Part shown: positions 1 through 64,000 of the stretch, piece after piece
How positions within the stretch are numbered: position 1 is the first letter of the stretch
How the letters are laid out: the number at the start of each line of letters is the position of its first letter
Assembly: GCA_905236715.1 (NCBI GenBank)
Contig: CAJOMQ010000009.1
Location: forward strand, 1-64,000
Direction: 5' to 3'
Length of the DNA: 64,000 bases
Source: an uncultured Bacilli bacterium
GTDB lineage: Bacteria > Bacillota_I > Bacilli_A > RFN20 > CAG-826
Notes under the pieces: model-generated
Told to the model about the DNA's origin: nothing
The model's database searches: none
What the model saw: the letters and a program-made list of their open reading frames with translations, nothing else
Translations under genes and position numbers: made by a program

Positions 1-166
1 TTGCACGAGGATATCTAACAAATATTTGTTCAAGCTCACTTATTAGTTCGCCATCATCTACATAAACTCCGTGAGAAACTTTTTTATATTTTCTGTCATT
101 TATACTCTTGTAGGCTTTATTGATATTTCCTTCAATTTTAACAATTTCTTCCCATGTATAAACCAT
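1..166 (-). CDS. AbiEi-like antitoxin / regulator, N-terminal part (cut by window edge)
   Basis: Translating the minus strand from the ATG at 166 gives an open frame to the window edge (about 55 residues). It begins MVYTWEEIVK and contains KKVSHGVYVDDGEL and FVRYPRA. The arrangement (a short helical start, a K-V-S-x-G-V-Y strand, then a run ending in RYPxA) resembles the N-terminal winged-helix part of AbiEi-family antitoxins of type IV toxin-antitoxin systems. No Shine-Dalgarno is visible in the AT-rich leader. If the family call is right, the partner toxin would lie beyond the left edge. The call rests on a short piece by eye; any small winged-helix regulator could look like this. Confidence 0.45.
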   Translation of the reverse strand, partial: MVYTWEEIVKIEGNINKAYKSINDRKYKKVSHGVYVDDGELISELEQIFVRYPRA

Positions 167-364
167 GTTTTTATTTTAATATTTCGGAAGGAATGTTTCA
201 ATGTTTTTCCTTCCTATTTTTTATAATTTTATGTCCGTGTTGTGGTAATTAAAGGCACGATTATGAAAATTATTAAATCACCTATCGGCAATTTATAAAG
301 CAAAAAAAGAATAGAAAAACTATTTTTATTTTGCCGATAAACATGTTTATTTGTTTTTATGTTT
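167..364. other. AT-rich intergenic region with one hairpin
   Basis: No gene is visible here. GGAAGGAA (186-193) and TTCCTTCC (207-214) form an 8-bp stem, followed on the plus strand by a T-rich run. It could be a plus-strand terminator, but no plus-strand gene ends here, so its role is unclear. Confidence 0.4.
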
Positions 365-394
365 AAGAAAAATGGCCAATGAGATTTGGCCATT
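365..394 (-). terminator. Intrinsic terminator of the BspA-like gene
   Basis: On the minus strand AATGGCC (from 394) pairs with GGCCATT (ending at 371), and the stem is followed by a T-rich run. It starts a few bases after the stop codon at 400-402. Confidence 0.75.
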
Positions 395-399
395 ATTCT

Positions 400-2036
400 T
401 TACATTGTGGTATCACCATCAGTGCATTGGACAAGATGTAGTTTTGGACAATTGTCACTCCAACAATTCTCTTTTTCGATGCTATACCACTCTTGCTTAG
501 TGCCGTTATAGACAATTTTTTCCAATGCTTCGCAACTACTAAAAGCAAATTCACCAATTAAGGTAACAGTACTAGGAATATTAACTTCTAACAAAGACAC
601 GATAAAACGCTAGCGTTAATAACTTTTACTCCTTCGGGGAAGGTAAATGTTGTTAATTTGCTGCCTAAGAACGCCATTTTGCCAATATATTTTACGGATG
701 ATGATATAGATGCATTTTCTAAATAATAATAGTCACAAAAAACGCCACCAGCGATAATCTCACAATTATCATGGGTTACGATGGAAGTTAAATTATTAAC
801 CTTCACACTCGAAAGAGGTCTAATTAAAACTAAATATGGATTTTGGCTATTGCCAAGATATTCACCATTATCAAAAACATTCGCGCTTAATTGTGAACAG
901 CCTCTGAAAGCGTCAATTCCCACTTCTTCGATGGTACTAGGAATTTCAGGAAGGGAAACAAGAGATGAGCAATTCAAAAAGGCATAATCACCAATTGATG
1001 TGATATTGCCGAATGTCACGGAAACAAGACCTTTACAACCGTTAAATAAACCACTAGGAATATTTTTTATGTTTCTGGGAAGATCGATTCTTTCTAATTT
1101 TTCACTATGCATGAAAACTTTTTCACCTAATTCCGAGACGCTATCAGGAATTACTAAATTAGTCAAAGAATTACAAGATGAGAAAGCGGTTTCGCCAATT
1201 TTTGTAACACCTTCAGGAATGGTCACAGACGCTAAACGTGCACATGTCGTAAAAGCGTTAGTTTCAATGCTAGTAACACCATTAGGAATCTTGATTGAGG
1301 TGAGATTTACACAACTAGCAAAAAGACCTTCACTAATGACTGTGATTTTGCTTGGCAAATTAATAGAAGAAAAGCCACAATCTTGGAAAACTTGTTTACC
1401 AATATAAGTGACATTATTAGGAATATTAATATTTGTTAACATCGGACAATGGAAAAAAGCGAAATCTTCAATGTCATTTAATAAAGAACCATCGTTAAAA
1501 AGAACTCCCCTTAAGGATAAACAATAATAAAAGGCGGATTCTTCAATTGTTTTGATAGAATTGGGAATTATCACAGAGGTGATATTTGGGCATTTGTAAA
1601 ATCCCTTTTGTGCGATTGATGTAACAGGTAAATTTTTAAATTTTGCGGGGATAATAACATTACCTTCAATTGTTTGATCCAAACACTTAACCGCATATTC
1701 ATTTGTTTCTTCGTTTAAAACAAACGCTAATTTATCTATGGTGCCTATCGCGGTATCACCAGAAGGTTCATCGCCAGACATCCGATAGCCACAAACAGAA
1801 CAAACTAAATATTTATAGCCATCTTCCGTTTCAGTGGGATCTACAACGACATATTCACCTTGATGTTTTTCTTTATCACCAACAACATCTTTATGTTCAC
1901 AAGAAGCCTCATGCCAATGATATTCGTTGTCAAAATTCCATTCATCATAAAAAGTGTGTGTATGACCATTACTATTACAGGCTGCTAAAGTGAATAAAAT
2001 AGTTACTAAGGCGAAAATAGATATATTTTTCTTCAT
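400..2036 (-). pseudogene. BspA-type leucine-rich-repeat surface lipoprotein, frameshifted near its 3' end
   Basis: The start at 2036 gives a lipoprotein signal peptide (MKKNISIFALVTILF, lipobox LAAC with Cys20). A His/Cys-rich segment follows (about residues 24-90), then about 14 BspA-type repeats of the pattern AFxxCxxLxxVxIPxxVxxIG. Such proteins are surface adhesins or binding proteins. The main frame stops at 588 (ASVLSCLC then TAG), while another frame from about 600 to 400 continues the same repeat (LLEVNIPSTVTLIGEFAF). The real product was therefore one protein of about 540 residues. From the repeat spacing a few bases seem to be missing at 595-605. The ribosome site AAGGAGA lies about 16 bases from the ATG, which is unusually far. 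Whether this is a true mutation, a phase-variable site or a sequence error cannot be told from here. Confidence 0.8.
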
Positions 2037-2135
2037 AAAAATGTTTTTTAATTCTCCTTATCAGCACTTATCTTATGCAATGTAATTGCTAAATTCAATT
2101 AAAAATATCGTTAAGAATAGGAACTAATTTCCTAT

Positions 2136-3612
2136 TTAGTGTATGTTTATTGCTTTTTTTACTTTTATTTCGCTAGATATAATCGCGTCATTAGGACACA
2201 CCAAAAGACAGAGGTGACATCCCACACAACGTTTGGGGTCTAAAATGGGGCTTCGAGTTTCATCGAATGTAATGGCTTGATGACCACCATCACGACAAGA
2301 AATAGCGCATCTACCACAATGGAGACAATTTTCACGAATGAATTTGGGATAAATAATGACATCTCTTTCTATTTCGTTAATATCCACTAACTGGGGAAAT
2401 ACTTTATTTTTTAATTCAGATAAAGACATATCTAAACGGCCAAGGAATAATGATAATCCTTCCGTTAAATCTTCAATGATACGATAGCCATATTGCATCA
2501 CGGCGGTGGTTATTTGAATGCTACCAGCACCTAAGGCCAAAAACATCAAAGCGTCTTGATAATTTTCAATACCACCCATTGCGGAGAAATGTAGATCTTT
2601 TAATCCTTCATTTTGGGTCATTTCCACGACAAAGCGCAAAGCAATGGGTTTAACTGCGGGACCGCTAAGACCACCAAACGCAAATTTTGGTAATTCTTTT
2701 TGTTCATATAACTTGTCGATAATGTTGAATTCGGTAATTGATTTAATGGTATTAATGGCGGCGATGCCATCGGCGCCACCTCTTTTAGCTGCTAATGCAG
2801 CGGGTACCATCGAATCAACATTAGGTGTTAATTTCGCTAATACGGGAATTTTGACTGCGTTTTTCACTACTCTTGTAAAGCGTTCCACTAAAGCGGGGAC
2901 TTGGCCAACAGATGATCCAGTATTTTCTTCCATCATATTCGGACAAGAGAAATTTAATTCAATCGCATCCGCACCTGCTTCTTCTGATTTTTTGGCTAGA
3001 TAGGCCCATTCTTCATCATCTCTTCCCATAATGGAAACGAGAAGGAATTTATTAGGGAATTCTTCTTTTAAACGACGGAAAGTATCTAAATTTTCTTCTA
3101 ATGAACGATCGGATAATTGTTCGATATTTTTAAATGATTGAAAACTGCCGTCGGAATTTTTAATCATTGAAAATCTGGGGGAAGCCTCGTGAATATCCAT
3201 TAAACAGATAGTTTTATAACTTACTCCAGCCCAGCCCATCTCGAAAGCCCGTTTCACCATTTCATAAGACTGAAGAAGATAATAAGAAGGGATTTTCAAT
3301 TGGTATGCCACATATATCAGTGTGAATATCACCGTGTTTATTTTCGATGGGATTTTCTTTTTTCTTTTTAAGACAATAAGAAAGAATATCTTTGATACGG
3401 ACACTATTAGGAGCAAGACAATGTTTTTCACATGGTGCATCGCAGTTTAAACAAATATCTTGGCAACGTGCAAAAGCTCCTTGATAATTGGTAAAACGCA
3501 ATGACCTAATTATTTTTGCAGGATCAATATTATGGGGACAATTTTTACTGCATGGTGCATCAGCACAAAGAAGGCACGAAGAACATTCTTTTTTTATATT
3601 CATGGAAATCAT
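2136..3612 (-). pseudogene. PreA-like Fe-S dihydropyrimidine/dihydroorotate dehydrogenase-type flavoprotein, frameshifted
   Basis: Two overlapping frames make one protein. The first (3612 to 3262) has an N-terminal Fe-S domain with two Cys groups (CSSCLLCADAPC and CQDICLNCDAPC) and then the start of an FMN TIM barrel (GIPIENPFLLSSS). It stops at TGA near 3264. The second frame resumes at once with SYEMVKRAFEMGWAG and runs through the barrel to a C-terminal 2x[4Fe-4S] ferredoxin (CLHCGRCAISC, CVGCHLCLLVCP), ending at 2136. E. coli PreA has five residues between SSS and YEM; here only four bases remain, so about 11 bases are missing. The FAD/NADPH part of PreT is absent, so the N-terminal cluster domain joins the barrel directly. 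The start at 3612 has a good AAGGAG. The family reduces pyrimidines or related substrates; substrate unknown here. Confidence 0.75.
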
Positions 3613-3737
3613 TTGTCTCTCCTTAAAATAACTAGAAATATATTACCACACCTAACCCTAGAAAACTGACGACTAAATGAAAAATTATTTAAGCAAATTT
3701 CTTGTTTTTTTATTTTTTTAAAATTTTTTTGTCAAAT

Positions 3738-3765
3738 TTGGCATTTTCATCCCTATATGTTTAAT
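3738..3765 (+). promoter_or_regulatory. Putative promoter of peptide mRNA, copy 1
   Basis: TTGGCA (3738-3743), 16 bases, TTTAAT (3760-3765). Both boxes match consensus at five of six positions, and the stretch is identical in copy 2. Confidence 0.55.
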
Positions 3766-3806
3766 GAGGGGCAAATTATGTCCCTCAGAATAGGAGACAT
3801 ATTTTT

Positions 3807-3896
3807 ATGTTAGGGTTTATCCCTGCAGAAAGGAGGAAAAATGCAGTACCTTTTGGTGCTCGTTATTATATTGTTAGTTATCTGCTTACTAGTTAA
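3807..3896 (+). CDS. Leader ORF overlapping the hydrophobic peptide gene, copy 1
   Basis: ATG at 3807 is preceded by AGGAG (3792-3796) at a 10-base spacing. It encodes 29 residues beginning MLGFIP and ends at TAA 3894-3896, inside the peptide ORF but in another frame. In copy 2 the same ATG is in frame with the peptide instead, and the peptide sequence after MLGFIP is not kept. Its product is therefore probably unimportant; translating it could open the mRNA for the downstream ORF, as mok does for hok. This role is inferred. Confidence 0.4.
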   Translation: MLGFIPAERRKNAVPFGARYYIVSYLLTS

Positions 3897-3900
3897 GTAG
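3841..3900 (+). CDS. 19-residue hydrophobic membrane peptide, putative type I toxin (copy 1)
   Basis: ATG at 3841 follows AGGAGG (3831-3836). The product MQYLLVLVIILLVICLLVK is a single membrane-spanning stretch with a polar start and a terminal Lys. In length and composition it resembles the Ibs family (18-19 residues) of type I toxins, which insert in the inner membrane and depolarise it. Copy 2 (34754-34813) encodes exactly the same peptide although four codons differ (Val GTG/GTC, Leu CTC/CTG, Leu TTA/CTA, Ile ATC/ATT), all silent. That is direct evidence that the peptide itself is under selection. An antisense-type promoter and terminator lie just downstream on the minus strand. Toxicity is inferred, not shown. 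Confidence 0.75.
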   Translation: MQYLLVLVIILLVICLLVK

Positions 3901-3904
3901 ATAT

Positions 3905-3936
3905 AAAAAGGGCTTGTGAGCTGTGTCACAAGCACC
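3905..3936 (-). terminator. Leftward intrinsic terminator, copy 1
   Basis: An 8-bp perfect stem with a GCTGTG loop is extended by GG/CC across a one-base bulge, followed by five T on the minus strand. It is conserved in copy 2 at 34818-34850. Confidence 0.65.
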
Positions 3937-3944
3937 TAAAAGAC
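3905..3944 (-). ncRNA. Putative short antisense RNA (antitoxin), copy 1
   Basis: A minus-strand transcript starting about 7 bases after the TATAAT box would begin near 3944, fold GCTTGTGA (3912-3919) with TCACAAGC (3926-3933), and end at the T5 run (3909-3905). It would be complementary to the 3' UTR of the peptide mRNA just after the stop codon. If termination is incomplete it would run into the coding region. The exact ends are inferred. Confidence 0.5.
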
Positions 3945-3950
3945 AATATA

Positions 3951-3978
3951 ATTATAACACAGCTATTTCTCTTCGCAA
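3951..3978 (-). promoter_or_regulatory. Minus-strand promoter for antisense RNA, copy 1
   Basis: Minus-strand TTGCGA (3978-3973), 16 bases, perfect TATAAT (3956-3951). Copy 2a has TTGCTA-16-TATAAT and copy 2b TTGATT-16-TATAAT in the matching place. Confidence 0.6.
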
Positions 3979-4033
3979 GGGGCCGGGAGGCCTAATTAAC
4001 AGCCTAATTAAAATTGCTCAAAGGCGATAGATG

Positions 4034-4073
4034 AAAAAAGGAGTGCTTTACGAACTGTGCCGCAAACGCCTCC
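4034..4073 (-). terminator. Terminator of the fructokinase gene (also a degenerate remnant of the element hairpin)
   Basis: On the minus strand GGAG and CTCC close an imperfect hairpin followed by six T (4039-4034). The loop region (GAACTGTG) and the flanking bases align with the element hairpin at 34823-34850, and an ATTATA follows at 4087-4092. It looks like a decayed extra element unit that now ends the kinase transcript. Confidence 0.55.
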
Positions 4074-4087
4074 AAGCAACAATAATA

Positions 4088-5026
4088 TTATAGCAACACT
4101 AAATTATCATTTTTTAAGAAGGTGTCAATTTCTTCTTCTCTAGGAGCCGAATTAATGGCACCTTTCTTTAAAGTGGTTAAACCACCGACAACATTAGCCC
4201 TTTTTAAATAGTATTTAATTTTTTCTTCCTTATTTATAAAATCGGGCTTATTAACTAAACACGAAAGGAAATAGGCGTAGAAAGCATCACCCGCACCCGT
4301 TGTGTCAATGGGTTTCATAGGATAAGAATCCACTTTTAATAAATTCCCATGATGATAGAAGATAGAACCTTCTTTTCCTAACGTCACCACAGCGATTTGT
4401 TGGTCATTTAATAATTCATTTAAGGCTGTGCTAATATCTTTTCGTGGAGAAAACATTTCTAATTCTTCAAGAGAAAATTTCAATATATCCGCCTTTTTAA
4501 TCGCGGATAAAAAGACTTTTTTAGCCTCTTCTTTTGAAGAAAAGATATCATCGCGATAATTGATGTCAAAAGATATTTTTGCTTTGCTATGGTCTCTAAT
4601 TTGACTGATTGCGTCATCAAAGAATTTTCGTCCTATCTCTTCCGATAACATTAATGAACCAATGTGAACGATGTCATCATCACGCAAATTAGCAAAATTA
4701 ATGTCATTGATATTTATGGCGTAATCCGCACCACTAGCTCTTTCAAAGCGGAATGATCTCTCACCATTATTTAAACTAACAATGGCTTTGGAGGTGTACC
4801 GGTTAGGTAATACATCAATTTGGCAATATTTAAATGGTTTATTATTCGCGGTTTCTTGCAATAAGCGACCATATTCATCATTACCAACTGCGCCGATAAA
4901 GGCAACATCTTTGGTATATAGAAGGGCATTGCAAGCCACATTAAAAGGGGCACCACCTGGTAAAACGGTTTTATTTTTACCATCATCAAATATATCCACT
5001 AAAATTTCGCCAATACAGATGAGCAT
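4088..5026 (-). CDS. scrK: PfkB-family sugar kinase, probably fructokinase
   Basis: A 312-residue ribokinase/PfkB-fold kinase. It starts MLICIGEILVDIF and has the GGAPFNVA substrate-binding motif near residue 24 and the PfkB signature DTTGAGDAFYAYFL near residue 240, whose Asp is the catalytic base and whose GAGD forms the anion hole. The family phosphorylates sugars with ATP in the cytoplasm. The neighbouring GH32 enzymes make fructose as the likely substrate (fructose to fructose-6-phosphate). The start at 5026 has AAAGG about 8 bases upstream. A terminator between it and the upstream gene (5047-5071) suggests it is transcribed separately or by partial read-through. Substrate specificity comes from context only. 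Confidence 0.85.
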   Translation of the reverse strand: MLICIGEILVDIFDDGKNKTVLPGGAPFNVACNALLYTKDVAFIGAVGNDEYGRLLQETANNKPFKYCQIDVLPNRYTSKAIVSLNNGERSFRFERASGADYAININDINFANLRDDDIVHIGSLMLSEEIGRKFFDDAISQIRDHSKAKISFDINYRDDIFSSKEEAKKVFLSAIKKADILKFSLEELEMFSPRKDISTALNELLNDQQIAVVTLGKEGSIFYHHGNLLKVDSYPMKPIDTTGAGDAFYAYFLSCLVNKPDFINKEEKIKYYLKRANVVGGLTTLKKGAINSAPREEEIDTFLKNDNLVLL

Positions 5027-5046
5027 ATTAATACCTTTCTTTATTT

Positions 5047-5071
5047 AAAAAGCCGAGAAACAAATCTCGAC
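5047..5071 (-). terminator. Terminator after the surface module protein
   Basis: On the minus strand GTCGAGA and TCTCGGC form a 7-bp stem (one G-T pair) followed by a T-run (5051-5047). Confidence 0.7.
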
Positions 5072-5087
5072 TTATTTTAATTTATTT

Positions 5088-6941
5088 TTATTGTCTTTTC
5101 TTTCTTTTTAACATGATAAAGCAGAAAGCAACGATAGAAACAGCCACAAAGGAGACAGAGACAACTAACATAGCAGAACCATTATTTTCGATGCCGATAA
5201 AGGAAATCTTATTTCTTCCTAATGGATCGATGCCTGTTTTGATATATTCAATTGTTTGTCCAATGGTGTAAGAAACATCAGCGGCGTTTTCAAAGAAATT
5301 AGCGGATGTCGCTGATTGACCAAAAGAATAATCCATGGAATTACTGACAATAGCTTGTACATCAGCATCAAGTTCATCATATTCCGCGACTAAGGCTTGC
5401 ACAGGATCACTAGTTTTAATAGAGCACCATGTACCACCATTAGCGAGGTTTCTCAAAGTATTGTAATAACGACTTACAAAATCATAAGCTTGACCAAAAG
5501 TGGTATCACTATCACCAACATATTGGTCTAAAACCACACCATGATAGGTCGGATTTTCATTAAATTGTTGAAGGATTCTATCGACTTTGAATGATGGATA
5601 AGAATCATATTTAGTTATCACTTCATCAAAATACGCTAATCCCCAGTTGCCACCAGTGCGGTCATCACTGAGAACTACACGCACTTTTTGACCTAGATAA
5701 TCAGAACAATCTAAATAGGTTCTTGCCATTGTGTTATAACGGCTACCGGATAACATGATATTATCAACACCGCCTTTATCAGCAAAAGCTCTATTAAGAA
5801 TGTTTGTACCAGAGGCTTCATTAAGACGAGTCGTAGCTAATTCAATACCAGTGGAACCAATTAAAGATAAAACAGCGGTTCCACCACCAAGTTTAGCAGA
5901 AATTAAACCAGTTCCACTTAAGGTGAATTCAGGAGAAATTAAACGATATTTTGCATCTTCGGCAATGCCGCTGGCATCAGCGTTAATGTAATAATTGCCA
6001 GTCTTATTAGCGGGCATTCTTTCCACCCAGTCTTTCGCATCATTATCAGAAACGATAGAGGCAAAATTGATATCAGCAGTCGCAAAGTTTCTATCATAGG
6101 CCCAATTTGTTAAACCATATGTTTCAAAGCCATCATCAACATTATCTATATTCGCAATAGCGGCATTAAGAGCGTCATAAGCACTGCCGGCATAGTATGT
6201 ATTGAGCATATAATCAGCAGAAAAATTGTTTTGTGGAGATAATTGGGCATCCAAAGCAATTTGTTGCTTATGAGCCGCAAAGCTCAATGCCACTTCTTCA
6301 AGAGTTTGGTTAACACGAAGATCACCAAAAATAACACCGCCATAATAAGAGGTAGCAGTGTCTTCGATATAAACAATTAGTTCACGTCCAATATATTCAT
6401 CGGGAATAGAGAAATATCTAAGAGCCATATTGGCTGATAATTCAAAATCGCTCGCGGTGCCATTTACATAAGCATCATCAAAAGCATTTCTAGAAGCATA
6501 GAAATCGTTATGAACATTAAAGATATTTACTCCGTTATCTTTTCCTTCTTCTGGTTCTGCCCAAATATTGACAAAGCAATCTCTATTGCCACCAAGTAAG
6601 AAAGAAACATAGCCGCCTTTATGAACCCATCTAACACTTCTCACCCAGCCGGTTTCGCCTTCGCCTACTCTAGCCATTGTATTTAAGAAATTTTCTAATG
6701 AATTATAAGATCTTCTACCATCATGGAAGGTTTCGTTTCTAGCACTGATTAAATTCTCCATAGCGACATCACTAAAGCCACCACGATAGAAATTGGTATT
6801 ATTCATCGCTAAATATTTCGTAACTTCTTCTTCGGCTTTCACTTGTTGATAACGGCTACCTTGCGTATGCACGGAAATCAAACCACTTCCTGCCAAAGCG
6901 AATAAACTTGCTAAAAGGGAAAAACGTAAAATCTTTTTCAT
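5088..6941 (-). CDS. Membrane-anchored surface protein with two beta-sandwich-like modules, fructan locus
   Basis: 617 residues. There is a signal peptide (MKKILRFSLLASLFALAGSG) without a lipobox Cys, and a C-terminal anchor (about residues 590-612, then KRKKRQ), so the protein is exported and held by its C-terminus. Two modules (about 50-215 and 255-445) share with the neighbouring 827-residue lipoprotein the order N/D-x-F-E opening, a KxGxY strand, a strongly glycine-rich strand (LGGG) and a closing strand of the type V-V-L-S-D/E-D..WG. These look like carbohydrate-binding jelly rolls, but I do not recognise a named family. The rest is helical. The gene has its own promoter and a LacI-type operator just upstream. 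Likely role: capture of fructan at the surface (inferred). Confidence 0.7.
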   Translation of the reverse strand: MKKILRFSLLASLFALAGSGLISVHTQGSRYQQVKAEEEVTKYLAMNNTNFYRGGFSDVAMENLISARNETFHDGRRSYNSLENFLNTMARVGEGETGWVRSVRWVHKGGYVSFLLGGNRDCFVNIWAEPEEGKDNGVNIFNVHNDFYASRNAFDDAYVNGTASDFELSANMALRYFSIPDEYIGRELIVYIEDTATSYYGGVIFGDLRVNQTLEEVALSFAAHKQQIALDAQLSPQNNFSADYMLNTYYAGSAYDALNAAIANIDNVDDGFETYGLTNWAYDRNFATADINFASIVSDNDAKDWVERMPANKTGNYYINADASGIAEDAKYRLISPEFTLSGTGLISAKLGGGTAVLSLIGSTGIELATTRLNEASGTNILNRAFADKGGVDNIMLSGSRYNTMARTYLDCSDYLGQKVRVVLSDDRTGGNWGLAYFDEVITKYDSYPSFKVDRILQQFNENPTYHGVVLDQYVGDSDTTFGQAYDFVSRYYNTLRNLANGGTWCSIKTSDPVQALVAEYDELDADVQAIVSNSMDYSFGQSATSANFFENAADVSYTIGQTIEYIKTGIDPLGRNKISFIGIENNGSAMLVVSVSFVAVSIVAFCFIMLKRKKRQ

Positions 6942-6955
6942 AAATTATCTCCTTA

Positions 6956-6969
6956 TGGAAACGTTTCCA
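6956..6969 (-). promoter_or_regulatory. LacI-type operator
   Basis: A perfect palindrome TGGAAACGTTTCCA placed between the -10 box and the ribosome site of the 5088-6941 gene. It is identical to 22498-22511. The locus encodes a LacI repressor (16602-17576), the likely ligand. The sequence also fits a CcpA cre site, which cannot be ruled out. Confidence 0.75.
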
Positions 6970-6974
6970 CTAAT

Positions 6975-7004
6975 ATTGTAACACTTTTCACTACAACATT
7001 GTAA
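6975..7004 (-). promoter_or_regulatory. Promoter of the 5088-6941 surface protein gene
   Basis: Minus-strand TTACAA (7004-6999), 18 bases, TACAAT (6980-6975). The operator lies over the expected start of transcription, so repressor binding would block it. Confidence 0.5.
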
Positions 7005-7007
7005 TAA

Positions 7008-8345
7008 TTATTTATAAATAATCATTTTTTTCTTTTCGCCAACGACATCAATGTGAAATATATCACTGCTTTCTTTGGGGAAAACGATATTGCTCATTGA
7101 GATACCATTAACAAATATTTCAATCGAATATTTGTCCAATAAAATGTAAATTTTATCGATATTCTTTTTGATGTATGGCATTTTTCTAATCCCTTTTTGG
7201 GATAATTCGTCGGTTTCTTCACCATTAATTGGGACGCCTGACTGACTTCTATCAAAATAAAATTCGTTGTCTTTTAAATAGAATTGGCTATATTCTCCTT
7301 CGCCTTTTCTTAAATAAATATTTAAGGATTGAAGATTGATGATTTCTAATGCAATTGTGCCCACCGAAAGTCTTCCTTCATATTCATCTTCTAGATCAAT
7401 CGTTTGATCTTTTTGTCCATAGATGACAGGGGTTTGTATTAAATATCCATCTTCTACGGTCACTTTACGAGGCGTTGTTAACATACCGGCAAAGCCAAAT
7501 TGAGAGGTAGGATTATTGCGGCCCCACATATTCATCCACGCGATGAGATAATGATCATCGTTCATCACCTGAGGGGCATAAAAATCAAAACCATAGTCAA
7601 TGAGTCTTTTTGGTGAACCACTGATGAATTTACCTTTATTATTTAATTGGCCAATCTCATATTCGCATGAATGGATGTTTAAGCAATGATTATTATCTTT
7701 TGGGAAATCTTGTTCGGAATAAAGTAATAAGCCTAAATCCTCGTGATAATCAACACATTCAATCATCTTGCCTTCACTATTGTGATTTAAAACATCACTC
7801 ACAAAACGCCATTCTTTCAAGTCTTTTGATTGGAATAATAGAATGCTTCCTCCACCGCTTCTTTTTTTCGCAGAAGCTAAAATATAGAAAAAGCCTTCTT
7901 TATAAAACAATTTAGGATCACGAAAATCACATGGTTTATATTCTTTTGGCAATTGTTTTTCCGTAATAATTGCCCCATGTTTGGTAAAATGCACCCCATC
8001 AGTGCTCGAAGCGAGACACTGAATTTGTTTTATTTGTTCTGGGTCTTCGTTATTAATAAATCCTGTATAGGCAATATATAAAACCTCATTTTTTACTAAA
8101 GAGGTACCAGAAAAGCAACCGTCTTTATCAAATTCATCACCGGGCACTAAGGCATAGGGAAGATATTGGAAATGCAATAAATCATCACTAATGACATGTC
8201 CCCAATGCATCGGTCCCCATTCGCAAGAATAAGGATGATGTTGGAAAAAGATGTGATAACGACCTTGGAATTTAACAATGCCATTAGGATCATTAATCCA
8301 GCCTTTTTCTCCAGTAATATGAAAGATTGGCTTGTTATTTGACAT
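7008..8345 (-). CDS. scrB: Intracellular GH32 beta-fructosidase (sucrose-6-phosphate hydrolase type)
   Basis: 445 residues without a signal peptide, so cytoplasmic. All three GH32 catalytic motifs are present: WINDPNG with nucleophile Asp19, FRDP with Asp143 (transition-state stabiliser) and ECVD with Glu196 (acid/base). A five-bladed propeller is followed by the usual C-terminal beta-sandwich. The length fits the SacA/ScrB/levanase-core family. It should cleave terminal beta-fructose from imported oligofructosides, sucrose or sucrose-6-phosphate. No PTS is seen in the window and uptake is by an ABC importer, so an unphosphorylated substrate is more likely. It overlaps the upstream lipoprotein gene by one base and is the last gene of the fructan operon. 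Confidence 0.88.
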   Translation of the reverse strand: MSNNKPIFHITGEKGWINDPNGIVKFQGRYHIFFQHHPYSCEWGPMHWGHVISDDLLHFQYLPYALVPGDEFDKDGCFSGTSLVKNEVLYIAYTGFINNEDPEQIKQIQCLASSTDGVHFTKHGAIITEKQLPKEYKPCDFRDPKLFYKEGFFYILASAKKRSGGGSILLFQSKDLKEWRFVSDVLNHNSEGKMIECVDYHEDLGLLLYSEQDFPKDNNHCLNIHSCEYEIGQLNNKGKFISGSPKRLIDYGFDFYAPQVMNDDHYLIAWMNMWGRNNPTSQFGFAGMLTTPRKVTVEDGYLIQTPVIYGQKDQTIDLEDEYEGRLSVGTIALEIINLQSLNIYLRKGEGEYSQFYLKDNEFYFDRSQSGVPINGEETDELSQKGIRKMPYIKKNIDKIYILLDKYSIEIFVNGISMSNIVFPKESSDIFHIDVVGEKKKMIIYK

Positions 8346-10828
8346 TATTTGCTCTCCGCTAAGGTGAAAATGGAAGGAATGTCGTCCACTGATTCATAAC
8401 AAGTGATGAAATCATCAACAAACATCAAACCCCAATCTTCCGTGGCATTATCAACAATACGAATCTTAATTTGACGGCCAATAAAGGCTGATAAATCGAC
8501 TTTATATTCCACCATATTGCCAGCAAAAATGCCATCTTGGGCTAAATCGATTGGATAGCCAAGGTAATAATAATTACGATTAAATTCTTTAAATTTTTGG
8601 TTATATGTCGTGGCTAAAACTTCATCTGTGGAAGCGTCAACAAATTCGATATAACACAAATCTTTATTTTTGCCACCGCCTAAACGATAGGTCACATAGC
8701 CACAACCACCGAGAGTGAATGTGGAAGAGGTAAGACTACCAGTATTGGCTTCACTAGCTTCCCAACCAGAAAGGTGATAAGAACCTTGTTTATTAAATAA
8801 ATAGGCTTCATTCCACCAAGTATATTCGGTGGTAATATTCATGATGGGGTGAGCATTATCTGAGAAAGTCCAACCCGATAAATCACCAGTTTCAAAATTG
8901 CCGTTAGTGACTTGATAAATAGAAGGAGTTTCTTTAAAAGATAAGGTATTGGGTGTTAATAAAGCAGCAGAATCAACGGCATCCATTGTTTCATAATATG
9001 TGATAAAACTATCGACACACACTAAACCCCAATTATTTGTGGCGTTATCCACCACTCTAATTTTGACATTACGTCCATGAATAGAAGATAAATCAGCGCG
9101 ATAGAAAATCATATCCATGAGGTGACCAGAAGAACCAATGAATTCAAGGCCTAAATCATTGAACATGTAATTTGCAAAGCGCAATAACTCTTCTTCGCTT
9201 TCCGCATCGATAATCGAAACATAGCAAGATAATGGATTGCGACCGCCTGACATTCTAAATGTCATCACATCAACACCACCGACAATAAAGGAAGAAGAAG
9301 TGAGATAACCGGTATTATTTTCATCTTCTTCACCGGAGAAGAAATAAGTACCACGTTTATTAAATGGTAAATGAGGATTATCCCACCAATAGGATTTGTT
9401 GGAAATGCGGCCAATTTGTTGACTATCACTGCTCCAGGAAGTGGTCCAACCGGTCAAATCACCAGTTTCAAAAGTGCCGTTAACGGGTTGATATTCATTA
9501 ACTGGTTCTCTTTCATAGGTCGAAGAAATATCGATTTTGTAATATTCTTTATCTTCCCAATATGGAGTGTCAGTGTAATAAGTTTCAAAACTATCAAAAG
9601 TCATGCAACCGAGATCATCGCCACTGGTGTTTTCATCGACGATTTCAATGTAGAGATTTTCACCCACAAATTCGTGTAAATCGATATAATATTGCACCAT
9701 ATTAAGTAAGTGCATTTTCATCGGAACAAAGGGGAATTGCTCGTTTTTATATTGCACATTACTGACTTTGACAATTTCCACTGGTTCACCACTATTGATG
9801 GAAACAAAGCGGATATAAGTTAAAGCTTGATTAGCACAGCCACCTAATTTAAAGGAGATAAAACCTTTACCGCCTAATTTAAATGTGGATGAGCGGAGGA
9901 TACCAGTACCCGTGGGATTGTAATAACCATAATGATAATTGCCATCACGATTATAGGTGATATTTTCGTTCCACCAAGTTGATTCGTTATTAACACCATC
10001 ATGAGAGAAAGCATCACCTTCCACAATATCCCAACCACCTAATGACCCAATCTCAAAATCGGGATTTTTAATGTGATATTCATCAATAGCGTCAACATCT
10101 TCCAAATAATGATGCGTTTTGACGAAATATTGACCATCATCTTGTGGTAGACCATCACCAACACGGATATCATCAACGCTTAAATAGCCATAATAGACAT
10201 CTTCATCGTTATCAACGATACGGATATAGACTTCTTGGTTAGCGTAAGCACTTAAATCTAAAACATATTCACAGAAATTATCCGTGTGATAAACACCATT
10301 GGCGTATTTATTCGCATCGATATAATCTTCGGTTCCTTCTAAGAAATATTCATTAGTTTGACGGGCAATCATTTGTTCGGTTTCCACTAAATAGACACCG
10401 ACAAAGCACACTTTTTCAGCATTTTTAAATTCGGCTTCGACACCTTTGCCCTTGGTTAATGCACCACCCGCTAATTTCATGGATAAGAAGCCGTCTTCGG
10501 TTAAAAAGAAATTATTACTTCTAATGGCGCCGACACGGCCATGCGAATAAGACAAATCAAAACCTTGACCGGATAAATACCAGTTACCAGTTTTATTAAT
10601 ATCAATTTCATTATTTTTGTTGTCGTTTTTGAAAGTGAAATAATTACGCGAAGAAACGGAATCATCGGTATAAGCATCGCCATATTCGATGGTCCAGCCA
10701 GAAAGATCACTAGTTTCAAAGCCACCATTAATGACATATCTAGTGCGGATTTCCGTATGAGAAGAAGCACAACTAGCCAGTGGCAGAGCTAATAAAGACG
10801 CTAATAAAATTTGTAAATTCTTTTTCAT
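8345..10828 (-). CDS. Surface lipoprotein made of four repeated beta-sandwich-like modules
   Basis: 827 residues. The lipobox LASC (Cys20) marks a lipoprotein. Behind it are four copies of one module, at about residues 33-222, 253-417, 449-612 and 641-811. Each begins with N-G-x-F-E-T-x-D-L-x-G-W, has a KxGxYxxSG strand, a TSSxFxxGG..xxxLGGG core, a Y-x-x-DLS-x-x-GxxxxIRIVD strand and ends with WGxxxVDxFxTYYE. Modules 3 and 4 are closest; module 1 is longest. No catalytic motif is evident. The related modules in 5088-6941 and the position between two GH32 genes point to fructan binding at the cell surface, comparable to a SusD/CBM role, but this is inference. The gap to the upstream GH32 gene is only 2 bases. 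Confidence 0.75.
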   Translation of the reverse strand: MKKNLQILLASLLALPLASCASSHTEIRTRYVINGGFETSDLSGWTIEYGDAYTDDSVSSRNYFTFKNDNKNNEIDINKTGNWYLSGQGFDLSYSHGRVGAIRSNNFFLTEDGFLSMKLAGGALTKGKGVEAEFKNAEKVCFVGVYLVETEQMIARQTNEYFLEGTEDYIDANKYANGVYHTDNFCEYVLDLSAYANQEVYIRIVDNDEDVYYGYLSVDDIRVGDGLPQDDGQYFVKTHHYLEDVDAIDEYHIKNPDFEIGSLGGWDIVEGDAFSHDGVNNESTWWNENITYNRDGNYHYGYYNPTGTGILRSSTFKLGGKGFISFKLGGCANQALTYIRFVSINSGEPVEIVKVSNVQYKNEQFPFVPMKMHLLNMVQYYIDLHEFVGENLYIEIVDENTSGDDLGCMTFDSFETYYTDTPYWEDKEYYKIDISSTYEREPVNEYQPVNGTFETGDLTGWTTSWSSDSQQIGRISNKSYWWDNPHLPFNKRGTYFFSGEEDENNTGYLTSSSFIVGGVDVMTFRMSGGRNPLSCYVSIIDAESEEELLRFANYMFNDLGLEFIGSSGHLMDMIFYRADLSSIHGRNVKIRVVDNATNNWGLVCVDSFITYYETMDAVDSAALLTPNTLSFKETPSIYQVTNGNFETGDLSGWTFSDNAHPIMNITTEYTWWNEAYLFNKQGSYHLSGWEASEANTGSLTSSTFTLGGCGYVTYRLGGGKNKDLCYIEFVDASTDEVLATTYNQKFKEFNRNYYYLGYPIDLAQDGIFAGNMVEYKVDLSAFIGRQIKIRIVDNATEDWGLMFVDDFITCYESVDDIPSIFTLAESK

Positions 10829-10830
10829 AT

Positions 10831-13395
10831 TTAAATAGCCTCCGATAAATTACCAGTATTGCCGTAATAGGCTGGTTCTACTTCATCTTTGAAGCAGCCC
10901 TTCATCTGTATAACTTTGAATTTTGTAATATTCATATTGCCGTTATTATCGAATAAAGAAATATAATCAGAATCCCCATATTTTGGATAAATTCTCGTGG
11001 TAATGGTAGCAATATCATTGATATAGATTTCTAATTGTGAACGGTCAACATAGATTTCCACTTTGAAATTTCTTTCCCCAGTGGGTAAATGCCATGTATC
11101 ACTCTTATCAACATATGTTAATAAAGTGGATTGACTTCTATTGACAAAGACTTCGTTATTAGCGAAGGTCACAGCGCTTCTTTCAGTTCCTAAAACATTG
11201 GTGGTTGGATTATAACGTACATAAATGCCAGAATCATAATCTCCGGAAGGTGATAAGGTAAATTCGGCTTCAATTTTATACATATCACTACGGACATTTT
11301 TGATGTTATTAGCCATTTCGCTAGCGGAAAGACCACTACCACTATATTCGTAAAGAGTTTCTCCATATAATGTAGAAACCGCTTCAACAGGCTTTCTAAT
11401 GACATCGTATAAATTATCTGCTAGATAGATTTCCACTGGCATGGCTAAATTATGAGCCCATCCAGCGGTGATATTTTGATCGGTTCCCGCGGATTTTCCT
11501 TGCGCTAAAGAGATGATGACGGAATGTCCGTCTTCATAATTAGTGATACCCGCTTCTCTTTCTTCATCGGTGAGATAACAGAAACCAGTCTGGCCAGTAT
11601 AAATACCTTTACCATGGTCAAATAAACGAGGTTTAGGGTCATCAGGGATGAAACGACAAGTTGTCTTATTGAAAGTACCAATCCAATAATAAGTATCAAC
11701 AATGTAACCATCGACTGTATATTGTGGAGAATCGAGGAAAATATATTTTGTGACACTACCATCTTCGGTGGAAATTGGTAACATCACACAGCATTCCCAG
11801 TGTTTTCCTTGTTCGGGATAATCATGATAACTGACTTCAAAAGTGAAACCTTTATATTCCCAGTTACGCATGTCGGTACTTCTAAACATATTGGTGGAAC
11901 CACCATGAGATTGATCCCAGTCATCCGCGACGGAAGTAGAAACCATCATGTAATAATAAGGAGCATCATACCAAATAAAGGGGTCACGGAATTCTTCAAT
12001 TTTGCCTTGTGACCAGTCGCTTGGCTGCACTAAGACATTGACATCTTCCACAGTCCAGTCGGTCAAATATGGGTCATCAGGGTCAACTGGATGCGCATAA
12101 CAAACACTTTGGTGGGAAAAACGCGAAGATTCTTCGTAATCACCATAAGTTGTACCAGCGGTAATGGTTAACCAAGGTACACCATCGGGGCCGATGACAG
12201 AGCCACCAGTCCAAGCACCTTCGGGACAAGCATCTTTTTGTGGTGCCACCGCATCTTTGACATAAATCCAGTGAATCATATCTTTACTACAAATATGCGC
12301 CCAACGAATTTGTGACCAATAAGGTCCAATAGGATTATGTTGGTAAAAGACATGGAACATTCCCTTATAGTAAATTGGGGCGTGAGGTTCATTCATCCAC
12401 ACCGCGGGTGGGATGCCGTGATATTGAGGACGATATCTATCACCAGAATAAACACTGGTGTCTAATTGCACTTCAGAAAATGGTAATTCAGGGACATTGC
12501 CATCATCGGAATATTGGAAGAATAATTGTTTTAATTCTTTTGGATTCATCGAATCGTGATAAATTTCGACCTCATCCACTAGTCCCGCGGGTGATTGACG
12601 AGGAATACCGAATTCATAAATAGGGCTACTATAATAACCAAAATATAATGGCTCTGAGGAAGGAATAATTTCCGTATTCATCAAATCAGGAATTAATGCT
12701 TCATAAGAGACTTTGCCATTAAAAGTTAAGCAAATATAGCCTGTTTCACCATCAAATGTCGCGGCGATATGGCTCCATTCATACAATGGTAAAGCATTGA
12801 TAGGATCATAATAGCCAACGAAAATATTTTCATCAGTTTCGACATTATGCAAATTCATTTGTAATCCCCATAAGCCCAAACGACCATAGCCAAATAAGAA
12901 GCCTTCTTCATCTTCCATATGACCCCAGTTGAATAAAGATGTCATACGTGGATGACCACGAGCCACTGTTTCATTACCATAGCGGTTGAGATTTTCAAAC
13001 CCACGTGGGGCAACCCATGTGGAAAAAGTAATTTTATTTGATGGGGCTTCAATGTAATTTTCGGCAAATTCATCACCATATCCCTTGATTCTGATATGAG
13101 TGGAGAAACCATCCATATATAAAGATTTATTGCTAACACCTTGTTTTAAAAGCGGATCATTTGGTTTTTTAAATAGATTTTCGGCGTTTTCTTGGGCAAA
13201 AACATAATCGATTCGATAATCTTTGTTATTACCACTATTTTTGGTATAACTGCCATTTAATTCATCAAAGGAAAAAGATATGACTGGTTTATGAGAAGTC
13301 GGGTTATTTCCTTTTTTATTTTCATTATTATTCGCGCATCCACCAAATGATAAAGCGCTAATAAATAATAATGGTATGATATTTCTCTTTTTCAT
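10831..13395 (-). CDS. Surface lipoprotein GH32 enzyme with N-terminal LamG-type lectin domain and altered nucleophile motif
   Basis: 854 residues. Lipobox FGGC (Cys20). Residues about 37-290 look like a concanavalin/LamG domain (ISFSFDELNG start, WSHIAATFDG strand, GLVDEVEIYH end). The GH32 propeller starts near 325 and carries RDP (Asp471) and WECC (Glu534, acid/base). Where GH32 enzymes normally have W-M/I-N-D-P-N-G, this protein has WMNEPHAP: the nucleophile position is Glu336 and the Asn after Pro is His. It could be an active variant subclass or a binding protein. A C-terminal sandwich follows (about 690-840). The gene sits between the permease and module-lipoprotein genes of the fructan operon. 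Likely role: extracellular fructan cleavage or capture. Confidence 0.8.
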   Translation of the reverse strand: MKKRNIIPLLFISALSFGGCANNNENKKGNNPTSHKPVISFSFDELNGSYTKNSGNNKDYRIDYVFAQENAENLFKKPNDPLLKQGVSNKSLYMDGFSTHIRIKGYGDEFAENYIEAPSNKITFSTWVAPRGFENLNRYGNETVARGHPRMTSLFNWGHMEDEEGFLFGYGRLGLWGLQMNLHNVETDENIFVGYYDPINALPLYEWSHIAATFDGETGYICLTFNGKVSYEALIPDLMNTEIIPSSEPLYFGYYSSPIYEFGIPRQSPAGLVDEVEIYHDSMNPKELKQLFFQYSDDGNVPELPFSEVQLDTSVYSGDRYRPQYHGIPPAVWMNEPHAPIYYKGMFHVFYQHNPIGPYWSQIRWAHICSKDMIHWIYVKDAVAPQKDACPEGAWTGGSVIGPDGVPWLTITAGTTYGDYEESSRFSHQSVCYAHPVDPDDPYLTDWTVEDVNVLVQPSDWSQGKIEEFRDPFIWYDAPYYYMMVSTSVADDWDQSHGGSTNMFRSTDMRNWEYKGFTFEVSYHDYPEQGKHWECCVMLPISTEDGSVTKYIFLDSPQYTVDGYIVDTYYWIGTFNKTTCRFIPDDPKPRLFDHGKGIYTGQTGFCYLTDEEREAGITNYEDGHSVIISLAQGKSAGTDQNITAGWAHNLAMPVEIYLADNLYDVIRKPVEAVSTLYGETLYEYSGSGLSASEMANNIKNVRSDMYKIEAEFTLSPSGDYDSGIYVRYNPTTNVLGTERSAVTFANNEVFVNRSQSTLLTYVDKSDTWHLPTGERNFKVEIYVDRSQLEIYINDIATITTRIYPKYGDSDYISLFDNNGNMNITKFKVIQMKGCFKDEVEPAYYGNTGNLSEAI

Positions 13396-13410
13396 AAATT
13401 ATCTTTCTCC

Positions 13411-14325
13411 TTACATCTTTAATCCTGCGGTGCCAAAACCTTTGACAATATATTTTTGGGCGGCGACATATAATATAAAAATCGGTAACGAAGTAACTAC
13501 TAATGAGGCCATAATTTCCCCCGTTGTAATTGATTCGATTGATTGTAATGATGTTAAAGCGGCTTGAATCGGTAATAATGGCCATGATTCATCACCATAA
13601 TTTGGTAAGACCATCTGTGGCCAAATATAGTCATTCCAGACACCGATGAAAGTGAACACTGCGGTGGTTGCCACAATGGGTTTACTCATAGGGAGAATTA
13701 AGTCAAAGAAGACTCTTGTCCGACTCGCACCATCGATGTGCATAGCTTCTTCATATTCTTTCGGAATAGAAGAGAAAAATTGTGTATATAAGAAAATGTT
13801 GAAGACGGAAATAATGCTCGGTAAGATGACCGCTAAAACGGAAAGGCCACCTTTTAGTCCTAACATTTGTTTCACAATGGAATATAAAGGAATAATACTC
13901 GTTTCTACCGGAACAACAATCAAGAATAAGATAATGAAACTGAAGAACCCTTTGCCAGGAAAATGGAATTTCGCTAAAACATAGCCCGCTAAACCATTCA
14001 CAATGACATTGAAAACGATAACAATTAAGGCATAAATTAAGCTATTCAAGGCATATTTCCATATATCATATTCGCCAAAGACAATTTTATAATTGTCAAA
14101 GAAATGACCGAGATTTTGAAAATCTGGTAAAAACATCATCATTGTGCCATTAGAAAAGGCAATCGCTTCTTCCCCTTTGGTGGAGGCGGAAATCATATAT
14201 AAAAGAGGCATGATAAATAACAAAGAAAGAACGGTTCCGACGGTGTAATAAATCACCGAATAGATGATTTTCTTCTTTGATTTCTTCGCGGGGACAAAAT
14301 TAGGATCGTTATAATAGGTTTTCAT
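13411..14325 (-). CDS. ABC sugar importer permease, MalG/MsmG type
   Basis: 304 residues with six predicted membrane helices. The EAA-type loop EEAMHIDGASRTRVFFDLILP (seen near residues 190-210) is where the permease meets the ATPase. The start overlaps the end of the partner permease gene by 4 bases, indicating translational coupling. Together with the 14322-15302 permease, the 15321-16592 binding protein and the 21090-22478 ATPase it forms a complete CUT1-type importer, here presumably for oligofructosides. Confidence 0.88.
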   Translation of the reverse strand: MKTYYNDPNFVPAKKSKKKIIYSVIYYTVGTVLSLLFIMPLLYMISASTKGEEAIAFSNGTMMMFLPDFQNLGHFFDNYKIVFGEYDIWKYALNSLIYALIVIVFNVIVNGLAGYVLAKFHFPGKGFFSFIILFLIVVPVETSIIPLYSIVKQMLGLKGGLSVLAVILPSIISVFNIFLYTQFFSSIPKEYEEAMHIDGASRTRVFFDLILPMSKPIVATTAVFTFIGVWNDYIWPQMVLPNYGDESWPLLPIQAALTSLQSIESITTGEIMASLVVTSLPIFILYVAAQKYIVKGFGTAGLKM

Positions 14326-15302
14326 CTTTTCTTTTCCCCTAATAATTTCCTCTGTAAGAAGGTAATACTACCGATGACAATCGTCATAATTAAGGCTACC
14401 GCACAAGAATAGCCAACATGACGATAAGTGAAACCTTGTTGATACATGTAGTAACTAATGGTCATACTTCTATCTTGATAACCCGTTAATAACATCGGTT
14501 GAATCATCACTCGACAGGCGCCGATAAAAACCGTAATCAAAATATATAACATCGTTGGTTTTAATCCTGGTAATGTGATGGTAAAGAAACGATGGAAGAC
14601 ATTGGCTCCATCAATCGCGGCTGCTTCATATAAGTCTTTACGGATATTGCCTAAAGCGGAAAGGAAGATGAGCATTTGATAACCGCATCCTTGCCAAGCA
14701 GAAATGATAACCATCCAAAGTAAGACCGTATCTTTATTACCTAAGAAATCATGATCATTACCAAGGCCGAGATTACCGAAAATGGTATTCATAATGCCAT
14801 TGGGGTTAGGCGATAAAATGATTAACCATAAGAAAGCAGTAACGCTTAAAGAAATGGCAACGGGGGCAAAGAAACACACTTTAAAGATGGTTGTTCCTCT
14901 TCTTTTGTTGTTACAAAATAGGGCTAATAAAAGCGCCATAATGATTTGAATAGGCACCACTAAGACGACAAATATCGCGGTATTTCTTAATGATAAATAA
15001 AATTCACCATGATTTTTGAAATCGACAAATAAAGCGTGGAAATTATCAAAACCAACAAAGCTAATTTCATCTGGTTTTAATAAATCAAAATCAGTAAAGG
15101 CATAGCCTAAAGAATAGAAAATGGGGAGAATGACAAAGAAGAATGCCAAAATAATGGAAGGAACCAATAAGCCAAAGGCGGTTAAGACTTCTTTCCAATG
15201 ATATTTTTGTCCTTTTTTCTTCGCATTTAACATATCTATGATGACCACAGCCGCTAAACCAAGAAGAAGAACACCAAGCACAATTAAGGCAATTAAAACC
15301 AT
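14322..15302 (-). CDS. ABC sugar importer permease, MalF/MsmF type
   Basis: 326 residues. An N-terminal helix and a basic linker (NAKKKGQKYHWKEV) precede the usual six helices. The EAA loop reads YEAAAIDGANVFHRFF. CUT1 permease family, membrane partner of the MalG-type subunit. It lies 18 bases downstream of the binding-protein gene. The extra N-terminal helix is common in MalF-type subunits of low-GC Gram-positives. Confidence 0.88.
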   Translation of the reverse strand: MVLIALIVLGVLLLGLAAVVIIDMLNAKKKGQKYHWKEVLTAFGLLVPSIILAFFFVILPIFYSLGYAFTDFDLLKPDEISFVGFDNFHALFVDFKNHGEFYLSLRNTAIFVVLVVPIQIIMALLLALFCNNKRRGTTIFKVCFFAPVAISLSVTAFLWLIILSPNPNGIMNTIFGNLGLGNDHDFLGNKDTVLLWMVIISAWQGCGYQMLIFLSALGNIRKDLYEAAAIDGANVFHRFFTITLPGLKPTMLYILITVFIGACRVMIQPMLLTGYQDRSMTISYYMYQQGFTYRHVGYSCAVALIMTIVIGSITFLQRKLLGEKKR

Positions 15303-15320
15303 ATTTCTCCCTTGTTAAAT

Positions 15321-16592
15321 TTATTTCAATTTGTTGAGTTCAGATTGTAATGTTGATGCTTTATTATCGACGATGGTATTGACATCACTATCTCTTAAAC
15401 TATCAATGACACCACGGAAGGCGACAGAAAATTGTGGATAACCAACGGTTTCCGGACGGGCTCTGCTGGTTTTTTGTAATTGCTGATATAAAACGTCTTC
15501 TGGTGAACCAGGTACATAAGAATTTTCCACATCTTTATTAGCGGGAATCATACCAGTCGCATCAGTAATGGTTTTACTTCCGTTAGCGTTAGTTAAATAT
15601 TTGAGTAATTTAACAACACCTTTTTTATCTTTTCTGGCGTTATCAGTAACAGCATAGCTCCAAGAGCCATTGGCACTAGCGCTCGTGACATCTTTTGGAT
15701 AAGGTAATAGACCCCAAGAATTTCTATCAGGGAAGGTGGTTTGATATTTGTTATCTAAATCAGGGATGGTCCATCCACTAGATAAATACATACCAACTTC
15801 ACCAGTGAAGAATTGAGTGGCGCCAATACCATAATTTGTGTATCCACTTGTCACTAAATCCTTTAAGAATTGGAAGCCTCTTTTACTGCCTTCGCTATTG
15901 AAATAGCCTTCAGCAATTAAACCTGTTTCATCAACAAAGGAACCACCAGAAGCATAAATAAATGGATAGAGCAAATAAGTGGCGGTTTCATCTTTCGTGG
16001 CATCCATACGCATATCAACAGGGGTGACACCTTTGGCTTGTAATTTGGCACACGCCGCTTTAAATTCCGCATATGTCCATGGGTTATCAACAGTAATGTC
16101 AGAAACATCTATACCAGCAGCGGCAAAGAGATTTTTATTGTAATAAAAACCCGCACTACTTTCTTGAATAGGGATACCATATGTTTTCCCTTTATAATTA
16201 TTTAAAGTGATATATTTAGCTTTTTCTTCAGCGGTTAAATAAGAAGAAATATCATACAAATATTTAGCGTCAACATAAGCCGCACAGTTAGGAGCGTCAA
16301 AGGTGATGATGTCTGGTAAAGTGCCTTCTAATTTATCGGTGCTGAGTTGTTTTTCATAGTTGCTATCACCCGCACTTCTAGCGACGAATGCCGCGGTCAC
16401 CTTTAAACCTTCAGAAGCATATTCTTTATTAAAAGCGTCAATAAGCTTTTTATAAGCAATTCCTTCGGAAGATTTGGCGTCAACGTGGAAACGAATTTTT
16501 AATTTGCTGTTATCGGAATAATCTCCGGAAGATTGTTGACAACCAGTCAATAATAATGAAATGAATAATAAGGGTAAAATGTACTTTTTCAT
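15321..16592 (-). CDS. Sugar-binding lipoprotein of the fructan ABC importer
   Basis: 423 residues. Lipobox LTGC with Cys18, then the family-1 solute-binding fold (FHVDAKSSEGIAYKKLIDAF, GIPIQESSAGFYYNKNLF, GGSFVDETG). It delivers oligosaccharide to the two permeases from the outer face of the membrane. The gene follows the LacI gene by 9 bases, and its ribosome site lies in that gap. Ligand inferred from neighbours. Confidence 0.88.
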   Translation of the reverse strand: MKKYILPLLFISLLLTGCQQSSGDYSDNSKLKIRFHVDAKSSEGIAYKKLIDAFNKEYASEGLKVTAAFVARSAGDSNYEKQLSTDKLEGTLPDIITFDAPNCAAYVDAKYLYDISSYLTAEEKAKYITLNNYKGKTYGIPIQESSAGFYYNKNLFAAAGIDVSDITVDNPWTYAEFKAACAKLQAKGVTPVDMRMDATKDETATYLLYPFIYASGGSFVDETGLIAEGYFNSEGSKRGFQFLKDLVTSGYTNYGIGATQFFTGEVGMYLSSGWTIPDLDNKYQTTFPDRNSWGLLPYPKDVTSASANGSWSYAVTDNARKDKKGVVKLLKYLTNANGSKTITDATGMIPANKDVENSYVPGSPEDVLYQQLQKTSRARPETVGYPQFSVAFRGVIDSLRDSDVNTIVDNKASTLQSELNKLK

Positions 16593-16601
16593 AAAAGCCT
16601 C

Positions 16602-17576
16602 CTATTTGGTGGTATCACCTTTGACAAAACGACAATCGAGAATATTTACTTTCTCGTAATCGTTTTTGTTTTCCATAATTTTGATTAGTAGTTCAACACA
16701 TTTTTCCGCCATCTCCTTGATGGGTTGTTCTAATGTGGTGATGTTTTCTAATTTGCTAATGGAGAAATCTCCATCGTAAGAAACAATTTGTAATTCTTCG
16801 GGTACTTTAATATGTAGTGCTTTTAAACGGTTGAATAATGTATTAGCGAGAATGCACCCGGAGACAAATATGCCATCAATATGGTCACGATTGGCCAATA
16901 ATTCATCGACGAGCACTTTCTCTTGCCCGTGTTCAACATCTTTATTGATGACAAAACTTTCTAAGCCATTTTCTTCCATCACTTCACGATAGGCTTTTTC
17001 TCTTAATGTCACTTCACTAGACTGAGTGGCACGGGTACCTAAGAAAGCAATTTTATGACACCCCTTTTCAATGAGATAGCGAACACCTTGCTTTGTTGCC
17101 TCGTAATTATTTGAAGAAACAATTGGTATATCATTACCTAAATGTCTATCAATCGTGACAATAGCGAGATTTTTAAAATCATTCTCTTGATGTTCATAGT
17201 GGGTGACAAAGATAGCACCATCCGCTTGTTTTTGCGCTAAACGATGCAATATTTCTTGTTCTTTTTCAATACGATGTTGACTAGAGGCCACTAAGAGGGA
17301 ATATCCTTTTTGATCCGCGGCTAATTCAATTTCTTCCACTAATTTAGCGAAGAATGGATGATTAATAACGGGCACCACTACCGCAATAACATTACTACGG
17401 GATTGCGATAATCGTTTACCGGCGACATTAGGAACATAATGAAGTTCCTCAATGGCTTTCATGACTTTTTGCCGAGTTGATTCACTAATTTGGGGAGAAT
17501 CATTTAAGACACGGGAAACCGTGCCGATGCCGACTCCACTACGAGCGGCTACTTCTTTAATGGTGGGTGATCTCAT
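16602..17576 (-). CDS. LacI-family transcriptional repressor of the fructan locus
   Basis: 324 residues. The HTH is TIKEVAARSGVGIGTVSRVLN (residues 5-25) with a hinge helix ending in NVAGKRLSQSRS, followed by a periplasmic-binding-like effector domain (VIAVVVPVINHPFFAKLVEE). Such proteins bind palindromes with a central CG and release them on binding a sugar. Two identical sites TGGAAACGTTTCCA precede the operon and the 5088-6941 gene. The gene is embedded inside the operon it probably controls, overlapping the upstream GH32 gene by 4 bases, so autoregulation is expected. Confidence 0.88.
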   Translation of the reverse strand: MRSPTIKEVAARSGVGIGTVSRVLNDSPQISESTRQKVMKAIEELHYVPNVAGKRLSQSRSNVIAVVVPVINHPFFAKLVEEIELAADQKGYSLLVASSQHRIEKEQEILHRLAQKQADGAIFVTHYEHQENDFKNLAIVTIDRHLGNDIPIVSSNNYEATKQGVRYLIEKGCHKIAFLGTRATQSSEVTLREKAYREVMEENGLESFVINKDVEHGQEKVLVDELLANRDHIDGIFVSGCILANTLFNRLKALHIKVPEELQIVSYDGDFSISKLENITTLEQPIKEMAEKCVELLIKIMENKNDYEKVNILDCRFVKGDTTK

Positions 17577-20500
17577 AAAGATTTACCTCCTTTTTTCTTC
17601 TTAAAAATAAAGATAATGGCAATAGCAGCGCCGCCTAAAAGAAGGACACCACCACCGATACTTAATCCTAAAATAAGTGGTAAGTAATTCGTTTTATCTT
17701 TAATTTTGACTGATTCTTGATAACTATTGACGGTAACGGTAAATGAAACAGTATCATTAACCACAACTTCGTTTTCACCTTCATTAAAGCAAGAAGCATC
17801 AATAGTTAAGGTATAATCAGAAACATGATATTTATCTTCTTCAATAATTTGATCATTAACCTTTACGGAATTAATGGGGTTATTACCGATATAAACATTA
17901 ACATTAACTCCAACTTCCACTTCTAAATCATCAATGACGAAGGTATGTGATGCATTGACATTAACCTTAATGGTAAAGGAAGAATATTCACCGACGATGC
18001 GGAAATTATATTCACCATTTTCTAATAAAGCGAAATAAGAATCACGGATATATAAATAACCAGCGGATTGATAATAGAAACCTTGTTGTAATTTTAAATT
18101 ACCTTTGGTAACGTTATACACTTCTTTCACATATTGATTAATTTGTAATGCGACTGGTAAATCACCGGAAACGTAATCATAATTTTCTCTTAAAATGGAT
18201 AATGATTTGAAATTGACTTTCGCGGAGAAGACATTAAAGCCAAAGCGACCTGTTAGAGGTTCATTATCCGCGAGAGTGTATTGAATAGCGTTAATGCCGT
18301 TCGCGGTAATGTTGATATCTTTACCGTTAGCTTTAATAGTTAAAACAATATTTTCTAAAGGTAAATTAATATTTTCACTTCTCGCTAATTCACCATGGGT
18401 TGACCATAATTTGACAACACCTTCACCCGCATCATAATTAGCGACGAGATAAGAAGTCATCTCATCATCAGCGCGGAACACTAAGGCACCCGCGGTGCCA
18501 CTAACGATATCAAATTTGCCAGATAAGGTAAAATCACTACCACTTTCTTCGGCTAATAAGAAGCCGTTGCCACTACTCTTTTCACCTGTTAAGATTGCAT
18601 CGTTAACGAGCCAATCACCAGCAAAAATGCCATCACTATTAAACGTGAAATCAGAGATGAAACGAGCGGTATTTACCACGACATTAATGGTTTTTTCTTG
18701 TTGACCAGCCTTAACCTTGAAAGAAGCTTCTCCCATTTTTAAAGCCACGAGATTAATACCGTAATTACTGGCGGAGAAAGAAACGACATCATCGTTTTCG
18801 ATTTCTTCCCAAATTAAATCACCAGTGCCGGAATACCAAGTAGTAACAAATTTGGCTTTGCTTAATTGTGTATCTAAAGCCACATCTTCACTAGCTACAT
18901 ATAATAAGCCTTCATCTTCGGCAATATTTTGACGATAAATAGAGGCCACTTCATTAATTGTTAATGATTCAATAAGAGCGTCTTCTGCTTCTAGAGAAGC
19001 ACCGATAGAATACATAGATGCTGTGGTGACAAAATAGAAACCGATAGAGAAATCTTCGCAAAAGACTTCTAAACCACCATTATCACTGAGAACATAGAAC
19101 GTTTTAACATCACTATCACCGAGGATTTTAGAGGCATATTTGGTGTGCCAGTCAACATTGGTGTTGATGCCTTTATCATCAAGATTAGTTCTATCAACAT
19201 AATAACCATCGGTTTCATTCCAACCGAATTCCATATATTCATCAGAACCGACATCCGCTTTGAAAGTGATTGGTTTATTATTATTTGTTTTAATAGAGGC
19301 ATCCATTTCAAAAACATGAGTGTGAACGTCTTCTAGTGGATTGTCACTTTCAGAATTGATGGTCTCATTAGTGATATTAATAACATTATTTTTGATGAAA
19401 TTATCATTATTAACAGTAATTGGTTTTTGGGTTAAACGATACCCTTCGGAAGTTGTTTTCACACCATATTCAACGGGGATAGTAAAGCCACCATTCCATC
19501 TTTTTCTTAAATTAGCGTACTCACCTGGCCCGGTGCAGAAAGAAGCGTTTAAATCACCAGAAAACCAGTTAATAACGATATCTTTGCCATTAAATTCACT
19601 ATTTATGTCATTGATATAGAAACTTTGAGAAGCATAACTATCAGGTCCATAATCTAATGGTTTTAAGGGCATTTGATCTAAAGAATAAGTGGAAATATCA
19701 ATGCCATTTTCATCTAAAAACTCCACTTTATTAGTGCTGTAATTATATGACATAGTACCTAATAAATAAGTACGAGATTTATTGGTTAAATAAGCGTGTT
19801 CAACACCATTTTCATCTTCTAAAACACCTACACCTATACATTCTGGTGTGGGGAAGGCAAATTCTCCCGCGATAGACCATTCTAAAAGGTTGGTGGATTT
19901 TAAAAACCATCCTTTATTTAAGCCATAACTACTAAGAGTCATGCCCCATAATAAAACGGTGTTTCCTTCTTTTCTTAAGGGGAAAATTTTCGGATCACGC
20001 CAATCAATTTTTTCCGTATGACCAGTAATATATTGGGAAATGAGTTGACGTTTAGTCCAAGTCATACCACCATCATCGCTAGTCATAATCACTTGATCTT
20101 GTGCCATTTCACCGTCTCTGGTATAAACAGCGAGGATGCCACTTCCACCATTATTGGGGAACCAATTTAACATATCAATGTCATGGCTCATGCCGTTTTT
20201 ATAATCAATCGCACAACCAGACCACATATAACCCCAGCCTAAACCAAACCCAGCGTCACGAGCTTCAGGGAATAGACAAATGGGTAAAAATTCAAAATGA
20301 ATTAAATCTTTACTACGGGCATGCCCCCAGTACATTGAACCCCATTGGAGACCAAATGGGTGTGTTTGATAATAGACATGATAATAACCATTATGGTAAA
20401 CCAAAGCGTTAGGGTCATTGGACCATTTGGCAAAAGGTTGTAAATGATATTGATTACGATATGGTTCAGAGAAATAGGAGTAATCCGATTTTCCGATTTC

Positions 20501-21100
20501 CATATTATTTAAATAAACATCACTATTGAAGCAATTAAGACCTAAATAGCCACCTTGATAAGTACCTTTTAAATCAATTGTGGTATCAATGCCAAATCTT
20601 TTAATACCTTCAATGAAGAATTCCGCATAAGCGTGACCTTCTTCCACGGTCATAATGACTTTTAAATTGACGTTTTCAATATTTCTTACTTCATTAGAGA
20701 CAAATTCTCTTTCAGGATCATTCATTTTATCGTTACCAATAAAATAATCGGAATATAATTCACTGACGTTATATCCACCCGCTCCATTAGTAGCAAAATA
20801 TAATAATTTAACATGGTTTTCATAACGGTCCATGTTGATGACATAATAATGGTCGTTTTCTTCCGCGCCAAAAGCTAAACCACCAGCTTGGCCAGAACGG
20901 AAATGTAAATCACCGGTATATACGAAGCTTTCATCCGCCCCATAATAATGGGAAGAAAGGACAAAAGCATCTCCACCACTAGAAAGAGATAATTCTTCCG
21001 CTTTAACTTGTTGGAATTCTTGTTGATTGCTATTGGTAGCAAAAGATAATCCACCGATAGCTAAAACAGAAATTAAGAAAGGAAATAATTTATTCTTCAT
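17573..21100 (-). CDS. Large membrane-anchored GH32 fructanase (levanase/inulinase type)
   Basis: 1175 residues. Signal peptide (MKNKLFPFLISVLAIGG) and a C-terminal anchor (about 1145-1168, then KKKKGGKSL). An N-terminal CBM66/LamG-like domain (about 36-205) precedes the GH32 propeller, which has WSNDPNA with nucleophile Asp229, WRDP with Asp369 and PEC with Glu420. The GH32 sandwich follows, then a second CBM66-like domain (about 810-965, SDFTFNSDGIF start) and Ig-like strands. All catalytic residues are intact, so this is the best candidate for the main extracellular fructan hydrolase; exo or endo action and levan versus inulin preference cannot be read. It overlaps the ATPase gene upstream by 11 bases. 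Confidence 0.87.
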   Translation of the reverse strand: MKNKLFPFLISVLAIGGLSFATNSNQQEFQQVKAEELSLSSGGDAFVLSSHYYGADESFVYTGDLHFRSGQAGGLAFGAEENDHYYVINMDRYENHVKLLYFATNGAGGYNVSELYSDYFIGNDKMNDPEREFVSNEVRNIENVNLKVIMTVEEGHAYAEFFIEGIKRFGIDTTIDLKGTYQGGYLGLNCFNSDVYLNNMEIGKSDYSYFSEPYRNQYHLQPFAKWSNDPNALVYHNGYYHVYYQTHPFGLQWGSMYWGHARSKDLIHFEFLPICLFPEARDAGFGLGWGYMWSGCAIDYKNGMSHDIDMLNWFPNNGGSGILAVYTRDGEMAQDQVIMTSDDGGMTWTKRQLISQYITGHTEKIDWRDPKIFPLRKEGNTVLLWGMTLSSYGLNKGWFLKSTNLLEWSIAGEFAFPTPECIGVGVLEDENGVEHAYLTNKSRTYLLGTMSYNYSTNKVEFLDENGIDISTYSLDQMPLKPLDYGPDSYASQSFYINDINSEFNGKDIVINWFSGDLNASFCTGPGEYANLRKRWNGGFTIPVEYGVKTTSEGYRLTQKPITVNNDNFIKNNVINITNETINSESDNPLEDVHTHVFEMDASIKTNNNKPITFKADVGSDEYMEFGWNETDGYYVDRTNLDDKGINTNVDWHTKYASKILGDSDVKTFYVLSDNGGLEVFCEDFSIGFYFVTTASMYSIGASLEAEDALIESLTINEVASIYRQNIAEDEGLLYVASEDVALDTQLSKAKFVTTWYSGTGDLIWEEIENDDVVSFSASNYGINLVALKMGEASFKVKAGQQEKTINVVVNTARFISDFTFNSDGIFAGDWLVNDAILTGEKSSGNGFLLAEESGSDFTLSGKFDIVSGTAGALVFRADDEMTSYLVANYDAGEGVVKLWSTHGELARSENINLPLENIVLTIKANGKDINITANGINAIQYTLADNEPLTGRFGFNVFSAKVNFKSLSILRENYDYVSGDLPVALQINQYVKEVYNVTKGNLKLQQGFYYQSAGYLYIRDSYFALLENGEYNFRIVGEYSSFTIKVNVNASHTFVIDDLEVEVGVNVNVYIGNNPINSVKVNDQIIEEDKYHVSDYTLTIDASCFNEGENEVVVNDTVSFTVTVNSYQESVKIKDKTNYLPLILGLSIGGGVLLLGGAAIAIIFIFKKKKGGKSL

Positions 21101-22478
21101 TGGCTAATTCTCCCAGAATATTAGTTTCTTCAATGATTGGCTTATTATCAAAAGCATAGATGGTACGACCAGTTTCTTTATCAAATAAGTGGATATTTTC
21201 CCCTTTAAAGCGCACATGAATAATGTCACCTTGACTAATAGCGGATCTTTCTTGTACGGAAATATTAAATTCTTCTTCAGAATCCACTAATTTACAGAGA
21301 ATATTGGTGGTATTGCCTAATATTTCTACGAAATTAACTTCCGCTTTTAGGTCTTTTTGGTTGTTAGTGATAGCAATATGTTCACCTCTCACACCGAGGA
21401 TTAAATCGTGTGATTGGCCATCGATATAACCATTTTTGATTTCTTTTAAATCCTTTAAATTAAAAGATATTTTTTTATTATTACTTAACAATACCTCAGC
21501 GGTTTTCACTCCCGCTTGGAAAGAGATTGGGAAAGTATTCATCTGTGGGGTTCCGATAAAACCGGCGACAAATAAATTGATTGGATTATCATATATTTCA
21601 CTCGGTGTACCCACTTGTTGAATAACACCATCTTTCATAACGACAATGCGGTCACCCATCGTCATCGCTTCTACTTGGTCATGGGTCACATAAACGAATG
21701 TTGTTTGTACTTTTTTATGTAATTTGACGATTTCATTACGCATCGAGGCTCTTAATTTGGCATCGAGGTTAGATAATGGTTCGTCTAATAAGAAAACTTT
21801 GGGGTCTCTCACTAAGGCGCGGCCTAAGGCGACACGCTGACGTTGACCACCACTCATTTCCGATGGTTTTCTATCTAAAAGGGCTTTAATATCTAAAATT
21901 TCCGCGGCCTTTTGGATTTTCTCATCAATTTCTTCTTTGGTGTAATGCACCATTTTCATCTTGATGAGGCTGGGATTATTTTTTAATTCTTGAATTTGTG
22001 CATTTAATTCATTAATCTCGTCAACCGACTGCGATTTTTTGATTTGTTTTTGTAATGAATTAATTTGATTTTTATCAACTACGTAAACAGGATTAAGTTC
22101 TTTATCTAAAACAGGTTTAGGAATTTTTCTTAATTTCAAACCATAAGCCATATTTTGGTAAGAGTTCATATGAGGATACAAGGCGTAATTTTGGAAAACC
22201 ATGGCGATATCACGTTTAGAAGCATCGACATTATTTGATAAAACATCACCGATATATAATTCACCACCAGTGATATCTTCTAGTCCAGCAATCATTCTTA
22301 AAGTTGTGGATTTGCCACAGCCAGAAGGACCCACCAAAACAATAAATTCACCATCTTGAATTTCTAAATTAAAATCTCGCACCGCAAAAGGAGAAAGTTC
22401 ATTGTTTTCAATCTTTTTAGTTTCTGTTTTGCTGTGGGAGTATGCCTTATAGACATGTTTTAGTCTAATTGACGCCAT
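21090..22478 (-). CDS. msmK: Sugar ABC importer ATPase (MsmK/UgpC type) with a coiled-coil-like insertion
   Basis: 462 residues, about 90 longer than usual. Walker A is GPSGCGKST (50-58), the signature is MSGGQ (208-212) and Walker B is VFLLDEP. The C-terminal OB-fold regulatory domain is present. Between the helical-domain strand MAYGLKLRK and the helix EEIDEKIQKAAEIL there is an insert of about 55 residues (122-178) rich in Gln, Glu and Lys with heptad-like spacing (LQKQIKKSQSVDEINELNA). It lies in the helical subdomain next to the permease contact. The gene opens the fructan operon, preceded by AGGAA and the operator at 22498-22511. Confidence 0.88.
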   Translation of the reverse strand: MASIRLKHVYKAYSHSKTETKKIENNELSPFAVRDFNLEIQDGEFIVLVGPSGCGKSTTLRMIAGLEDITGGELYIGDVLSNNVDASKRDIAMVFQNYALYPHMNSYQNMAYGLKLRKIPKPVLDKELNPVYVVDKNQINSLQKQIKKSQSVDEINELNAQIQELKNNPSLIKMKMVHYTKEEIDEKIQKAAEILDIKALLDRKPSEMSGGQRQRVALGRALVRDPKVFLLDEPLSNLDAKLRASMRNEIVKLHKKVQTTFVYVTHDQVEAMTMGDRIVVMKDGVIQQVGTPSEIYDNPINLFVAGFIGTPQMNTFPISFQAGVKTAEVLLSNNKKISFNLKDLKEIKNGYIDGQSHDLILGVRGEHIAITNNQKDLKAEVNFVEILGNTTNILCKLVDSEEEFNISVQERSAISQGDIIHVRFKGENIHLFDKETGRTIYAFDNKPIIEETNILGELANEE

Positions 22479-22497
22479 AGGGATTCCTCAACTCTCA

Positions 22498-22511
22498 TGG
22501 AAACGTTTCCA
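22498..22511 (-). promoter_or_regulatory. LacI-type operator of the main fructan operon
   Basis: TGGAAACGTTTCCA, identical to 6956-6969, lies 20 bases before the ATPase start codon. A TTGACT -35-like box lies upstream on the minus strand (near 22542), with a weak AACAAT-type -10 before the operator. Repression by the locus LacI protein is the simplest reading; a CcpA-type protein is possible. Confidence 0.75.
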
Positions 22512-22555
22512 TAAATATTGTTGACCCTTTGACCGCTAAAGTCAATATTTTTATA

Positions 22556-22600
22556 GAAAATAGGCCCCACTCACTAACGTGATATAGAAGCCTATTTTTG
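22556..22600 (-). terminator. Terminator of the DUF4353-like lipoprotein gene
   Basis: AATAGGC (22559-22565) pairs with GCCTATT (22590-22596), with T-runs on both sides, so it may act in both directions. Confidence 0.6.
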
Positions 22601-22627
22601 CGAAATATTTTGATGTAAACAATTAAT

Positions 22628-24391
22628 TTACGAAATAGTGACGGAATTAGAACTTTGGTTCCAAGATAGAACAGTGCTATCGGAACGGGATAAGGTGTAA
22701 GTTGCATTTTTCACTAACGAAGAAGAATAGATAAGGAAACTTCCGTAAACATAATCATTAGTAAAACTAATATCTAATCCATCGCCCGATAAAGTGTAAT
22801 TACCCGCGGCTAAAGATACACTACTAGCATCGATTAAATGACCGGGGCCACCAGGACCACCAGGACCTCCACTACCTTGGCTACTAGAGCTAGCGGTGGC
22901 GGCATATAAAACATTGCTATTAGTGGATGGTGATCTTTCTAAACCATTAAAGGCAATGAGGGTACCACCCGTCATTGAACAAGCACCATCGACATCGAGG
23001 CCAGTCGACATGTTACTACCCATTGTGCCTGGTGAGCCTCTAGTGATAATAACACCACCAGAAATGGTGACGCTACCATTGCTATCAATGCCATCAGTAT
23101 CACCATTACTGACTGCGACATCTAAATAACCACCGGTGATTGTTAAAGCGCAGTCTGAGAAAGACTTTTTGGAACAGTTAACACCATCATCACTGCCATA
23201 TATGTAGGAATATCCGCCATTGATATTGATATAATTGCCTTCAAAACCTTCGACAGCACCAGTGACCACGATTTTGCCATCGTTGATGGTGAGAGTATTA
23301 TCAGCGTGTAGACCATCATCACCACTAGCGACTTGGATTAAACCACCATTAATGGTGATATTACCTGTGCCACTACTACCATTTTCTAAAGCAATGCCAT
23401 AATTAGCGTGAATAGCGTCATCACTAGCGCCGATGACAATCGTACCATTATTGATGATGATATCATTTTGGGCTTTCAAACCTTTTTCACTATCGGCCAC
23501 AAATGTTGATTTGCTGTAATAAGTGGCATTTGTGCCGGTTTTTATTGATAAAGAGGTGGGAACTTCATCATCTAATTGATCAATTTCCACATTATAAGAA
23601 GCATCAATCGCATCATGTAAGGAATCAACATAGACAGTACCACCATTAATGGCAATGGTACCTTTTTGTTTGCCTTTGCTAGTTAAATCACTATCTTCAC
23701 TTTTTAAGCCGTTACCAGTTTTGGCGTAAGCTTGTACTGTACCAGAGGTAATTGTAATGCTGTTATTTCCCTTGATTGCGTTATTATAACCAGTAATTTT
23801 AGTGGTTAATTTTTGGATAGTTAAATCTTTAGAAGTATGGACACCATTATTGTAATTACCAGTGATAACAAGAACACCACTACCTTTTAATTTCAAATCT
23901 GTTTTCGCATAGATGGCCCCTTCACCTTGACCGTCCACGTCAGTGACTTTAGCGCTTCGATTATCAGTAATAGTGTTTTCACTACCTTTTTTCGCGGATA
24001 TTTCTAATTTGTCCGCGGTTAGAGCTTTTATTGGGGAATCTTGATCATAATTGATCGTGGCGCCATCTAATTCTAAAACCACTTCATCATCTTCGCCGGC
24101 GGAAACGAGAATTTGTCCTTCTAATTTGCCACTCGCGGTATATGTGCCCGCACTGGTAATTGTGTAGATATTATCATCAACAGTAAAAGCACCATCTTCC
24201 GTGGTTAAAACAAATTCACCAGTATTTTCTTCGGGAGAAATATCTTCAGGATCATCAACAGAAATAGATGTATTGTAATCATAATTAGAACCATAATCTT
24301 CCTCACTAATAGAGCTAGTTTCAGTTCTATTACAACCAGCAAGCGCCAATAATGATAAAGCTGATAAGACTAATAAAACTTTCTTTTTCAT
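22628..24391 (-). CDS. DUF4353-like carbohydrate-binding beta-helix lipoprotein
   Basis: 587 residues. Lipobox LAGC with Cys19 and an acidic linker. The body is a long series of parallel-beta-helix-like turns rich in I-T-I-N-G-G, D-D-G-I-H-A and S-G-D-D motifs (GASDDAIHANYGIALE, ASGDDGLHADN, YGSDDGVNC), typical of the carbohydrate-binding domain proteins annotated DUF4353 in gut Firmicutes. A GGPGGPGGPG stretch near residue 510 separates a C-terminal sandwich. The repeated Asp-Gly pairs suggest calcium binding. No catalytic residues are recognised. It has its own AGGAGG ribosome site and terminator; function unknown beyond a surface role. Confidence 0.7.
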   Translation of the reverse strand: MKKKVLLVLSALSLLALAGCNRTETSSISEEDYGSNYDYNTSISVDDPEDISPEENTGEFVLTTEDGAFTVDDNIYTITSAGTYTASGKLEGQILVSAGEDDEVVLELDGATINYDQDSPIKALTADKLEISAKKGSENTITDNRSAKVTDVDGQGEGAIYAKTDLKLKGSGVLVITGNYNNGVHTSKDLTIQKLTTKITGYNNAIKGNNSITITSGTVQAYAKTGNGLKSEDSDLTSKGKQKGTIAINGGTVYVDSLHDAIDASYNVEIDQLDDEVPTSLSIKTGTNATYYSKSTFVADSEKGLKAQNDIIINNGTIVIGASDDAIHANYGIALENGSSGTGNITINGGLIQVASGDDGLHADNTLTINDGKIVVTGAVEGFEGNYININGGYSYIYGSDDGVNCSKKSFSDCALTITGGYLDVAVSNGDTDGIDSNGSVTISGGVIITRGSPGTMGSNMSTGLDVDGACSMTGGTLIAFNGLERSPSTNSNVLYAATASSSSQGSGGPGGPGGPGHLIDASSVSLAAGNYTLSGDGLDISFTNDYVYGSFLIYSSSLVKNATYTLSRSDSTVLSWNQSSNSVTIS

Positions 24392-24735
24392 AACTATTCA
24401 ACCTCCTTTTTTAATCACATAAGGTAATAACGTTAGTGTTTGAAATTAATGTATCTAAAATATAAAGCAATTTAACCGCAAATGTAATACAAATAATTAT
24501 TTGTTTGCTTTAAATTTTAGAAAAAATAATAATGCATTTCTCCTTTATTTAATTAGTGTTTTCAACGATTTTCATCGATGAGTTCGATATATTTTTATCT
24601 TCTTATTACTAAAAAATAATTTAAAAATTTAACCTTTTATCCATGAAAATATTTTTTAAAAATGTTGGTAATGCGAAAATAAAAAGCCTCTTTCCAAAGA
24701 TGAGGATTGAGGCAATTGTTAATTCTTTTTAGGGA
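24392..24735. other. AT-rich intergenic region
   Basis: 344 bases with no coding signal. It holds the ribosome site of the lipoprotein gene at its left end and the terminator of the aldo/keto reductase gene at its right end. I see no riboswitch or tRNA. Confidence 0.6.
24681..24713 (-). terminator. Terminator of the aldo/keto reductase gene
   Basis: Minus-strand GCCTC (24713-24709) and GAGGC (24690-24686) with an AT-containing loop are followed by five T. Confidence 0.7.
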
Positions 24736-25848
24736 TTATTTTTCGAATTCTTGTGCGACTTCTTCTAATAATTGACGAATCGGAAGATGTTGTGGGCAAA
24801 TGTTTTCACATCTTCCACATTTGATGCATTCACTGGCTTTACCTTTATTTGCAGTGTGGACATTATGATAATAATATCCAGCATTCCAATCATGGAAAAT
24901 GCGACGTGAATTCATGCAGGCAAATAAATCAGGAATAGAAATATGTTTAGGACAGCCATCAACACAATAACGGCAGGCTGTGCAATTTATCATATTAGTG
25001 TCACGAATAGTCGCGGCGATTTGTTCACATAGATGGAATTCATCTTCATTAAGTGGTTGAAAATCTTTCATAATCGAAATATTTTCTTCCATTTGATTAA
25101 AAGCGCTCATACCAGAAAGCACCATTAAGACATTTTTTGGTGTCGCCGCAAAGCGGAGAGCTAAATTCGCGGGAGATAATTGTTTTTCTTTTAATAATTG
25201 TTGTCCTTTTTCAGGAAGGTTAATGAGGCTACCACCTTTAATAGGTTCCATAATGAGGACACGTTTATCATATTTAACGCAGACGTCATAACATTTCTTT
25301 GATTGAATTGAAACATCATCGTAATCGAGGTAATTATATTGGATTTGCACGACTTCAATTTGCGGATATTCTTGTAATATTTGTTCTAATACATCCGCGG
25401 TATCGTGGAAAGAAATACCAAAATGACGGATTTTTCCTTCTTCTAATAATTTCAGCGCGGTTTCATAAGCATGACATTTTTTAAAATGTTGGAAAACCAA
25501 TCTATTTTGTGCGTGCATCAAATAAAAATCAAAATAAGGAACTCCACACGCTTCTAATTGAGCATTAAATAAAGGAATTATATCTTCTTCTTTGTTGAAA
25601 AAATTACCTGTTAATTTATTGGTTAATAAATAAGATTCACGAGGGTAACGAGAAGACAAGCATTCTTTGACCGCTTTTTCACTGAGGCCACGAATATAAC
25701 CATGCGCAGTATCAAAATAATTGAAACCATTTTTTAAGAAGAGATCCACCATGTCTTTCACTTGGGGAATATCAACTTCTTCACCCACCATCGGTAAGCG
25801 CATTAATCCAAATGCTAATCTTTTTTTAATTTCGGGAAATTCTTTCAT
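24736..25848 (-). CDS. Aldo/keto reductase with C-terminal 4Fe-4S ferredoxin domain
   Basis: 370 residues. The AKR barrel has the catalytic-tetrad motifs: NYFDTAHGY (Asp and Tyr), LTNKL (Lys) and FYLMHAQN (His). From about residue 285 come two cluster motifs, CTACRYCVDGCP and CIKCGRCENICP. This architecture is common in anaerobic Firmicutes, where its substrates are mostly unknown. It could pass electrons between NADPH and a ferredoxin-type carrier. It ends 1 base before the neighbouring 2-epimerase gene region, so it is the last gene of the polysaccharide transcript or shares it by chance; its link to that pathway is uncertain. Confidence 0.85.
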   Translation of the reverse strand: MKEFPEIKKRLAFGLMRLPMVGEEVDIPQVKDMVDLFLKNGFNYFDTAHGYIRGLSEKAVKECLSSRYPRESYLLTNKLTGNFFNKEEDIIPLFNAQLEACGVPYFDFYLMHAQNRLVFQHFKKCHAYETALKLLEEGKIRHFGISFHDTADVLEQILQEYPQIEVVQIQYNYLDYDDVSIQSKKCYDVCVKYDKRVLIMEPIKGGSLINLPEKGQQLLKEKQLSPANLALRFAATPKNVLMVLSGMSAFNQMEENISIMKDFQPLNEDEFHLCEQIAATIRDTNMINCTACRYCVDGCPKHISIPDLFACMNSRRIFHDWNAGYYYHNVHTANKGKASECIKCGRCENICPQHLPIRQLLEEVAQEFEK

Positions 25849-25849
25849 A

Positions 25850-26980
25850 TTATTTATGCCAAATCTCCTTATTAACTATTTCAATTTTATCTTTGATATG
25901 TTGAACAACGCGAGATGAAACATCGACGACATCATAATTTTCGGGTGTGGAAGCAAATTTATAACGTAATAATTCGCTTTCAATCGCAAGCATTATTCCT
26001 TGTTTATCAATCCCAGAAACAACAATACTACCCGCTTCCACACCTTCGGGTCTTTCCGTAGAAGTACGAATTAAGACCGCAGGGAAATGACGCATCGCAC
26101 TTTCTTCGGTTAAAGTGCCACTATCGCTGAGAACAATAAAAGCATTTTCTTGTAATTTGACATATTCTAAAAAGCCAAGTGGTTTGAGATTTCTAATTAA
26201 TGGATGCATTTTAAATTCATTGGCCTCAATTCTTTTTCTCGTTCTTGGATGAGTGGAGAAAATGACAGGCATTTGATATTTTTCCGCAATCGCGTTAATC
26301 GCGGGCATCAATTGGTTAAAATTGTTGGGGATATCAATGTTTTCTTCTCTATGAGAAGAGACAACAATATATTTACCTTTTTGTAAATTTAATTGTTCCA
26401 ATACATCACTTTTTTCAATTTTATCGTTATTCGCATTTAAGACTTCTAACATCGGTGAACCGGTGATGAAAGTATATTGAGGATCAATGCCTTCTTTCAT
26501 TAAATTAGCATAGGCATGATTAGTGTAAGGAAGATTGATATCAGAAATATGATCCACAATTTTGCGATTGATGGTTTCAGGAACATTCCAGTCACCACAT
26601 CTATTACCCGCTTCCATGTGGAAGATTGGTAATTTTAATCTTTTCGCGGAAATCGCACAAAGCGCACTATTGGTGTCACCGAGAATTAAAACCGCATCGG
26701 GGTTTAATTCCTTTAATAATGAATAAGATTTAGCAATCGCATTACCAATCGTTTCACCTAAATCTTTGCCGGCACAATTTAAATAATAATCAGGGGCTCT
26801 CAGCTCTAATTCTTCAAAGAAGACTTGATTTAATTCATAATCATAATTTTGCCCGGTGTGGACAAGGATGTGATTAATTTCTTCATCTTTATCTAAAGCT
26901 TTGATGACTTCACTTAAACGAATAATTTCGGGGCGTGTACCAATGATGGTCACCACTTTGATTTTCTTTTTGGTTTTCAT
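25850..26980 (-). CDS. capG: Non-hydrolysing UDP-sugar 2-epimerase, CapG/FnlC type
   Basis: 376 residues of the UDP-GlcNAc 2-epimerase fold: TIIGTRPEIIRL at the N-terminus, HTGQNYDYELN, and the active-site block HMEAGNRCGDWNVPETINRK. The AGNRC..NVPE..NRKIVDHISD wording is closer to CapG/FnlC/WbjD than to plain MnaA. With CapE and CapF encoded upstream, the expected reaction is the last step to UDP-N-acetyl-L-fucosamine (2-epimerisation of UDP-2-acetamido-2,6-dideoxy-L-talose). The acting form is cytoplasmic. It follows rmuC by 4 bases. A plain UDP-ManNAc-forming epimerase remains possible. Confidence 0.8.
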   Translation of the reverse strand: MKTKKKIKVVTIIGTRPEIIRLSEVIKALDKDEEINHILVHTGQNYDYELNQVFFEELELRAPDYYLNCAGKDLGETIGNAIAKSYSLLKELNPDAVLILGDTNSALCAISAKRLKLPIFHMEAGNRCGDWNVPETINRKIVDHISDINLPYTNHAYANLMKEGIDPQYTFITGSPMLEVLNANNDKIEKSDVLEQLNLQKGKYIVVSSHREENIDIPNNFNQLMPAINAIAEKYQMPVIFSTHPRTRKRIEANEFKMHPLIRNLKPLGFLEYVKLQENAFIVLSDSGTLTEESAMRHFPAVLIRTSTERPEGVEAGSIVVSGIDKQGIMLAIESELLRYKFASTPENYDVVDVSSRVVQHIKDKIEIVNKEIWHK

Positions 26981-26984
26981 CTAT

Positions 26985-28220
26985 TTATTCCTCATCACTA
27001 TCGGTTAAATCGATGGCTTGTCTTTCCTCATCCAAAGATGAATTTGATGAAATCGCGTCAAATTTGTTATTAATACGGTTAAAACGAGAATCGAGTTTTT
27101 CTCTGGTTCCGGTGACCGTTGATAATTGACGGGAGAAAGTGGTCCATTCATCGTTAAATAATCTAAATTGTTTGCCTAAGGCTACTAATTGTTTGGATAT
27201 TTCTTGGACATTTTTGGCTCTTTCGGCTTCAATTTTTACCATATTAATAGTCACTAAAATAGGCGGTAAGGTGGAAGGGGAAGTTAAGACCACACCTTTT
27301 TCACGGGAATAATCCACGACTTCTTCTAAATCGTGGTGAATATAGGCAAATACCCCATCATTAGGGATAAACATAATGGCATAGGCCGCGGTTTTGCCGG
27401 GGATAATATATTTATTTTTGATATCAGTGATATGTTTTTTCACCGCGTTAGCGAAATTCTTTTTGAGGGTTTCTTTTTCGTTTTCATCTTGGCTATCAAA
27501 CATCCTTGAATAATCTTGGAAAGGGAATTTGGAATCAATACAAATTAATTTGTTTGGTTCGGGAACAAATACCACAGCGTCTGCACGGACATCATCACCA
27601 TCTTTGACTTTTTTCAAAGTATATTGTTCTTCGTAGCAGCCAATCGTATCACCAAAGACATTATTGAGCACCATGGATAATTGATATTCACCATAACGCC
27701 CACGGCTTTGATTACCTTCTAAGACATTCTTTAATGAAACAACGTCTTTAGATAAGTCTTCAATATTCTTTTGTGCGGCATCAATGGCCTGTAATCTTTC
27801 TCTGACTTGGGTGAGAGTTTCTCCGGTCCCTTTAAAGCCTTCCGCTAATTTGTCATCAACTTTTTGATTAATCGCGGCTAATTTATCATCGATTTGCTTA
27901 TTTAAAGCATCAAAACGAGTATTGATGGAATCGGAAATATTCCTTTGGAATCTCTCTAATTTTTCATTGTTATTTTCACTATTTTTCAAAGATTGCTCTA
28001 AGACTTTTTGCATTTCTTGTCCTAAGGCAATTTGCATATCTTTTTGAATATCTTTTGAAAGATTATTTAATTGGGTGGATAAAGCGATGATTTCTTTATT
28101 ATCGACTGGTAATTCTTTCTCGTTCTTCTTATTTAAATTTTTGATTAATAAAATAATAGCGATAATTAAACCGACAAAAATTAATGAACATAAGACGATG
28201 ATAATAACAGTTTCTACCAT
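26985..28220 (-). CDS. rmuC: RmuC-family DNA recombination protein
   Basis: 411 residues. An N-terminal membrane helix (VETVIIIVLCSLIFVGLII) is followed by a coiled coil (about 35-165) and the conserved RmuC nuclease-like domain (RGRYGEYQLSMVLNNVFG, DAVVFVPE, CIDSKFPF, AYAIMFIPNDGVFAYI). RmuC limits inversions and other rearrangements at short inverted repeats; the domain is related to PD-(D/E)xK nucleases. It sits inside a sugar-nucleotide gene set, between capF and capG, which is an unusual place. Spacing to both neighbours is short (4 and 14 bases), so it is probably co-transcribed. Confidence 0.88.
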   Translation of the reverse strand: MVETVIIIVLCSLIFVGLIIAIILLIKNLNKKNEKELPVDNKEIIALSTQLNNLSKDIQKDMQIALGQEMQKVLEQSLKNSENNNEKLERFQRNISDSINTRFDALNKQIDDKLAAINQKVDDKLAEGFKGTGETLTQVRERLQAIDAAQKNIEDLSKDVVSLKNVLEGNQSRGRYGEYQLSMVLNNVFGDTIGCYEEQYTLKKVKDGDDVRADAVVFVPEPNKLICIDSKFPFQDYSRMFDSQDENEKETLKKNFANAVKKHITDIKNKYIIPGKTAAYAIMFIPNDGVFAYIHHDLEEVVDYSREKGVVLTSPSTLPPILVTINMVKIEAERAKNVQEISKQLVALGKQFRLFNDEWTTFSRQLSTVTGTREKLDSRFNRINNKFDAISSNSSLDEERQAIDLTDSDEE

Positions 28221-28234
28221 AAATGATTCTCCTT

Positions 28235-29332
28235 TTATTTATCCACTTCTTCTTTATATGTATCAGCGGTCTCCTCTTGATAGATATGACTAATCCACAT
28301 AATCGTGACACTATTCGTGGACCCAATATTTTCAATATTATGGGTATATTCAGGAAGCATATCAACAATTTGACAGTCTTCTCCTTTAACATTATATGTT
28401 AATAATTCATTCGTGTGAATATTTCTTTCTTTAATTAAACAATGTCCTACGACTGTCATAAATTTTTCATTCTTATAAAGGTGATAATGATTGCCTTTAA
28501 CAATATGAGGATAAGACATATTGATACTTATTTGACCATATTTTTCATTTTTATAAATTTCTTGGAAATAGCCACGATTATCTTTGGCTTTATTCAAAGA
28601 ATAAGTGGGATCAGTTAAATAATCGCAGAAGGTGATGAATAATTTCAAAGTAAAATCATCCTTAATAAGGGGGAGATGTTGTTCGCTTTCGATGTCTTTT
28701 TTGAATCGATATAATTCATCTGCAAGGTGGCCCAATGAACACTGAAAGACGGGTGTAACGGATAAAATTTCATTTGATGGTTTTCGATTTCCTTTAATAC
28801 ATTGGAGAAATTCCAAACAAATATCATCAATATAATTGAAATTAACGATGTAATCGCGATCGCGAATTTGAATGGGTAAATCATGAGCGATGTTATAGCA
28901 AAATGTCGCACAGACAGAATTGTAATTGGGGCGGCACCATTTGCCAAAGACGTTGGCTAAACGATAAACATATACAGGTAAATGCGAAGAAAATAGATAG
29001 TCTTCCGCCATCTTTTTGCTCTTCCCATAATCATTATCTAAACTAGCTTGAATGGAACTAGATAAGATGATGGGTATTTCTCTATTACTGGCTTTGACCA
29101 TATCCACGACTTTTTTGGTGAAATTGACATTGCCGTCATAAAATTCTTCATTTGTCAAAGGACGATTGACACCCGCAAGATGAACAAGAAAATCACATTT
29201 ATTGATATATTCTTTTAGCAAAGAAATATCATCATCAATATCAAAAGGTAAAACATCATATCCTTCTTCTTTTAATAAAGAAGTGAGATGCTTTCCAATA
29301 AATCCTTTTGCGCCTGTGACTAATATTTGCAT
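28235..29332 (-). CDS. capF: CapF-type bifunctional SDR reductase / cupin epimerase
   Basis: 365 residues in two domains. Residues 1-245 are an NAD(P) SDR (ILVTGAKGFIGKHL, FLVHLAGVNRP). From about 250 there is a cupin with a metal-binding pattern (VKGNHYHLYKNEKF, EYTHNIENIG). This two-domain form is characteristic of CapF/FnlB, which 3-epimerises in the cupin and reduces C4 in the SDR domain, turning the CapE product into UDP-2-acetamido-2,6-dideoxy-L-talose. One difference: the typical SDR YxxxK reads YGKSKK here. It follows capE by 11 bases. Confidence 0.85.
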   Translation of the reverse strand: MQILVTGAKGFIGKHLTSLLKEEGYDVLPFDIDDDISLLKEYINKCDFLVHLAGVNRPLTNEEFYDGNVNFTKKVVDMVKASNREIPIILSSSIQASLDNDYGKSKKMAEDYLFSSHLPVYVYRLANVFGKWCRPNYNSVCATFCYNIAHDLPIQIRDRDYIVNFNYIDDICLEFLQCIKGNRKPSNEILSVTPVFQCSLGHLADELYRFKKDIESEQHLPLIKDDFTLKLFITFCDYLTDPTYSLNKAKDNRGYFQEIYKNEKYGQISINMSYPHIVKGNHYHLYKNEKFMTVVGHCLIKERNIHTNELLTYNVKGEDCQIVDMLPEYTHNIENIGSTNSVTIMWISHIYQEETADTYKEEVDK

Positions 29333-29343
29333 ATATATCCTTA

Positions 29344-30537
29344 TTATTCGTGTTGTCTAACTGGTCCACCAAATAATTCTAATTTCTTTAAAAGAGTTTT
29401 CATCTCTTCGACATTTAAACGACCCGTATTATGGGAGGTATAAGATTCACCAAGATTGAGTTTTTTATTACCTTTGGAGAAATATTTATCGTAATTTAAA
29501 TCGCGATTATCAGCGATGACGCGATAGAAATTACCACAGTCAATAGCTCTTACCATCTCTTCTTGTGTCACTAAGGTCTCATATAATTTCTCACCATGAC
29601 GGGTACCGATATATTCAATGCCGGTTTTACTATTGGTTAATTCAATGACTGCTTTCGCTAAGGTATCAATGGTGGCCGCGGGGGCTTTTTGTACGAATAA
29701 GTCACCTTGTTCACCATTTTCAAAAGCGTATAAAACTAAATCCACGGCATCATCTAGAGTCATCATAAATCTTGTCATATCAGGATTAGTGATGGTAATA
29801 GGTTTACCTTCATGAATTTGATTTAAAAATAAGGGGATAACACTACCACGACTAGCCATCACATTCCCATATCTAGTGAGGCAAAGAATCGTGTCTCCTG
29901 GTAATAATTGGCGACTTCTCGCAATCACATTTTTTTCCATCAAAGCTTTGCTTATGCCCATCGCATTAATGGGGTAAGCCGCTTTATCGGTGGATAAGAA
30001 GATGGCCTTTTTAACATGATTTCGTACACAAGCGGTGATGACATTATCACTACCAATGACGTTAGTTCTGACCGCTTCCATGGGATAAAACTCACAAGAA
30101 GGAACTTGTTTTAAAGCCGCGGCGGAAAAGACATAATCAACACCTTTAAAAGCGTCGATAATGCTATCGAGATTACGGACATCACCAATATAGAATTTTA
30201 ATTTGTCATTATTATAAGCCTTACGCATATCATCTTGTTTCTTTTCGTCACGCGATAAAATGCGGATTTCTTTGATTTCGGTATCTAAAAAGCGATCGAC
30301 AACCGCGTGACCAAAACTACCGGTGCCACCAGTGATGAGTAAGACTTTATCTTTGAGAATAGAAGTTTGTTTGCTCGCGTATTCATTGAGCTTTTCAATC
30401 ATTCTTTCTAATTTCAATTGATCCGCTTTGGTTTCATCTAATTCATAAGCCACATAGGTGCGATTTGACATACCAATGACTTTCGCGGCTTCACTTTGTG
30501 TTAATTTACATTTTTTGCGTGTTTCTCTTAATGTCAT
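29344..30537 (-). CDS. capE: HTH domain fused to CapE-type UDP-GlcNAc 4,6-dehydratase
   Basis: 397 residues. Residues 1-55 are an XRE-like HTH (LRETRKKCKLTQSEAAKVIG then SNRTYVAYE). From residue 63 a full CapE/FnlA dehydratase follows (LLITGGTGSFGHAVV, AAALKQVPSCEFYPMEAV, STDKAAYPINAMGISKALME). CapE dehydrates and 5-epimerises UDP-GlcNAc at the first step toward UDP-L-FucNAc. Usual CapE lacks an HTH. The start at 30537 has AGAGG upstream and the frame is continuous through the linker, so the fusion is real. The HTH could let the enzyme bind DNA or serve for assembly; the ugd gene 1.2 kb upstream has the same design. Confidence 0.85.
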   Translation of the reverse strand: MTLRETRKKCKLTQSEAAKVIGMSNRTYVAYELDETKADQLKLERMIEKLNEYASKQTSILKDKVLLITGGTGSFGHAVVDRFLDTEIKEIRILSRDEKKQDDMRKAYNNDKLKFYIGDVRNLDSIIDAFKGVDYVFSAAALKQVPSCEFYPMEAVRTNVIGSDNVITACVRNHVKKAIFLSTDKAAYPINAMGISKALMEKNVIARSRQLLPGDTILCLTRYGNVMASRGSVIPLFLNQIHEGKPITITNPDMTRFMMTLDDAVDLVLYAFENGEQGDLFVQKAPAATIDTLAKAVIELTNSKTGIEYIGTRHGEKLYETLVTQEEMVRAIDCGNFYRVIADNRDLNYDKYFSKGNKKLNLGESYTSHNTGRLNVEEMKTLLKKLELFGGPVRQHE

Positions 30538-30597
30538 AAGAAATACCTCTTTACCTTTATAATATATTATTAAAAGGATTTATAAGTAAATGAAAAT

Positions 30598-30612
30598 ATG
30601 CAAATATTGCAT
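30598..30612. promoter_or_regulatory. Inverted repeat upstream of the HTH-CapE gene
   Basis: ATGCAA-ATA-TTGCAT, a perfect 6-bp inverted repeat between two minus-strand genes. It could be a target for the HTH domain of CapE or a weak terminator of the upstream gene (minus strand ends ATTTTC). Undecided. Confidence 0.35.
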
Positions 30613-30641
30613 TTTTATGTAACTAGATATATTGAGTATTT

Positions 30642-31646
30642 TCACATGTCGATATGAAAATATTCGTCATCGTCATCTTTATTTTTCTTTGGTGATTTCT
30701 TCTTTTTAGCAAATATTATTTTCCAATATTTCTTCATGGAGAAATTTTCCGCACCATAATAGGCAAAATATTTGCGATGCGCGGAAGCGATGAAAATGGC
30801 GAATATGATACATAGAACTAAAGGCCCTAAAAGGCTGAGAGATGATAATAATAAAACCTTGCTATTATCTAACTTTGATAGAGCGAAATATCCGAGAATT
30901 AAATTAACACCAAAACCCACCGCAAAGAAACCGATGGAAGTTAGGGAAATGATTTTATTTTTCTGAAAATACGGGAGCATTTTTTCATTTTTTAAATCAG
31001 TCAGAATGAAAGATGTATAAATAAATGATTCACCAATGAATAACAAAAGAATAATGACCGCGCTGAAGTAGCTTTTATCAATAAAGAAATAAAGCGATAA
31101 GAAAAATAGGACTTCCACCATCAAGGGACAAACACTACTGACCGCAAAATTAAAGCGGTTATTGCGTTTTTTATTGTAAGAACTTTCTTCTTTATCCTTT
31201 GGATTAGCGCGCATCAAAATGGGATAGGTATTATTTCCACTTTCTAAAGCGGGAACATATTTATCAATAAAACAGAATAATGGGTGATATTTTTCCACGA
31301 TTTGAAAAACCATCGCCACTTTATAATCGATTTCGCTTTGATTATTCGAAGGTAATTCTTTTAAACTAGCAATCTCATTAATGAGATTTTTATAAATTTG
31401 CCCATCTTCCACTTTGAGGAAAAGAAAATATAAAGTTATCTTGGCGCTGACATTAACTTTGATGGTAACCAGTTGTTCAGCGGCATAATCTACATCAAAT
31501 ATGGAAAGAGATAAATTTTGTTTTTTGGCTAATTTAGCTAATTTATCAACGGTGGAACCGCCTTTTTTGTCATACATCAAATAATTATCGGATTGATAAA
31601 TGACCTGTTTTTTCTCATCTTGTAAGGTATAAATGGCAAATTTCAT
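30642..31646 (-). CDS. Unknown membrane protein with N-terminal cytoplasmic domain
   Basis: 334 residues. The first 165 form a soluble, mixed alpha/beta part starting MKFAIYTLQDEKKQVIYQSD. Four hydrophobic segments follow (about 168-189, 193-215, 231-255, 263-288), then a basic tail (KKKKSPKKNKDDDDE). I recognise no family. It lies between ugd and capE, so a part in polysaccharide assembly or its control is possible. The start at 31646 is the first ATG after the ugd stop. Confidence 0.65.
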   Translation of the reverse strand: MKFAIYTLQDEKKQVIYQSDNYLMYDKKGGSTVDKLAKLAKKQNLSLSIFDVDYAAEQLVTIKVNVSAKITLYFLFLKVEDGQIYKNLINEIASLKELPSNNQSEIDYKVAMVFQIVEKYHPLFCFIDKYVPALESGNNTYPILMRANPKDKEESSYNKKRNNRFNFAVSSVCPLMVEVLFFLSLYFFIDKSYFSAVIILLLFIGESFIYTSFILTDLKNEKMLPYFQKNKIISLTSIGFFAVGFGVNLILGYFALSKLDNSKVLLLSSLSLLGPLVLCIIFAIFIASAHRKYFAYYGAENFSMKKYWKIIFAKKKKSPKKNKDDDDEYFHIDM

Positions 31647-31685
31647 ATCTATCTAATTAAAAGTAAGCATATAGCGGTATTTTTT

Positions 31686-33053
31686 TCAATCTCTTTTATA
31701 AATATCGCGTGTAAAGACTTTGACCTTATATGGTGATAATTCTTTATACATACGATTGGTAATGATCACATCAGATTGATTGATAAAAGTGGTAAAATCC
31801 GCGATAGAATTATTATACATCTTATCATAAATGATAACTTTGATATTTTTTTCTAACAAAAGATAATAGACATCTAAAGATGAACTAGAGCGATAATTGT
31901 CGGAACCCGCTTTCATGGATAATTTATATATACCAATGGTAATATCTTCAATATTCTTTTTGGTTTTTTCAAAAGCAAATTCGATGATTTTATCCGCAAT
32001 AAATTCTTTTCTTGTTTGATTAGAAATTAATAACGCTCGTATCAGATTGCTATTGGCGATACCCACAAAAGAAGAAGATAATTGGGCACTATCTTTCGGT
32101 AAGCAATACCCGCCATAACCAAATGATGGGTTATTGTAATAATCACCAATGCGGGGATCATAAGACATTCCTTTGATGATATTTTCGCTATTGAGATTAT
32201 GCGATAAAGCATAGGAATCTAATTCATTAAAATACGCTACACGCATTGCTAAATAAGCATTAGAAAATAATTTCGTGGCTTCCGCTTCTTTGGGGGACAT
32301 ATAAATAGCTTTATTGAGATTTAAGGCGGCTTGCTCTAATAGATGGGCAAATTGTTTGGCCATTTTATTATTTGTATTGGCCCCAATAATAATGCGTGAA
32401 GGATATAAATTATCATATAAAGCGTGTCCTTCACGGAGAAATTCAGGTGAAAAAATAATATTTAGATGGGGATATTTTTCTGTCATCAGATTGGTAAAAC
32501 CGATAGGCACTGTTGATTTAATGACCACTAAGGCGTGAGAATTAATTGCGTTAACAAGAAAAATAACTTCTTCCACTGAATGGGTATTAAATTGTCCACT
32601 TCCTTCATCAAAATCCGTCGGTGTGGCAATGATAATAATATCGGCATCTTGATATGCACTATTGCTCATTGTCGCGGAAATGGTCAGTTTTTTGTTTGCT
32701 ATATAATCTTCAATTAATGGGTCTTTGAATGGGGAAATATGCTGATTGATTTTATCAACTTTTTCTGAGATGAGGTCCACCATTGTCACACAATTATTTT
32801 GGCTTAATAAAACACCCAACGATAAGCCGACATAACCAATTCCGGCTATAGTGATTTTATAATTTACATCATTATGTATTTTTTTCTTCTTTTTCTTATA
32901 AGAGTGAATTATTTCATAGATATTTTGGTATTTGAAAGAATCAGTGGACCCACTATTCTCAATTCTTTTATATGTTCTTAAAGGAACATTGACTAATTTA
33001 GAGGCCTCAGTTTGTGTTAATCCCTTGCTGATTCTTAATTGTTTGAGATCCAT
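31686..33053 (-). CDS. ugd: HTH domain fused to UDP-glucose 6-dehydrogenase
   Basis: 455 residues from the ATG at 33053 (MDLKQLRISKG). Residues 1-50 are an XRE-like HTH (RISKGLTQTEASKLVNVPLRTYKRIE), then a basic linker (YKKKKKKIH). From about 68 comes the Rossmann start ITIAGIGYVGLSLG; the catalytic Cys is in GYGGYCLPKDSAQL. This is the short Ugd class that oxidises UDP-glucose to UDP-glucuronate with two NAD. An in-frame ATG 14 codons upstream lies inside the terminator hairpin of the previous gene and would encode only hydrophobic residues, so I reject it. Same HTH-enzyme design as capE. Confidence 0.85.
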   Translation of the reverse strand: MDLKQLRISKGLTQTEASKLVNVPLRTYKRIENSGSTDSFKYQNIYEIIHSYKKKKKKIHNDVNYKITIAGIGYVGLSLGVLLSQNNCVTMVDLISEKVDKINQHISPFKDPLIEDYIANKKLTISATMSNSAYQDADIIIIATPTDFDEGSGQFNTHSVEEVIFLVNAINSHALVVIKSTVPIGFTNLMTEKYPHLNIIFSPEFLREGHALYDNLYPSRIIIGANTNNKMAKQFAHLLEQAALNLNKAIYMSPKEAEATKLFSNAYLAMRVAYFNELDSYALSHNLNSENIIKGMSYDPRIGDYYNNPSFGYGGYCLPKDSAQLSSSFVGIANSNLIRALLISNQTRKEFIADKIIEFAFEKTKKNIEDITIGIYKLSMKAGSDNYRSSSSLDVYYLLLEKNIKVIIYDKMYNNSIADFTTFINQSDVIITNRMYKELSPYKVKVFTRDIYKRD

Positions 33054-33074
33054 ACCTATATGATAAAAGAATAA

Positions 33075-33103
33075 TATAAAAAATAAAAGTGCCATTTTGG
33101 CAC
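33075..33103 (-). terminator. Terminator after the 33118-34221 membrane protein gene
   Basis: Minus-strand GTGCC-AAAAT-GGCAC followed by TTTTATTTTTTAT. Confidence 0.75.
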
Positions 33104-33117
33104 CTTGTTATTTAATT

Positions 33118-34221
33118 TTAACCAAGCAAGTTAATGACTAGTTGGAAGATCGTTTCAATCATCGATAAGGCGATAAATAATAAACCACATACAGGGATTA
33201 ATATATCCACCATTTTGCTGCTTTCTTTATGCGTGCGGTTATATGAGAATAACATCACAAAGGGGATGACAATAAAGATTGAAGCGGTTTGTCCTAAACC
33301 AATATTGATGAGGAATTGGCCAAAAACGCTTTCGGATAATCCGGGAACCGTGCGAATAATGACAAAGAAAATAATATCGGTAATCGAGACCGCTAAAAAC
33401 ATCGCACTGGTGAAAATAGAAAAATGTAAGGAAGCGGTATTGGTGTTTAAAAAGCGAGAATATTCCGCCATTGTGCGGCCATTTTTCCGGAAAATCATTT
33501 CGCGATGTTTGACAAATAAACATAAGAAAATGAAAGCTAAGAATAACAAGAATGGCTTCGTGGATATTAAAGGATAAATATAAGTGGGGACGGTAAACAA
33601 AATGCCATCCACTCCTTTAAAGAACATAGCGATTAATTCATATAAAATAGGAAAGGCAATAAAGCTACGGAAAATATGAATTTTCTTTCCTTTAAAATGT
33701 TTTTTCGGAACATAAGTGAGGAAGAAATAAAATAAAGTCCAAATTAATAAATCCACGAAGATATTAAAGGAAGCATGTTCTTTTAATAACGCTTTTACCA
33801 AGACATCCGCCACCTCCACCGTAGCGCTGCTATCTTTCATAAAAATGTTGAGTAAAGCATAAAAATAATGGAAATAGAAGAATAAGAAAATGCCATATAC
33901 CGCTAGAAAAGCACAGGCATAGAAAATGATAAATCGAAAGAAATTCTGCCTTCTTTTTAAAATCAAAGAAAAATTAGCGATTAAAAATAACGGAGCGGAA
34001 ATAATTGAAAAAGAATTCAATATATTCGCCACAATCGTCATGGCGTGTGCATCGGGATATCCTTCGCCTAAAATACGCAAGGCAAAAGATAAGATGATAG
34101 CCACTTGGCCAAGAGCGAGACCCACCCATGCGAATATTCTTAAATGACGATAACTAAATGGACCACGATATTTAATGTCGTTTTCTTCATTTGTGGTCAA
34201 AATATTTTTGTTAATTCGCAT
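33118..34221 (-). CDS. Unknown polytopic membrane protein
   Basis: 367 residues with about nine hydrophobic segments and short polar loops. The N-terminus is polar (MRINKNILTTNEENDIKYRG). There are no charged motifs of known flippases, polymerases or acyltransferases that I can point to. It stands upstream of ugd but is separated from it by a terminator, so it may be a single-gene unit. The strongest non-membrane feature is a loop after TM6-7 with KHREMIFRKNGRTMAEY. Confidence 0.6.
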   Translation of the reverse strand: MRINKNILTTNEENDIKYRGPFSYRHLRIFAWVGLALGQVAIILSFALRILGEGYPDAHAMTIVANILNSFSIISAPLFLIANFSLILKRRQNFFRFIIFYACAFLAVYGIFLFFYFHYFYALLNIFMKDSSATVEVADVLVKALLKEHASFNIFVDLLIWTLFYFFLTYVPKKHFKGKKIHIFRSFIAFPILYELIAMFFKGVDGILFTVPTYIYPLISTKPFLLFLAFIFLCLFVKHREMIFRKNGRTMAEYSRFLNTNTASLHFSIFTSAMFLAVSITDIIFFVIIRTVPGLSESVFGQFLINIGLGQTASIFIVIPFVMLFSYNRTHKESSKMVDILIPVCGLLFIALSMIETIFQLVINLLG

Positions 34222-34292
34222 ATGGGTTATTTTAAAATAAAGATAAATAAAAGATAATACTTTTTTAACAAAAAAATCGGCAACGCCGATTA

Positions 34293-34526
34293 TTATCTAA
34301 TTTCTTTTCTTTCGTATAATTTATGACAATATTTATCGATGTAGGTACATAACCCGCGACCTTTTTTCGCGCATTCTTGTAATCTCTTGATATTGATCTT
34401 ACCAACTGATTTATCGGTATAAAGATATGATTCAGGGGAAGAAATAAAACGCACCCAAATATACCCATCCCCGATTTCATAGGAGATGACATCACTATTG
34501 CCAGAAAGATTTTTGTATTCAGTCAT
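34293..34526 (-). CDS. Small KTSC-like protein
   Basis: 77 residues (MTEYKNLSGNSDVISYEIGD...). The order ISYEIGDGYIWVRF, then SYLYTDKSVGK, then LQECAKKGRGLCTYIDK resembles small KTSC-domain or related proteins of phages and enterobacteria, whose function is unknown. A slightly different frame of the same stretch is rejected because it shows no such pattern. The gene lies alone next to the second hydrophobic-peptide element. Confidence 0.55.
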   Translation of the reverse strand: MTEYKNLSGNSDVISYEIGDGYIWVRFISSPESYLYTDKSVGKINIKRLQECAKKGRGLCTYIDKYCHKLYERKEIR

Positions 34527-34643
34527 ATAAATTATAATACCACTATTTCATTAATAATCACGGAAAACCATATGAAATTGCTAGATATGTCCAATGGTTT
34601 ATAGCCTTTGAAAAATATTTTTAAAATTTTTTGTCAAATTTGG

Positions 34644-34672
34644 CATTTTCATCCCTATATGTTTAATGAGGG
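34644..34672 (+). promoter_or_regulatory. Putative promoter of peptide mRNA, unit 2a
   Basis: TTGGCA-16-TTTAAT in the same sequence context as 3738-3765 of copy 1. Confidence 0.5.
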
Positions 34673-34708
34673 GCAAATTATGTCCCTCAGAATAGGAGAC
34701 ATATTTTT

Positions 34709-34813
34709 ATGTTAGGGTTTATCCCCCTGGCTCCTTGCAGAAAGGAGAAAAATATGCAGTACCTTTTGGTCCTGGTTATTATATTGCTAGTTATTTGCTT
34801 ACTAGTTAAGTAG
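34709..34813 (+). CDS. Leader ORF in frame with the peptide, unit 2a
   Basis: ATG at 34709 (after AGGAG) begins MLGFIP, and here an extra 11 bases put it in frame with the peptide, giving a 34-residue product ending in the 19-residue hydrophobic sequence. Either both forms are made or the leader only opens the mRNA. CTCCTT (34731-34736) can pair with the peptide's own AAGGAG (34742-34747), so ribosomes on the leader would free that site. Confidence 0.4.
   Translation: MLGFIPLAPCRKEKNMQYLLVLVIILLVICLLVK
34754..34813 (+). CDS. 19-residue hydrophobic membrane peptide, putative type I toxin (unit 2a)
   Basis: The product MQYLLVLVIILLVICLLVK is identical to copy 1, with four silent differences in the gene. 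The ribosome site AAGGAG lies 6 bases from the ATG. A minus-strand promoter and terminator follow as in copy 1. The pairing of CTCCTT with AAGGAG would keep the site closed until the leader is translated. A membrane toxin of the Ibs/TxpA kind is the best comparison; this is inferred from length, composition and layout. Confidence 0.75.
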   Translation: MQYLLVLVIILLVICLLVK

Positions 34814-34817
34814 ATAT

Positions 34818-34858
34818 AAAAAGGGGCTTGTGAACTGTGTCACAAGCACCTCAAACGC
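34818..34858 (-). ncRNA. Putative short antisense RNA, unit 2a
   Basis: Start near 34858 after TATAAT (34870-34865), hairpin GCTTGTGA (34826-34833) with TCACAAGC (34840-34847), end at the T-run about 34822-34818. Same design as 3905-3944. Confidence 0.5.
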
Positions 34859-34864
34859 AATATA

Positions 34865-34892
34865 ATTATAACACAGCCATTTTTCTTAGCAA
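34865..34892 (-). promoter_or_regulatory. Minus-strand promoter for antisense RNA, unit 2a
   Basis: TTGCTA (34892-34887), 16 bases, TATAAT (34870-34865) on the minus strand. Confidence 0.6.
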
Positions 34893-35036
34893 GGGGCCGG
34901 GAGGCCTTATTCAAGCTTATTAAATAAGTTATCCTCTCCATATGTTTTAATGAAGGGGCATGTTTGTCCCTCAGAATAGGAGACATATTTTTTATGTTCT
35001 GGCATTGCCGCTCCTGGCCTCTTGCTGGTGAAGTAT

Positions 35037-35084
35037 ATGGATTACCTATTGGTGATCCTAATGTTATTGTTGACAATATTATAG
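35037..35084 (+). CDS. 15-residue hydrophobic peptide, diverged homologue (unit 2b)
   Basis: MDYLLVILMLLLTIL shares M-x-Y-L-L-V with the 19-residue peptide and is again one hydrophobic stretch. It overlaps, in another frame, a leader ORF starting at 34994 (33 codons, to 35092) that has the conserved AGGAG. The ribosome site of the peptide itself (GGTG) is weak. A minus-strand TTGATT-16-TATAAT (35105-35078) overlaps its stop codon, so an antisense RNA would run through the whole ORF. It may be a working variant or a decaying copy. Confidence 0.5.
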   Translation: MDYLLVILMLLLTIL

Positions 35085-35105
35085 CACAGTAATTAATCCA
35101 ATCAA
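35078..35105 (-). promoter_or_regulatory. Minus-strand promoter, unit 2b
   Basis: TTGATT (35105-35100), 16 bases, TATAAT (35083-35078). The spacing is the same as in copies 1 and 2a. Confidence 0.45.
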
Positions 35106-35128
35106 GAGGCCTAAAGGCCTTATTCAAG

Positions 35129-35269
35129 AAATCATTATGCAAAAGGTATGGAATTAATTTGAGAAAAATAACCACGGACACTGACTAAATTTCCTAAAAA
35201 TCATTTTCTTCTGCCTAATGAGAAAAAGAGAAATTTCACCACTCAATAAGGAATATATCATTTATAGAT
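35129..35269. other. Intergenic spacer before the plus-strand operon
   Basis: AT-rich, no coding signal or strong hairpin seen. Confidence 0.5.
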
Positions 35270-35298
35270 TTGCTATAAAAATGATAAAGTGCTATGAT
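35270..35298 (+). promoter_or_regulatory. Promoter of the plus-strand ABC operon
   Basis: TTGCTA (35270-35275), 17 bases, TATGAT (35293-35298). Transcription would begin near 35305, leaving a leader of about 20 bases without a Shine-Dalgarno before the ATG at 35325. Confidence 0.55.
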
Positions 35299-35324
35299 AA
35301 CCACGCTTTGCAAAATTCATCTTT

Positions 35325-37514
35325 ATGATTTATTTAATTGCTTCGTTATCTCTCGTTGTGGTGTTCGGCACCACATGGTTAATACAAAAATTTTGTTCTG
35401 TAAAAGTAGAAAAATTAATTAATCGAAGAATTATTCCGATATTTTTATCCGCTTTATTTACCGCGCGATTTTTGTGCTATCAAGTACCACAGATAAAACA
35501 GAGCAATTTACAGGATTGGGTGTCCTTCCATGGACCGTTAAATCCTTTTTTAAATGCCATTGGCCAATTGTGTATTTGGTTGGAGATTGTTGCCATTATC
35601 TTCTTGTTGTGTCGGCCATGGTTTGGATTTAAAACTTTGAAATTTTATACCAAATTTATTTCTTCATCGATTTTCTTCACGTGTTTTGTGGGGTTATATC
35701 CGATGTTTGTCACAATGCAAGGCGATGTTTCAATGAGCACATTATATTTCCTTTTGCCGATGGAGATTGGTGCATGCCTTGGTTATTGTGGATATTTTGT
35801 CATGCGTGATTGGCATATACATATTTCTAAGCATTCTTATTTAGAAGTCATATTAGCTCCTATCGGTTTATCCTTTTTTGCTTTACAACCTTTTACGTTG
35901 ATGTTTTTCTTCGGATTAGGAAAACCATATTACACACCTTATGATTTATCTGTTTATCACCGTTTTTTCTTATATTTCGTTTTGGCGGTGATTCCTTTAA
36001 TGATTTATTTCTTTACACGGAACGCTCATATCGATAAAAGGCGTTTTGTTGTTATTTTTATCACTATTGCTACTTTGACTAATTTCATGAATTATTACAA
36101 ATATGATGATTTTTTAAAGCCATGGAATTGGCCTTGGCATCTTTGTAATATTGCCATGTTTATCATTCCTATTGTCGTTATTTTTAATGCAAAGAAATTA
36201 TTCTATTTCACTTATTTTATCAATGTGTTTGGAGCTTTGATGGCGATGTTTATGCCTAATTATGAAGAGACTTACACTATTTTCAATCCAGCGATAAGTC
36301 AATTCTGGGTCAACCATATGATGGCGTATATGATGCCATTATTATGTGTGGCCTTAAAATTATATGATCGCCCTAAATTAAAAGAATTTTTTATCTCGAT
36401 GGGATGGTTTGCTCTATATTACGTAATTGTTTTATTCTTAAATCCCATTTTTGGAGCGTATGGACACGAGACCGACTTCTTCTTTATCAATTCTGATTTT
36501 ATTGCCGATAAATTGGGTAACTGGGCTAATCGAATTTTCCTCATACAGGCATCTTTTACTATCAATGGCAAAGAATTGGTTTTCCACCCGTTATATCAAA
36601 CATTATATTTCGTCATCTATTTTGCTATTGGCTTTGGAATGTGGTTTATTTATCAACTCGGTTTTGATATTGCCGATAGTCATTATGAAATACATCTAAA
36701 ATTAAGAGGAATTAGACAAGATAAAATCGTCTTAAAAAGTGCATTAAATGGAAGGGAGATTACACAACCTATGGAAGATAACGCAGGCATTAAATTAGAA
36801 CTGAAAGGTTTTTCCAAAAAATATGGTATGAATAGACATTACGCTGTTCATGATGCAAATTTGTCAGTCAATGGCGGTGAAGTATTTGGTTTTTTAGGCC
36901 CCAATGGCGCTGGTAAATCCACGATTATCAAATCAATCGTCGGTATTCAACCTATCAGCGAAGGAGAAATCTATATTTGCGGATATAATGTCAAAGCCCA
37001 ACCGGTTATGGCCAAAAGACAGATAGGCTTTGTCCCTGACCACTATGCCTTATATGAAAAATTGACAGGCCGTGAATATCTCAATTACATCGCGGATATT
37101 TACGAAGTGAACAAAGAAGAAAGAGATGCTCGTTTAAATGAATATATCCATTTATTTGAATTAGAGGAATCGATTGATAACAAAATCAAAACATATTCTC
37201 ATGGTATGAAACAAAAGGTGACAATTATCGCCGCGTTGGTACATGACCCAAAAGTGTGGATATTAGACGAGCCTTTGACCGGTTTAGATCCCACATCTAT
37301 TTTCCAAGTCAAGGAATGTATGCGAAGACACGCGCAAGCGGGAAATATCGTCTTCTTCTCTTCTCACTTGATTGATATTGTCGAAAAATTATGCGATCGA
37401 ATTGCCATTATCAAACATGGGGAAATTCAATGTGTTAAAGATGTCAAAGATATCGAAAATAGCGAAGAATCATTAGAACAATTCTATATGCGTGTTATCG
37501 GAGAAAATAAATAA
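35325..37514 (+). CDS. YwaF-like integral membrane domain fused to an ABC transporter ATPase
   Basis: 729 residues in one frame. Residues 1-475 contain about 12 hydrophobic segments; the block WPWHLCNIAMF (near 270) followed by FYFTYFINVFGALMAMFMPNY is the hallmark of YwaF/TIGR02206 membrane proteins (role unknown). From about 485 comes a complete ABC-2-type ATPase: Walker A GPNGAGKST (near 525), signature YSHGMKQKV (near 624), Walker B VWILDEPLTGLDP. YwaF proteins and ABC ATPases are normally separate. With the permease gene 5 bases downstream the product should be half of an exporter or membrane-remodelling transporter. No ribosome site is visible. Substrate unknown. Confidence 0.82.
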   Translation: MIYLIASLSLVVVFGTTWLIQKFCSVKVEKLINRRIIPIFLSALFTARFLCYQVPQIKQSNLQDWVSFHGPLNPFLNAIGQLCIWLEIVAIIFLLCRPWFGFKTLKFYTKFISSSIFFTCFVGLYPMFVTMQGDVSMSTLYFLLPMEIGACLGYCGYFVMRDWHIHISKHSYLEVILAPIGLSFFALQPFTLMFFFGLGKPYYTPYDLSVYHRFFLYFVLAVIPLMIYFFTRNAHIDKRRFVVIFITIATLTNFMNYYKYDDFLKPWNWPWHLCNIAMFIIPIVVIFNAKKLFYFTYFINVFGALMAMFMPNYEETYTIFNPAISQFWVNHMMAYMMPLLCVALKLYDRPKLKEFFISMGWFALYYVIVLFLNPIFGAYGHETDFFFINSDFIADKLGNWANRIFLIQASFTINGKELVFHPLYQTLYFVIYFAIGFGMWFIYQLGFDIADSHYEIHLKLRGIRQDKIVLKSALNGREITQPMEDNAGIKLELKGFSKKYGMNRHYAVHDANLSVNGGEVFGFLGPNGAGKSTIIKSIVGIQPISEGEIYICGYNVKAQPVMAKRQIGFVPDHYALYEKLTGREYLNYIADIYEVNKEERDARLNEYIHLFELEESIDNKIKTYSHGMKQKVTIIAALVHDPKVWILDEPLTGLDPTSIFQVKECMRRHAQAGNIVFFSSHLIDIVEKLCDRIAIIKHGEIQCVKDVKDIENSEESLEQFYMRVIGENK

Positions 37515-37519
37515 AACAG

Positions 37520-39190
37520 ATGAAAAATTTTTGGCCTTTAGTTTTCATGCAGTTCCACGATAAGCTCGACTTTTCGTGGACAAAAAGCAAAAAAACCTTC
37601 ATTCAAAAGGTCGTTTTCTTCGCCCTTAAATTCCTCCTCATCGGAGGTGGAGTTTTTGGTTTATTAGCTCTTTTAAATAGTTTGATGATTATTTATAAGA
37701 GTGAAGTAGTGAATTTCTATATTGTCTTCTTCTCTTTGATGTTTGTTTTAAATATCATCAGTATCACAATTGGTTTGACAAAATCATTATATTTTGCTGA
37801 CGACAACAAAGTATTGGTGACTTTACCTGTTAATTCTTCAGCACTATTTTTCTCGAAAATTATTGTCTATTGGTTTTTCCAAATCAAAAAGGATTTTGAC
37901 ATTCTAATTCCCGTGACCCTCGGGGTTTTCTTATTTGGTGTATCCACGAATGTTATCAATATCGGCTCTTTGTTTTATATGTTTATCATTTTAGTGATCA
38001 ACACGATTGTTTTAATTTTCTTGGGGTCATTATTATCCATTCCCACTTTATATTTATATAAACTGATGAAAGATGTCCCCGTTGTGGAATTGATATTTGT
38101 CATTTTATTAGTGACCGCTTTTACAGTGATAGCTATTTTATTAATCCATGCCATCCCAGAAAATATCGATTTAATTAACCAGTGGCCAATGATTCGCTCT
38201 GGTCTTAATACTTGGATTAATAATTTTAAAACCTACGTTTATCCATTAGCTTTCATCGTGCGCTTGATGAGTGGGGAATTAAATGGACAATTAGTGTACA
38301 CAATTAATGGGCAAACATTGTGGATGAGTGCCATATTCTTGGGTATTGCTATCATTTTGGGAGCCATTGTCTATTTGGCTATCAAGCCCTTTTATTTCAC
38401 AATGATGACCAAGACTAATGAATTTAACAAATCATTAATCGACAATCCTAAACAAAATAAAGTCCATCATAAATACATCACTTTTGCCAATAAGGAGATG
38501 AAATTATCCTTCCGAGATTTTGATGTATCAGCCTCTTATATTGCTATTTATATCATTGTGCCTATCTTGCTATATTTTATTAATAAAATTTATGGGGCTA
38601 TCAATACTTCAAGATTGGGAAATACAATGATTTTAGCTTTCTCTATATTGTTAACAATATTACCATTCTTGGCTTCCAATAGTCTCATTGCCACTTTATA
38701 TTCCAAAGAAGGACGAGCAGCCTATATCAAAAAGACCAAACCTATTGATCCTTTATGGCCTTTGATTTCTAAAGTTTTATTCAATTTGATTTTTTCCATC
38801 CCCTCCATCATTGCTTGTATGGTGATAATGGGCTTATTAGTAGATGTTCCCGTTTGGGGATGCGTGGTAATCGGCATCAGTGTTTTATTAATTCAATATG
38901 GCCATATTTTCTATTCCGCGGGATTAGATTTGATGAACCCCCAAAATGAAGTCTACGCCACCGATGGTGAACAAATAAATAATCCCAATGAAAATAAAGC
39001 GACTGTGGTTGGTTTTATTGTCGCTATTATCTATGCGATTTTAGCTTTTGTCTTTATTCAAGAAGCTTATCGGGTAAATGGGTCAATTGATATGGCGTTT
39101 ATACGTTTGCTAATTATCGCTATTGGTTTTTTCGCCTCCACTATTCTCTTGTTTGTCTTAAAAGTGCGGGCGTTTTATTATGAGAAATAG
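37520..39190 (+). CDS. ABC transporter permease, partner of the YwaF-ATPase
   Basis: 556 residues with about ten to twelve membrane segments grouped in two halves separated by a soluble part (about 295-330, KTNEFNKSLIDNPKQNKVHHKY). It resembles the large permeases encoded next to ABC-2 ATPases in Firmicutes. The ATG follows the previous stop by 5 bases, so the two are translated together. Export substrate unknown; the lipoprotein genes downstream may be cargo or accessory. Confidence 0.78.
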   Translation: MKNFWPLVFMQFHDKLDFSWTKSKKTFIQKVVFFALKFLLIGGGVFGLLALLNSLMIIYKSEVVNFYIVFFSLMFVLNIISITIGLTKSLYFADDNKVLVTLPVNSSALFFSKIIVYWFFQIKKDFDILIPVTLGVFLFGVSTNVINIGSLFYMFIILVINTIVLIFLGSLLSIPTLYLYKLMKDVPVVELIFVILLVTAFTVIAILLIHAIPENIDLINQWPMIRSGLNTWINNFKTYVYPLAFIVRLMSGELNGQLVYTINGQTLWMSAIFLGIAIILGAIVYLAIKPFYFTMMTKTNEFNKSLIDNPKQNKVHHKYITFANKEMKLSFRDFDVSASYIAIYIIVPILLYFINKIYGAINTSRLGNTMILAFSILLTILPFLASNSLIATLYSKEGRAAYIKKTKPIDPLWPLISKVLFNLIFSIPSIIACMVIMGLLVDVPVWGCVVIGISVLLIQYGHIFYSAGLDLMNPQNEVYATDGEQINNPNENKATVVGFIVAIIYAILAFVFIQEAYRVNGSIDMAFIRLLIIAIGFFASTILLFVLKVRAFYYEK

Positions 39191-39209
39191 AAAGGGTTAA
39201 TGTGACAAA

Positions 39210-39656
39210 ATGAAAAAATCGACAATATTAGCGTTAGTTATAGTTTACATTGTCTCCTTTCTTGTGGTAGGTTTATTAGGAATCGCGATAAAAGGATATA
39301 ATCCTATTATCTATGTCGATGATATCGTCGTCAGCGATCCCGATAATGGCGCATTTATGAAATATCGTGGGCAATTTGAAAACTTCGATTATTATTACAC
39401 CTCTGTCATTACCGAAAATCACGCCACTATGCGTATCATGGCGCAAGCAAAACCTGAAAATACTAATTACCCTAATCTCGATTTTGAAGTTGAAAATGAT
39501 GAAAATTATGAATTCAAAATTGAAGAAGGTAAATATGGCATTGTCAGTTTTCAAAATTTAATAAAAGGAACACCAGTCACTTGTCGAATTACCATCAAAT
39601 CGACAGATGGAAAAAAATTACAAAAAGTGGTTGGTATTACTTGTGGCTATATGTAG
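39210..39656 (+). CDS. Small membrane-anchored extracytoplasmic protein, unknown
   Basis: 148 residues: one N-terminal membrane helix (ILALVIVYIVSFLVVGLLGIA), no lipobox, then about 115 mostly beta-type residues. YVDDIVVSDPDNGAF and YRGQFENFDYYYTSV hint at a small sandwich. It lies 19 bases after the permease and 30 before a lipoprotein gene in the same operon, so it may be an accessory subunit of the transporter. No family recognised. Confidence 0.6.
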   Translation: MKKSTILALVIVYIVSFLVVGLLGIAIKGYNPIIYVDDIVVSDPDNGAFMKYRGQFENFDYYYTSVITENHATMRIMAQAKPENTNYPNLDFEVENDENYEFKIEEGKYGIVSFQNLIKGTPVTCRITIKSTDGKKLQKVVGITCGYM

Positions 39657-39686
39657 TTAAATTTATCAAAGGAGATTAAAAACAAA

Positions 39687-41786
39687 ATGAAAAGAAAATT
39701 TAACACCTTAATGGTTCTTTCTTCCGCTTTATTAGCGATGAGTGCTTTAGTGGGTTGTCAACAAAACAACAATATAAGTTCCAGCACTTCTGATGAAGAA
39801 TCATCTTCCACTTCATCATCTCAACAAGGAGATGTCTATTATCTCACCGCGGTAGGCCAAAACGCTAACTATGCGAAATATTTGAGCAATATCGCTATTG
39901 ATTCCAGTCGTGATGACGGATTTAAAGTACGTAACAGCCAATTCCGTGTTGGTGATGATAATTCCTTCCAATTCAAACCCATTCTTACTGTGGTTGATGA
40001 TGATTTTTTACCCGTTAGTAGTGATCGGTGGGACAAACCATTCGATATTAAGGTAGAAGTGAAAAATGGTGATAATTATGTCAATGCTGAAACAAGCTTA
40101 TACGAAATCGTCGATGATAAGGAATGTATCATTAATTTTGCCGAAGAGGCGGTTGGAAAAACCTTTAGATTAACCGTTGTTCCCACTGGCATTAGTGAAG
40201 AAAGCAAAACGAATTTTACTAAAGTATTAGAATTTGATGTCGTGGATGGATATAACGTCTATGATGCGAAAGAAATCAGTTTATTAGAGACACGTCAAAG
40301 CAAAGACAATAGCGAAGAAATGGAATTGGATGCTTGGCCTAATTTTAAAACTGCCCACAATATTGATCCTGATTTAGCACCCAAAAATCTCATCTTGCAA
40401 AGCGATATAAGAATCACTTTAGATGATTTACCAGCAGAAGTTCTTTACGACGCAAATAAACACGGTGAAACTTATAAGGGCACCATGAGAGACTGGTCAG
40501 CCATCTATACTTTAGATACAAATAGAGAGATCACTTTATTTGGTAATTATTTCCAATTTGATTTTTCTAATTTGCCTTTGATTACTTACTATGATTCGGG
40601 TTCTCATGTCAATTCTCATTCCGAATTATTTGCGGTACAAAAGGGTTCTTTCACCTTACAAGATATTAATGTCACCGGTAATTCGAAATACGCCACCAAA
40701 GATGGCGAAGATAAATATGCTGGTGGTTTGATGTTATTAAAAGCAAGAGATGCTTGTGAAGAAATCAACACTAATAACATCTTAGCAAGAGATTGTTTTA
40801 TCACGATGATGGGCGAAAATACCACGACCGCAAAAGGTTATGTTGATTATGCCATCAATGATTGTAAATTCTCCAATAATTACAATTCATTCTTATATAA
40901 CTGGTCCGGTGTTATGACCGCCAAAAACACTGATTTTGTTAAAGTAGGTGGCCCGATTGTCATTCAAGACCACACGAATGTTTCTAGTGGCGAAAAATAT
41001 GAATCAGATGACTATACCACCATTAATGGTAAAACATCAAAAACCATCTTCAACAATTGTAAACTAGACAATTATGTCGCTGGATCGGAAGCTTGGTTTG
41101 TTCAATTTGGTGCCGATACAATTCTCGGACAAATTAAAGGTTTATCAGATCTTTATTCCTATCATTTTGGCTTAACATTCTTATATGATGCCGATCAACA
41201 CAAGCCTGTCACCACCGCAGCTCCTGTGCAAACTATCAACTTTATTGCCATCAATAAATCTGGTAATGCTGAAGGCCCCACCGTTGAACCTGCTTGTGGT
41301 GAAATAATCATCAATAACGATACCGAAGAAAATGATTTCAATTATTCCCAACCCACTTTAGATGATTGCTATGCGGCCGCCACAGCACAAGCATTTGCCC
41401 AAGCAATCGCTGATGCGGGCACCGATCCTGCCAAATTGATGGAAGTAGCCAATGCATTTAACGTACCATATAATAGTGAGGGTACTGACTTAGTAGACAA
41501 TTTAACCGCCAAAGGTGTGGAATTACAAGAAGCCGCCAAAGTTTATATCACTCACGCTACCTTAAGAGGAGTTAATGCTGCTGGTGGTCCTGTCTTTGAA
41601 AGCGGAAAAGATTTTGCTTATTTTGATGGTTCGCACACATATTTGCAACCTCTTGATAATGCGCGCACCGGTGCCACTGATCCCATTTCCGAGACTGCTG
41701 ATTTTGGCACTAAAGCTACTCATTGTACCGCTTTATACTATAACGGTATGATGATTATCTTAGGAATGGATAAATTGTCTGCTTAA
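39687..41786 (+). CDS. Large surface lipoprotein, probably beta-helix, unknown
   Basis: 699 residues. Lipobox LVGC with Cys24, then a Ser-rich linker (SSTSDEESSSTSSSQQ). A first domain (50-210) has Ig-like strands. The middle (about 230-460) has beta-helix-like turns (FTLQDINVTGNSKYATK, CFITMMGENT, CKFSNNYNSFLYNWSGVMTAKNTDF). The C-terminus (about 540-690) is helical then compact. No catalytic residues recognised. Expressed with the YwaF-ABC exporter, it may be exported or organised by it. A strong terminator follows. Confidence 0.65.
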   Translation: MKRKFNTLMVLSSALLAMSALVGCQQNNNISSSTSDEESSSTSSSQQGDVYYLTAVGQNANYAKYLSNIAIDSSRDDGFKVRNSQFRVGDDNSFQFKPILTVVDDDFLPVSSDRWDKPFDIKVEVKNGDNYVNAETSLYEIVDDKECIINFAEEAVGKTFRLTVVPTGISEESKTNFTKVLEFDVVDGYNVYDAKEISLLETRQSKDNSEEMELDAWPNFKTAHNIDPDLAPKNLILQSDIRITLDDLPAEVLYDANKHGETYKGTMRDWSAIYTLDTNREITLFGNYFQFDFSNLPLITYYDSGSHVNSHSELFAVQKGSFTLQDINVTGNSKYATKDGEDKYAGGLMLLKARDACEEINTNNILARDCFITMMGENTTTAKGYVDYAINDCKFSNNYNSFLYNWSGVMTAKNTDFVKVGGPIVIQDHTNVSSGEKYESDDYTTINGKTSKTIFNNCKLDNYVAGSEAWFVQFGADTILGQIKGLSDLYSYHFGLTFLYDADQHKPVTTAAPVQTINFIAINKSGNAEGPTVEPACGEIIINNDTEENDFNYSQPTLDDCYAAATAQAFAQAIADAGTDPAKLMEVANAFNVPYNSEGTDLVDNLTAKGVELQEAAKVYITHATLRGVNAAGGPVFESGKDFAYFDGSHTYLQPLDNARTGATDPISETADFGTKATHCTALYYNGMMIILGMDKLSA

Positions 41787-41808
41787 TTAGACAAAATAAA
41801 AAAAATTA

Positions 41809-41832
41809 GGAAGTCTATGACTTCCTTTTTTA
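41809..41832 (+). terminator. Bidirectional terminator between convergent operons
   Basis: GGAAGTC-TAT-GACTTCC followed by TTTTTT on the plus strand and preceded by an A-run, so it can end both the plus operon and the minus glucoside operon. Confidence 0.85.
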
Positions 41833-41844
41833 TTAATAAGCTTT

Positions 41845-43536
41845 TTATAAAACAGTAATATTATGCCCGTATTGGGAAGTATCTTTTAAGATGTAAGTCG
41901 CACCCGTTACTTCTCCACTATTTTCAAAAACCACATTATTAGTGTATTCATTTTGATAATTGGAATAAGAAGCAGTTAATCTTTCTCCATAAAGAGAAAA
42001 ATCTTGGAAAGTAACATTATTCACATAATGGGCAACTTGGGGATATTCGCTTCTATTTTCTAAGGAACCACGAACGGAAACAATTGGATGTTGTATACCA
42101 CGATTTACTTTGACGTTTTTAATTAATATGGTATCCACACTACCGAGAGAAGTTTTCTTTTGTACTTCACTCCATGTTGGCGAATACATACAAGAAATAT
42201 CGACAAGATAGCGATTGCCATTACCTTGTCCCATATCAGCGTTTTCAATGGTAATGCCATCATATTTGACATTTGTCAGATTAGCGTTATTGGAATTATG
42301 AATGGAAATCGGTGCTAAATGGGTCGCTTTGGTGATCGTAATATTAGTAAAAGCAATATCATTCATCACTTCCCCTACGCATTCATAACCAATTTCCATA
42401 CATTGGGCTAAGTCGTTATAAATCATGCAATCAGAGAAATGGACATGATTCGTGGTACCTTCTTGGCTCCTATCTGACCATCTTGGATAATTTTTCACCA
42501 CTAAAGAATCATCCCAAGAACGGACAAAAGAATTAGAAACATTGACATTTTGGCAAGATTGAATAGAGATTCCATCCCCATTAGCGCGGGAAGAGATAAT
42601 TTTTGTATTATTGATGGTCACCCCATTACAAAAATACATGTTATAACACCATCCGGCGGGATCTAAAATGCCAATGGAATCAAATTCCACATTATTACAA
42701 TAATTAAAATCAATGGGTACTGTCACTTCACCAGTGCTCGCGTTTCTGACAAATGTAGAACCATCAATAAAACCAGGGCCAAGTATTTTGATATTTGATT
42801 TTTGATAAGCATTAAATTTGGCCCGCACAATTGCCCCTTCTTCTAAATAAACCGTTTGATTAGAAGACAATTCAATGACATTACTACCATTTATGCGATT
42901 ATCGTTATTTTTATCATGCACACCAGGTCCAAAATATAAAGAATTACTCGCGTTATATCCACTATCTTTTAATTCGTTGACAAATAAGTGGAGAATCGCT
43001 CCATTTTTAAATTCAATAATATATTGACCGGGTGTATTAATGGTAAAAATACATACGCGATAATCTTCATCAAGTGAATAGGAAACATTTCTTCCTAAAG
43101 GAGATATTTTACAAACACCCAAATATTTGAAAGTGGTCTGTAATTGAAAAGTAATTTCTCCTTCAATAGAAACACTAGCTACCGCGGCATCCGCGCGAGT
43201 CGCAGCGTCGGGAGAAAATGAATGGACATTATTCACTTTGACAGAATAAAGAGGAATTCTTTCTCCCGCCACGAATAAACGCATATTTGATGTATAATAA
43301 TTCACTCCATTTACTTGCGAAGCAAAGCTAATTTTATTTCTTTTTTTCGTATCCTTTGGATCATCTTTATAAGAAAGATAATCAGAAGGTAAAACAATAA
43401 AACCTTCCTCATCTTTTTGAAGATCTTTTTCTCCCCCGCTAGAACTAGAAGAATTGGAATTATCTATTGGTTGAATCGCGCAAGAAGAGAGAAGAAATAA
43501 AGGAAATAAGGCATATATTAAATGATGTTTTATCAT
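41845..43536 (-). CDS. Beta-helix glycoside hydrolase lipoprotein (clan GH-N, GH28/GH49-like)
   Basis: 563 residues. Lipobox LSSC (Cys19). An N-terminal sandwich (about 50-190) is followed by LYFGPGVHDKN and VYLEEGAIVRAKF, the usual entry to this kind of right-handed beta-helix. The active-site region reads ILDPAGWCYNMYFC, RANGDGISIQSC and SWDDSLVVKN: an Asp-Gly and an Asp-Asp pair placed as in GH28/GH49 enzymes. The 55567-58212 protein is a clear paralogue. With GH65 phosphorylases in the same operon an alpha-glucan substrate such as dextran (GH49) fits better than pectin, but this is inference. It overlaps the upstream fusion gene by 4 bases. Confidence 0.72.
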   Translation of the reverse strand: MIKHHLIYALFPLFLLSSCAIQPIDNSNSSSSSGGEKDLQKDEEGFIVLPSDYLSYKDDPKDTKKRNKISFASQVNGVNYYTSNMRLFVAGERIPLYSVKVNNVHSFSPDAATRADAAVASVSIEGEITFQLQTTFKYLGVCKISPLGRNVSYSLDEDYRVCIFTINTPGQYIIEFKNGAILHLFVNELKDSGYNASNSLYFGPGVHDKNNDNRINGSNVIELSSNQTVYLEEGAIVRAKFNAYQKSNIKILGPGFIDGSTFVRNASTGEVTVPIDFNYCNNVEFDSIGILDPAGWCYNMYFCNGVTINNTKIISSRANGDGISIQSCQNVNVSNSFVRSWDDSLVVKNYPRWSDRSQEGTTNHVHFSDCMIYNDLAQCMEIGYECVGEVMNDIAFTNITITKATHLAPISIHNSNNANLTNVKYDGITIENADMGQGNGNRYLVDISCMYSPTWSEVQKKTSLGSVDTILIKNVKVNRGIQHPIVSVRGSLENRSEYPQVAHYVNNVTFQDFSLYGERLTASYSNYQNEYTNNVVFENSGEVTGATYILKDTSQYGHNITVL

Positions 43537-45329
43537 AAAACACTATCGCCACTTTCTTTATCGAATAAACAGACATAAGAGAAATCAAAAGAAATATCAA
43601 TTTCTTCTTCTTTCTTAAATCTATCTAATCCCGTTGTGGAAATAATTAAATCATCATCTTTAAAGCCAGTAGAGGCATAAATAATCGTTTCTTCACCTAA
43701 TTGTTCAAATAAAGAGATTTTTCCTTTAATTTTCTGATTAACATAAGATAAATCACCTTTGACCGAAACCGCTTTGGGTCTGACACCTAAAGTGAGAATA
43801 CTATTGATGTATTTATCATCAAGATTTTTCAATCTTTCTCTCGGCAATTTAATCTTAATATTTTCATCTTTAGCAAATATCGCATAATAAGTCTGTTTTT
43901 CTTTGACTAATTTCACATCAAAAAAATTCATTTGTGGGGTGCCGATAAAGCCCGCGACAAAGATATTAACAGGATTAACAAAGATATCACTGGGACGACC
44001 AACTTGTTGAATATAGCCATCTTTTAAGACAACAATTTTACTGCCCATTGTCATTGCTTCGATTTGATCGTGAGTGACATAGATGAAAATCGTTTTTAAT
44101 TGATCATGTAAACGGGAGATTTCACTACGCATTTGTACACGCATCTTCGCATCTAAGTTAGATAATGGTTCATCAAGTAAGAATACCTTTGGGTCACGAA
44201 CAATCGCTCTTCCTAAGGCGACACGTTGTCTTTGTCCACCACTGAGGTTGGCGGGAAGGCGGTCTAAATATTCAGTTAAACCAATTTTCGCCGCTGCATC
44301 TTCAACGATTTTTTTGATTTCCGCTTTTCTTTGCTTGCGGTATTTAAAACGGAACCAATTTTTAAATTTATCTAATTCCACATTTAAGGGGAAAGCGATA
44401 TTTTTTCTCACTGTTAAATGTGGATATAAGGCATAATTTTGGAAAACCATCGCAATATTACGGTCTTTTTCTTGGGCATCAGTAATATCTTCGCCATCTA
44501 AAGTGATACTACCATCGGTGACTTCTTCTAAACCTGCGATCATTCTTAAAACTGTGGATTTGCCACATCCAGATGGACCGACAAAGACCACAAATTCTTG
44601 ATCTTCAATATCTAGCGAAAAATCATGAATGGCTTCCACACCATTTGGATAAACTTTCTTTAAATGTGAGATGACCATTTTAGTCTTATTTGCTTGTTCC
44701 ACGATATTTAATATTTCATCTAGTTCCTTTATTTTATAATCGCACTTATCATAACGAGAAGCATCACCAATTCCAACATTTTTAAAACCACCAGCGCATG
44801 CGGCATCGATACCACTAAAAGCATCTTCAATAACCATGCATTCTTTTGGTGATAAATTTAACATTTCCGCGGCTTTTAAAAATACTTCGGGATCGGGTTT
44901 TGTTTTACTGATGTTATTGCCATCACTAATAGCGTCAAAAGCGTCCATCAGTTCGACTTGATTAAGAATAAATTTAGTATTTTTGCTAGAAGAGCCAATG
45001 GCTAATTTATAGCCCTTTTCTTTTAGTTCCTTTAATGTGTTTCTCACATTATCGGATACATCTTTTCTTTTTAATTCTTTTAATGATTCACGATAATAAT
45101 TATTTTTTAAATCACAAAGAGCGGATTTTTCTTCTTCGCTATATTTTTTATCACTTTTTTCTAAAATGATTTCTAAAGACTCACGACGCGAAACACCTCT
45201 TAAACGATTGTTGATTTCTTCATCAAAATAGATGCCTTCTTTATCCGCCATAAACTTCCAGGCGCGATAATGGTATTTATCGGTGGATAATAAAACACCA
45301 TCTAAATCAAAAATAATACCTTTAATCAT
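43533..45329 (-). CDS. Fusion of beta-phosphoglucomutase and sugar ABC importer ATPase
   Basis: 598 residues in one frame. Residues 1-212 are a complete HAD beta-phosphoglucomutase: DLDGV with Asp8/Asp10, GVSRRESL (45-52), SSSKNTKF (113-120), KTKPDPEVF (142-150) and VIEDAFSGI (166-174). From 218 a full MsmK/UgpC ATPase follows: Walker A GPSGCGKST (251-259), LSGGQRQR, VFLLDEPLSNLDAK and a C-terminal OB regulatory domain. No ribosome site precedes the Met218 codon, so a separate ATPase start is unlikely. PgmB turns beta-glucose-1-phosphate from the GH65 enzymes into glucose-6-phosphate; the ATPase drives uptake. The fusion would tie import to the catabolic step at the membrane. It overlaps the GH65 gene upstream by 8 bases. 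Confidence 0.9.
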   Translation of the reverse strand: MIKGIIFDLDGVLLSTDKYHYRAWKFMADKEGIYFDEEINNRLRGVSRRESLEIILEKSDKKYSEEEKSALCDLKNNYYRESLKELKRKDVSDNVRNTLKELKEKGYKLAIGSSSKNTKFILNQVELMDAFDAISDGNNISKTKPDPEVFLKAAEMLNLSPKECMVIEDAFSGIDAACAGGFKNVGIGDASRYDKCDYKIKELDEILNIVEQANKTKMVISHLKKVYPNGVEAIHDFSLDIEDQEFVVFVGPSGCGKSTVLRMIAGLEEVTDGSITLDGEDITDAQEKDRNIAMVFQNYALYPHLTVRKNIAFPLNVELDKFKNWFRFKYRKQRKAEIKKIVEDAAAKIGLTEYLDRLPANLSGGQRQRVALGRAIVRDPKVFLLDEPLSNLDAKMRVQMRSEISRLHDQLKTIFIYVTHDQIEAMTMGSKIVVLKDGYIQQVGRPSDIFVNPVNIFVAGFIGTPQMNFFDVKLVKEKQTYYAIFAKDENIKIKLPRERLKNLDDKYINSILTLGVRPKAVSVKGDLSYVNQKIKGKISLFEQLGEETIIYASTGFKDDDLIISTTGLDRFKKEEEIDISFDFSYVCLFDKESGDSVL

Positions 45330-47418
45330 CTTGTCTCTCCTTTATCGTATATGAACCATTTTTATGGACTGTTATCACATATTTTTTCTTTCTAAATTTT
45401 ATATTCATCGTTATTTCTTTAAACGTTTTTGGTAAATGTGGATCTAAATATATTTGTTCTCCGTTATATGAAAAGCCTAGACAACCATATAAAAGGGAAA
45501 GATAGGCCCCACCACTAGAGGCGATATGGGTGCCACCAATATAAATGCCACCAGCGTATATTTTTTGGGAACCGACAATATCAATTTCGGCGCTTTTCTT
45601 AAACATCTCATATCCTTCTTTGACGTGGGATAAGCGGAACGCTAACCGCGAATACATACCACTAGATAAACTAGAACCATGTTCCGTTTTTGGATAATAA
45701 TAGGCAAAATTAGCCTCTTTTATATCGGAATTGAATTCTTTATCAAATAAGGCAATTAAAGCGCATACATCGGCTTGTTTGATGATTTTTGTGTGGCTAG
45801 CCACTCCATATTCACCACCCCAATATTCTTTTGGGTCTTTAATTCTTTTTCTTAAATCAGATAAAGAAACATCTTCTAAGGCAAAATAACCATCAAATTG
45901 TTCAATAACGCTATCTTTTATATTTAACAAACATAGGTTGTTCGCGAAATCTTCTAATTTATTAATATCATCAACATGTAATGATTGAGGATTTACCTTT
46001 TTATCTTTTAAATATTTGATGACTGTTTGAACAGCATATTTAGTCAAATAATTGGTAAAAGCATTGTCATTAATTCTTTCATGATATTCATCGGGACCGA
46101 TGACATCATAAATGTGCCATTTACCATCTACTTTTTTCGCATAAGAGAGGAAGAATAAAGCACATTGATAAATGACTTCTAATCCGCCTTCATTTAAAAT
46201 TTCGGAATCTCCTGTTACTTCAATATATTTATCAAAGGCATAAACAATATCCGCGGAAATATGAATTTGTTTTTCATTGAAATAGGTGCGGATTGGTGCG
46301 CCGGTTTTGGGATCAGTGACATTATATTTAGAGCAGGCTTCCAGTCCACTATCTTGACTTTCCCAAGCATAAAAGGCTCCTTGATAGCCAAATTCTTTCG
46401 CCTTAGCCATCGCGCCCGATAAGGTATTAATACGATAAATAAGAGAATTTCTCGCGACAATTGGATTAGTCAAAGCATAAAAGGGAATTAAAAACATTTC
46501 GCTATCCCAGAAAATAGCCCCTTTATATGTTTGTCCACTACATCCACGTGCGGGAATGCCACGACATCTATTAGCATCACCGGCGCTTAATAGTTGATAT
46601 AAGGAAAAGCGCATCGCTAAATCGGCTTTTTTATCACCTTTGATTTCAATATGAGCTTGTGAATATTTTTCAAAGAAGGCATCGCAATGTTCTTTTAATA
46701 AATGATTAAATCCAGAAGCGGTAATTTTTCGAATATCATCTTTTCTTTCTTCTTCCACGATGGCGAATATAACAAAAGAGAATTTTTCGCCTTTATTTAG
46801 GTGAATATCTTTTTTATAAAGAGATTTTTGATATTCTTCATATCCTTTAACATTGTGGAAATAAGAAAGATATAAATCTTTTCCTTCATTTGTCATTCCA
46901 TTAAATAAGATGACATTTTTATTACGTTTAATATTTTCTTTTTGAAAATGTGGACCATTTATTTCATAAATATCTGTATCTAAACCAAATATGATACTTA
47001 ATTGCACATCTTCTTTAGCGGTAACATCATATTTTTCACTGAGCAAAGAATCATTTTTATGCGAAACAAATCTTTTAGAATTAATAATGATTTGGGAAAA
47101 TTCGGTGTGTCTAGATAAATAACCTTTGGTTAAATCTAAAGATAAAAAATGTGATAATGGTTTTTCTTTTAATACGGAAATTTCTTTTCCATCAACAAAA
47201 CATTTGATAAAGAAAGGATTGGGGAGATTAATTGATTCTCTCCATTTGTCTTGATATTGGTCATAAACACCAACGAGATTAAGACTCACTAATTGGGCTT
47301 TATCATATTCTTCTAAAGTGCCGCGATAGCCGAGGTGGCCATTAGCCAAAAGGAAAGAATTACCATCATTGATGATATTTTCTTTTATATATCCTTTTTT
47401 AACTAAATGTTTTTGCAT
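45322..47418 (-). CDS. GH65 disaccharide phosphorylase, kojibiose-phosphorylase-like
   Basis: 698 residues, cytoplasmic. GH65 features: LANGHLGYRGTLEEYD near the N-terminus, FWDSEMF (303-309), general acid Glu444 in IGPDEYHERINDNAFTN, and a C-terminal SSGGAYLSLLYG strand. GH65 phosphorylases cleave alpha-glucosides with phosphate and inversion, giving beta-glucose-1-phosphate. The LNLVGVYDQ..DKWRE wording is closest to kojibiose (alpha-1,2) or related phosphorylases, which is a tentative reading. It is separated from the second GH65 gene by 1 base. The downstream mutase half uses its product. Confidence 0.85.
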   Translation of the reverse strand: MQKHLVKKGYIKENIINDGNSFLLANGHLGYRGTLEEYDKAQLVSLNLVGVYDQYQDKWRESINLPNPFFIKCFVDGKEISVLKEKPLSHFLSLDLTKGYLSRHTEFSQIIINSKRFVSHKNDSLLSEKYDVTAKEDVQLSIIFGLDTDIYEINGPHFQKENIKRNKNVILFNGMTNEGKDLYLSYFHNVKGYEEYQKSLYKKDIHLNKGEKFSFVIFAIVEEERKDDIRKITASGFNHLLKEHCDAFFEKYSQAHIEIKGDKKADLAMRFSLYQLLSAGDANRCRGIPARGCSGQTYKGAIFWDSEMFLIPFYALTNPIVARNSLIYRINTLSGAMAKAKEFGYQGAFYAWESQDSGLEACSKYNVTDPKTGAPIRTYFNEKQIHISADIVYAFDKYIEVTGDSEILNEGGLEVIYQCALFFLSYAKKVDGKWHIYDVIGPDEYHERINDNAFTNYLTKYAVQTVIKYLKDKKVNPQSLHVDDINKLEDFANNLCLLNIKDSVIEQFDGYFALEDVSLSDLRKRIKDPKEYWGGEYGVASHTKIIKQADVCALIALFDKEFNSDIKEANFAYYYPKTEHGSSLSSGMYSRLAFRLSHVKEGYEMFKKSAEIDIVGSQKIYAGGIYIGGTHIASSGGAYLSLLYGCLGFSYNGEQIYLDPHLPKTFKEITMNIKFRKKKYVITVHKNGSYTIKERQDD

Positions 47419-47419
47419 A

Positions 47420-49672
47420 TTAAATGATTATTTCCTCATTGATGTGATAAAGTTCACCTTTAATCATCATGTCGATAGGTTCTCCTATAACACGAATGGA
47501 GGTGTGCTCTTTTTCCACTTTAAAAATGATATTAGACTCACGATAACGGATATTAACTTGATAACTCTTCCACCGCTTCGGCAAATAAGGATTAATAGAA
47601 AGAACCTTATCATCACTTCTTAAGCCTAAAAAACCATAGACGATATTCATCCACGCGGCGGCGATAGAAGTCATATGTAATCCTTCTTTGGTGTTACGAT
47701 TATAATCATCTAAATCTAATCTCGTGGCAAAGCCAAAGAAATTTAAAGCTTCATCATATTTGCCTAATTCGGCGGCAAAAATAGAATGAATAGATGGTGA
47801 TAATGATGATTCATGAATACAGCGTGGTTCATAAAATTCATAATTAGCCTTGATTTGTTCATAAGTGAAATCATGATGATATAAGAACATAAACATCAAA
47901 ACATCAGGCTGTTTAATCATGTCATTACGATAAATGCGGTCATAAGACCAATGTGAATATAAGGGGAAATCTTCTTGTGGGATTTCATCGACATCGATAT
48001 GGGGTAAATCATAATAACCCATATGTTGTTCAAATAATTTGGTCTTATCATCATAAAGAATGCGCATGTGGGTAACCGCGGATTTCATATCGGCGATGAA
48101 TTTATCGTTATAACCTAATGAGGTGATTAAATCTTTCTTCTTATCTTTGTAGCTAAATAATACTTCGAGGGTGTAGGCCATAATTTTCTTATTCATGAAA
48201 TTGGTGTAAGTATTATGGTTGACCATCACTTCAAATTCATCAGGTCCCATCACTCCATAATATCCAAAAGCGGTATGATCATTATTCCATTGACCTCTGG
48301 TATATAAGAATTTGCTAATTTCTAATAGCATCTCTAAACCATATCTATCCATGAATTCTTCATCGTGATAAATATTCATATAATGGAAGATGGCATAGCC
48401 CACCGCACTGGTGGGTTGTAATTGCGTAGAAGCGTGTTGCCATAAAGTACAAGCTTCTTCCCCGTTTCGTGTAGCAATCGGATAACAAGCACCTTCACAA
48501 TCAAGGTCTTTCGCTCTTTTTTTGGCGTCTTCTAATGTGTGATAACGGAATAAAATAAGGTCTTTCGCGGCTTTTTGGTTAGAAAATAAATAATATGGCA
48601 AGCAATATGTTTCACTATCCCAGAAAGCATGACCAGAATAAGCCTCTCCCGTCAGTCCTTTCGCACCGATATTATTATCTTCGGCAAAGCCGTGATAGGC
48701 TTGTTGCATATTGAATAAGCAGAAACGAATGCCTTGAGCATCTTCTTCGTTGCCTTCAATTTGAATATCACTCATCGCATAGGCTTCTTGGAAGAAATCA
48801 CTATTTTCTTTTAAAAGTCCTTTTATTCCTTTTTCTTCTAATTGTTTTAATTCAATATGGGCTTCTTTTTCTAATTGAATAGCCTTTTGATCACTATTTT
48901 TATCCGCGATATTAACGACATAACGGATAAATTCATATGATTGATTTTTCTTTAAGGTACCGGAATAAGATAAAGATACTTCTTTTTCTTGTTCGGAATA
49001 TGTTCCTTTAAAAGGAGAAATCACTTTCATAGAAGTTAATAAAGATTGTTTAGTTCTTGGTGTTTTAATAAATAAAGTGGCACCACAATCTGCGGGTTTT
49101 TCATATCCTCTTTCCCAATAACAATGATTGCCCCAATGGAGAATATTACCATCAAGATAAAAAGCGATATCCAATTGAGCGTCATAATTACTTTTAAAAG
49201 AAATCGTTTGTATCGCTTGATAATGCGATTCCATGCCGAGTAATCTTTGAAATGATATTTCTACTTCCCCTTTTTTGGTGATAAGAATGAAGCTTCTATT
49301 TAATAATCCATTACGCATATCTAAAATGCGCTTGAAATCCTTTATCTCGTTGGTGGCTAAATCTAATTTTTCTCCATCAATAACAATTGAGCATTTCAAA
49401 TAATTGGTGGAATTAATCGTGAAATGGCCTCTTTTAGCGATGCCTTTATAAGCATTAGGGGTGTCATCTAATGAATATTCAATAATGCCGTTATAATAAG
49501 TGCCAATTAAAGAAGGTAAAGAAACCCCTTCTTCGAAGAAACCACGGACACCACTATATTCGTTACCAAGAGAAAATAATGATTCACTAACCATATTTTT
49601 TTCTTTATGGAAACCTAATTCAATAATACGATTAGGATCTACTTGGAGATATTTGGAAGATATTTTGCCCAT
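47420..49672 (-). CDS. GH65 disaccharide phosphorylase, maltose/nigerose-type
   Basis: 750 residues, cytoplasmic. The N-terminal sandwich starts GNEYSGVRGFFEEG; then FWDSETYCLPYYLF (350-363) and MGPDEFEVMVNHNTYTN with general acid Glu479. It differs from its neighbour GH65 at the acceptor-side motifs (GPDEFEVMV against GPDEYHERI), so the two should act on different linkages. Maltose, nigerose or trehalose phosphorylase cannot be told apart here. Products: beta-glucose-1-phosphate and glucose. It follows the permease gene by 3 bases. Confidence 0.85.
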   Translation of the reverse strand: MGKISSKYLQVDPNRIIELGFHKEKNMVSESLFSLGNEYSGVRGFFEEGVSLPSLIGTYYNGIIEYSLDDTPNAYKGIAKRGHFTINSTNYLKCSIVIDGEKLDLATNEIKDFKRILDMRNGLLNRSFILITKKGEVEISFQRLLGMESHYQAIQTISFKSNYDAQLDIAFYLDGNILHWGNHCYWERGYEKPADCGATLFIKTPRTKQSLLTSMKVISPFKGTYSEQEKEVSLSYSGTLKKNQSYEFIRYVVNIADKNSDQKAIQLEKEAHIELKQLEEKGIKGLLKENSDFFQEAYAMSDIQIEGNEEDAQGIRFCLFNMQQAYHGFAEDNNIGAKGLTGEAYSGHAFWDSETYCLPYYLFSNQKAAKDLILFRYHTLEDAKKRAKDLDCEGACYPIATRNGEEACTLWQHASTQLQPTSAVGYAIFHYMNIYHDEEFMDRYGLEMLLEISKFLYTRGQWNNDHTAFGYYGVMGPDEFEVMVNHNTYTNFMNKKIMAYTLEVLFSYKDKKKDLITSLGYNDKFIADMKSAVTHMRILYDDKTKLFEQHMGYYDLPHIDVDEIPQEDFPLYSHWSYDRIYRNDMIKQPDVLMFMFLYHHDFTYEQIKANYEFYEPRCIHESSLSPSIHSIFAAELGKYDEALNFFGFATRLDLDDYNRNTKEGLHMTSIAAAWMNIVYGFLGLRSDDKVLSINPYLPKRWKSYQVNIRYRESNIIFKVEKEHTSIRVIGEPIDMMIKGELYHINEEIII

Positions 49673-49675
49673 ATT

Positions 49676-50596
49676 TCACTCCTTCATACCGCTTTGGGCA
49701 TTGGAGCCCATGATTTGTTTTTGGAAAATTAAGAACATGATGACCTGGGGAATAATTGATAACACTAAAACTAAAAGGAATTCACTTTCATCTAATGTCT
49801 CGCTAGACATGTTATAAATACCCACCATAAGGGTTTGTAAGGAGCCATTACCTAAAACGAGATATGGTAATAAGAAATCAGAATAAGAAGCGGTCATCGA
49901 GAAAATAGCGACAATACCGATAATTGATTTAGATAATGGTAAAACCACACGAATGAAAATACCCATTTCTCCATAGCCATCCATTCTTGCCGCTTCAATA
50001 AGTGATTGCGGAATTTTGGCAAAATGGTCTTTAAAGAGCATGTAATAATAAGCATTAGCACCATAAGATAACCAAAGAGAGAGCATGGTTAAGTAACCGA
50101 TATCGGGGTTAGTTAATCCCATTTTAGAAATCTGCAAGAATAAAGGAACAATATTTAAAATAGAAGGAATCATATAGCCAAGAAGCACTAATTTATCCAC
50201 TACTTTATATCCAAATGGTTTTATGATGGTGGTAGCATATGCGAGCATCGCATTGAACACGACTGCGCAGATAACGCAGCCTATCACCATGATAAAAGTA
50301 TTTAAATAATAATTAGTGAAATTCACTTTTTGCCATAGATCGATAATTTTTTGGAAAGTGAAATGTTGCGGGAAGAAATGATAATCGGTGGAATTGATTT
50401 CTGTCACCGTTTTCATTGATGTGAAAAATAAATAAATAAAAGGCATAATAGCGATCAAAGAAAAGATCACTAAAAAGGCAATGATAAAGCCATAAGCCAC
50501 TTTATTTTGTGGTTGACGATAATCGGAGAAGCTTAAAACTCCGGTCATTTTATTTTTTAAAGTAGGACGTGGTTTTTTATTTTTCTTTTTCTTCAT
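49676..50596 (-). CDS. ABC sugar importer permease, MalG type (glucoside locus)
   Basis: 306 residues with a basic N-terminus and six membrane helices. EAA loop: QSLIEAARMDGYGEMGIFIRVVLP. Pairs with the 50602-51534 permease (5-base gap) and with the ATPase half of the PgmB fusion. CUT1 family; substrate likely alpha-gluco-oligosaccharide from context. Confidence 0.87.
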   Translation of the reverse strand: MKKKKNKKPRPTLKNKMTGVLSFSDYRQPQNKVAYGFIIAFLVIFSLIAIMPFIYLFFTSMKTVTEINSTDYHFFPQHFTFQKIIDLWQKVNFTNYYLNTFIMVIGCVICAVVFNAMLAYATTIIKPFGYKVVDKLVLLGYMIPSILNIVPLFLQISKMGLTNPDIGYLTMLSLWLSYGANAYYYMLFKDHFAKIPQSLIEAARMDGYGEMGIFIRVVLPLSKSIIGIVAIFSMTASYSDFLLPYLVLGNGSLQTLMVGIYNMSSETLDESEFLLVLVLSIIPQVIMFLIFQKQIMGSNAQSGMKE

Positions 50597-50601
50597 AAAA
50601 A

Positions 50602-51534
50602 CTACCTCCTCTCATTCTTATTAATCGCTTTTTGGACGACATTAAAGATAATCGTCACAACGATAATAATGATGCCTAAAATGACACTTGTGGCGGCGCT
50701 TTTGGCAAATTGCAAAGATTCACCATTAATTTTGCCAAAGGCATATGTATAACTTAATAACATCAATGACATTGAGGCATTGCCTTCTGGGCCGCCCCAG
50801 TTACCAATGACCAGTGGTTCATAGAAGACTTGGAATATCGAAATGATTTGTAAAATCATTAATAAAATCAAAGTGGTACGCATCATCGGAACAGTCAGTT
50901 TCCAAAATCTTTGCCAAGGAGAAGTACCATCAATACGGGAAGCTTCATAAATAGAAGAATCAATATTTTGGAAAGAATTCAAATAAATTAATGCGGTAGC
51001 ACCTGCACCTTTCCAAGTCATCGCTAAAACAATGATGGGAATAATAATATCGGGATTTGATTTCCAAGTATGCGGTGTTCCCCCCAATGAGGAAATAATA
51101 ATATTCAATATTGAATAAGATTCATCACCATAAATGTTTTTAAATAAAAACACCATAGCAATACCACTTATCATGCTAGGCAAATATAACAAAACGCGGA
51201 AAACACCTTTTAAATGAATAACTTCAGAGAGTAAAAAACCGAGGAATACCGGCATTAAATAACCAATTAATAAAGACCACAAAATATATTTGAAAGTATT
51301 AAATAATGCGGTCAAAAAGGCAGCATCTTGCATGATTTCTTCATAATTTTTAAATCCCACGAACGCGGAATATGAATAATCATTAAAGAAAGATAAGACG
51401 ACATTTTTGCCCATTGGCACCCAAACAAAAAAAGCAAATAACGCTAAGGGGATAATCATAAAAGACCATCCCAAAAGGTTACGTTTTAAGACATTCTTAA
51501 AATTCTTTTTTCTTTTTGTTTTGGTTTTCTTCAT
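50602..51534 (-). CDS. ABC sugar importer permease, MalF type (glucoside locus)
   Basis: 310 residues. A very basic start (KKTKTKRKKNFKNVLKRN) is followed by six helices and the EAA loop SSIYEASRIDGTSPWQRFWKLTVP. It is 17 bases downstream of the binding-protein gene and belongs to the same CUT1 importer. Confidence 0.87.
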   Translation of the reverse strand: MKKTKTKRKKNFKNVLKRNLLGWSFMIIPLALFAFFVWVPMGKNVVLSFFNDYSYSAFVGFKNYEEIMQDAAFLTALFNTFKYILWSLLIGYLMPVFLGFLLSEVIHLKGVFRVLLYLPSMISGIAMVFLFKNIYGDESYSILNIIISSLGGTPHTWKSNPDIIIPIIVLAMTWKGAGATALIYLNSFQNIDSSIYEASRIDGTSPWQRFWKLTVPMMRTTLILLMILQIISIFQVFYEPLVIGNWGGPEGNASMSLMLLSYTYAFGKINGESLQFAKSAATSVILGIIIIVVTIIFNVVQKAINKNERR

Positions 51535-51551
51535 AAGTAATTATTTAATAA

Positions 51552-52982
51552 TTAATTGTATTTTTTATCCAAATATTCTTGGAATTTTGAATTCGCGGTT
51601 GTTAAGAGATTTTGTGGATTCGCGGTGGCGTAGCTCTTACCAATGACACCTTTAATCGATTCATCTAAAAATTCATACATCGCTTGCGTTTCAATTGGTT
51701 CTTCACCATGTTTATTTTCCGCAATGTGATCATAGAAGGGGGCAAAATCCACTAAATCGACAGAAATATAAGCATTTTCTAATTCTTTAGCTTTGCTCAC
51801 AAAATCTTCATTAATCCAAGGACGAATGGTTGGTAAAATCGGTTGATTTTTCAATTTGGCCACTTCATATCCTTTTTGTATCGCGGCAATATTGGTCTCA
51901 CTTGTGGAAGGAGAACGACCAATATAATCAAAGAATTTTAAAATACCTTTTACTTTTTCATCACTCACACCTTTGGTGAAGACATATGGGGTACCACCAT
52001 ATAAAGAATAATGATGGACACCATCACCAGTGGGCATGGGGACAAAAGCCAAATCATTCATATCCATTTTTCCCACGACCGCGGCATTTTGGATAACGTC
52101 ATTTCCAACAATAGCCATCGCGACTTGAGAGGATAAAGCACTAGTCCAATCGTTATATACTTTGGTGATGTCTTTTAATAACAAATCTTCTTGTTTTAAT
52201 TTGTGAATCCATTTTAAAGCCTCAACGGCGTGTGAATCATTTAAATTGGATACCCATTTACCACTACTATCTTTTTTAACGAGATTTTCAGTACCAAAAT
52301 TCCATGCCATATTGGAAAATTGCCATCCACCTTCTTTATTATCAGAAAGAATTAATATACCTTTGACACTTTCACCAGAATTTTCATTAATTTCGGTGGC
52401 GATATCATAGATTTGTTCAAAAGTAGTCGGATAAACAGGAGTGTTATCACTCTTATAGATGGAATATTGGCCATCAATTGGTTGGCCATTATCATCTACT
52501 TTATTGGGGAAGAAATCAGTGTTATCACCAATGAGTTTTTTATTGATGATAAGACCTAATCCATATCCATCACGAGGAATACCATATAATTTGCCATCAG
52601 TCAATTGTTGTTTCATTTCACTATCCATCTTATCAATCCAACCATTTTCGGTCATGATATCGGTGATATCGCGAATAAAATTATTAGCCACTAAAGTGGG
52701 TGGTTCAGTAAACCAAGTTTGCCAAACATCAGGTAATTGATTAGCTAAAGCTTTTTGGGCGACTGTCGATAATGAATATGTATATGGTTCACCTTTAATG
52801 ACATATTCGGGATTATCTCTTTCAAAAGCTTCTTTCCATTCTTGATACATGGCCACATCTTTGGTTTCGGTAGAATCGGGCCAAAAACCAATTTTTAAAA
52901 CGATTTTACCGGATGTAGCACCACATCCTGATAAAACACCAAGAGCCAAAAAAGAAGTGACAAATAAAAGTTTATTTTTCAT
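51552..52982 (-). CDS. Sugar-binding lipoprotein of the glucoside ABC importer
   Basis: 476 residues. Lipobox LSGC with Cys20; family-1 binding-protein fold (IGFWPDSTETKDVAMYQEW, QLPDVWQTWFTEPP, YGIPRDGYGLGLIINKKL). It is larger than the fructan-locus homologue. The gene is preceded by AAGGAT and, 20 bases further, by a strong inter-gene hairpin (53002-53028) that may set its mRNA level against the upstream gene. Confidence 0.87.
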   Translation of the reverse strand: MKNKLLFVTSFLALGVLSGCGATSGKIVLKIGFWPDSTETKDVAMYQEWKEAFERDNPEYVIKGEPYTYSLSTVAQKALANQLPDVWQTWFTEPPTLVANNFIRDITDIMTENGWIDKMDSEMKQQLTDGKLYGIPRDGYGLGLIINKKLIGDNTDFFPNKVDDNGQPIDGQYSIYKSDNTPVYPTTFEQIYDIATEINENSGESVKGILILSDNKEGGWQFSNMAWNFGTENLVKKDSSGKWVSNLNDSHAVEALKWIHKLKQEDLLLKDITKVYNDWTSALSSQVAMAIVGNDVIQNAAVVGKMDMNDLAFVPMPTGDGVHHYSLYGGTPYVFTKGVSDEKVKGILKFFDYIGRSPSTSETNIAAIQKGYEVAKLKNQPILPTIRPWINEDFVSKAKELENAYISVDLVDFAPFYDHIAENKHGEEPIETQAMYEFLDESIKGVIGKSYATANPQNLLTTANSKFQEYLDKKYN

Positions 52983-53001
52983 AAGGATACCTCGCTAAGA
53001 A

Positions 53002-53028
53002 GTTCCCCGGGCTTAGAGCCCAGGGAAC
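53002..53028 (-). promoter_or_regulatory. Intercistronic hairpin within the glucoside operon
   Basis: GTTCCCcGGGC and GCCCaGGGAAC form an 11-position stem with one mismatch and a TTAGA loop. On the minus strand only TTCTTAG follows, a poor T-run, so an RNA-processing or stability element is more likely than a full terminator. It separates the lipoprotein gene from the binding-protein gene. Confidence 0.6.
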
Positions 53029-53042
53029 AAAATGAATGTTGA

Positions 53043-55535
53043 TTAAAGAATATCGCTATAGGAATCGACCACTAATTGGTAAGGAGAGTGATCAAAGAAA
53101 GCGGTGAAATTAGAGAGGGTCACACTATGACCACCCATGGAAGCATCACCATAGTGAGTATGGAATCCTATTTCAAATAGGCCACCATCGGCAAGTGTTA
53201 AGGTGACAAATTCGCCAGCGGTCGGAATAATGTCATCAGCACCGAGGACACTACCATCATCAAGAGTGGCAATTAATTTACCAGCATTAACAGCGTATAC
53301 ACCTGTACTGAGTTCGAAACGGAAGGAACCAAATGTGGATACACCATCACCAGCAATTTTCATTCTTAAAGCTCTAGCGCCTGCATATTGTGTATAAACC
53401 CATCCGCCATAGACATAATCTTTACCTTCATCAACTGTTAAGGTCACTGTTGATGCATCTCCAATTTGGAATTCATTGCTATGACCTTCAATTAATAAAT
53501 TAACGCCTTTAAGTGTGATTTTTCCAGTAAATTCACCACCGGCATGGACAGTTAAATTAGCAGTGCCATCAATGGTGAATTCGTGTTCTTTTAAGTCAAA
53601 GACAAGAACAATACCTTCGCCATCAAGAACATCACCATTTTTCACTGCGGCACCAGTTTTGCCATTAATAGCGGTTAAACCATCATGGAACCATTTGGTA
53701 GCGCCGAGTTCAAGTCTGATAGAATCAACAGGAGCTTCAGTGGCATCTAATCTTAATGCGAGATAACGACTCTTAACTTGGGAGCCCCAAGCAATAGCGG
53801 CATAATTCGCTAAATCGAGTTCTTCATCACGGCTAATACCACAAGCAGCGGTTGGATCGGCAGCTAAATCGAGTTTGTCATTAGCAACAAAGATAGAGTT
53901 AACTAATAATTCTTCGCTATTGCCGGCATAGATATTAATTAAATCACCCATTTCAACTTCGTGTTGACTTAAATCGATAACATACCAGGAATAGCCATCT
54001 TTAGTTGGATAGGAACTAGCGGCTTCCTTGGATGTTAAACCTTTGGCAGCAAGAGAAGAATTGAGCCAAATAGCAGGATTGCTACCAATTTCCACACGGA
54101 AGGTATCAATATCAGCAGCGGAGGCTTTAATTTCAAACACTAAATAACGATGTCCACCGACGAGGTGTTTGGTGCCGAGGGTTAATTCGGTATAATCAGA
54201 GTCTCCTTTAGGAGCAAAGACTAAATTGTTTCCATCCATAGAAAGAGCAGCTGAATTTTTATAAGAGACCCAACCATTGAGGTCGGCATCATCATCAAGA
54301 GTCCACGCAGTAGGAATTTGTGCAGAACTTCTGGTTCTATTGAAGTTATCAAAAACAACGGCGTTTTCGGTATCTAAAATAGGAGCAGCGATTTTTTCAG
54401 CCGGAGCGCCGAAAGAAGATAAGAAGACTTGGTCTAATTCAATTTTAGAGGTGGATGTCACGCGGTAAGCAGTAACATCTTCACCCGCTAAGCCTGATTT
54501 TTCTAAATCGATAGCTAATGGGCCATAAACACCACTAGCGGCGCTAACGACAGCATTACCATCTTTATCTTTTAAATCAGCCCAGGAAACAGCGGTGCCT
54601 TCACTACTACCTTTCACAGGAACAATAGCGGTACCAGTGGTATCACCATTAATGTCTAACACTAATTGTGTTTCACCTTTTTGTTCAGTGGTTAATGCAG
54701 GTGTGGTATAGGCTTTATTTCCTTCTAAAGCGAGACCATGACGGACGATGTAACCTGACGCAGAGTCACACCACCAAGAACCCATATTATTAGGTTTGGA
54801 GAAATCTAATCTTGAGAAATCATCAACTAAAGCACTGACACCGGCGGATGTACGGTTAATGCTAGCGATTTCGATGAGGGAAGATACTTCTTTATTAGCG
54901 GCATATAAATGGAAGCCAACTTGTTCATTAAGAACAACGACATCGCTTTCACCATATGTGGTTTCGGCATCTTCGATGGTGGATAATAAATCAATAGTCA
55001 TGTCTTGGAATTCATTTGTTAAGGCTGGTAATGGTTCAGCATCTTCATTAAGAGCCTCATTCAAAGGAATTTCATATAGAGGTACATCATCATTACCTCT
55101 CATGGCGAGAATTAAGTTTTCTAATGGAAGTTCTCCTTCCACGACTCGCATCTTGAATGTGATAGATGTAGCAGGGCCAAAAGCACCAGCGGCCATCTTA
55201 TAAATGGATTTACTATCGTTGGTCGGGAAGTTAACATCTTCACTATCGACAACAGCGGAAAGATATCCATCATGGATTGTGCCATCGGTATTGCCATTAA
55301 TGGTCGCGGCAGAAAAATCGTCTAACATCGTATCGAATTCAGCATCGAATTTTCTTGTCACAGCATTATCAGGTAATCCTTTGACATAACCAGGACGATG
55401 TTGCATTTTATCTCCTTGAGAGGAAGAATCGCCAGATTGGTCGGGACTGTTAGATGGTGTTCTACTACCACAGCCCGCTAACAACATCGCGAGGGTGATG
55501 GGCAAGCTTGCCCAAATGAGTTTTTGTTTTTTCAT
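53043..55535 (-). CDS. Large surface lipoprotein with repeated sandwich-like domains, unknown
   Basis: 830 residues from the ATG at 55535 (MKKQKLIWASLPIT); the ATG 6 bases upstream touches the AAAGGA ribosome site and is less likely. Lipobox LAGC. Four to five domains of mostly beta type follow, with repeated features FRVEIGSNPAIWLN, IRLELGATKWFHDG and FRFELSTGVYAVN, and each begins near a phrase like YLVFEIKA or YLALRLDA. I do not recognise the family. Placed between a beta-helix hydrolase and the importer's binding protein, it is probably a glycan-binding surface protein (inference). Confidence 0.68.
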   Translation of the reverse strand: MKKQKLIWASLPITLAMLLAGCGSRTPSNSPDQSGDSSSQGDKMQHRPGYVKGLPDNAVTRKFDAEFDTMLDDFSAATINGNTDGTIHDGYLSAVVDSEDVNFPTNDSKSIYKMAAGAFGPATSITFKMRVVEGELPLENLILAMRGNDDVPLYEIPLNEALNEDAEPLPALTNEFQDMTIDLLSTIEDAETTYGESDVVVLNEQVGFHLYAANKEVSSLIEIASINRTSAGVSALVDDFSRLDFSKPNNMGSWWCDSASGYIVRHGLALEGNKAYTTPALTTEQKGETQLVLDINGDTTGTAIVPVKGSSEGTAVSWADLKDKDGNAVVSAASGVYGPLAIDLEKSGLAGEDVTAYRVTSTSKIELDQVFLSSFGAPAEKIAAPILDTENAVVFDNFNRTRSSAQIPTAWTLDDDADLNGWVSYKNSAALSMDGNNLVFAPKGDSDYTELTLGTKHLVGGHRYLVFEIKASAADIDTFRVEIGSNPAIWLNSSLAAKGLTSKEAASSYPTKDGYSWYVIDLSQHEVEMGDLINIYAGNSEELLVNSIFVANDKLDLAADPTAACGISRDEELDLANYAAIAWGSQVKSRYLALRLDATEAPVDSIRLELGATKWFHDGLTAINGKTGAAVKNGDVLDGEGIVLVFDLKEHEFTIDGTANLTVHAGGEFTGKITLKGVNLLIEGHSNEFQIGDASTVTLTVDEGKDYVYGGWVYTQYAGARALRMKIAGDGVSTFGSFRFELSTGVYAVNAGKLIATLDDGSVLGADDIIPTAGEFVTLTLADGGLFEIGFHTHYGDASMGGHSVTLSNFTAFFDHSPYQLVVDSYSDIL

Positions 55536-55566
55536 GTTCATTCCTTTCTAAATATTATGGAATTTA

Positions 55567-58212
55567 TTATTTGGCTCCATATGCACTAACTTCGGATAGT
55601 TGCGCCCCATATCCTCCGATAGCGTCATTGGAACTAATAACCAGTTTTAAATAGCGACATTGAATATCATTCATCGCCACCGTATTAATTGATCCTGTAA
55701 CAGGGTCAAAGTTGTAAGCGGTATTAGCTACCGCCACCACAAAGGAAGTTGTTTGTTTGTTATAAGCGAGATTACTATCAGAAACGGAGATTTCAATTTC
55801 TTCATTTCTCGCGGACCATTTGAGGTCGGGAATCAAACGTAAAACAACGGTTTTTAATTTATAAACATCACCTAAATCAATGACGATAGTCGCGGGTAAT
55901 GTCTTTGATTCATAATAAGAAGTACCATCTGGTCTACCATCGACAATTCTTTCCACGTTATATACATCAGCATGTTCGGTTGATTCCACAATCGAGGCAC
56001 CTAATGTCAATGATGGAGGGAAGAATTCAATTTCGGCGATTTGATATTTTTGTGGCGCTAAAACACCACTATTGCGGAAAAATCTAATTTGAATACCGGC
56101 ATATTGTGCACTGACGATATTGACATCGATGACATTGCCATCTTTCGGTGTCATTAAATAATCAGTCTTCGTGGACAAAATGGTATATTTATCACTGACT
56201 GTGGAATCAGATTTTAATTTTTTGGCAAAAATAGAGAAGCTGTAATTATAAGCATAAATGTTATCTTGGGCGGTTTTTAAGCGAATAGCACCCACGGTGT
56301 GTAAATCGTTAAATTCAATGGTTAACGCTGCAAATTCGGCATCTTCATTGGTCCAATTGCCAGATGTATAACAAGTAGTTGCATCATCATCGATAACCGC
56401 GGAGCCATTATTACCAAAAGTCCCGGTTCCATCATCGGCGGGAACGGTATTTTTCGTTCCCACACCATGTGTGGCTTCCACACCCCAAGATAATTCTTTT
56501 TCTAGTTTTTCACCAATATAGGGAAGTTCACCGCTGCTACGCGCAAATTCAGGAACAATAGCGCCGCCTTGAGTGACATTTTCTTTATTAACGTGATCAA
56601 CATCATTATTTAATAAATGCAAAGAATATGGGAGATGGATATAAGCACCTAATACTTTATTTGCGGAGGTATATGTGATATCTTCCACATAATCATTCGT
56701 ACGGATATCTAAAGTATTGATATTGGTCACTAATTGACCATTAATTTCTAAGCCTTCAATATGGACATGAGAAATTTTGGTATCTTTTCCTTCCCCTTGG
56801 ATACGAGAAACAATGGATGGTAACATCTTATAGACTTTGACATTTTTCACATTAATACCATCAACTGTGCCTCTAATATTTAATGAAGATGACCAATCGA
56901 TGTTATAAGCGATGACAAAATCCATTAAGAAATCATTTTCCCCATCATCACGGTTATCGCCTAAAGTTTGGCAATCTTCCACAGTGATATTTTCATAAGT
57001 GACATTTTTGATATTTGCATCATCACAGTTATGTAAAGAAATGACCGCTTTGTGCATCGCGTGCACGACTGTAACATCTTTAAAGGTAATGTTTTCCATG
57101 TGCTCGCCGTGTGTTTCATATCCCACTTCCATTGATTGGGCTAAATCAGTCCAAACAGTGACATCATGAATATTGATATGATCGGTTTGTCCTTTATCGA
57201 CGTTTTTGACCACTAAAGAATCATCCCAGGTACGGACATAACCGCCATTAACTTCGACATCTTCACAAGATTGCAGAGAAATACCATCACCATTACTTCT
57301 AGCGGTGATGATTTTCACGTTATTGATATGAACATTTTTACACCAATAGATATTTAATGCCCAGCCAGCGGGGTCAAAGAAGCAAATATCTTCAATGGTG
57401 AGATTATTCACCTTGCGCATCACAACGGGGATGTAATAATCGGAATCATCATTACGGGAATAAATGCTTCCGGAAACAATACCTCTACCTCTAATGGTGA
57501 CATTATCGACACCTTCAGTGGAGAATTGGCCATAGACATAAGCACCTCCCGCGAGATAAATTTCTGTATTATCTTTAATGGGGAAAGCACCAGCATAATA
57601 AACACCAGGTCCCACATATATTAAATTAGGATCACTAGCAGCTTGTTCGGCGGTCACGGGATTAGTTTCTAAGGGGTTAGCAAATAATTGCACCGCGGTC
57701 GTATAATCACCATTTATCTCAACGACATAATTGTCGTTATATTCTAAATCAAAGGAAACTTTTTTATTGTTAATAGTTGGCGCAATGCCATAGACAAGTG
57801 GACGAATCAGCGCGGATTGCACTTTTTCCACTTCTTTGAATTCTAGTTCGACATGCACTTTGCCTTCAAAATCAAATATGGCGGCATATGTCATCGTATT
57901 AGGCGCGGTCCACGAGAAGACACGGCCATGATTAACACGCGTTTCATAGACGAATACATCGTGGTCATTAACTTTGACATCAACATAGGAAGAACTAGTC
58001 ATTAATGATGGTCCTTCATATGTCACTAATTTGGTCTTCGTTATTTGCGTTTCACCAGCAATAAAATTTTCTTCGTTGTAATAAGCTGTGGGATCAATAT
58101 CATCGATTGGTCCACTATTAGAAGAGGAATCAGAAACTTTCCCACAAGAAAATAGACAAAAAGCAAAAGAAAATAAGACAGCAAAAATACCTTTGAATTT
58201 CGTATTTTTCAT
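55567..58212 (-). CDS. Beta-helix glycoside hydrolase lipoprotein with two discoidin-like domains
   Basis: 881 residues. Lipobox FSCG with the Cys near residue 23. Domains: N-terminal sandwich (45-185), right-handed beta-helix (190-535) with IYLAGGAYVYGQF, FFDPAGWALNIYWC, RSNGDGISLQSC and TWDDSLVVKN, then two C-terminal F5/8-type sandwiches (about 585-740 with AVIDDDATTCYTSG, and 745-880 with ERIVDGRPDGTSYYES). The helix is paralogous to 41845-43536; the same Asp pairs are present. Clan GH-N, GH28/GH49-like; discoidin domains bind glycans. It is the first gene of the 16-kb operon and has operator-like sites upstream. Confidence 0.75.
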   Translation of the reverse strand: MKNTKFKGIFAVLFSFAFCLFSCGKVSDSSSNSGPIDDIDPTAYYNEENFIAGETQITKTKLVTYEGPSLMTSSSYVDVKVNDHDVFVYETRVNHGRVFSWTAPNTMTYAAIFDFEGKVHVELEFKEVEKVQSALIRPLVYGIAPTINNKKVSFDLEYNDNYVVEINGDYTTAVQLFANPLETNPVTAEQAASDPNLIYVGPGVYYAGAFPIKDNTEIYLAGGAYVYGQFSTEGVDNVTIRGRGIVSGSIYSRNDDSDYYIPVVMRKVNNLTIEDICFFDPAGWALNIYWCKNVHINNVKIITARSNGDGISLQSCEDVEVNGGYVRTWDDSLVVKNVDKGQTDHINIHDVTVWTDLAQSMEVGYETHGEHMENITFKDVTVVHAMHKAVISLHNCDDANIKNVTYENITVEDCQTLGDNRDDGENDFLMDFVIAYNIDWSSSLNIRGTVDGINVKNVKVYKMLPSIVSRIQGEGKDTKISHVHIEGLEINGQLVTNINTLDIRTNDYVEDITYTSANKVLGAYIHLPYSLHLLNNDVDHVNKENVTQGGAIVPEFARSSGELPYIGEKLEKELSWGVEATHGVGTKNTVPADDGTGTFGNNGSAVIDDDATTCYTSGNWTNEDAEFAALTIEFNDLHTVGAIRLKTAQDNIYAYNYSFSIFAKKLKSDSTVSDKYTILSTKTDYLMTPKDGNVIDVNIVSAQYAGIQIRFFRNSGVLAPQKYQIAEIEFFPPSLTLGASIVESTEHADVYNVERIVDGRPDGTSYYESKTLPATIVIDLGDVYKLKTVVLRLIPDLKWSARNEEIEISVSDSNLAYNKQTTSFVVAVANTAYNFDPVTGSINTVAMNDIQCRYLKLVISSNDAIGGYGAQLSEVSAYGAK

Positions 58213-58272
58213 AAAAGCATCCTTCTTATGCTTTCATTATCTAGGAAAATCATCACAAAATAAAGTCTTTTG

Positions 58273-58284
58273 TTAACCGGTTAA
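58273..58284 (-). promoter_or_regulatory. LacI-type operator TTAACCGGTTAA
   Basis: A perfect 12-bp palindrome with central CG, about 60 bases before the first gene of the glucoside operon. The next gene upstream is a LacI repressor gene. Confidence 0.7.
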
Positions 58285-58298
58285 CTAGATTTTTAATT

Positions 58299-58317
58299 AT
58301 ATACACAGAGTGTATAT
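58299..58317. promoter_or_regulatory. Perfect inverted repeat ATATACAC-AGA-GTGTATAT
   Basis: 8-bp arms and a 3-base centre in the same regulatory region. It differs from the LacI-type sites, so it may be for another factor or be a weak terminator of the LacI gene. Confidence 0.4.
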
Positions 58318-58326
58318 TATTTTTGT

Positions 58327-58356
58327 GTTAACTAAATGTTAACTATATTTGTTAAC
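58327..58356 (-). promoter_or_regulatory. Cluster of three GTTAAC half-operators
   Basis: GTTAAC at 58327-58332, 58338-58343 and 58351-58356 repeat the half site of the 58273-58284 palindrome at 11- and 13-base steps. They lie directly after the LacI stop codon. Confidence 0.5.
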
Positions 58357-58380
58357 CAAAATATTATGATGGGATGAAAG

Positions 58381-59412
58381 TTATTTAATATTTTTGACTG
58401 ATTGTCTGACCACTAAAGAGGTCTTAATGACCACGGCTTCTTGGTCAACTTTAACATTTTCGTTTAGTTGATTAATCATGGTCAAAGCACTTAGGCGGCC
58501 TTTTTCACGAATGGATTGATGAATAGTCGTTAAAGCGGGATAGATATAACGAGCGGCCTGAATATCATCAAAACCCACAATTGATAGTTCGTCTGGTATT
58601 TTATGACCTAATTCATTAAGACGACGAATAACACCGATAGCGATAATATCCGCCGCACAGACAATCGCGGTCATCTCATCAATATGACTGGCAATTTCTT
58701 CTGCGATTGCGTATCCACCATCGAAGGTCGCAGGAATTTTATATACATGTTTGTTATCCAAATTGAGATGATTTTCTTCTAGCGCTTGTAAATAACCAAC
58801 ATATCGCATGTCATCCACAAGAGAATTATTGATATTCCCGCCGATAAAACCAATATTTTGATGGCCACAATCAATGAGATATTTGGTCGCATTATATGAA
58901 CCACCTTTATCATCGACACGAATATTCTTAAAGGCGGGTGAATATGATTCATATACATCCACGAGGACAACAGCAATACCTAATTTTTGTACCGCTTCAT
59001 ATATTTCGCTAGGAAATAATCCCATCATGACAATACCTTCAAGGTTTCTGGATTTCACCCATCTGGTAAATTCATTAGCGTCCATCAAGGAACCGATAAT
59101 GATGTCATACCCTTCTTTGATCATCTCTTTTTCAAAATAACCAAGAAATTCGCCATAGAAGGGGTTGTTAACGAAAGCTTCGGAAGCGTCTTTAAAAGGA
59201 AGACAAAGGGCCACTAGATGCGATTTGCCTGTGGATAATGTCACCGCAGTGGTATCAGGAATATAGCCAGTTTGTTCCATGGCTTTGAGGATTCTTTGTT
59301 TAGTTTCTTGACTAACCTTACCCTTGCCATTAATAACATAACTAACCGAAGCACTAGAAACACCGGCAATTTTGGCAATGTCATAAATGGAGACTTTTTT
59401 GTGATTTCTCAT
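58381..59412 (-). CDS. LacI-family repressor of the glucoside operon
   Basis: 343 residues. HTH SIYDIAKIAGVSSASVSYVIN (residues 8-28), hinge ending TGYIPDTTAVTLSTGKS, then the sugar-binding domain (HLVALCLPFKDASEAFVNNPFYGEF, VDDKGGSYNATKYLIDCGH). It stands just upstream of the 16-kb operon, in the same direction, with TTAACC-type palindromes between. The usual role is repression relieved by an imported sugar. It is distinct from the fructan-locus repressor in HTH recognition residues (SSASVS against GIGTVS), as expected for different operators. Confidence 0.88.
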   Translation of the reverse strand: MRNHKKVSIYDIAKIAGVSSASVSYVINGKGKVSQETKQRILKAMEQTGYIPDTTAVTLSTGKSHLVALCLPFKDASEAFVNNPFYGEFLGYFEKEMIKEGYDIIIGSLMDANEFTRWVKSRNLEGIVMMGLFPSEIYEAVQKLGIAVVLVDVYESYSPAFKNIRVDDKGGSYNATKYLIDCGHQNIGFIGGNINNSLVDDMRYVGYLQALEENHLNLDNKHVYKIPATFDGGYAIAEEIASHIDEMTAIVCAADIIAIGVIRRLNELGHKIPDELSIVGFDDIQAARYIYPALTTIHQSIREKGRLSALTMINQLNENVKVDQEAVVIKTSLVVRQSVKNIK

Positions 59413-59470
59413 ACTATCATTTATTATCTTTTTTCTCAGAAAATATTTACCCTCTATTTGAAGATTATAT

Positions 59471-60520
59471 TTATTCGCTTATTTCTTTGATGAAATGCAA
59501 AAATTCTTTGAAGCGTGGTAAAGCAAAAGTTATCTTATTTCGATAATTTGCTTCGATAATACCTTTTAAGAACAAGGCTTTCTTATAGTTAGAAAATTGA
59601 TTAGAAGGGATGTTGAAGGTTTCTTGCAAATATTTGCTTTCGGGATTATCAATCGCGGTTAAAACGATTTCTTTTTCCTTTTCTGATAATTCATCAAAAA
59701 CAAAGTTATATGATCTTTCTTGCAAGGCTTCATCATATTTTTGTAAAACAAATTTATCCGCCTCTTTTTTACCACTTCTAAATAAAATGTCACCCAGTAA
59801 TTGATATGCAAAAGCATATCCATTTGTTAATTTAGTTAATTTAATAGCGGCTTTTTCTTCGATGCCAAAGACATTCATATAACTATTGGTAATTGACCTT
59901 TTATTGAGTTCGCCCAAATAAATACGTGGGGCTCTAATAAGGAATGTCAAATTCTTTTGCTTTGTTAATGAAACAATATTTTTGTATAAACCTGTCATTA
60001 ATAGGAATACTGGGAAATCATCGCGGAGTAATAATTGATATTCATGGCAGAAAACCTTCATGAAATCAGTATTAGAAACTTCATCTATTGTTATTAAGAC
60101 TTTATATTGTTTCTTTGATAAATATTCTAATTCTCTTTTTAATAAAGTAGAGATGTTGAGAATAGGTTCACTACCGGAAATAGAAAAACCAAAACCTTTA
60201 AAGGAAAAATTAAATTCCGTTTTTACAAAAAGCTTTTTCAATTTGCCTTCGTCAATCAACTTCGACGCTAATTGTTCAAGCATGTCACTATCAGGATTTA
60301 ATTCAACGACTATCCATTGATCCATTTTCTTAAATTTATCGGAAACATATTTCATAGCAACAGTTTTTCCAGAACCTCTGGCTCCACTGATTATATATGC
60401 TTGAGAATTGCTGTTTTCGCTTAGAAAAGAATCATATATCTCATTCATTTCGATATCTCTAGAAATAATCGCTTTTGGTTCAACGCCAAATAAAACATTA
60501 AAAGGATTGGTTTTTGTCAT
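59471..60520 (-). CDS. AAA/STAND-like P-loop ATPase of unknown role
   Basis: 349 residues. Walker A GARGSGKT (46-53), Walker B VLITIDEV (141-148), then a winged-helix-like C-terminal part (ELSEKEKEIVLTAIDNPES, FNIPSNQFSNYKKALFLKG). It resembles archaeal-type ATPases and Orc/Cdc6-like small ATPases of unknown function found in gut Firmicutes. Its upstream region carries eight phased TGAAC repeats (60558-60650), suggesting it or a partner binds them. No adjoining partner gene in the same operon. Confidence 0.72.
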   Translation of the reverse strand: MTKTNPFNVLFGVEPKAIISRDIEMNEIYDSFLSENSNSQAYIISGARGSGKTVAMKYVSDKFKKMDQWIVVELNPDSDMLEQLASKLIDEGKLKKLFVKTEFNFSFKGFGFSISGSEPILNISTLLKRELEYLSKKQYKVLITIDEVSNTDFMKVFCHEYQLLLRDDFPVFLLMTGLYKNIVSLTKQKNLTFLIRAPRIYLGELNKRSITNSYMNVFGIEEKAAIKLTKLTNGYAFAYQLLGDILFRSGKKEADKFVLQKYDEALQERSYNFVFDELSEKEKEIVLTAIDNPESKYLQETFNIPSNQFSNYKKALFLKGIIEANYRNKITFALPRFKEFLHFIKEISE

Positions 60521-60557
60521 TATTCTTCACCTCTATAAATAGTATATTTAACAAAAA

Positions 60558-60650
60558 ATGAACTTTCAATTTTTTTGTGAACTTTTGTGAACTTGAATGA
60601 ACTTTGTGAACTTTTGTGAACTTTTAAATTTTTTGTGAACTTTTGTGAAC
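60558..60650. repeat. Eight phased (G/A)TGAAC repeats upstream of the ATPase gene
   Basis: ATGAAC or GTGAAC begins at 60558, 60577, 60587, 60597, 60606, 60616, 60635 and 60645. Steps are 19, 10, 10, 10, 9, 10, 19 and... 10 bases overall, that is one or two helical turns, mostly as TTTTGTGAAC units. Sites with this phasing lie on one face of the DNA. It covers the promoter region of the 59471-60520 gene. Confidence 0.8.
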
Positions 60651-60779
60651 TTCACTATAAAGTAATGAGTGTTTTTTGATATAAAAAAGATTTTTCGGAA
60701 ATAAAATTTCCGAATAATCAATAGATGTTACAAATATTACAACAAGCAAAATGCGTTAAGTTGTTTGGCTAACTAATAA
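60651..60779. other. Intergenic region with terminator hairpin of the DUF234 ATPase gene
   Basis: TCGGAAAT-AAA-ATTTCCGA (60695-60713) forms a perfect 8-bp hairpin. On the minus strand it is followed by AAAATCTTTTTT, a fair terminator for the gene ending at 60825. Nothing else is seen. Confidence 0.55.
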
Positions 60780-60826
60780 TTTTTTTGCCAAAACTCATTT
60801 TTTTAGGCACTTTTGGCAAAATTTTT
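60780..60826. repeat. 47-bp flanking repeat, left copy
   Basis: Identical to 62327-62373. It contains an 11-bp inverted repeat, TTTTGCCAAAA (60783-60793) and TTTTGGCAAAA (60811-60821). It overlaps the stop codon of the ATPase gene at 60825. Confidence 0.85.
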
Positions 60827-62270
60827 ATAAGAACAAATCGTCTTCATCAATGACATTGACAAAATAATTTGAATAAGAATTAACCGCCAATCCCTTGGGA
60901 GTAACTATTAAAGGAAGGACAGAATATTTAGTATTGGTAACCGTGATAAAATCGGGAATCCTATATAGATAATCTTCATAAGTTTTCTTATCGATAACAT
61001 ATGGTGTTAAGGAATATTTCATTTCACACAAATGGATGATTTGATCGCGTCTAGCAATAACTAAATCAATTTGATGACCCTTAATGCCTTTTTCTTCATC
61101 GGCTTGGCAGCGGAAAGAAGAAATATCCGTTGATACACCACTGATGCCAAGAGCCATCTTAATAGCGTTCACATTTTCTAAACAGACTTGTTCAAAAGCG
61201 CGGCCTTCCCAGTTGCGTTTTTTAGGGGAATCCATAAGATTAACAAAATAGTTTTCATCAGTAGGAGGCTCTTTTAAAAATTCATAATAGAACAACGTAA
61301 AATTATCGGTTAATTGATAAATAGAACTATTTTCTTTTTTACCGAAGGGATGATATTGTCTGATGAATCCACATGATTCTAAATCATCAAGTCGCATTGA
61401 AAAATAACCATTTTTTGATAATTTTGTTTTCGTGGCGATTTCATCTCTTGTGAGGCCCATCTTCTTTTTGCTTAAAGCTTCCACAATTTGTATATAGCCT
61501 TGGTAATTTTTAAACATTGAGCGGTATAAATAATTAAATTCGCCTTTTAAAGGGGCGTTGGCTTTAAAAAATAATTCATCAATATTTTGTTCAAAACCTA
61601 AATTAGGCATGATTAAATCCCAATAATAAGCCACACCACCAAAAACCATATAATATTTCAATATTTGATCTTTATTTAAATTCAGCTTCCGGTATATAGC
61701 GTATTCGCGACATTCTTTTAAAGTGAATGGTTTTAAATTAATCGTACATGTCACACGATTATATAAGCCACCGCTACTATGAATCACATTATTTAAAATC
61801 CATGATGTCGCAGAAGCACAAACGATTAATACAATATCATTTCTTAATGATAACCATTGATTATAAAATTGAGCGAAAGCATCAAGAAAATCACACTTGG
61901 GAGTGTCCATCCATGCTAATTCATCAAGGAAGATGACTTTTCTTTTGTGACCTAATTTAGCAATACAAGAATATAGCATTCGGAAGGCTCCAAACCAATC
62001 CTTCGGTACATCATAAACATCAGGAAAGTAAAAAGACATCGAATTAGCGAATGCTTTTAGTTGCACATCTAATTGTTCTTTATAATCTAATTTTTTATCT
62101 TCTTTGGGTGGCACACCAGAATGCTGAAAGGCAAAATGTTCTTTAAACATTTCTTTGACCAAAAAAGTTTTGCCAATTCTTCTTCTTCCATAGATGGCAA
62201 TAAATTGATTACCTTCTTTGGCAAAAGCATTATTGAGTATTTCTTTTTCTTTTTTTCGTTCAATGAGCAT
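60825..62270 (-). CDS. ATPase with C-terminal DUF234 (PD-(D/E)xK-like) domain
   Basis: 481 residues from the ATG at 62270 (MLIERKKEKEILNNAF), preceded by AAAGGTG. A longer frame starting at 62366 lies within the flanking repeat and is rejected. Walker A GRRRIGKT (28-35), Walker B VIFLDELAWMD, a winged helix (LTRDEIATKTKLSKNG) and a C-terminal DUF234 with IDLVIARR and CEMKYS, a D...ExK pattern of nuclease-like folds. This archaeal-type ATPase/DUF234 family is widespread, often in many copies, and not well understood; links to mobile DNA or defence have been proposed. The gene sits exactly between two identical 47-bp repeats. Confidence 0.8.
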   Translation of the reverse strand: MLIERKKEKEILNNAFAKEGNQFIAIYGRRRIGKTFLVKEMFKEHFAFQHSGVPPKEDKKLDYKEQLDVQLKAFANSMSFYFPDVYDVPKDWFGAFRMLYSCIAKLGHKRKVIFLDELAWMDTPKCDFLDAFAQFYNQWLSLRNDIVLIVCASATSWILNNVIHSSGGLYNRVTCTINLKPFTLKECREYAIYRKLNLNKDQILKYYMVFGGVAYYWDLIMPNLGFEQNIDELFFKANAPLKGEFNYLYRSMFKNYQGYIQIVEALSKKKMGLTRDEIATKTKLSKNGYFSMRLDDLESCGFIRQYHPFGKKENSSIYQLTDNFTLFYYEFLKEPPTDENYFVNLMDSPKKRNWEGRAFEQVCLENVNAIKMALGISGVSTDISSFRCQADEEKGIKGHQIDLVIARRDQIIHLCEMKYSLTPYVIDKKTYEDYLYRIPDFITVTNTKYSVLPLIVTPKGLAVNSYSNYFVNVIDEDDLFL

Positions 62271-62326
62271 TTTTTGATCACCTTTCTTGGTGCTTTCATT
62301 ATAAAACAACACGAGAGAAAAGTAAA

Positions 62327-62373
62327 TTTTTTTGCCAAAACTCATTTTTTTAGGCACTTTTGGCAAAATTTTT
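62327..62373. repeat. 47-bp flanking repeat, right copy
   Basis: Identical to 60780-60826 and in the same orientation, 57 bases upstream of the ATPase start codon, where the promoter would be. Confidence 0.85.
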
Positions 62374-62438
62374 TTCTTATATTATAAATATAAAAATAAG
62401 GAAATATGGAAAATAAATATTAAAGATATTTATATTAC

Positions 62439-64000
62439 TTAACGATTTTCTTTTCTTTTCTTAATTAATAAATAAGCACCATAAGATGATATAGAGAAAA
62501 TAGAAATAGATAGGATGATAATAAATAAGTGATTATCACGATGGAATATATCATTGAGTGAATAAGAAGAATATCCGTATGCAGCAGTATTCTTTCTACC
62601 GATATAATCAGTATATGAATATTTACCAATGATGATGTCATATCTAGACATCGCAATAGCGACATCATTGGTGGTACTTCCTGTTGGTGTGACGATATCA
62701 CCACTAACGGTATAAGTAGCATTGATTAATAAATCTTTTTGGCTAAGTGGGAAGATATCATCATATAAAGAAGATAATTCATTCCATGATATGTTTAATG
62801 TAGGTGTACTATTACCAGTAGCATCACAGCTAATGGAACTGATAAATATTTGCGCATATTCTTGCGCGGTAAAAACCTTCTTATAAATATTTAATGGATA
62901 ATAATTATTGGAAAGTGAATAAGTCGTAAAACGAGCATACCCATCTGAGGGATAATAAAATTCAAGATATAAATATCCTTCGGTAATAATATCATAACCA
63001 GTGGCGTTAATATTTTCCCCGAGATTCCAAGCAGTTCCACTGCTAGATATATCATCAATCAATCCTAAATCGTTATAAGTACCATTTTTATATCCATGTA
63101 AATAATTGGTTCCATCATAAAAGGCAAAACCACTTTCCGTATCTATGACCTTCCATGAAGTCATTAAAGATGAATCATAAGTGATTTGCTGATTAGAAAT
63201 AGAAATAGTATTAGGTGTTAAATAATAATTATTTAAAACGGTATTTTTTAAAGCATAACCAGTTGTCGCGGAACGATTATTTTGCGCTACAATAATGATT
63301 TCATCACCATCTTTAATGGGGTCATCACCGGTTACTAAAGCATATTTGACATCACCAGTTCCACTAACGGTAACAACACATGTAGCGGTAAATCCACCAT
63401 CAACACTGGTGACAGTAATAGTGGCAGTTCCCACTCCATTTGCGGCAATAAGTCCACTATTATTGACACTAGCAACATCATTGTTATTAGAAACATATGT
63501 CACTTCTTTATTCGTCGCGTTATTTGGGGAAACAGTCACTTCTAATTGGCTATTTTCACCCACAGTTAGACTAACACTACTTGGAGAAACGCTGATACCG
63601 GTAACTGCTATATCACCACTATCATCATTCCAACCATTGATGTTATCACTAGTAGGAGTGGCAACATTACCACTATTACCCCAGGCGATATCCGCCCATT
63701 CGGGGAAATCGATAAAGGGATTTCTATTATTTGTGTAATTATTATATAAAAGATTATTACGATGAATTTCAAATTCATCCGGTGGATCAAGACGATTCCA
63801 TTCTAATAAATCAGATAAGATACCAAGAGAAAAGGATTTGGTCGCACTAGAAGTACCAGTGCTACCAGAAACAATATTCGCTAAACGTAAGTCTGGATTA
63901 TTGGTGTCTATCCCACTTGTGGCACCCGCTAAATTGTTATATCTAGCCGCCATATAGAAACAGGCTCTGGCGATATCGCCTTTATCACAATCTTGGGGTT
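62439..64000 (-). CDS. Surface-anchored endonuclease I-family nuclease with Big_2 domain (N-terminus beyond window)
   Basis: The frame is open to the right edge, so the true start is outside; an internal Met at 63953 is not the start because the bases before it encode the conserved CDKGDIARACFYMAARY. That motif, with ILSDLLEWNRLDPPDEFE, HRNN and NRNPFIDFPEWADIAWG, marks an endonuclease I-type secreted nuclease. A Big_2 Ig-like domain follows (ITGISVSPSSVSLTVGE type), then a sandwich with YALKNT and a C-terminal anchor (IIILSISIFSISSYGAYLL, KKRKENR). It should degrade extracellular DNA or RNA for nutrients. The stop at 62439 is 65 bases from the ATPase repeat. Confidence 0.82.
   Translation of the reverse strand, partial: PQDCDKGDIARACFYMAARYNNLAGATSGIDTNNPDLRLANIVSGSTGTSSATKSFSLGILSDLLEWNRLDPPDEFEIHRNNLLYNNYTNNRNPFIDFPEWADIAWGNSGNVATPTSDNINGWNDDSGDIAVTGISVSPSSVSLTVGENSQLEVTVSPNNATNKEVTYVSNNNDVASVNNSGLIAANGVGTATITVTSVDGGFTATCVVTVSGTGDVKYALVTGDDPIKDGDEIIIVAQNNRSATTGYALKNTVLNNYYLTPNTISISNQQITYDSSLMTSWKVIDTESGFAFYDGTNYLHGYKNGTYNDLGLIDDISSSGTAWNLGENINATGYDIITEGYLYLEFYYPSDGYARFTTYSLSNNYYPLNIYKKVFTAQEYAQIFISSISCDATGNSTPTLNISWNELSSLYDDIFPLSQKDLLINATYTVSGDIVTPTGSTTNDVAIAMSRYDIIIGKYSYTDYIGRKNTAAYGYSSYSLNDIFHRDNHLFIIILSISIFSISSYGAYLLIKKRKENR

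What the first reader, a model, noticed from the sequence alone, without database searches (positions are those of the whole stretch)
3728..3992. Repeated small-hydrophobic-peptide element resembling an undescribed type I toxin-antitoxin family
Seen: copy 1 (3728-3992) and copy 2a (34628-34906) share promoter, leader hairpin, 19-codon ORF, downstream hairpin and a minus-strand promoter. The peptide MQYLLVLVIILLVICLLVK is the same in both, and all four base differences in the ORF are silent, which is what selection on the peptide would leave. Known: Ibs, Fst and TxpA are short hydrophobic membrane toxins held down by antisense RNA. Inference: this is a toxin with an antisense antitoxin. The peptide does not match a named family that I recall.
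Basis: partly seen in the sequence, partly recalled or inferred. Interest (0 to 1): 0.9.

Follow-up and report, generated by a model that had tools for sequence, protein, structure and literature searches.

The report
Competence-linked toxin-like peptide and antisense RNA
Short stretches of DNA in an uncultured gut bacterium encode a tiny greasy membrane peptide, an RNA predicted to silence it, and the on-switch the cell uses for its DNA-uptake genes, which suggests that a built-in toxin is tied to the moment the cell takes up foreign DNA.

Summary
The host genome holds six copies of the type-A element (MQYLLVLVIILLVICLLVK or near-identical), two diverged type-B copies (MDYLLVILMLLLAIYLLKRADR, MDYLIVIIILLLCIYLLKE) and several remnants; relatives occur in several other genera of the same family. 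Peptide changes between copies are mostly silent. A minus-strand promoter (TTGCnn-16-TGnTATAAT) and intrinsic terminator predict a ~42-nt antisense RNA covering the mRNA just after the stop codon.

(1) The peptide promoter is the competence promoter: in the host it otherwise occurs only before comEA-comEC, a TadA/ComGA-like ATPase operon, a small peptide-radC operon and a C39 peptidase, and in other genera it tracks that genome's own com promoter. Elements also sit directly before rpsF-ssb (three genera), comEA, dprA and radC. (2) The sense mRNA has two covarying pairings: hairpin loop with a downstream segment, and mid-ORF with the 3'UTR.

Best reading: a type I toxin-antitoxin-like element fired by competence. 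Toxicity and transcription are untested. No known toxin family matches. The nearest functional precedent is Haemophilus toxTA, an unrelated type II system.

The parts
3725..3770 (+). Copy A1: promoter block shared with competence operons (TTTTTTGTCAAATTTGGCA...CCCTATATGTTTAATGAGGG)
3766..3786 (+). Copy A1: 5' leader hairpin GAGGGGC...GTCCCTC; analogous GGGG/CCCC hairpins follow the radC and ATPase-operon promoters
3807..3840 (+). Copy A1: start of an upstream ORF (ATG at 3807, frame not conserved between copies) and the peptide's SD AAAGGAGG (3829-3836); A1 has lost most of the SD-sequestering stem that the other A copies keep
3841..3900 (+). Copy A1: ORF for MQYLLVLVIILLVICLLVK
3865..3875 (+). 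Copy A1: ORF half of pairing P1 (ATTATATTGTT), pairs with 3942-3952
3910..3933 (+). Copy A1: hairpin P2; on the minus strand it is the antisense terminator
3920..3926 (+). Copy A1: P2 loop GCTGTGT, pairs with 3957-3963 (P3)
3942..3952 (+). Copy A1: S1, 3' half of P1 (GACAATATAAT)
3957..3963 (+). Copy A1: S2, ACACAGC, complementary to the P2 loop
3951..3978 (-). Copy A1: antisense promoter TTGCGA-16-TGT-TATAAT
3903..3944 (-). Copy A1: predicted antisense RNA, about 42 nt (start at G 3944 inferred; ends in the terminator U-tract)
   Evidence: no expression data
3979..3992 (+). Copy A1: terminal short hairpin GGGGCCGGGAGGCC, no U-tract on the + strand
4024..4102 (+). Type-B 3' remnant (antisense hairpin region without ORF) next to copy A1
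34627..34672 (+). Copy A2: competence-type promoter block
34731..34747 (+). Copy A2: SD-sequestering hairpin CTCCTT-gcaga-AAGGAG
34754..34813 (+). Copy A2: ORF for MQYLLVLVIILLVICLLVK
34823..34877 (+). Copy A2: hairpin P2 (34823-34847), S1 (34857-34866), S2 (34871-34877)
34865..34892 (-). Copy A2: antisense promoter TTGCTA-16-TGT-TATAAT
34929..35121 (+). Copy 2b, type-B remnant: frame stops after 15 codons (35037-35084), antisense hairpin deleted

Best explanation
A family of type I toxin-antitoxin-like elements wired into the natural-competence regulon of a family of uncultured gut Bacilli. Shown by sequence: (a) a hydrophobic 18-24-codon peptide, under purifying selection in the host; (b) a promoter for that peptide that is the genome's own competence promoter; (c) an oppositely directed short RNA gene with a conserved extended -10 promoter and intrinsic terminator, lying just 3' of the stop codon; (d) a sense-RNA fold supported by covariation: P1 (mid-ORF with 3'UTR segment S1), P2 (3'UTR hairpin) and P3 (P2 loop with segment S2). 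Inferred: the peptide inserts in the membrane and stops growth or permeabilises the cell; outside competence, leaky sense transcripts are kept silent by SD sequestration, by P1, and by the antisense RNA, whose loop has the sequence of S2 and so can replace P3 by a kissing contact and recruit RNase III; when the competence promoter is fully induced the sense RNA outruns the antisense RNA and the peptide is made. Consequence (inferred): growth arrest of competent cells, or punishment of transformants that lose the locus.
For: Copies and relatives. Peptide selection. Competence promoter in host: a 46-base pattern at up to 3 mismatches hits 10 places, 0 in the reversed control; 8 are the element copies, 1 a TadA/ComGA-like ATPase operon, 1 a peptide-radC operon; a looser pattern adds comEA-comEC and a C39 peptidase (genes). 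Other genera: element and com promoters of the same genome align with scores 50-98, versus 23-55 between different genera and at most 35 for shuffles. Synteny: element directly before comEA, dprA and peptide-radC in G039 and G091, before rpsF-ssb in own genome, G091, G151 and G139. Loop/S2 pairing: permutation total 265.5 versus 199.6 (sd 9.5), 0 of 20,000. ORF/S1 pairing: 583.5 versus 431.1 (sd 17.1), 0 of 20,000; lineage representatives 288 versus 221 (sd 12), 0 of 20,000. Own copies: 10 of 24 pairs with changes on both sides, covariation score 0.302 versus 0.121, 0 of 500. Antisense promoter in 14 aligned elements. Anatomy scan without using the complementarity: 19 distinct hits, 18 of them elements, versus 1 in control sequence.
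Against: No transcript, toxicity or repression data exist. The antisense RNA is very short and does not reach the ORF or SD. Some relatives (G139, G083, G170, G028) lack a convincing loop/S2 pairing. In G039 and G091 the element is part of com operon leaders, which also suits a leader-regulation role. The element is absent from the other five genomes of the host's genus, so competence does not require it. P1 lies in AT-rich sequence with codon constraints.
Confidence: 0.6

Rival explanations
1. The element is a regulatory leader of competence operons: the short ORF, the P1-P2-P3 fold and the antisense RNA tune expression of downstream com genes, and the peptide is a translated leader without toxicity.
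For: Direct position before comEA, dprA, radC and rpsF-ssb with no obvious sense terminator in G039/G091; elaborate covarying fold; upstream ORF ahead of the peptide ORF.
Against: Most copies in the host and several elsewhere have no downstream gene or face a convergent gene; the host's own comEA, ATPase and radC operons use the same promoter without the element; the peptide sequence is under selection.
Confidence: 0.2
2. The peptide is a non-toxic membrane component or a signal (SHP-like or ComS-like pheromone) made in competence, with the antisense RNA setting its level.
For: Competence promoter; hydrophobic short peptides are used as pheromones in Gram-positive bacteria (general knowledge).
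Against: Eight intact copies with at least two different peptides in one genome; no leader or export motif seen; peptide differs widely between genera while the architecture is kept; a dedicated antisense gene in every clear copy.
Confidence: 0.12
3. Dispersed selfish repeat that has captured the competence promoter; no role for the host.
For: Multi-copy, tandem A/B arrays, remnants, patchy distribution within genus and family.
Against: Recurrent position before the same competence operons in different genera; no transposase or terminal repeats seen. Not exclusive of the TA reading: type I TA loci are often selfish.
Confidence: 0.08

Closest known systems
Haemophilus influenzae toxTA (HI0660/HI0659), PMC6957337
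   Same: A toxin-antitoxin system under control of the competence regulon
   Different: Type II (protein antitoxin), unrelated toxin, one locus; here a short membrane-type peptide with an antisense RNA, many copies, and positions directly before com operons
Bacillus subtilis txpA/RatA, bsrG/SR4, bsrE/SR5, yonT/SR6 (PMC6562991)
   Same: [quoted passage not shown] small toxic peptide; SD sequestration (bsrG)
   Different: Those systems are prophage-borne with longer RNAs and peptides; the word competence does not occur in that review; the P1/P3 fold was not found described
Fst / par of pAD1 and Lpt (PMC5608710)
   Same: Convergent toxin mRNA and short antisense RNA in Gram-positive bacteria
   Different: par relies on direct repeats shared by both RNAs; here the repeats are inverted (mRNA self-pairing); no Fst profile match
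Ibs/Sib of E. coli (general knowledge)
   Same: About 19-residue hydrophobic peptide, several copies per genome, antisense RNA
   Different: Sib RNAs lie opposite the ibs ORF; here the antisense gene lies 3' of the stop codon; no family match found for the peptides scanned
hok/Sok and AapA/IsoA (PMC6733600)
   Same: Toxin mRNA kept inert by long-range pairing with its own 3' end and by SD hairpins
   Different: There the 3' end pairs with the 5' end or SD; here with the middle of the ORF; 3' processing is untested

Membership tests
Type I toxin-antitoxin systems | Small hydrophobic peptide ORF under selection | tested here: met
Type I toxin-antitoxin systems | Antisense RNA gene overlapping the toxin mRNA | tested here: met
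   Promoter and terminator conserved in sequence; transcription itself could not be tested
Type I toxin-antitoxin systems | Toxicity of the peptide and rescue by the antisense RNA | not testable with these tools
   Needs expression in a laboratory strain
Fst/par, Ibs, TxpA, Ldr, Hok and other named toxin families | Match to a curated profile of the peptide | tested here: not met
   Pfam and NCBIfam scans of seven peptides: no match near a cut-off; the 19-residue type-A peptides are below the 20-residue limit and were not scanned
Known RNA families (Rfam 15) | Match at gathering score | tested here: not met
Fst/par | Direct repeats in both RNAs pairing the antisense RNA with the mRNA leader | tested here: inconclusive
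   Repeats seen are inverted, giving mRNA self-pairing; no leader repeat noticed, no exhaustive search
Competence regulon | Promoter shared with comEA/comEC and uptake-pilus operons of the same genome | tested here: met
Competence regulon | Induced together with the com genes | not testable with these tools
   No expression data

The most novel reading that the evidence does not exclude
A previously undescribed RNA-regulated toxin family that rides the competence promoter and is placed as a leader on competence operons, so that toxin synthesis coincides with DNA uptake. It would act as a competence-triggered arrest or lysis switch, or as a selfish trap that kills transformants in which incoming DNA has replaced the locus.
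Probability: 0.45. Interest if true: 0.88.

Novelty: new variant of a known kind. Interest (0 to 1): 0.78.

Why it matters
Competence-regulated toxin-antitoxin systems are almost unknown (the literature search found one type II case), and why any exist is open. Here sequence alone shows a multi-genus family in which the toxin-like gene uses, and often precedes, the com promoters. It makes testable the idea that natural transformation is coupled to growth arrest, DNA release or addiction, gives entry to the competence regulon of uncultured gut Bacilli, and offers a compact toxin mRNA fold with two covarying long-range pairings.

Tried and rejected
DNA BLAST of the A copy across 196 family genomes found nothing real beyond the host (the G039 hit is chance); a sequence profile of the eight copies was needed. 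Exact promoter pattern in 85,000 named genomes and in viral contigs: none; a 3'-end pattern in viral contigs: none. The profile found nothing outside the host's family in 279 genomes of the order. Most of the weak profile hits (E above 0.003) are coding sequence or otherwise chance on inspection and were dropped. An upstream ORF as the conserved product was considered and rejected for the host: its frame relative to the peptide differs between copies. Ribosomal frameshifting at the A-run before the pseudoknot was considered and set aside, because the run lies after the stop codon and is explained as the antisense U-tract. Named relatives with comEA showed no element next to comEA by the anatomy scan.

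Full report
What is there. A and B copies or remnants often lie in tandem. The closest named relatives (through ComEA) are uncultured Bacilli/Erysipelotrichaceae MAGs, many of them from ruminants and horses.

Selection on the peptide. In the six A copies nine ORF columns vary, with about 12 changes, of which two change an amino acid (V/A, V/I); 75% of random changes would (P about 3e-5, or 1e-3 by columns). Type B keeps the pattern M-D-Y-L-x-V...L-L-K with other residues. In relatives the peptide is different again (METLIVFAVILFIVLVAVKRN, MRKLFKVLLIIILVISLLVN, MIVILLKLVIIVVLLLMILGNW, MSDLIILLMLLYLIVSELSR, MLLVAIAATLIITILVRLLK) but always about 18-24 residues, hydrophobic and polar at the C end. 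No named protein or RNA family matches.

Antisense gene. The minus strand carries TTGCnn-16/17-TGnTATAAT, or TTGTGT/TTCCTT with TATAAT, at the same place in most of 14 elements compared (exceptions: TACAAT in G151a, weaker boxes in G064b, G004 and G028), then a G start about seven bases on, then a hairpin with a T-run. For copy 1 the predicted RNA is about 42 nt (3944 to 3903) and covers the mRNA just after the stop codon. A scan that demands a hydrophobic short ORF, an A-run, a hairpin and an ATTATA-like box, but not the complementarity below, finds 18 distinct elements plus one chance hit in 1.06 Mb of fetched sequence, and one hit in control sequence. Copies with a broken ORF but intact antisense gene exist (G151c, the G091 dprA copy); clear copies with an intact ORF and no antisense gene were not seen.

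Sense RNA fold. Three helices are supported by covariation. P2 is the 3' hairpin. P3 joins its loop to a segment S2 downstream: GCUGUGU/ACACAGC in A, ACUGUGC/GCACAGU in B1, GCUAUGC/GCAUAGC in B2, AUGCUAC/GUAGCAU and GUGCUA/UAGCAC in G151, GCAUGU/ACAUGC in G043, GAUGU/ACAUC in G004, UGGUA/UACCA in G091, GCUAUA/UAUAGC in G039; exchanging loops among lineages never reached the observed total in 20,000 permutations (one element of that set, G151b, was added after its complementarity had been seen). P1 joins ORF codons about 8-13 to a segment S1 between P2 and S2, for example AUUAUUUUGUU/AACAAAAUAAU in A4 and AUAAUAAUUUUGGUU/AACCAAAAUUAUUAU in G016 (0 of 20,000). In the eight host copies 10 of 24 pairs show changes on both sides, above all shuffles and above every slid register. 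S2 and most of S1 lie upstream of the antisense start, so the constraint must act mainly on the sense RNA. The antisense loop has the sequence of S2; a competition between P3 and a kissing contact with the antisense RNA is therefore natural, but inferred. Upstream, a stem such as CUCCUU/AAGGAG sequesters the SD in the A copies (mean unpaired probability 0.05-0.21) except copy 1 (0.67), which has lost most of that stem.

Competence link. The promoter block of the element occurs in the host genome at the eight copies and in front of four other operons: comEA-comEC, a four-gene operon ending in a TadA/ComGA-like secretion ATPase, a 61-residue pilin-like peptide with radC, and a C39 peptidase gene; reversed-pattern controls gave 0 and 1. 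In other genera the promoter sequence differs, but the element promoter follows that genome's com promoter: for example G151 element ...AAAATCGCCCCTATATATAAAGTGAGGGGGG versus its ATPase operon ...AAAATCGCCACTATATATAAAGTGAGGGGGT, and G139 ...TTTTTTTCCTCTTATTAATATGAGGGG in both. In G039 and G091 the element lies directly between a promoter and comEA, dprA or peptide-radC; before rpsF-ssb it is found in the host (B2), G091, G151 and G139, that is in three genera. In B. subtilis the 5'UTR of rpsF and SsbA are raised in competent cells (PMC7317962), so ssb is a sensible member of the regulon.

Mechanism, and what is inferred. Shown by sequence: peptide under selection, competence promoter, antisense gene, P1-P2-P3. 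Inferred: membrane toxicity; silence of stray sense transcripts by SD sequestration, P1 and the antisense RNA; peptide synthesis once the competence promoter is fully on. The B. subtilis 3'-acting antitoxins RatA, SR4 and SR6 (PMC6562991) show that pairing at the mRNA 3' end can be enough, through RNase III. The long-range P1 recalls hok and AapA, whose full-length mRNAs are inert until the 3' end is trimmed (PMC6733600), but it pairs with the ORF rather than the 5' end.

What it is not shown to be. No transcript, toxicity or induction was measured. It cannot be filed in Fst, Ibs, TxpA or Hok: no profile match for the peptides scanned and different geometry. The closest functional precedent is toxTA of H. 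influenzae, a type II system under competence control (PMC6957337). Literature searches for a competence-linked type I system found none in the held library; the library lacks most subscription papers.

Distribution. The element is absent from the five other genomes of the host's genus and present, often in several copies, elsewhere in the family; 15 of 35 genera have a profile match at E up to 0.05, some of these chance, and the strong cases are g1 (host), g5, g9, g17 and g23. Nothing was found outside the family. Patchy occurrence with multi-copy expansion fits a selfish or horizontally moving element that has settled on competence promoters.

Noticed in passing
host contig C1 near 129673 (L039 3964-4149, minus strand); relatives in G039 and G091 (L195, L196): A 58-61-residue pilin-like peptide (...VGEAITLAxVMAVxxIAxxAVVVYKLF...PGG) is conserved directly upstream of radC under the competence promoter; no family match; perhaps an unrecognised competence pilin.
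   Followed up: partly
host contig C1 75776 (L101 1545-2744): A Peptidase_C39 protein with a hydrophobic C-terminal part has the competence promoter; it may process the pilin-like peptide in place of a prepilin peptidase.
   Followed up: no
host and relatives, upstream of com operons: The competence promoter differs between genera but keeps a CCC-TATATnnnnTAAT-GAGGG layout around the -10 region, which looks like a special regulator or sigma-factor site.
   Followed up: partly
leaders of elements in host, G016, G039, G091: An upstream ORF (MLGFIPLLA..., MFLGIIASAIEIPLP..., MLFALGALMPCV...) precedes the peptide ORF, sometimes fused or overlapping with it; possible translational coupling.
   Followed up: partly
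window 35325-37514: A TMEM164-like membrane domain fused to an ABC ATPase starts a plus-strand gene run about 200 bases after copy 2b.
   Followed up: no
window 4088-21100: Minus-strand sugar-utilisation region with GH32-type (fructan/sucrose hydrolase) proteins at 7008-8345 and 17573-21100 and a fructokinase-like gene at 4088-5026.
   Followed up: no

What the first reader, a model, noticed from the sequence alone, without database searches (positions are those of the whole stretch)
60780..62373. DUF234-type ATPase gene bounded by perfect 47-bp direct repeats
60780-60826 and 62327-62373 are identical over 47 bases and each holds an 11-bp inverted repeat. One overlaps the stop codon, the other lies at the promoter. 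The pattern could come from insertion of a cassette, or from binding sites for the encoded ATPase/nuclease-like protein.
Basis: seen in the sequence. Interest (0 to 1): 0.62.

Follow-up and report, generated by a model that had tools for sequence, protein, structure and literature searches.

The report
ATPase-nuclease gene with private palindromes
A candidate antiviral gene (an ATPase fused to a DNA-cutting domain) sits between two identical copies of a palindrome found nowhere else in its genome, and about 70% of the surveyed relatives of this gene carry a palindrome of their own design on their promoter, which suggests each protein reads its own private DNA sign and travels with it as a one-gene cassette.

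Summary
The gene (60825-62270, minus) is a PDC-S27/DUF234-type protein: Orc/Cdc6-like ATPase, winged helix, PD-(D/E)XK nuclease. In PADLOC it is an untested defence candidate. Palindromes are a property of the family. 91/130 relatives have a strong palindrome upstream (5% of control genes; 70/99 when de-replicated; 0/198 shuffles), and 27% have direct repeats spanning the gene (1.3% of controls). Arms differ between genes. Within a locus, copies keep their arms (89%) while spacers drift (61%) at nearly constant length. Arm mismatches show no RNA bias. The upstream copy abuts or covers the -35/-33 promoter element. Homologues in different contexts match from about the palindrome's outer edge to the stop codon. 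In one genus I found filled, solo-repeat and empty sites; the solo looks like recombination between the flanking copies. Best reading: the protein binds its own fast-evolving palindrome, controls itself, and moves with it as a ~1.5-kb cassette. Binding, nuclease role, defence and active transposition are inferred, not shown.

The parts
62325..62373 (-). Upstream palindromic repeat (49 bp; gene sense: TTTTGCCAAAA gtgcctaaaaaaatgag TTTTGGCAAAA); proposed operator / cognate binding site
   Evidence: identical to the downstream copy; only two copies in the genome; abuts the promoter-like -35; family-wide counterpart
62298..62326 (-). Promoter-like site TTTACT-17-TATAAT whose first hexamer touches the palindrome edge
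   Evidence: 10 of 12 matches, joint best of 9 sites in the region; number of sites not above shuffles
60825..62270 (-). ATPase - winged helix - PD-(D/E)XK protein, 481 aa, PDC-S27 / ATPase_2 + DUF234 type
61635..62264 (-). ATPase domain (residues 3-212; PF01637; Walker A K34, Walker B D116-E117 invariant in 131/131 relatives)
   Evidence: fold match to archaeal ATPases 2qen, 2fna and Orc/Cdc6
61341..61541 (-). Helical winged-helix region (about residues 244-310), candidate DNA reader
   Evidence: model; Orc/Cdc6-type matches; weak TFIIIC-B-block/MarR matches in some members; assignment is inference
60891..61226 (-). PD-(D/E)XK nuclease core (about residues 349-460; E360, D402, E416, K418 invariant in 131/131)
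   Evidence: (DUF234 in 11 of 13 members)
60778..60826 (-). Downstream palindromic repeat, identical copy, overlapping the stop codon by 2 bases
60694..60714 (-). Terminator-like hairpin beyond the downstream palindrome
   Evidence: 2 found in region, 0.9 expected in shuffles

Best explanation
This is a one-gene cassette: a private palindrome on the promoter, an ORF for an Orc/Cdc6-like ATPase + winged helix + PD-(D/E)XK nuclease (PDC-S27 family), and a second copy of the palindrome at the stop codon. The protein most likely binds its own palindrome as double-stranded DNA, probably as a symmetric dimer with one subunit per arm across an AT-tract spacer of fixed length. It thereby represses its own promoter. 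The downstream copy is a second binding site, for titration or looping, or a boundary of the unit. Arm sequences change quickly between genes while the two arms, and the copies within a locus, stay matched; that is what co-evolution of a protein with its own site would give. Palindrome and ORF (with or without a downstream palindrome) spread as a unit of about 1.5 kb, and the gene can be lost by recombination between the flanking copies, leaving a solo repeat. Shown: the repeats, their restriction to this gene, the family-wide anatomy, arm/spacer behaviour, promoter overlap, conserved active sites, movement as a unit, and the three site states in one genus. Inferred: binding by this protein, autorepression, and a downstream role in defence (nuclease released or armed when ATPase or repressor state changes on infection).
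For: Upstream palindrome in 91/130 family genes vs 13/251 control ORFs of the same loci (p about 1e-41), 70/99 after de-replication at 70% identity, 0/198 dinucleotide shuffles. Direct repeats spanning the gene in 32/120 vs 3/234 controls, p about 1e-13. Copies inside a locus: arms 89% identical, spacers 61%, spacer length constant or within about one base in the listed copies. Arm mismatches GT 16 / AC 16 / other 19 of 1274 pairs: no sign of RNA pairing. Paralogues in one genome carry different arms: copies in G039. Bacteroidota -7 box TAnnTTTG lies 2-14 bp past the palindrome in 23 of 42 loci where it lies downstream, which puts the -33 box in the 3' arm; window promoter-like site abuts the palindrome. 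Homology in different contexts runs from about the palindrome's outer edge to the stop codon, including L124/L131 in one genome. Filled G219, solo G227, empty G027/G221/G230/G236; the solo block is a left/right chimera. Walker and PD-(D/E)XK residues invariant in 131/131.
Against: No binding, expression or cleavage data. About 30% of relatives show no strong upstream palindrome under my thresholds, and only about a quarter show a downstream copy. Arm similarity vanishes below 60% protein identity, so protein-arm co-evolution is not directly demonstrated; the scan for the reading segment was inconclusive. The window's two copies are identical in spacer too, so for this copy a recent duplication cannot be separated from selection. 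Wolbachia phage WO members sit next to a palindrome that also exists at gene-less sites, so 'private' is not universal.
Confidence: 0.6

Rival explanations
1. Transposon ends: the ATPase-nuclease is itself the mobility enzyme and the palindromes are its terminal recognition sites; the fixed spacer and paired arms are a transpososome/cleavage site.
For: Sharp homology borders near the palindrome and stop codon in six pairs examined, two related copies in one genome (L124/L131), a 93% identical unit in two contexts (L030/L045), filled and empty sites, catalytic nuclease residues invariant, weak AAA+ similarity to TnsC, direct repeats on both sides in 27%.
Against: Most members have no downstream copy, and for them the right border is simply the stop codon; no target-site duplication recognised at the G219 site; no dispersed gene-less copies in the window genome or in the 19-genome genus apart from the same locus and weak two-mismatch matches; the palindrome sits on the promoter like an operator.
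Confidence: 0.2
2. Replication-type initiator: an Orc1/Cdc6-like ATPase with its own linked recognition boxes, driving or controlling a local origin or a former plasmid's replication.
For: Orc/Cdc6 fold matches; each haloarchaeal origin is recognised by the Cdc6 encoded beside it, and a box-rich region downstream of a cdc6 gene likely titrates it (PMC3936714): the same layout of linked upstream and downstream sites.
Against: A nuclease domain is fused and always conserved; units lie inside chromosomes at scattered positions, up to 11 close paralogues per genome; no GC-skew change in the window.
Confidence: 0.06
3. Passive duplication: the two 49-mers are a target-site or slippage duplication left by one insertion event, without function.
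For: In the window the two copies are identical including spacer and edges.
Against: The same anatomy recurs with unrelated sequences across phyla; arms are kept while spacers drift; many loci have two copies upstream of the gene.
Confidence: 0.06
4. RNA-level element: terminator, attenuator or hairpin RNA in the leader.
For: Strong inverted repeats in or near the leader.
Against: No G-U excess on the sense strand; A-tract or T-tract spacers and inverted copies occur interchangeably; many copies lie upstream of the promoter; no T-run after the stem.
Confidence: 0.04

Closest known systems
PDC-S27 (PADLOC phage-defence candidate; ATPase fused to PD-(D/E)XK)
   Same: Full-length model match, E=3.1e-175; same domain plan as described in PMC12988326.
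   Different: In the parts of the papers I read, the family is treated as a gene only; neither 'palindrom', 'inverted repeat' nor 'autoregul' occurs in PMC12988326. Validation is reported there as pending for most such candidates.
Orc1/Cdc6 with linked origin recognition boxes (Haloarcula hispanica)
   Same: Same AAA+ plus winged-helix fold class; each protein recognises boxes next to its own gene, with a probably titrating box region downstream.
   Different: Here a nuclease domain is fused, and no origin signal was seen.
REP palindromes with RAYT transposases
   Same: Single gene flanked by its own palindromes with gene-specific sequence (own knowledge).
   Different: No dispersed palindrome copies in the window genome; protein is an ATPase-nuclease, not a HUH transposase.
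Integron gene cassettes (attC sites)
   Same: One ORF bounded by palindromic sites that can be gained or lost; rapidly varying arms (own knowledge of attC).
   Different: The first copy lies on the promoter; arms are private to each gene; arrays are not the rule.
TnsC/TnsA of Tn7-like elements
   Same: AAA+ regulator (weak TnsC match, E=0.005) and a PD-(D/E)XK nuclease, here in one chain.
   Different: No transposase partner recognised beside the gene in the window; ends are not Tn7-like.

Membership tests
PDC-S27 / ATPase_2 + DUF234 | Full-length match to the family model | tested here: met
   PADLOC PDLC04984 E=3.1e-175 over residues 2-480; PF01637 above cut-off
PDC-S27 / ATPase_2 + DUF234 | Intact Walker A/B and PD-(D/E)XK residues | tested here: met
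   K34, D116, E117, E360, D402, E416, K418 in 131/131 relatives; nuclease fold matches
PDC-S27 / ATPase_2 + DUF234 | DUF234 Pfam domain itself | tested here: inconclusive
   Matched by 11 of 13 aligned members at E<=0.1 but not by the window protein
PDC-S27 as defence system | Protection against phage | not testable with these tools
   no experimental data for this gene
Classical transposon / insertion sequence | Both ends carry recognition sites | tested here: not met
   downstream copy in 23 of 93 eligible loci, spanning repeats in 32/120
Classical transposon / insertion sequence | Target-site duplication at a resolved empty site | tested here: inconclusive
   G219 vs G027/G230/G236: AT-rich linkers, no clear duplication
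REP/RAYT | Palindromes dispersed in the genome | tested here: not met
   two copies only, both at the gene; genus g23 copies only at one locus apart from weak two-mismatch matches
Orc1/Cdc6 initiator | AAA+ plus winged-helix fold | tested here: met
   Foldseek E down to 5e-9 to ORC/Cdc6 chains
Orc1/Cdc6 initiator | Linked sites act as a replication origin | tested here: inconclusive
   no GC-skew change in the 64-kb window
Autoregulated gene with operator | Palindrome overlaps core promoter | tested here: met
   Bacteroidota -7 box 2-14 bp past the palindrome in 23/42; window -35-like hexamer abuts it
Autoregulated gene with operator | The encoded protein binds the site | not testable with these tools
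   no binding data; co-variation scan inconclusive

The most novel reading that the evidence does not exclude
A widespread class of single-gene selfish elements in which an Orc-like ATPase fused to a PD-(D/E)XK nuclease recognises its own rapidly diversifying palindrome and uses it both as operator and as the site of its own mobilisation, with private arm sequences keeping dozens of related elements from interfering with each other.
Probability: 0.2. Interest if true: 0.9.

Novelty: new variant of a known kind. Interest (0 to 1): 0.72.

Why it matters
PDC-S27 is counted among the more abundant candidate defence genes of archaea and rumen microbes (PMC12988326, PMC13356809), and I found no described trigger or target. 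A private palindrome on the promoter and often at the gene's end gives a concrete DNA ligand, a likely regulatory switch and a handle on how the genes spread. It makes a specific question testable: does each protein read only its own sign, and does that reading hold back its nuclease? The fast change of matched arms would also be a natural library of protein-DNA specificity pairs.

Tried and rejected
Terminator or RNA hairpin: rejected (no G-U bias, no T-run, variable position relative to the promoter). General repeat at unrelated genes: rejected. Empty site for the window copy itself: not resolvable, the five same-genus genomes have only 46%-identical or weaker matches to the upstream neighbour and no match to the regulator gene tried. 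Second empty-site search at L031 in genus g25: only the left flank was found in three genomes, uninformative. Search for the protein segment that co-varies with the arms: top segment residues 171-185 only marginally above permutations, called inconclusive. Literature: 'DUF234' returned mostly DUF2345/type VI secretion papers; DUF4143 + repeats, archaeal ATPase + palindromic repeats, and combined terms gave nothing relevant among the hits listed. One Wolbachia phage WO comparison first looked like a clean empty site, but the palindrome there also occurs in gene-less phages, so it is not used as evidence for a private site.

Full report
WHAT IS THERE. The window carries two identical 49-bp repeats, 60778-60826 and 62325-62373, 1547 bp apart. 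Each is an inverted repeat with 11-bp arms and a 17-nt AT-rich spacer; in gene sense TTTTGCCAAAA gtgcctaaaaaaatgag TTTTGGCAAAA. Between them lies one gene on the minus strand (ATG at 62270, stop 60825-60827). The downstream repeat overlaps the stop codon by two bases. The upstream repeat abuts a promoter-like TTTACT-17-TATAAT, which is a consensus match only. With up to three mismatches the core occurs at these two places only in the genome, and in none of the 278 other genomes of the order searched.

THE PROTEIN. It matches PF01637 ATPase_2 and the PADLOC defence-candidate model PDC-S27 over its full length (E=3.1e-175). The predicted structure (pLDDT 90.6) is closest to archaeal ATPases such as 2qen and 2fna and to many Orc/Cdc6 chains. 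The C-terminal third, folded apart (pLDDT 85.5), matches PD-(D/E)XK-type nucleases such as Cas4-like ACE1, Card1, MspJI, SduA and Bax1, mostly with modest scores. Walker A K34, Walker B D116-E117 and the nuclease residues E360, D402, E416 and K418 are invariant in all 131 relatives aligned. A 2026 survey describes PDC-S27 as an ATPase fused to a PD-(D/E)XK member and reports that most such candidates await validation; the words palindrom-, inverted repeat and autoregul- do not occur in it (PMC12988326).

RELATIVES. Close relatives are patchy: 22 of 279 genomes of the order at E<=1e-60, with 11 close copies in genome G039. The genome scan returned Bacteroidales, Lachnospiraceae, Kiritimatiellae and others, and relatives also lie on plasmids and phages. 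The first comparison showed a second member, L020, with its own three palindromes of a different sequence, and then palindromes at most copies in G039 and related genomes.

FAMILY-WIDE TEST. Using one hairpin score for all genes, 91 of 130 family genes have a strong palindrome within 250 bp upstream, against 13 of 251 other ORFs of at least 300 aa from the same loci. After de-replication at 70% protein identity it is 70 of 99, and dinucleotide shuffles of the same upstream regions gave 0 of 198. Direct repeats spanning the gene at local score 45 or more occur in 32 of 120 family genes and 3 of 234 controls (alignments). Control genes start at the first ATG of an ORF, so their upstream borders are less exact than those of the family; this adds noise but is unlikely to create a gap of this size. 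The thresholds were chosen by me after seeing the first examples, so the counts are descriptive rather than a pre-registered test; neighbouring thresholds give the same picture.

DNA, NOT RNA. In 1274 arm pairs, mismatches split into 16 G-T, 16 A-C and 19 other on the sense strand. An RNA hairpin would tolerate G-U in preference to A-C. Spacers carry A-tracts or T-tracts interchangeably, and copies occur in both orientations.

ARMS AGAINST SPACERS. Fifty of 93 eligible loci have at least one further copy of the arms around the gene, 23 of them downstream. Across these copies the arms are 89% identical and the spacers 61%, with the spacer length constant or within about one base in the listed copies. 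The copies were selected on arm similarity and on spacer length within three bases, so the arm figure is biased upward and the length figure is partly built in; the spacer drift is not. In loci such as L083, L072, L074 and L105 the arms match closely although the spacers hardly do. That fits sequence-specific recognition of the arms. Between genes, arm similarity is at background below 60% protein identity and rises above it.

PROMOTER. In the 52 loci with a Bacteroidota -7 box, 42 have it downstream of the nearest palindrome, 23 of these within 2-14 bp. That places the -33 element in the 3' arm, as expected for an operator. This is positional inference; no transcription start was measured.

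MOVEMENT AS A UNIT. Related units in different contexts share homology from about the outer edge of the palindrome to the stop codon: L124/L131 (one genome), L103/L106/L115, L066/L069/L070/L071, L107/L110/L120/L125; identity falls sharply at both borders in the six pairs profiled. L030/L045 share 93% identity from -192 to about +90 in different contexts. For the more distant pairs, sharp borders could partly reflect decay of unconstrained flanks; the 90-93% pairs are the more telling.

THREE STATES OF ONE SITE. In genus g23, G219 carries the gene with two palindrome units on each side. G227 has the same flanks and a single 119-bp two-unit block without the gene; its left part resembles the left block and its right part the right block. 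G027, G221, G230 and G236 have the same right flank and no repeat, and G027 shares the left flank too. G222 has a solo degenerate unit at the same left border, then 4.5 kb with two other genes, then the gene unit. The palindrome is not dispersed in that genus. A chimeric solo is what recombination between the flanking copies would leave; the reverse order, gene arriving at a pre-existing solo, is not excluded. No target-site duplication was recognised.

WOLBACHIA PHAGE WO. Here the gene lies between head genes next to two copies of a palindrome, but gene-less phages have a similar palindrome at that spot. The palindrome there is therefore not private to the gene, and this case is set aside.

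HOW IT MAY WORK. The best-supported model is a protein that binds its own palindrome, represses itself, and travels with it. A close working analogy is the haloarchaeal Cdc6 proteins, which recognise boxes beside their own genes, with a box-rich region downstream that probably titrates the protein (PMC3936714). Whether the nuclease serves defence, mobility or both is open. I found no origin signal in the window.

LIMITS. No biochemical data; most loci are metagenome-assembled; the window's own empty site could not be found; the search for the DNA-reading segment was inconclusive; the literature held is open-access only, so prior description elsewhere cannot be excluded.

Noticed in passing
window 60559-60652, gene 59471-60520 (minus): The neighbouring ATPase gene (AAA_14-like) has its own iterated repeat TGAACTTTTG, at least five overlapping copies, lying on its promoter-like site 60569-60541: a second ATPase gene with its own upstream repeats.
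   Followed up: partly
L208 (genome G222), reoriented 1917-6516: Two other genes (338-aa membrane-like, 977-aa surface-like with collagen-type repeats) lie between a solo palindrome unit and the ATPase unit, as if cargo had entered at the repeat.
   Followed up: partly
L168-L174, Wolbachia phage WO: Palindrome ACCGCNG..CNGCGGT recurs between head genes with and without the ATPase gene and near a mobile element in L173.
   Followed up: partly
L107, L110, L120, L125, upstream regions: A further half-site (GCGGAAA) directly follows the -7 box, as expected for a third contact at the transcription start.
   Followed up: no
L091 and L118, flanks: Direct repeats of about 105-118 bp around the gene that are not the usual short palindrome; L118's contains GTAGAGATGTTCCATGGAACATCTCTAC.
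   Followed up: no
window 62439-63998 (minus, runs off the window): Upstream neighbour joins an Endonuclease_1 C-terminal match and a Big_2 immunoglobulin-like domain with a C-terminal hydrophobic segment.
   Followed up: no
L027 / L028: Near-identical upstream halves (97.8%) but different gene ends and downstream DNA; in L028 the downstream palindrome is gone.
   Followed up: no
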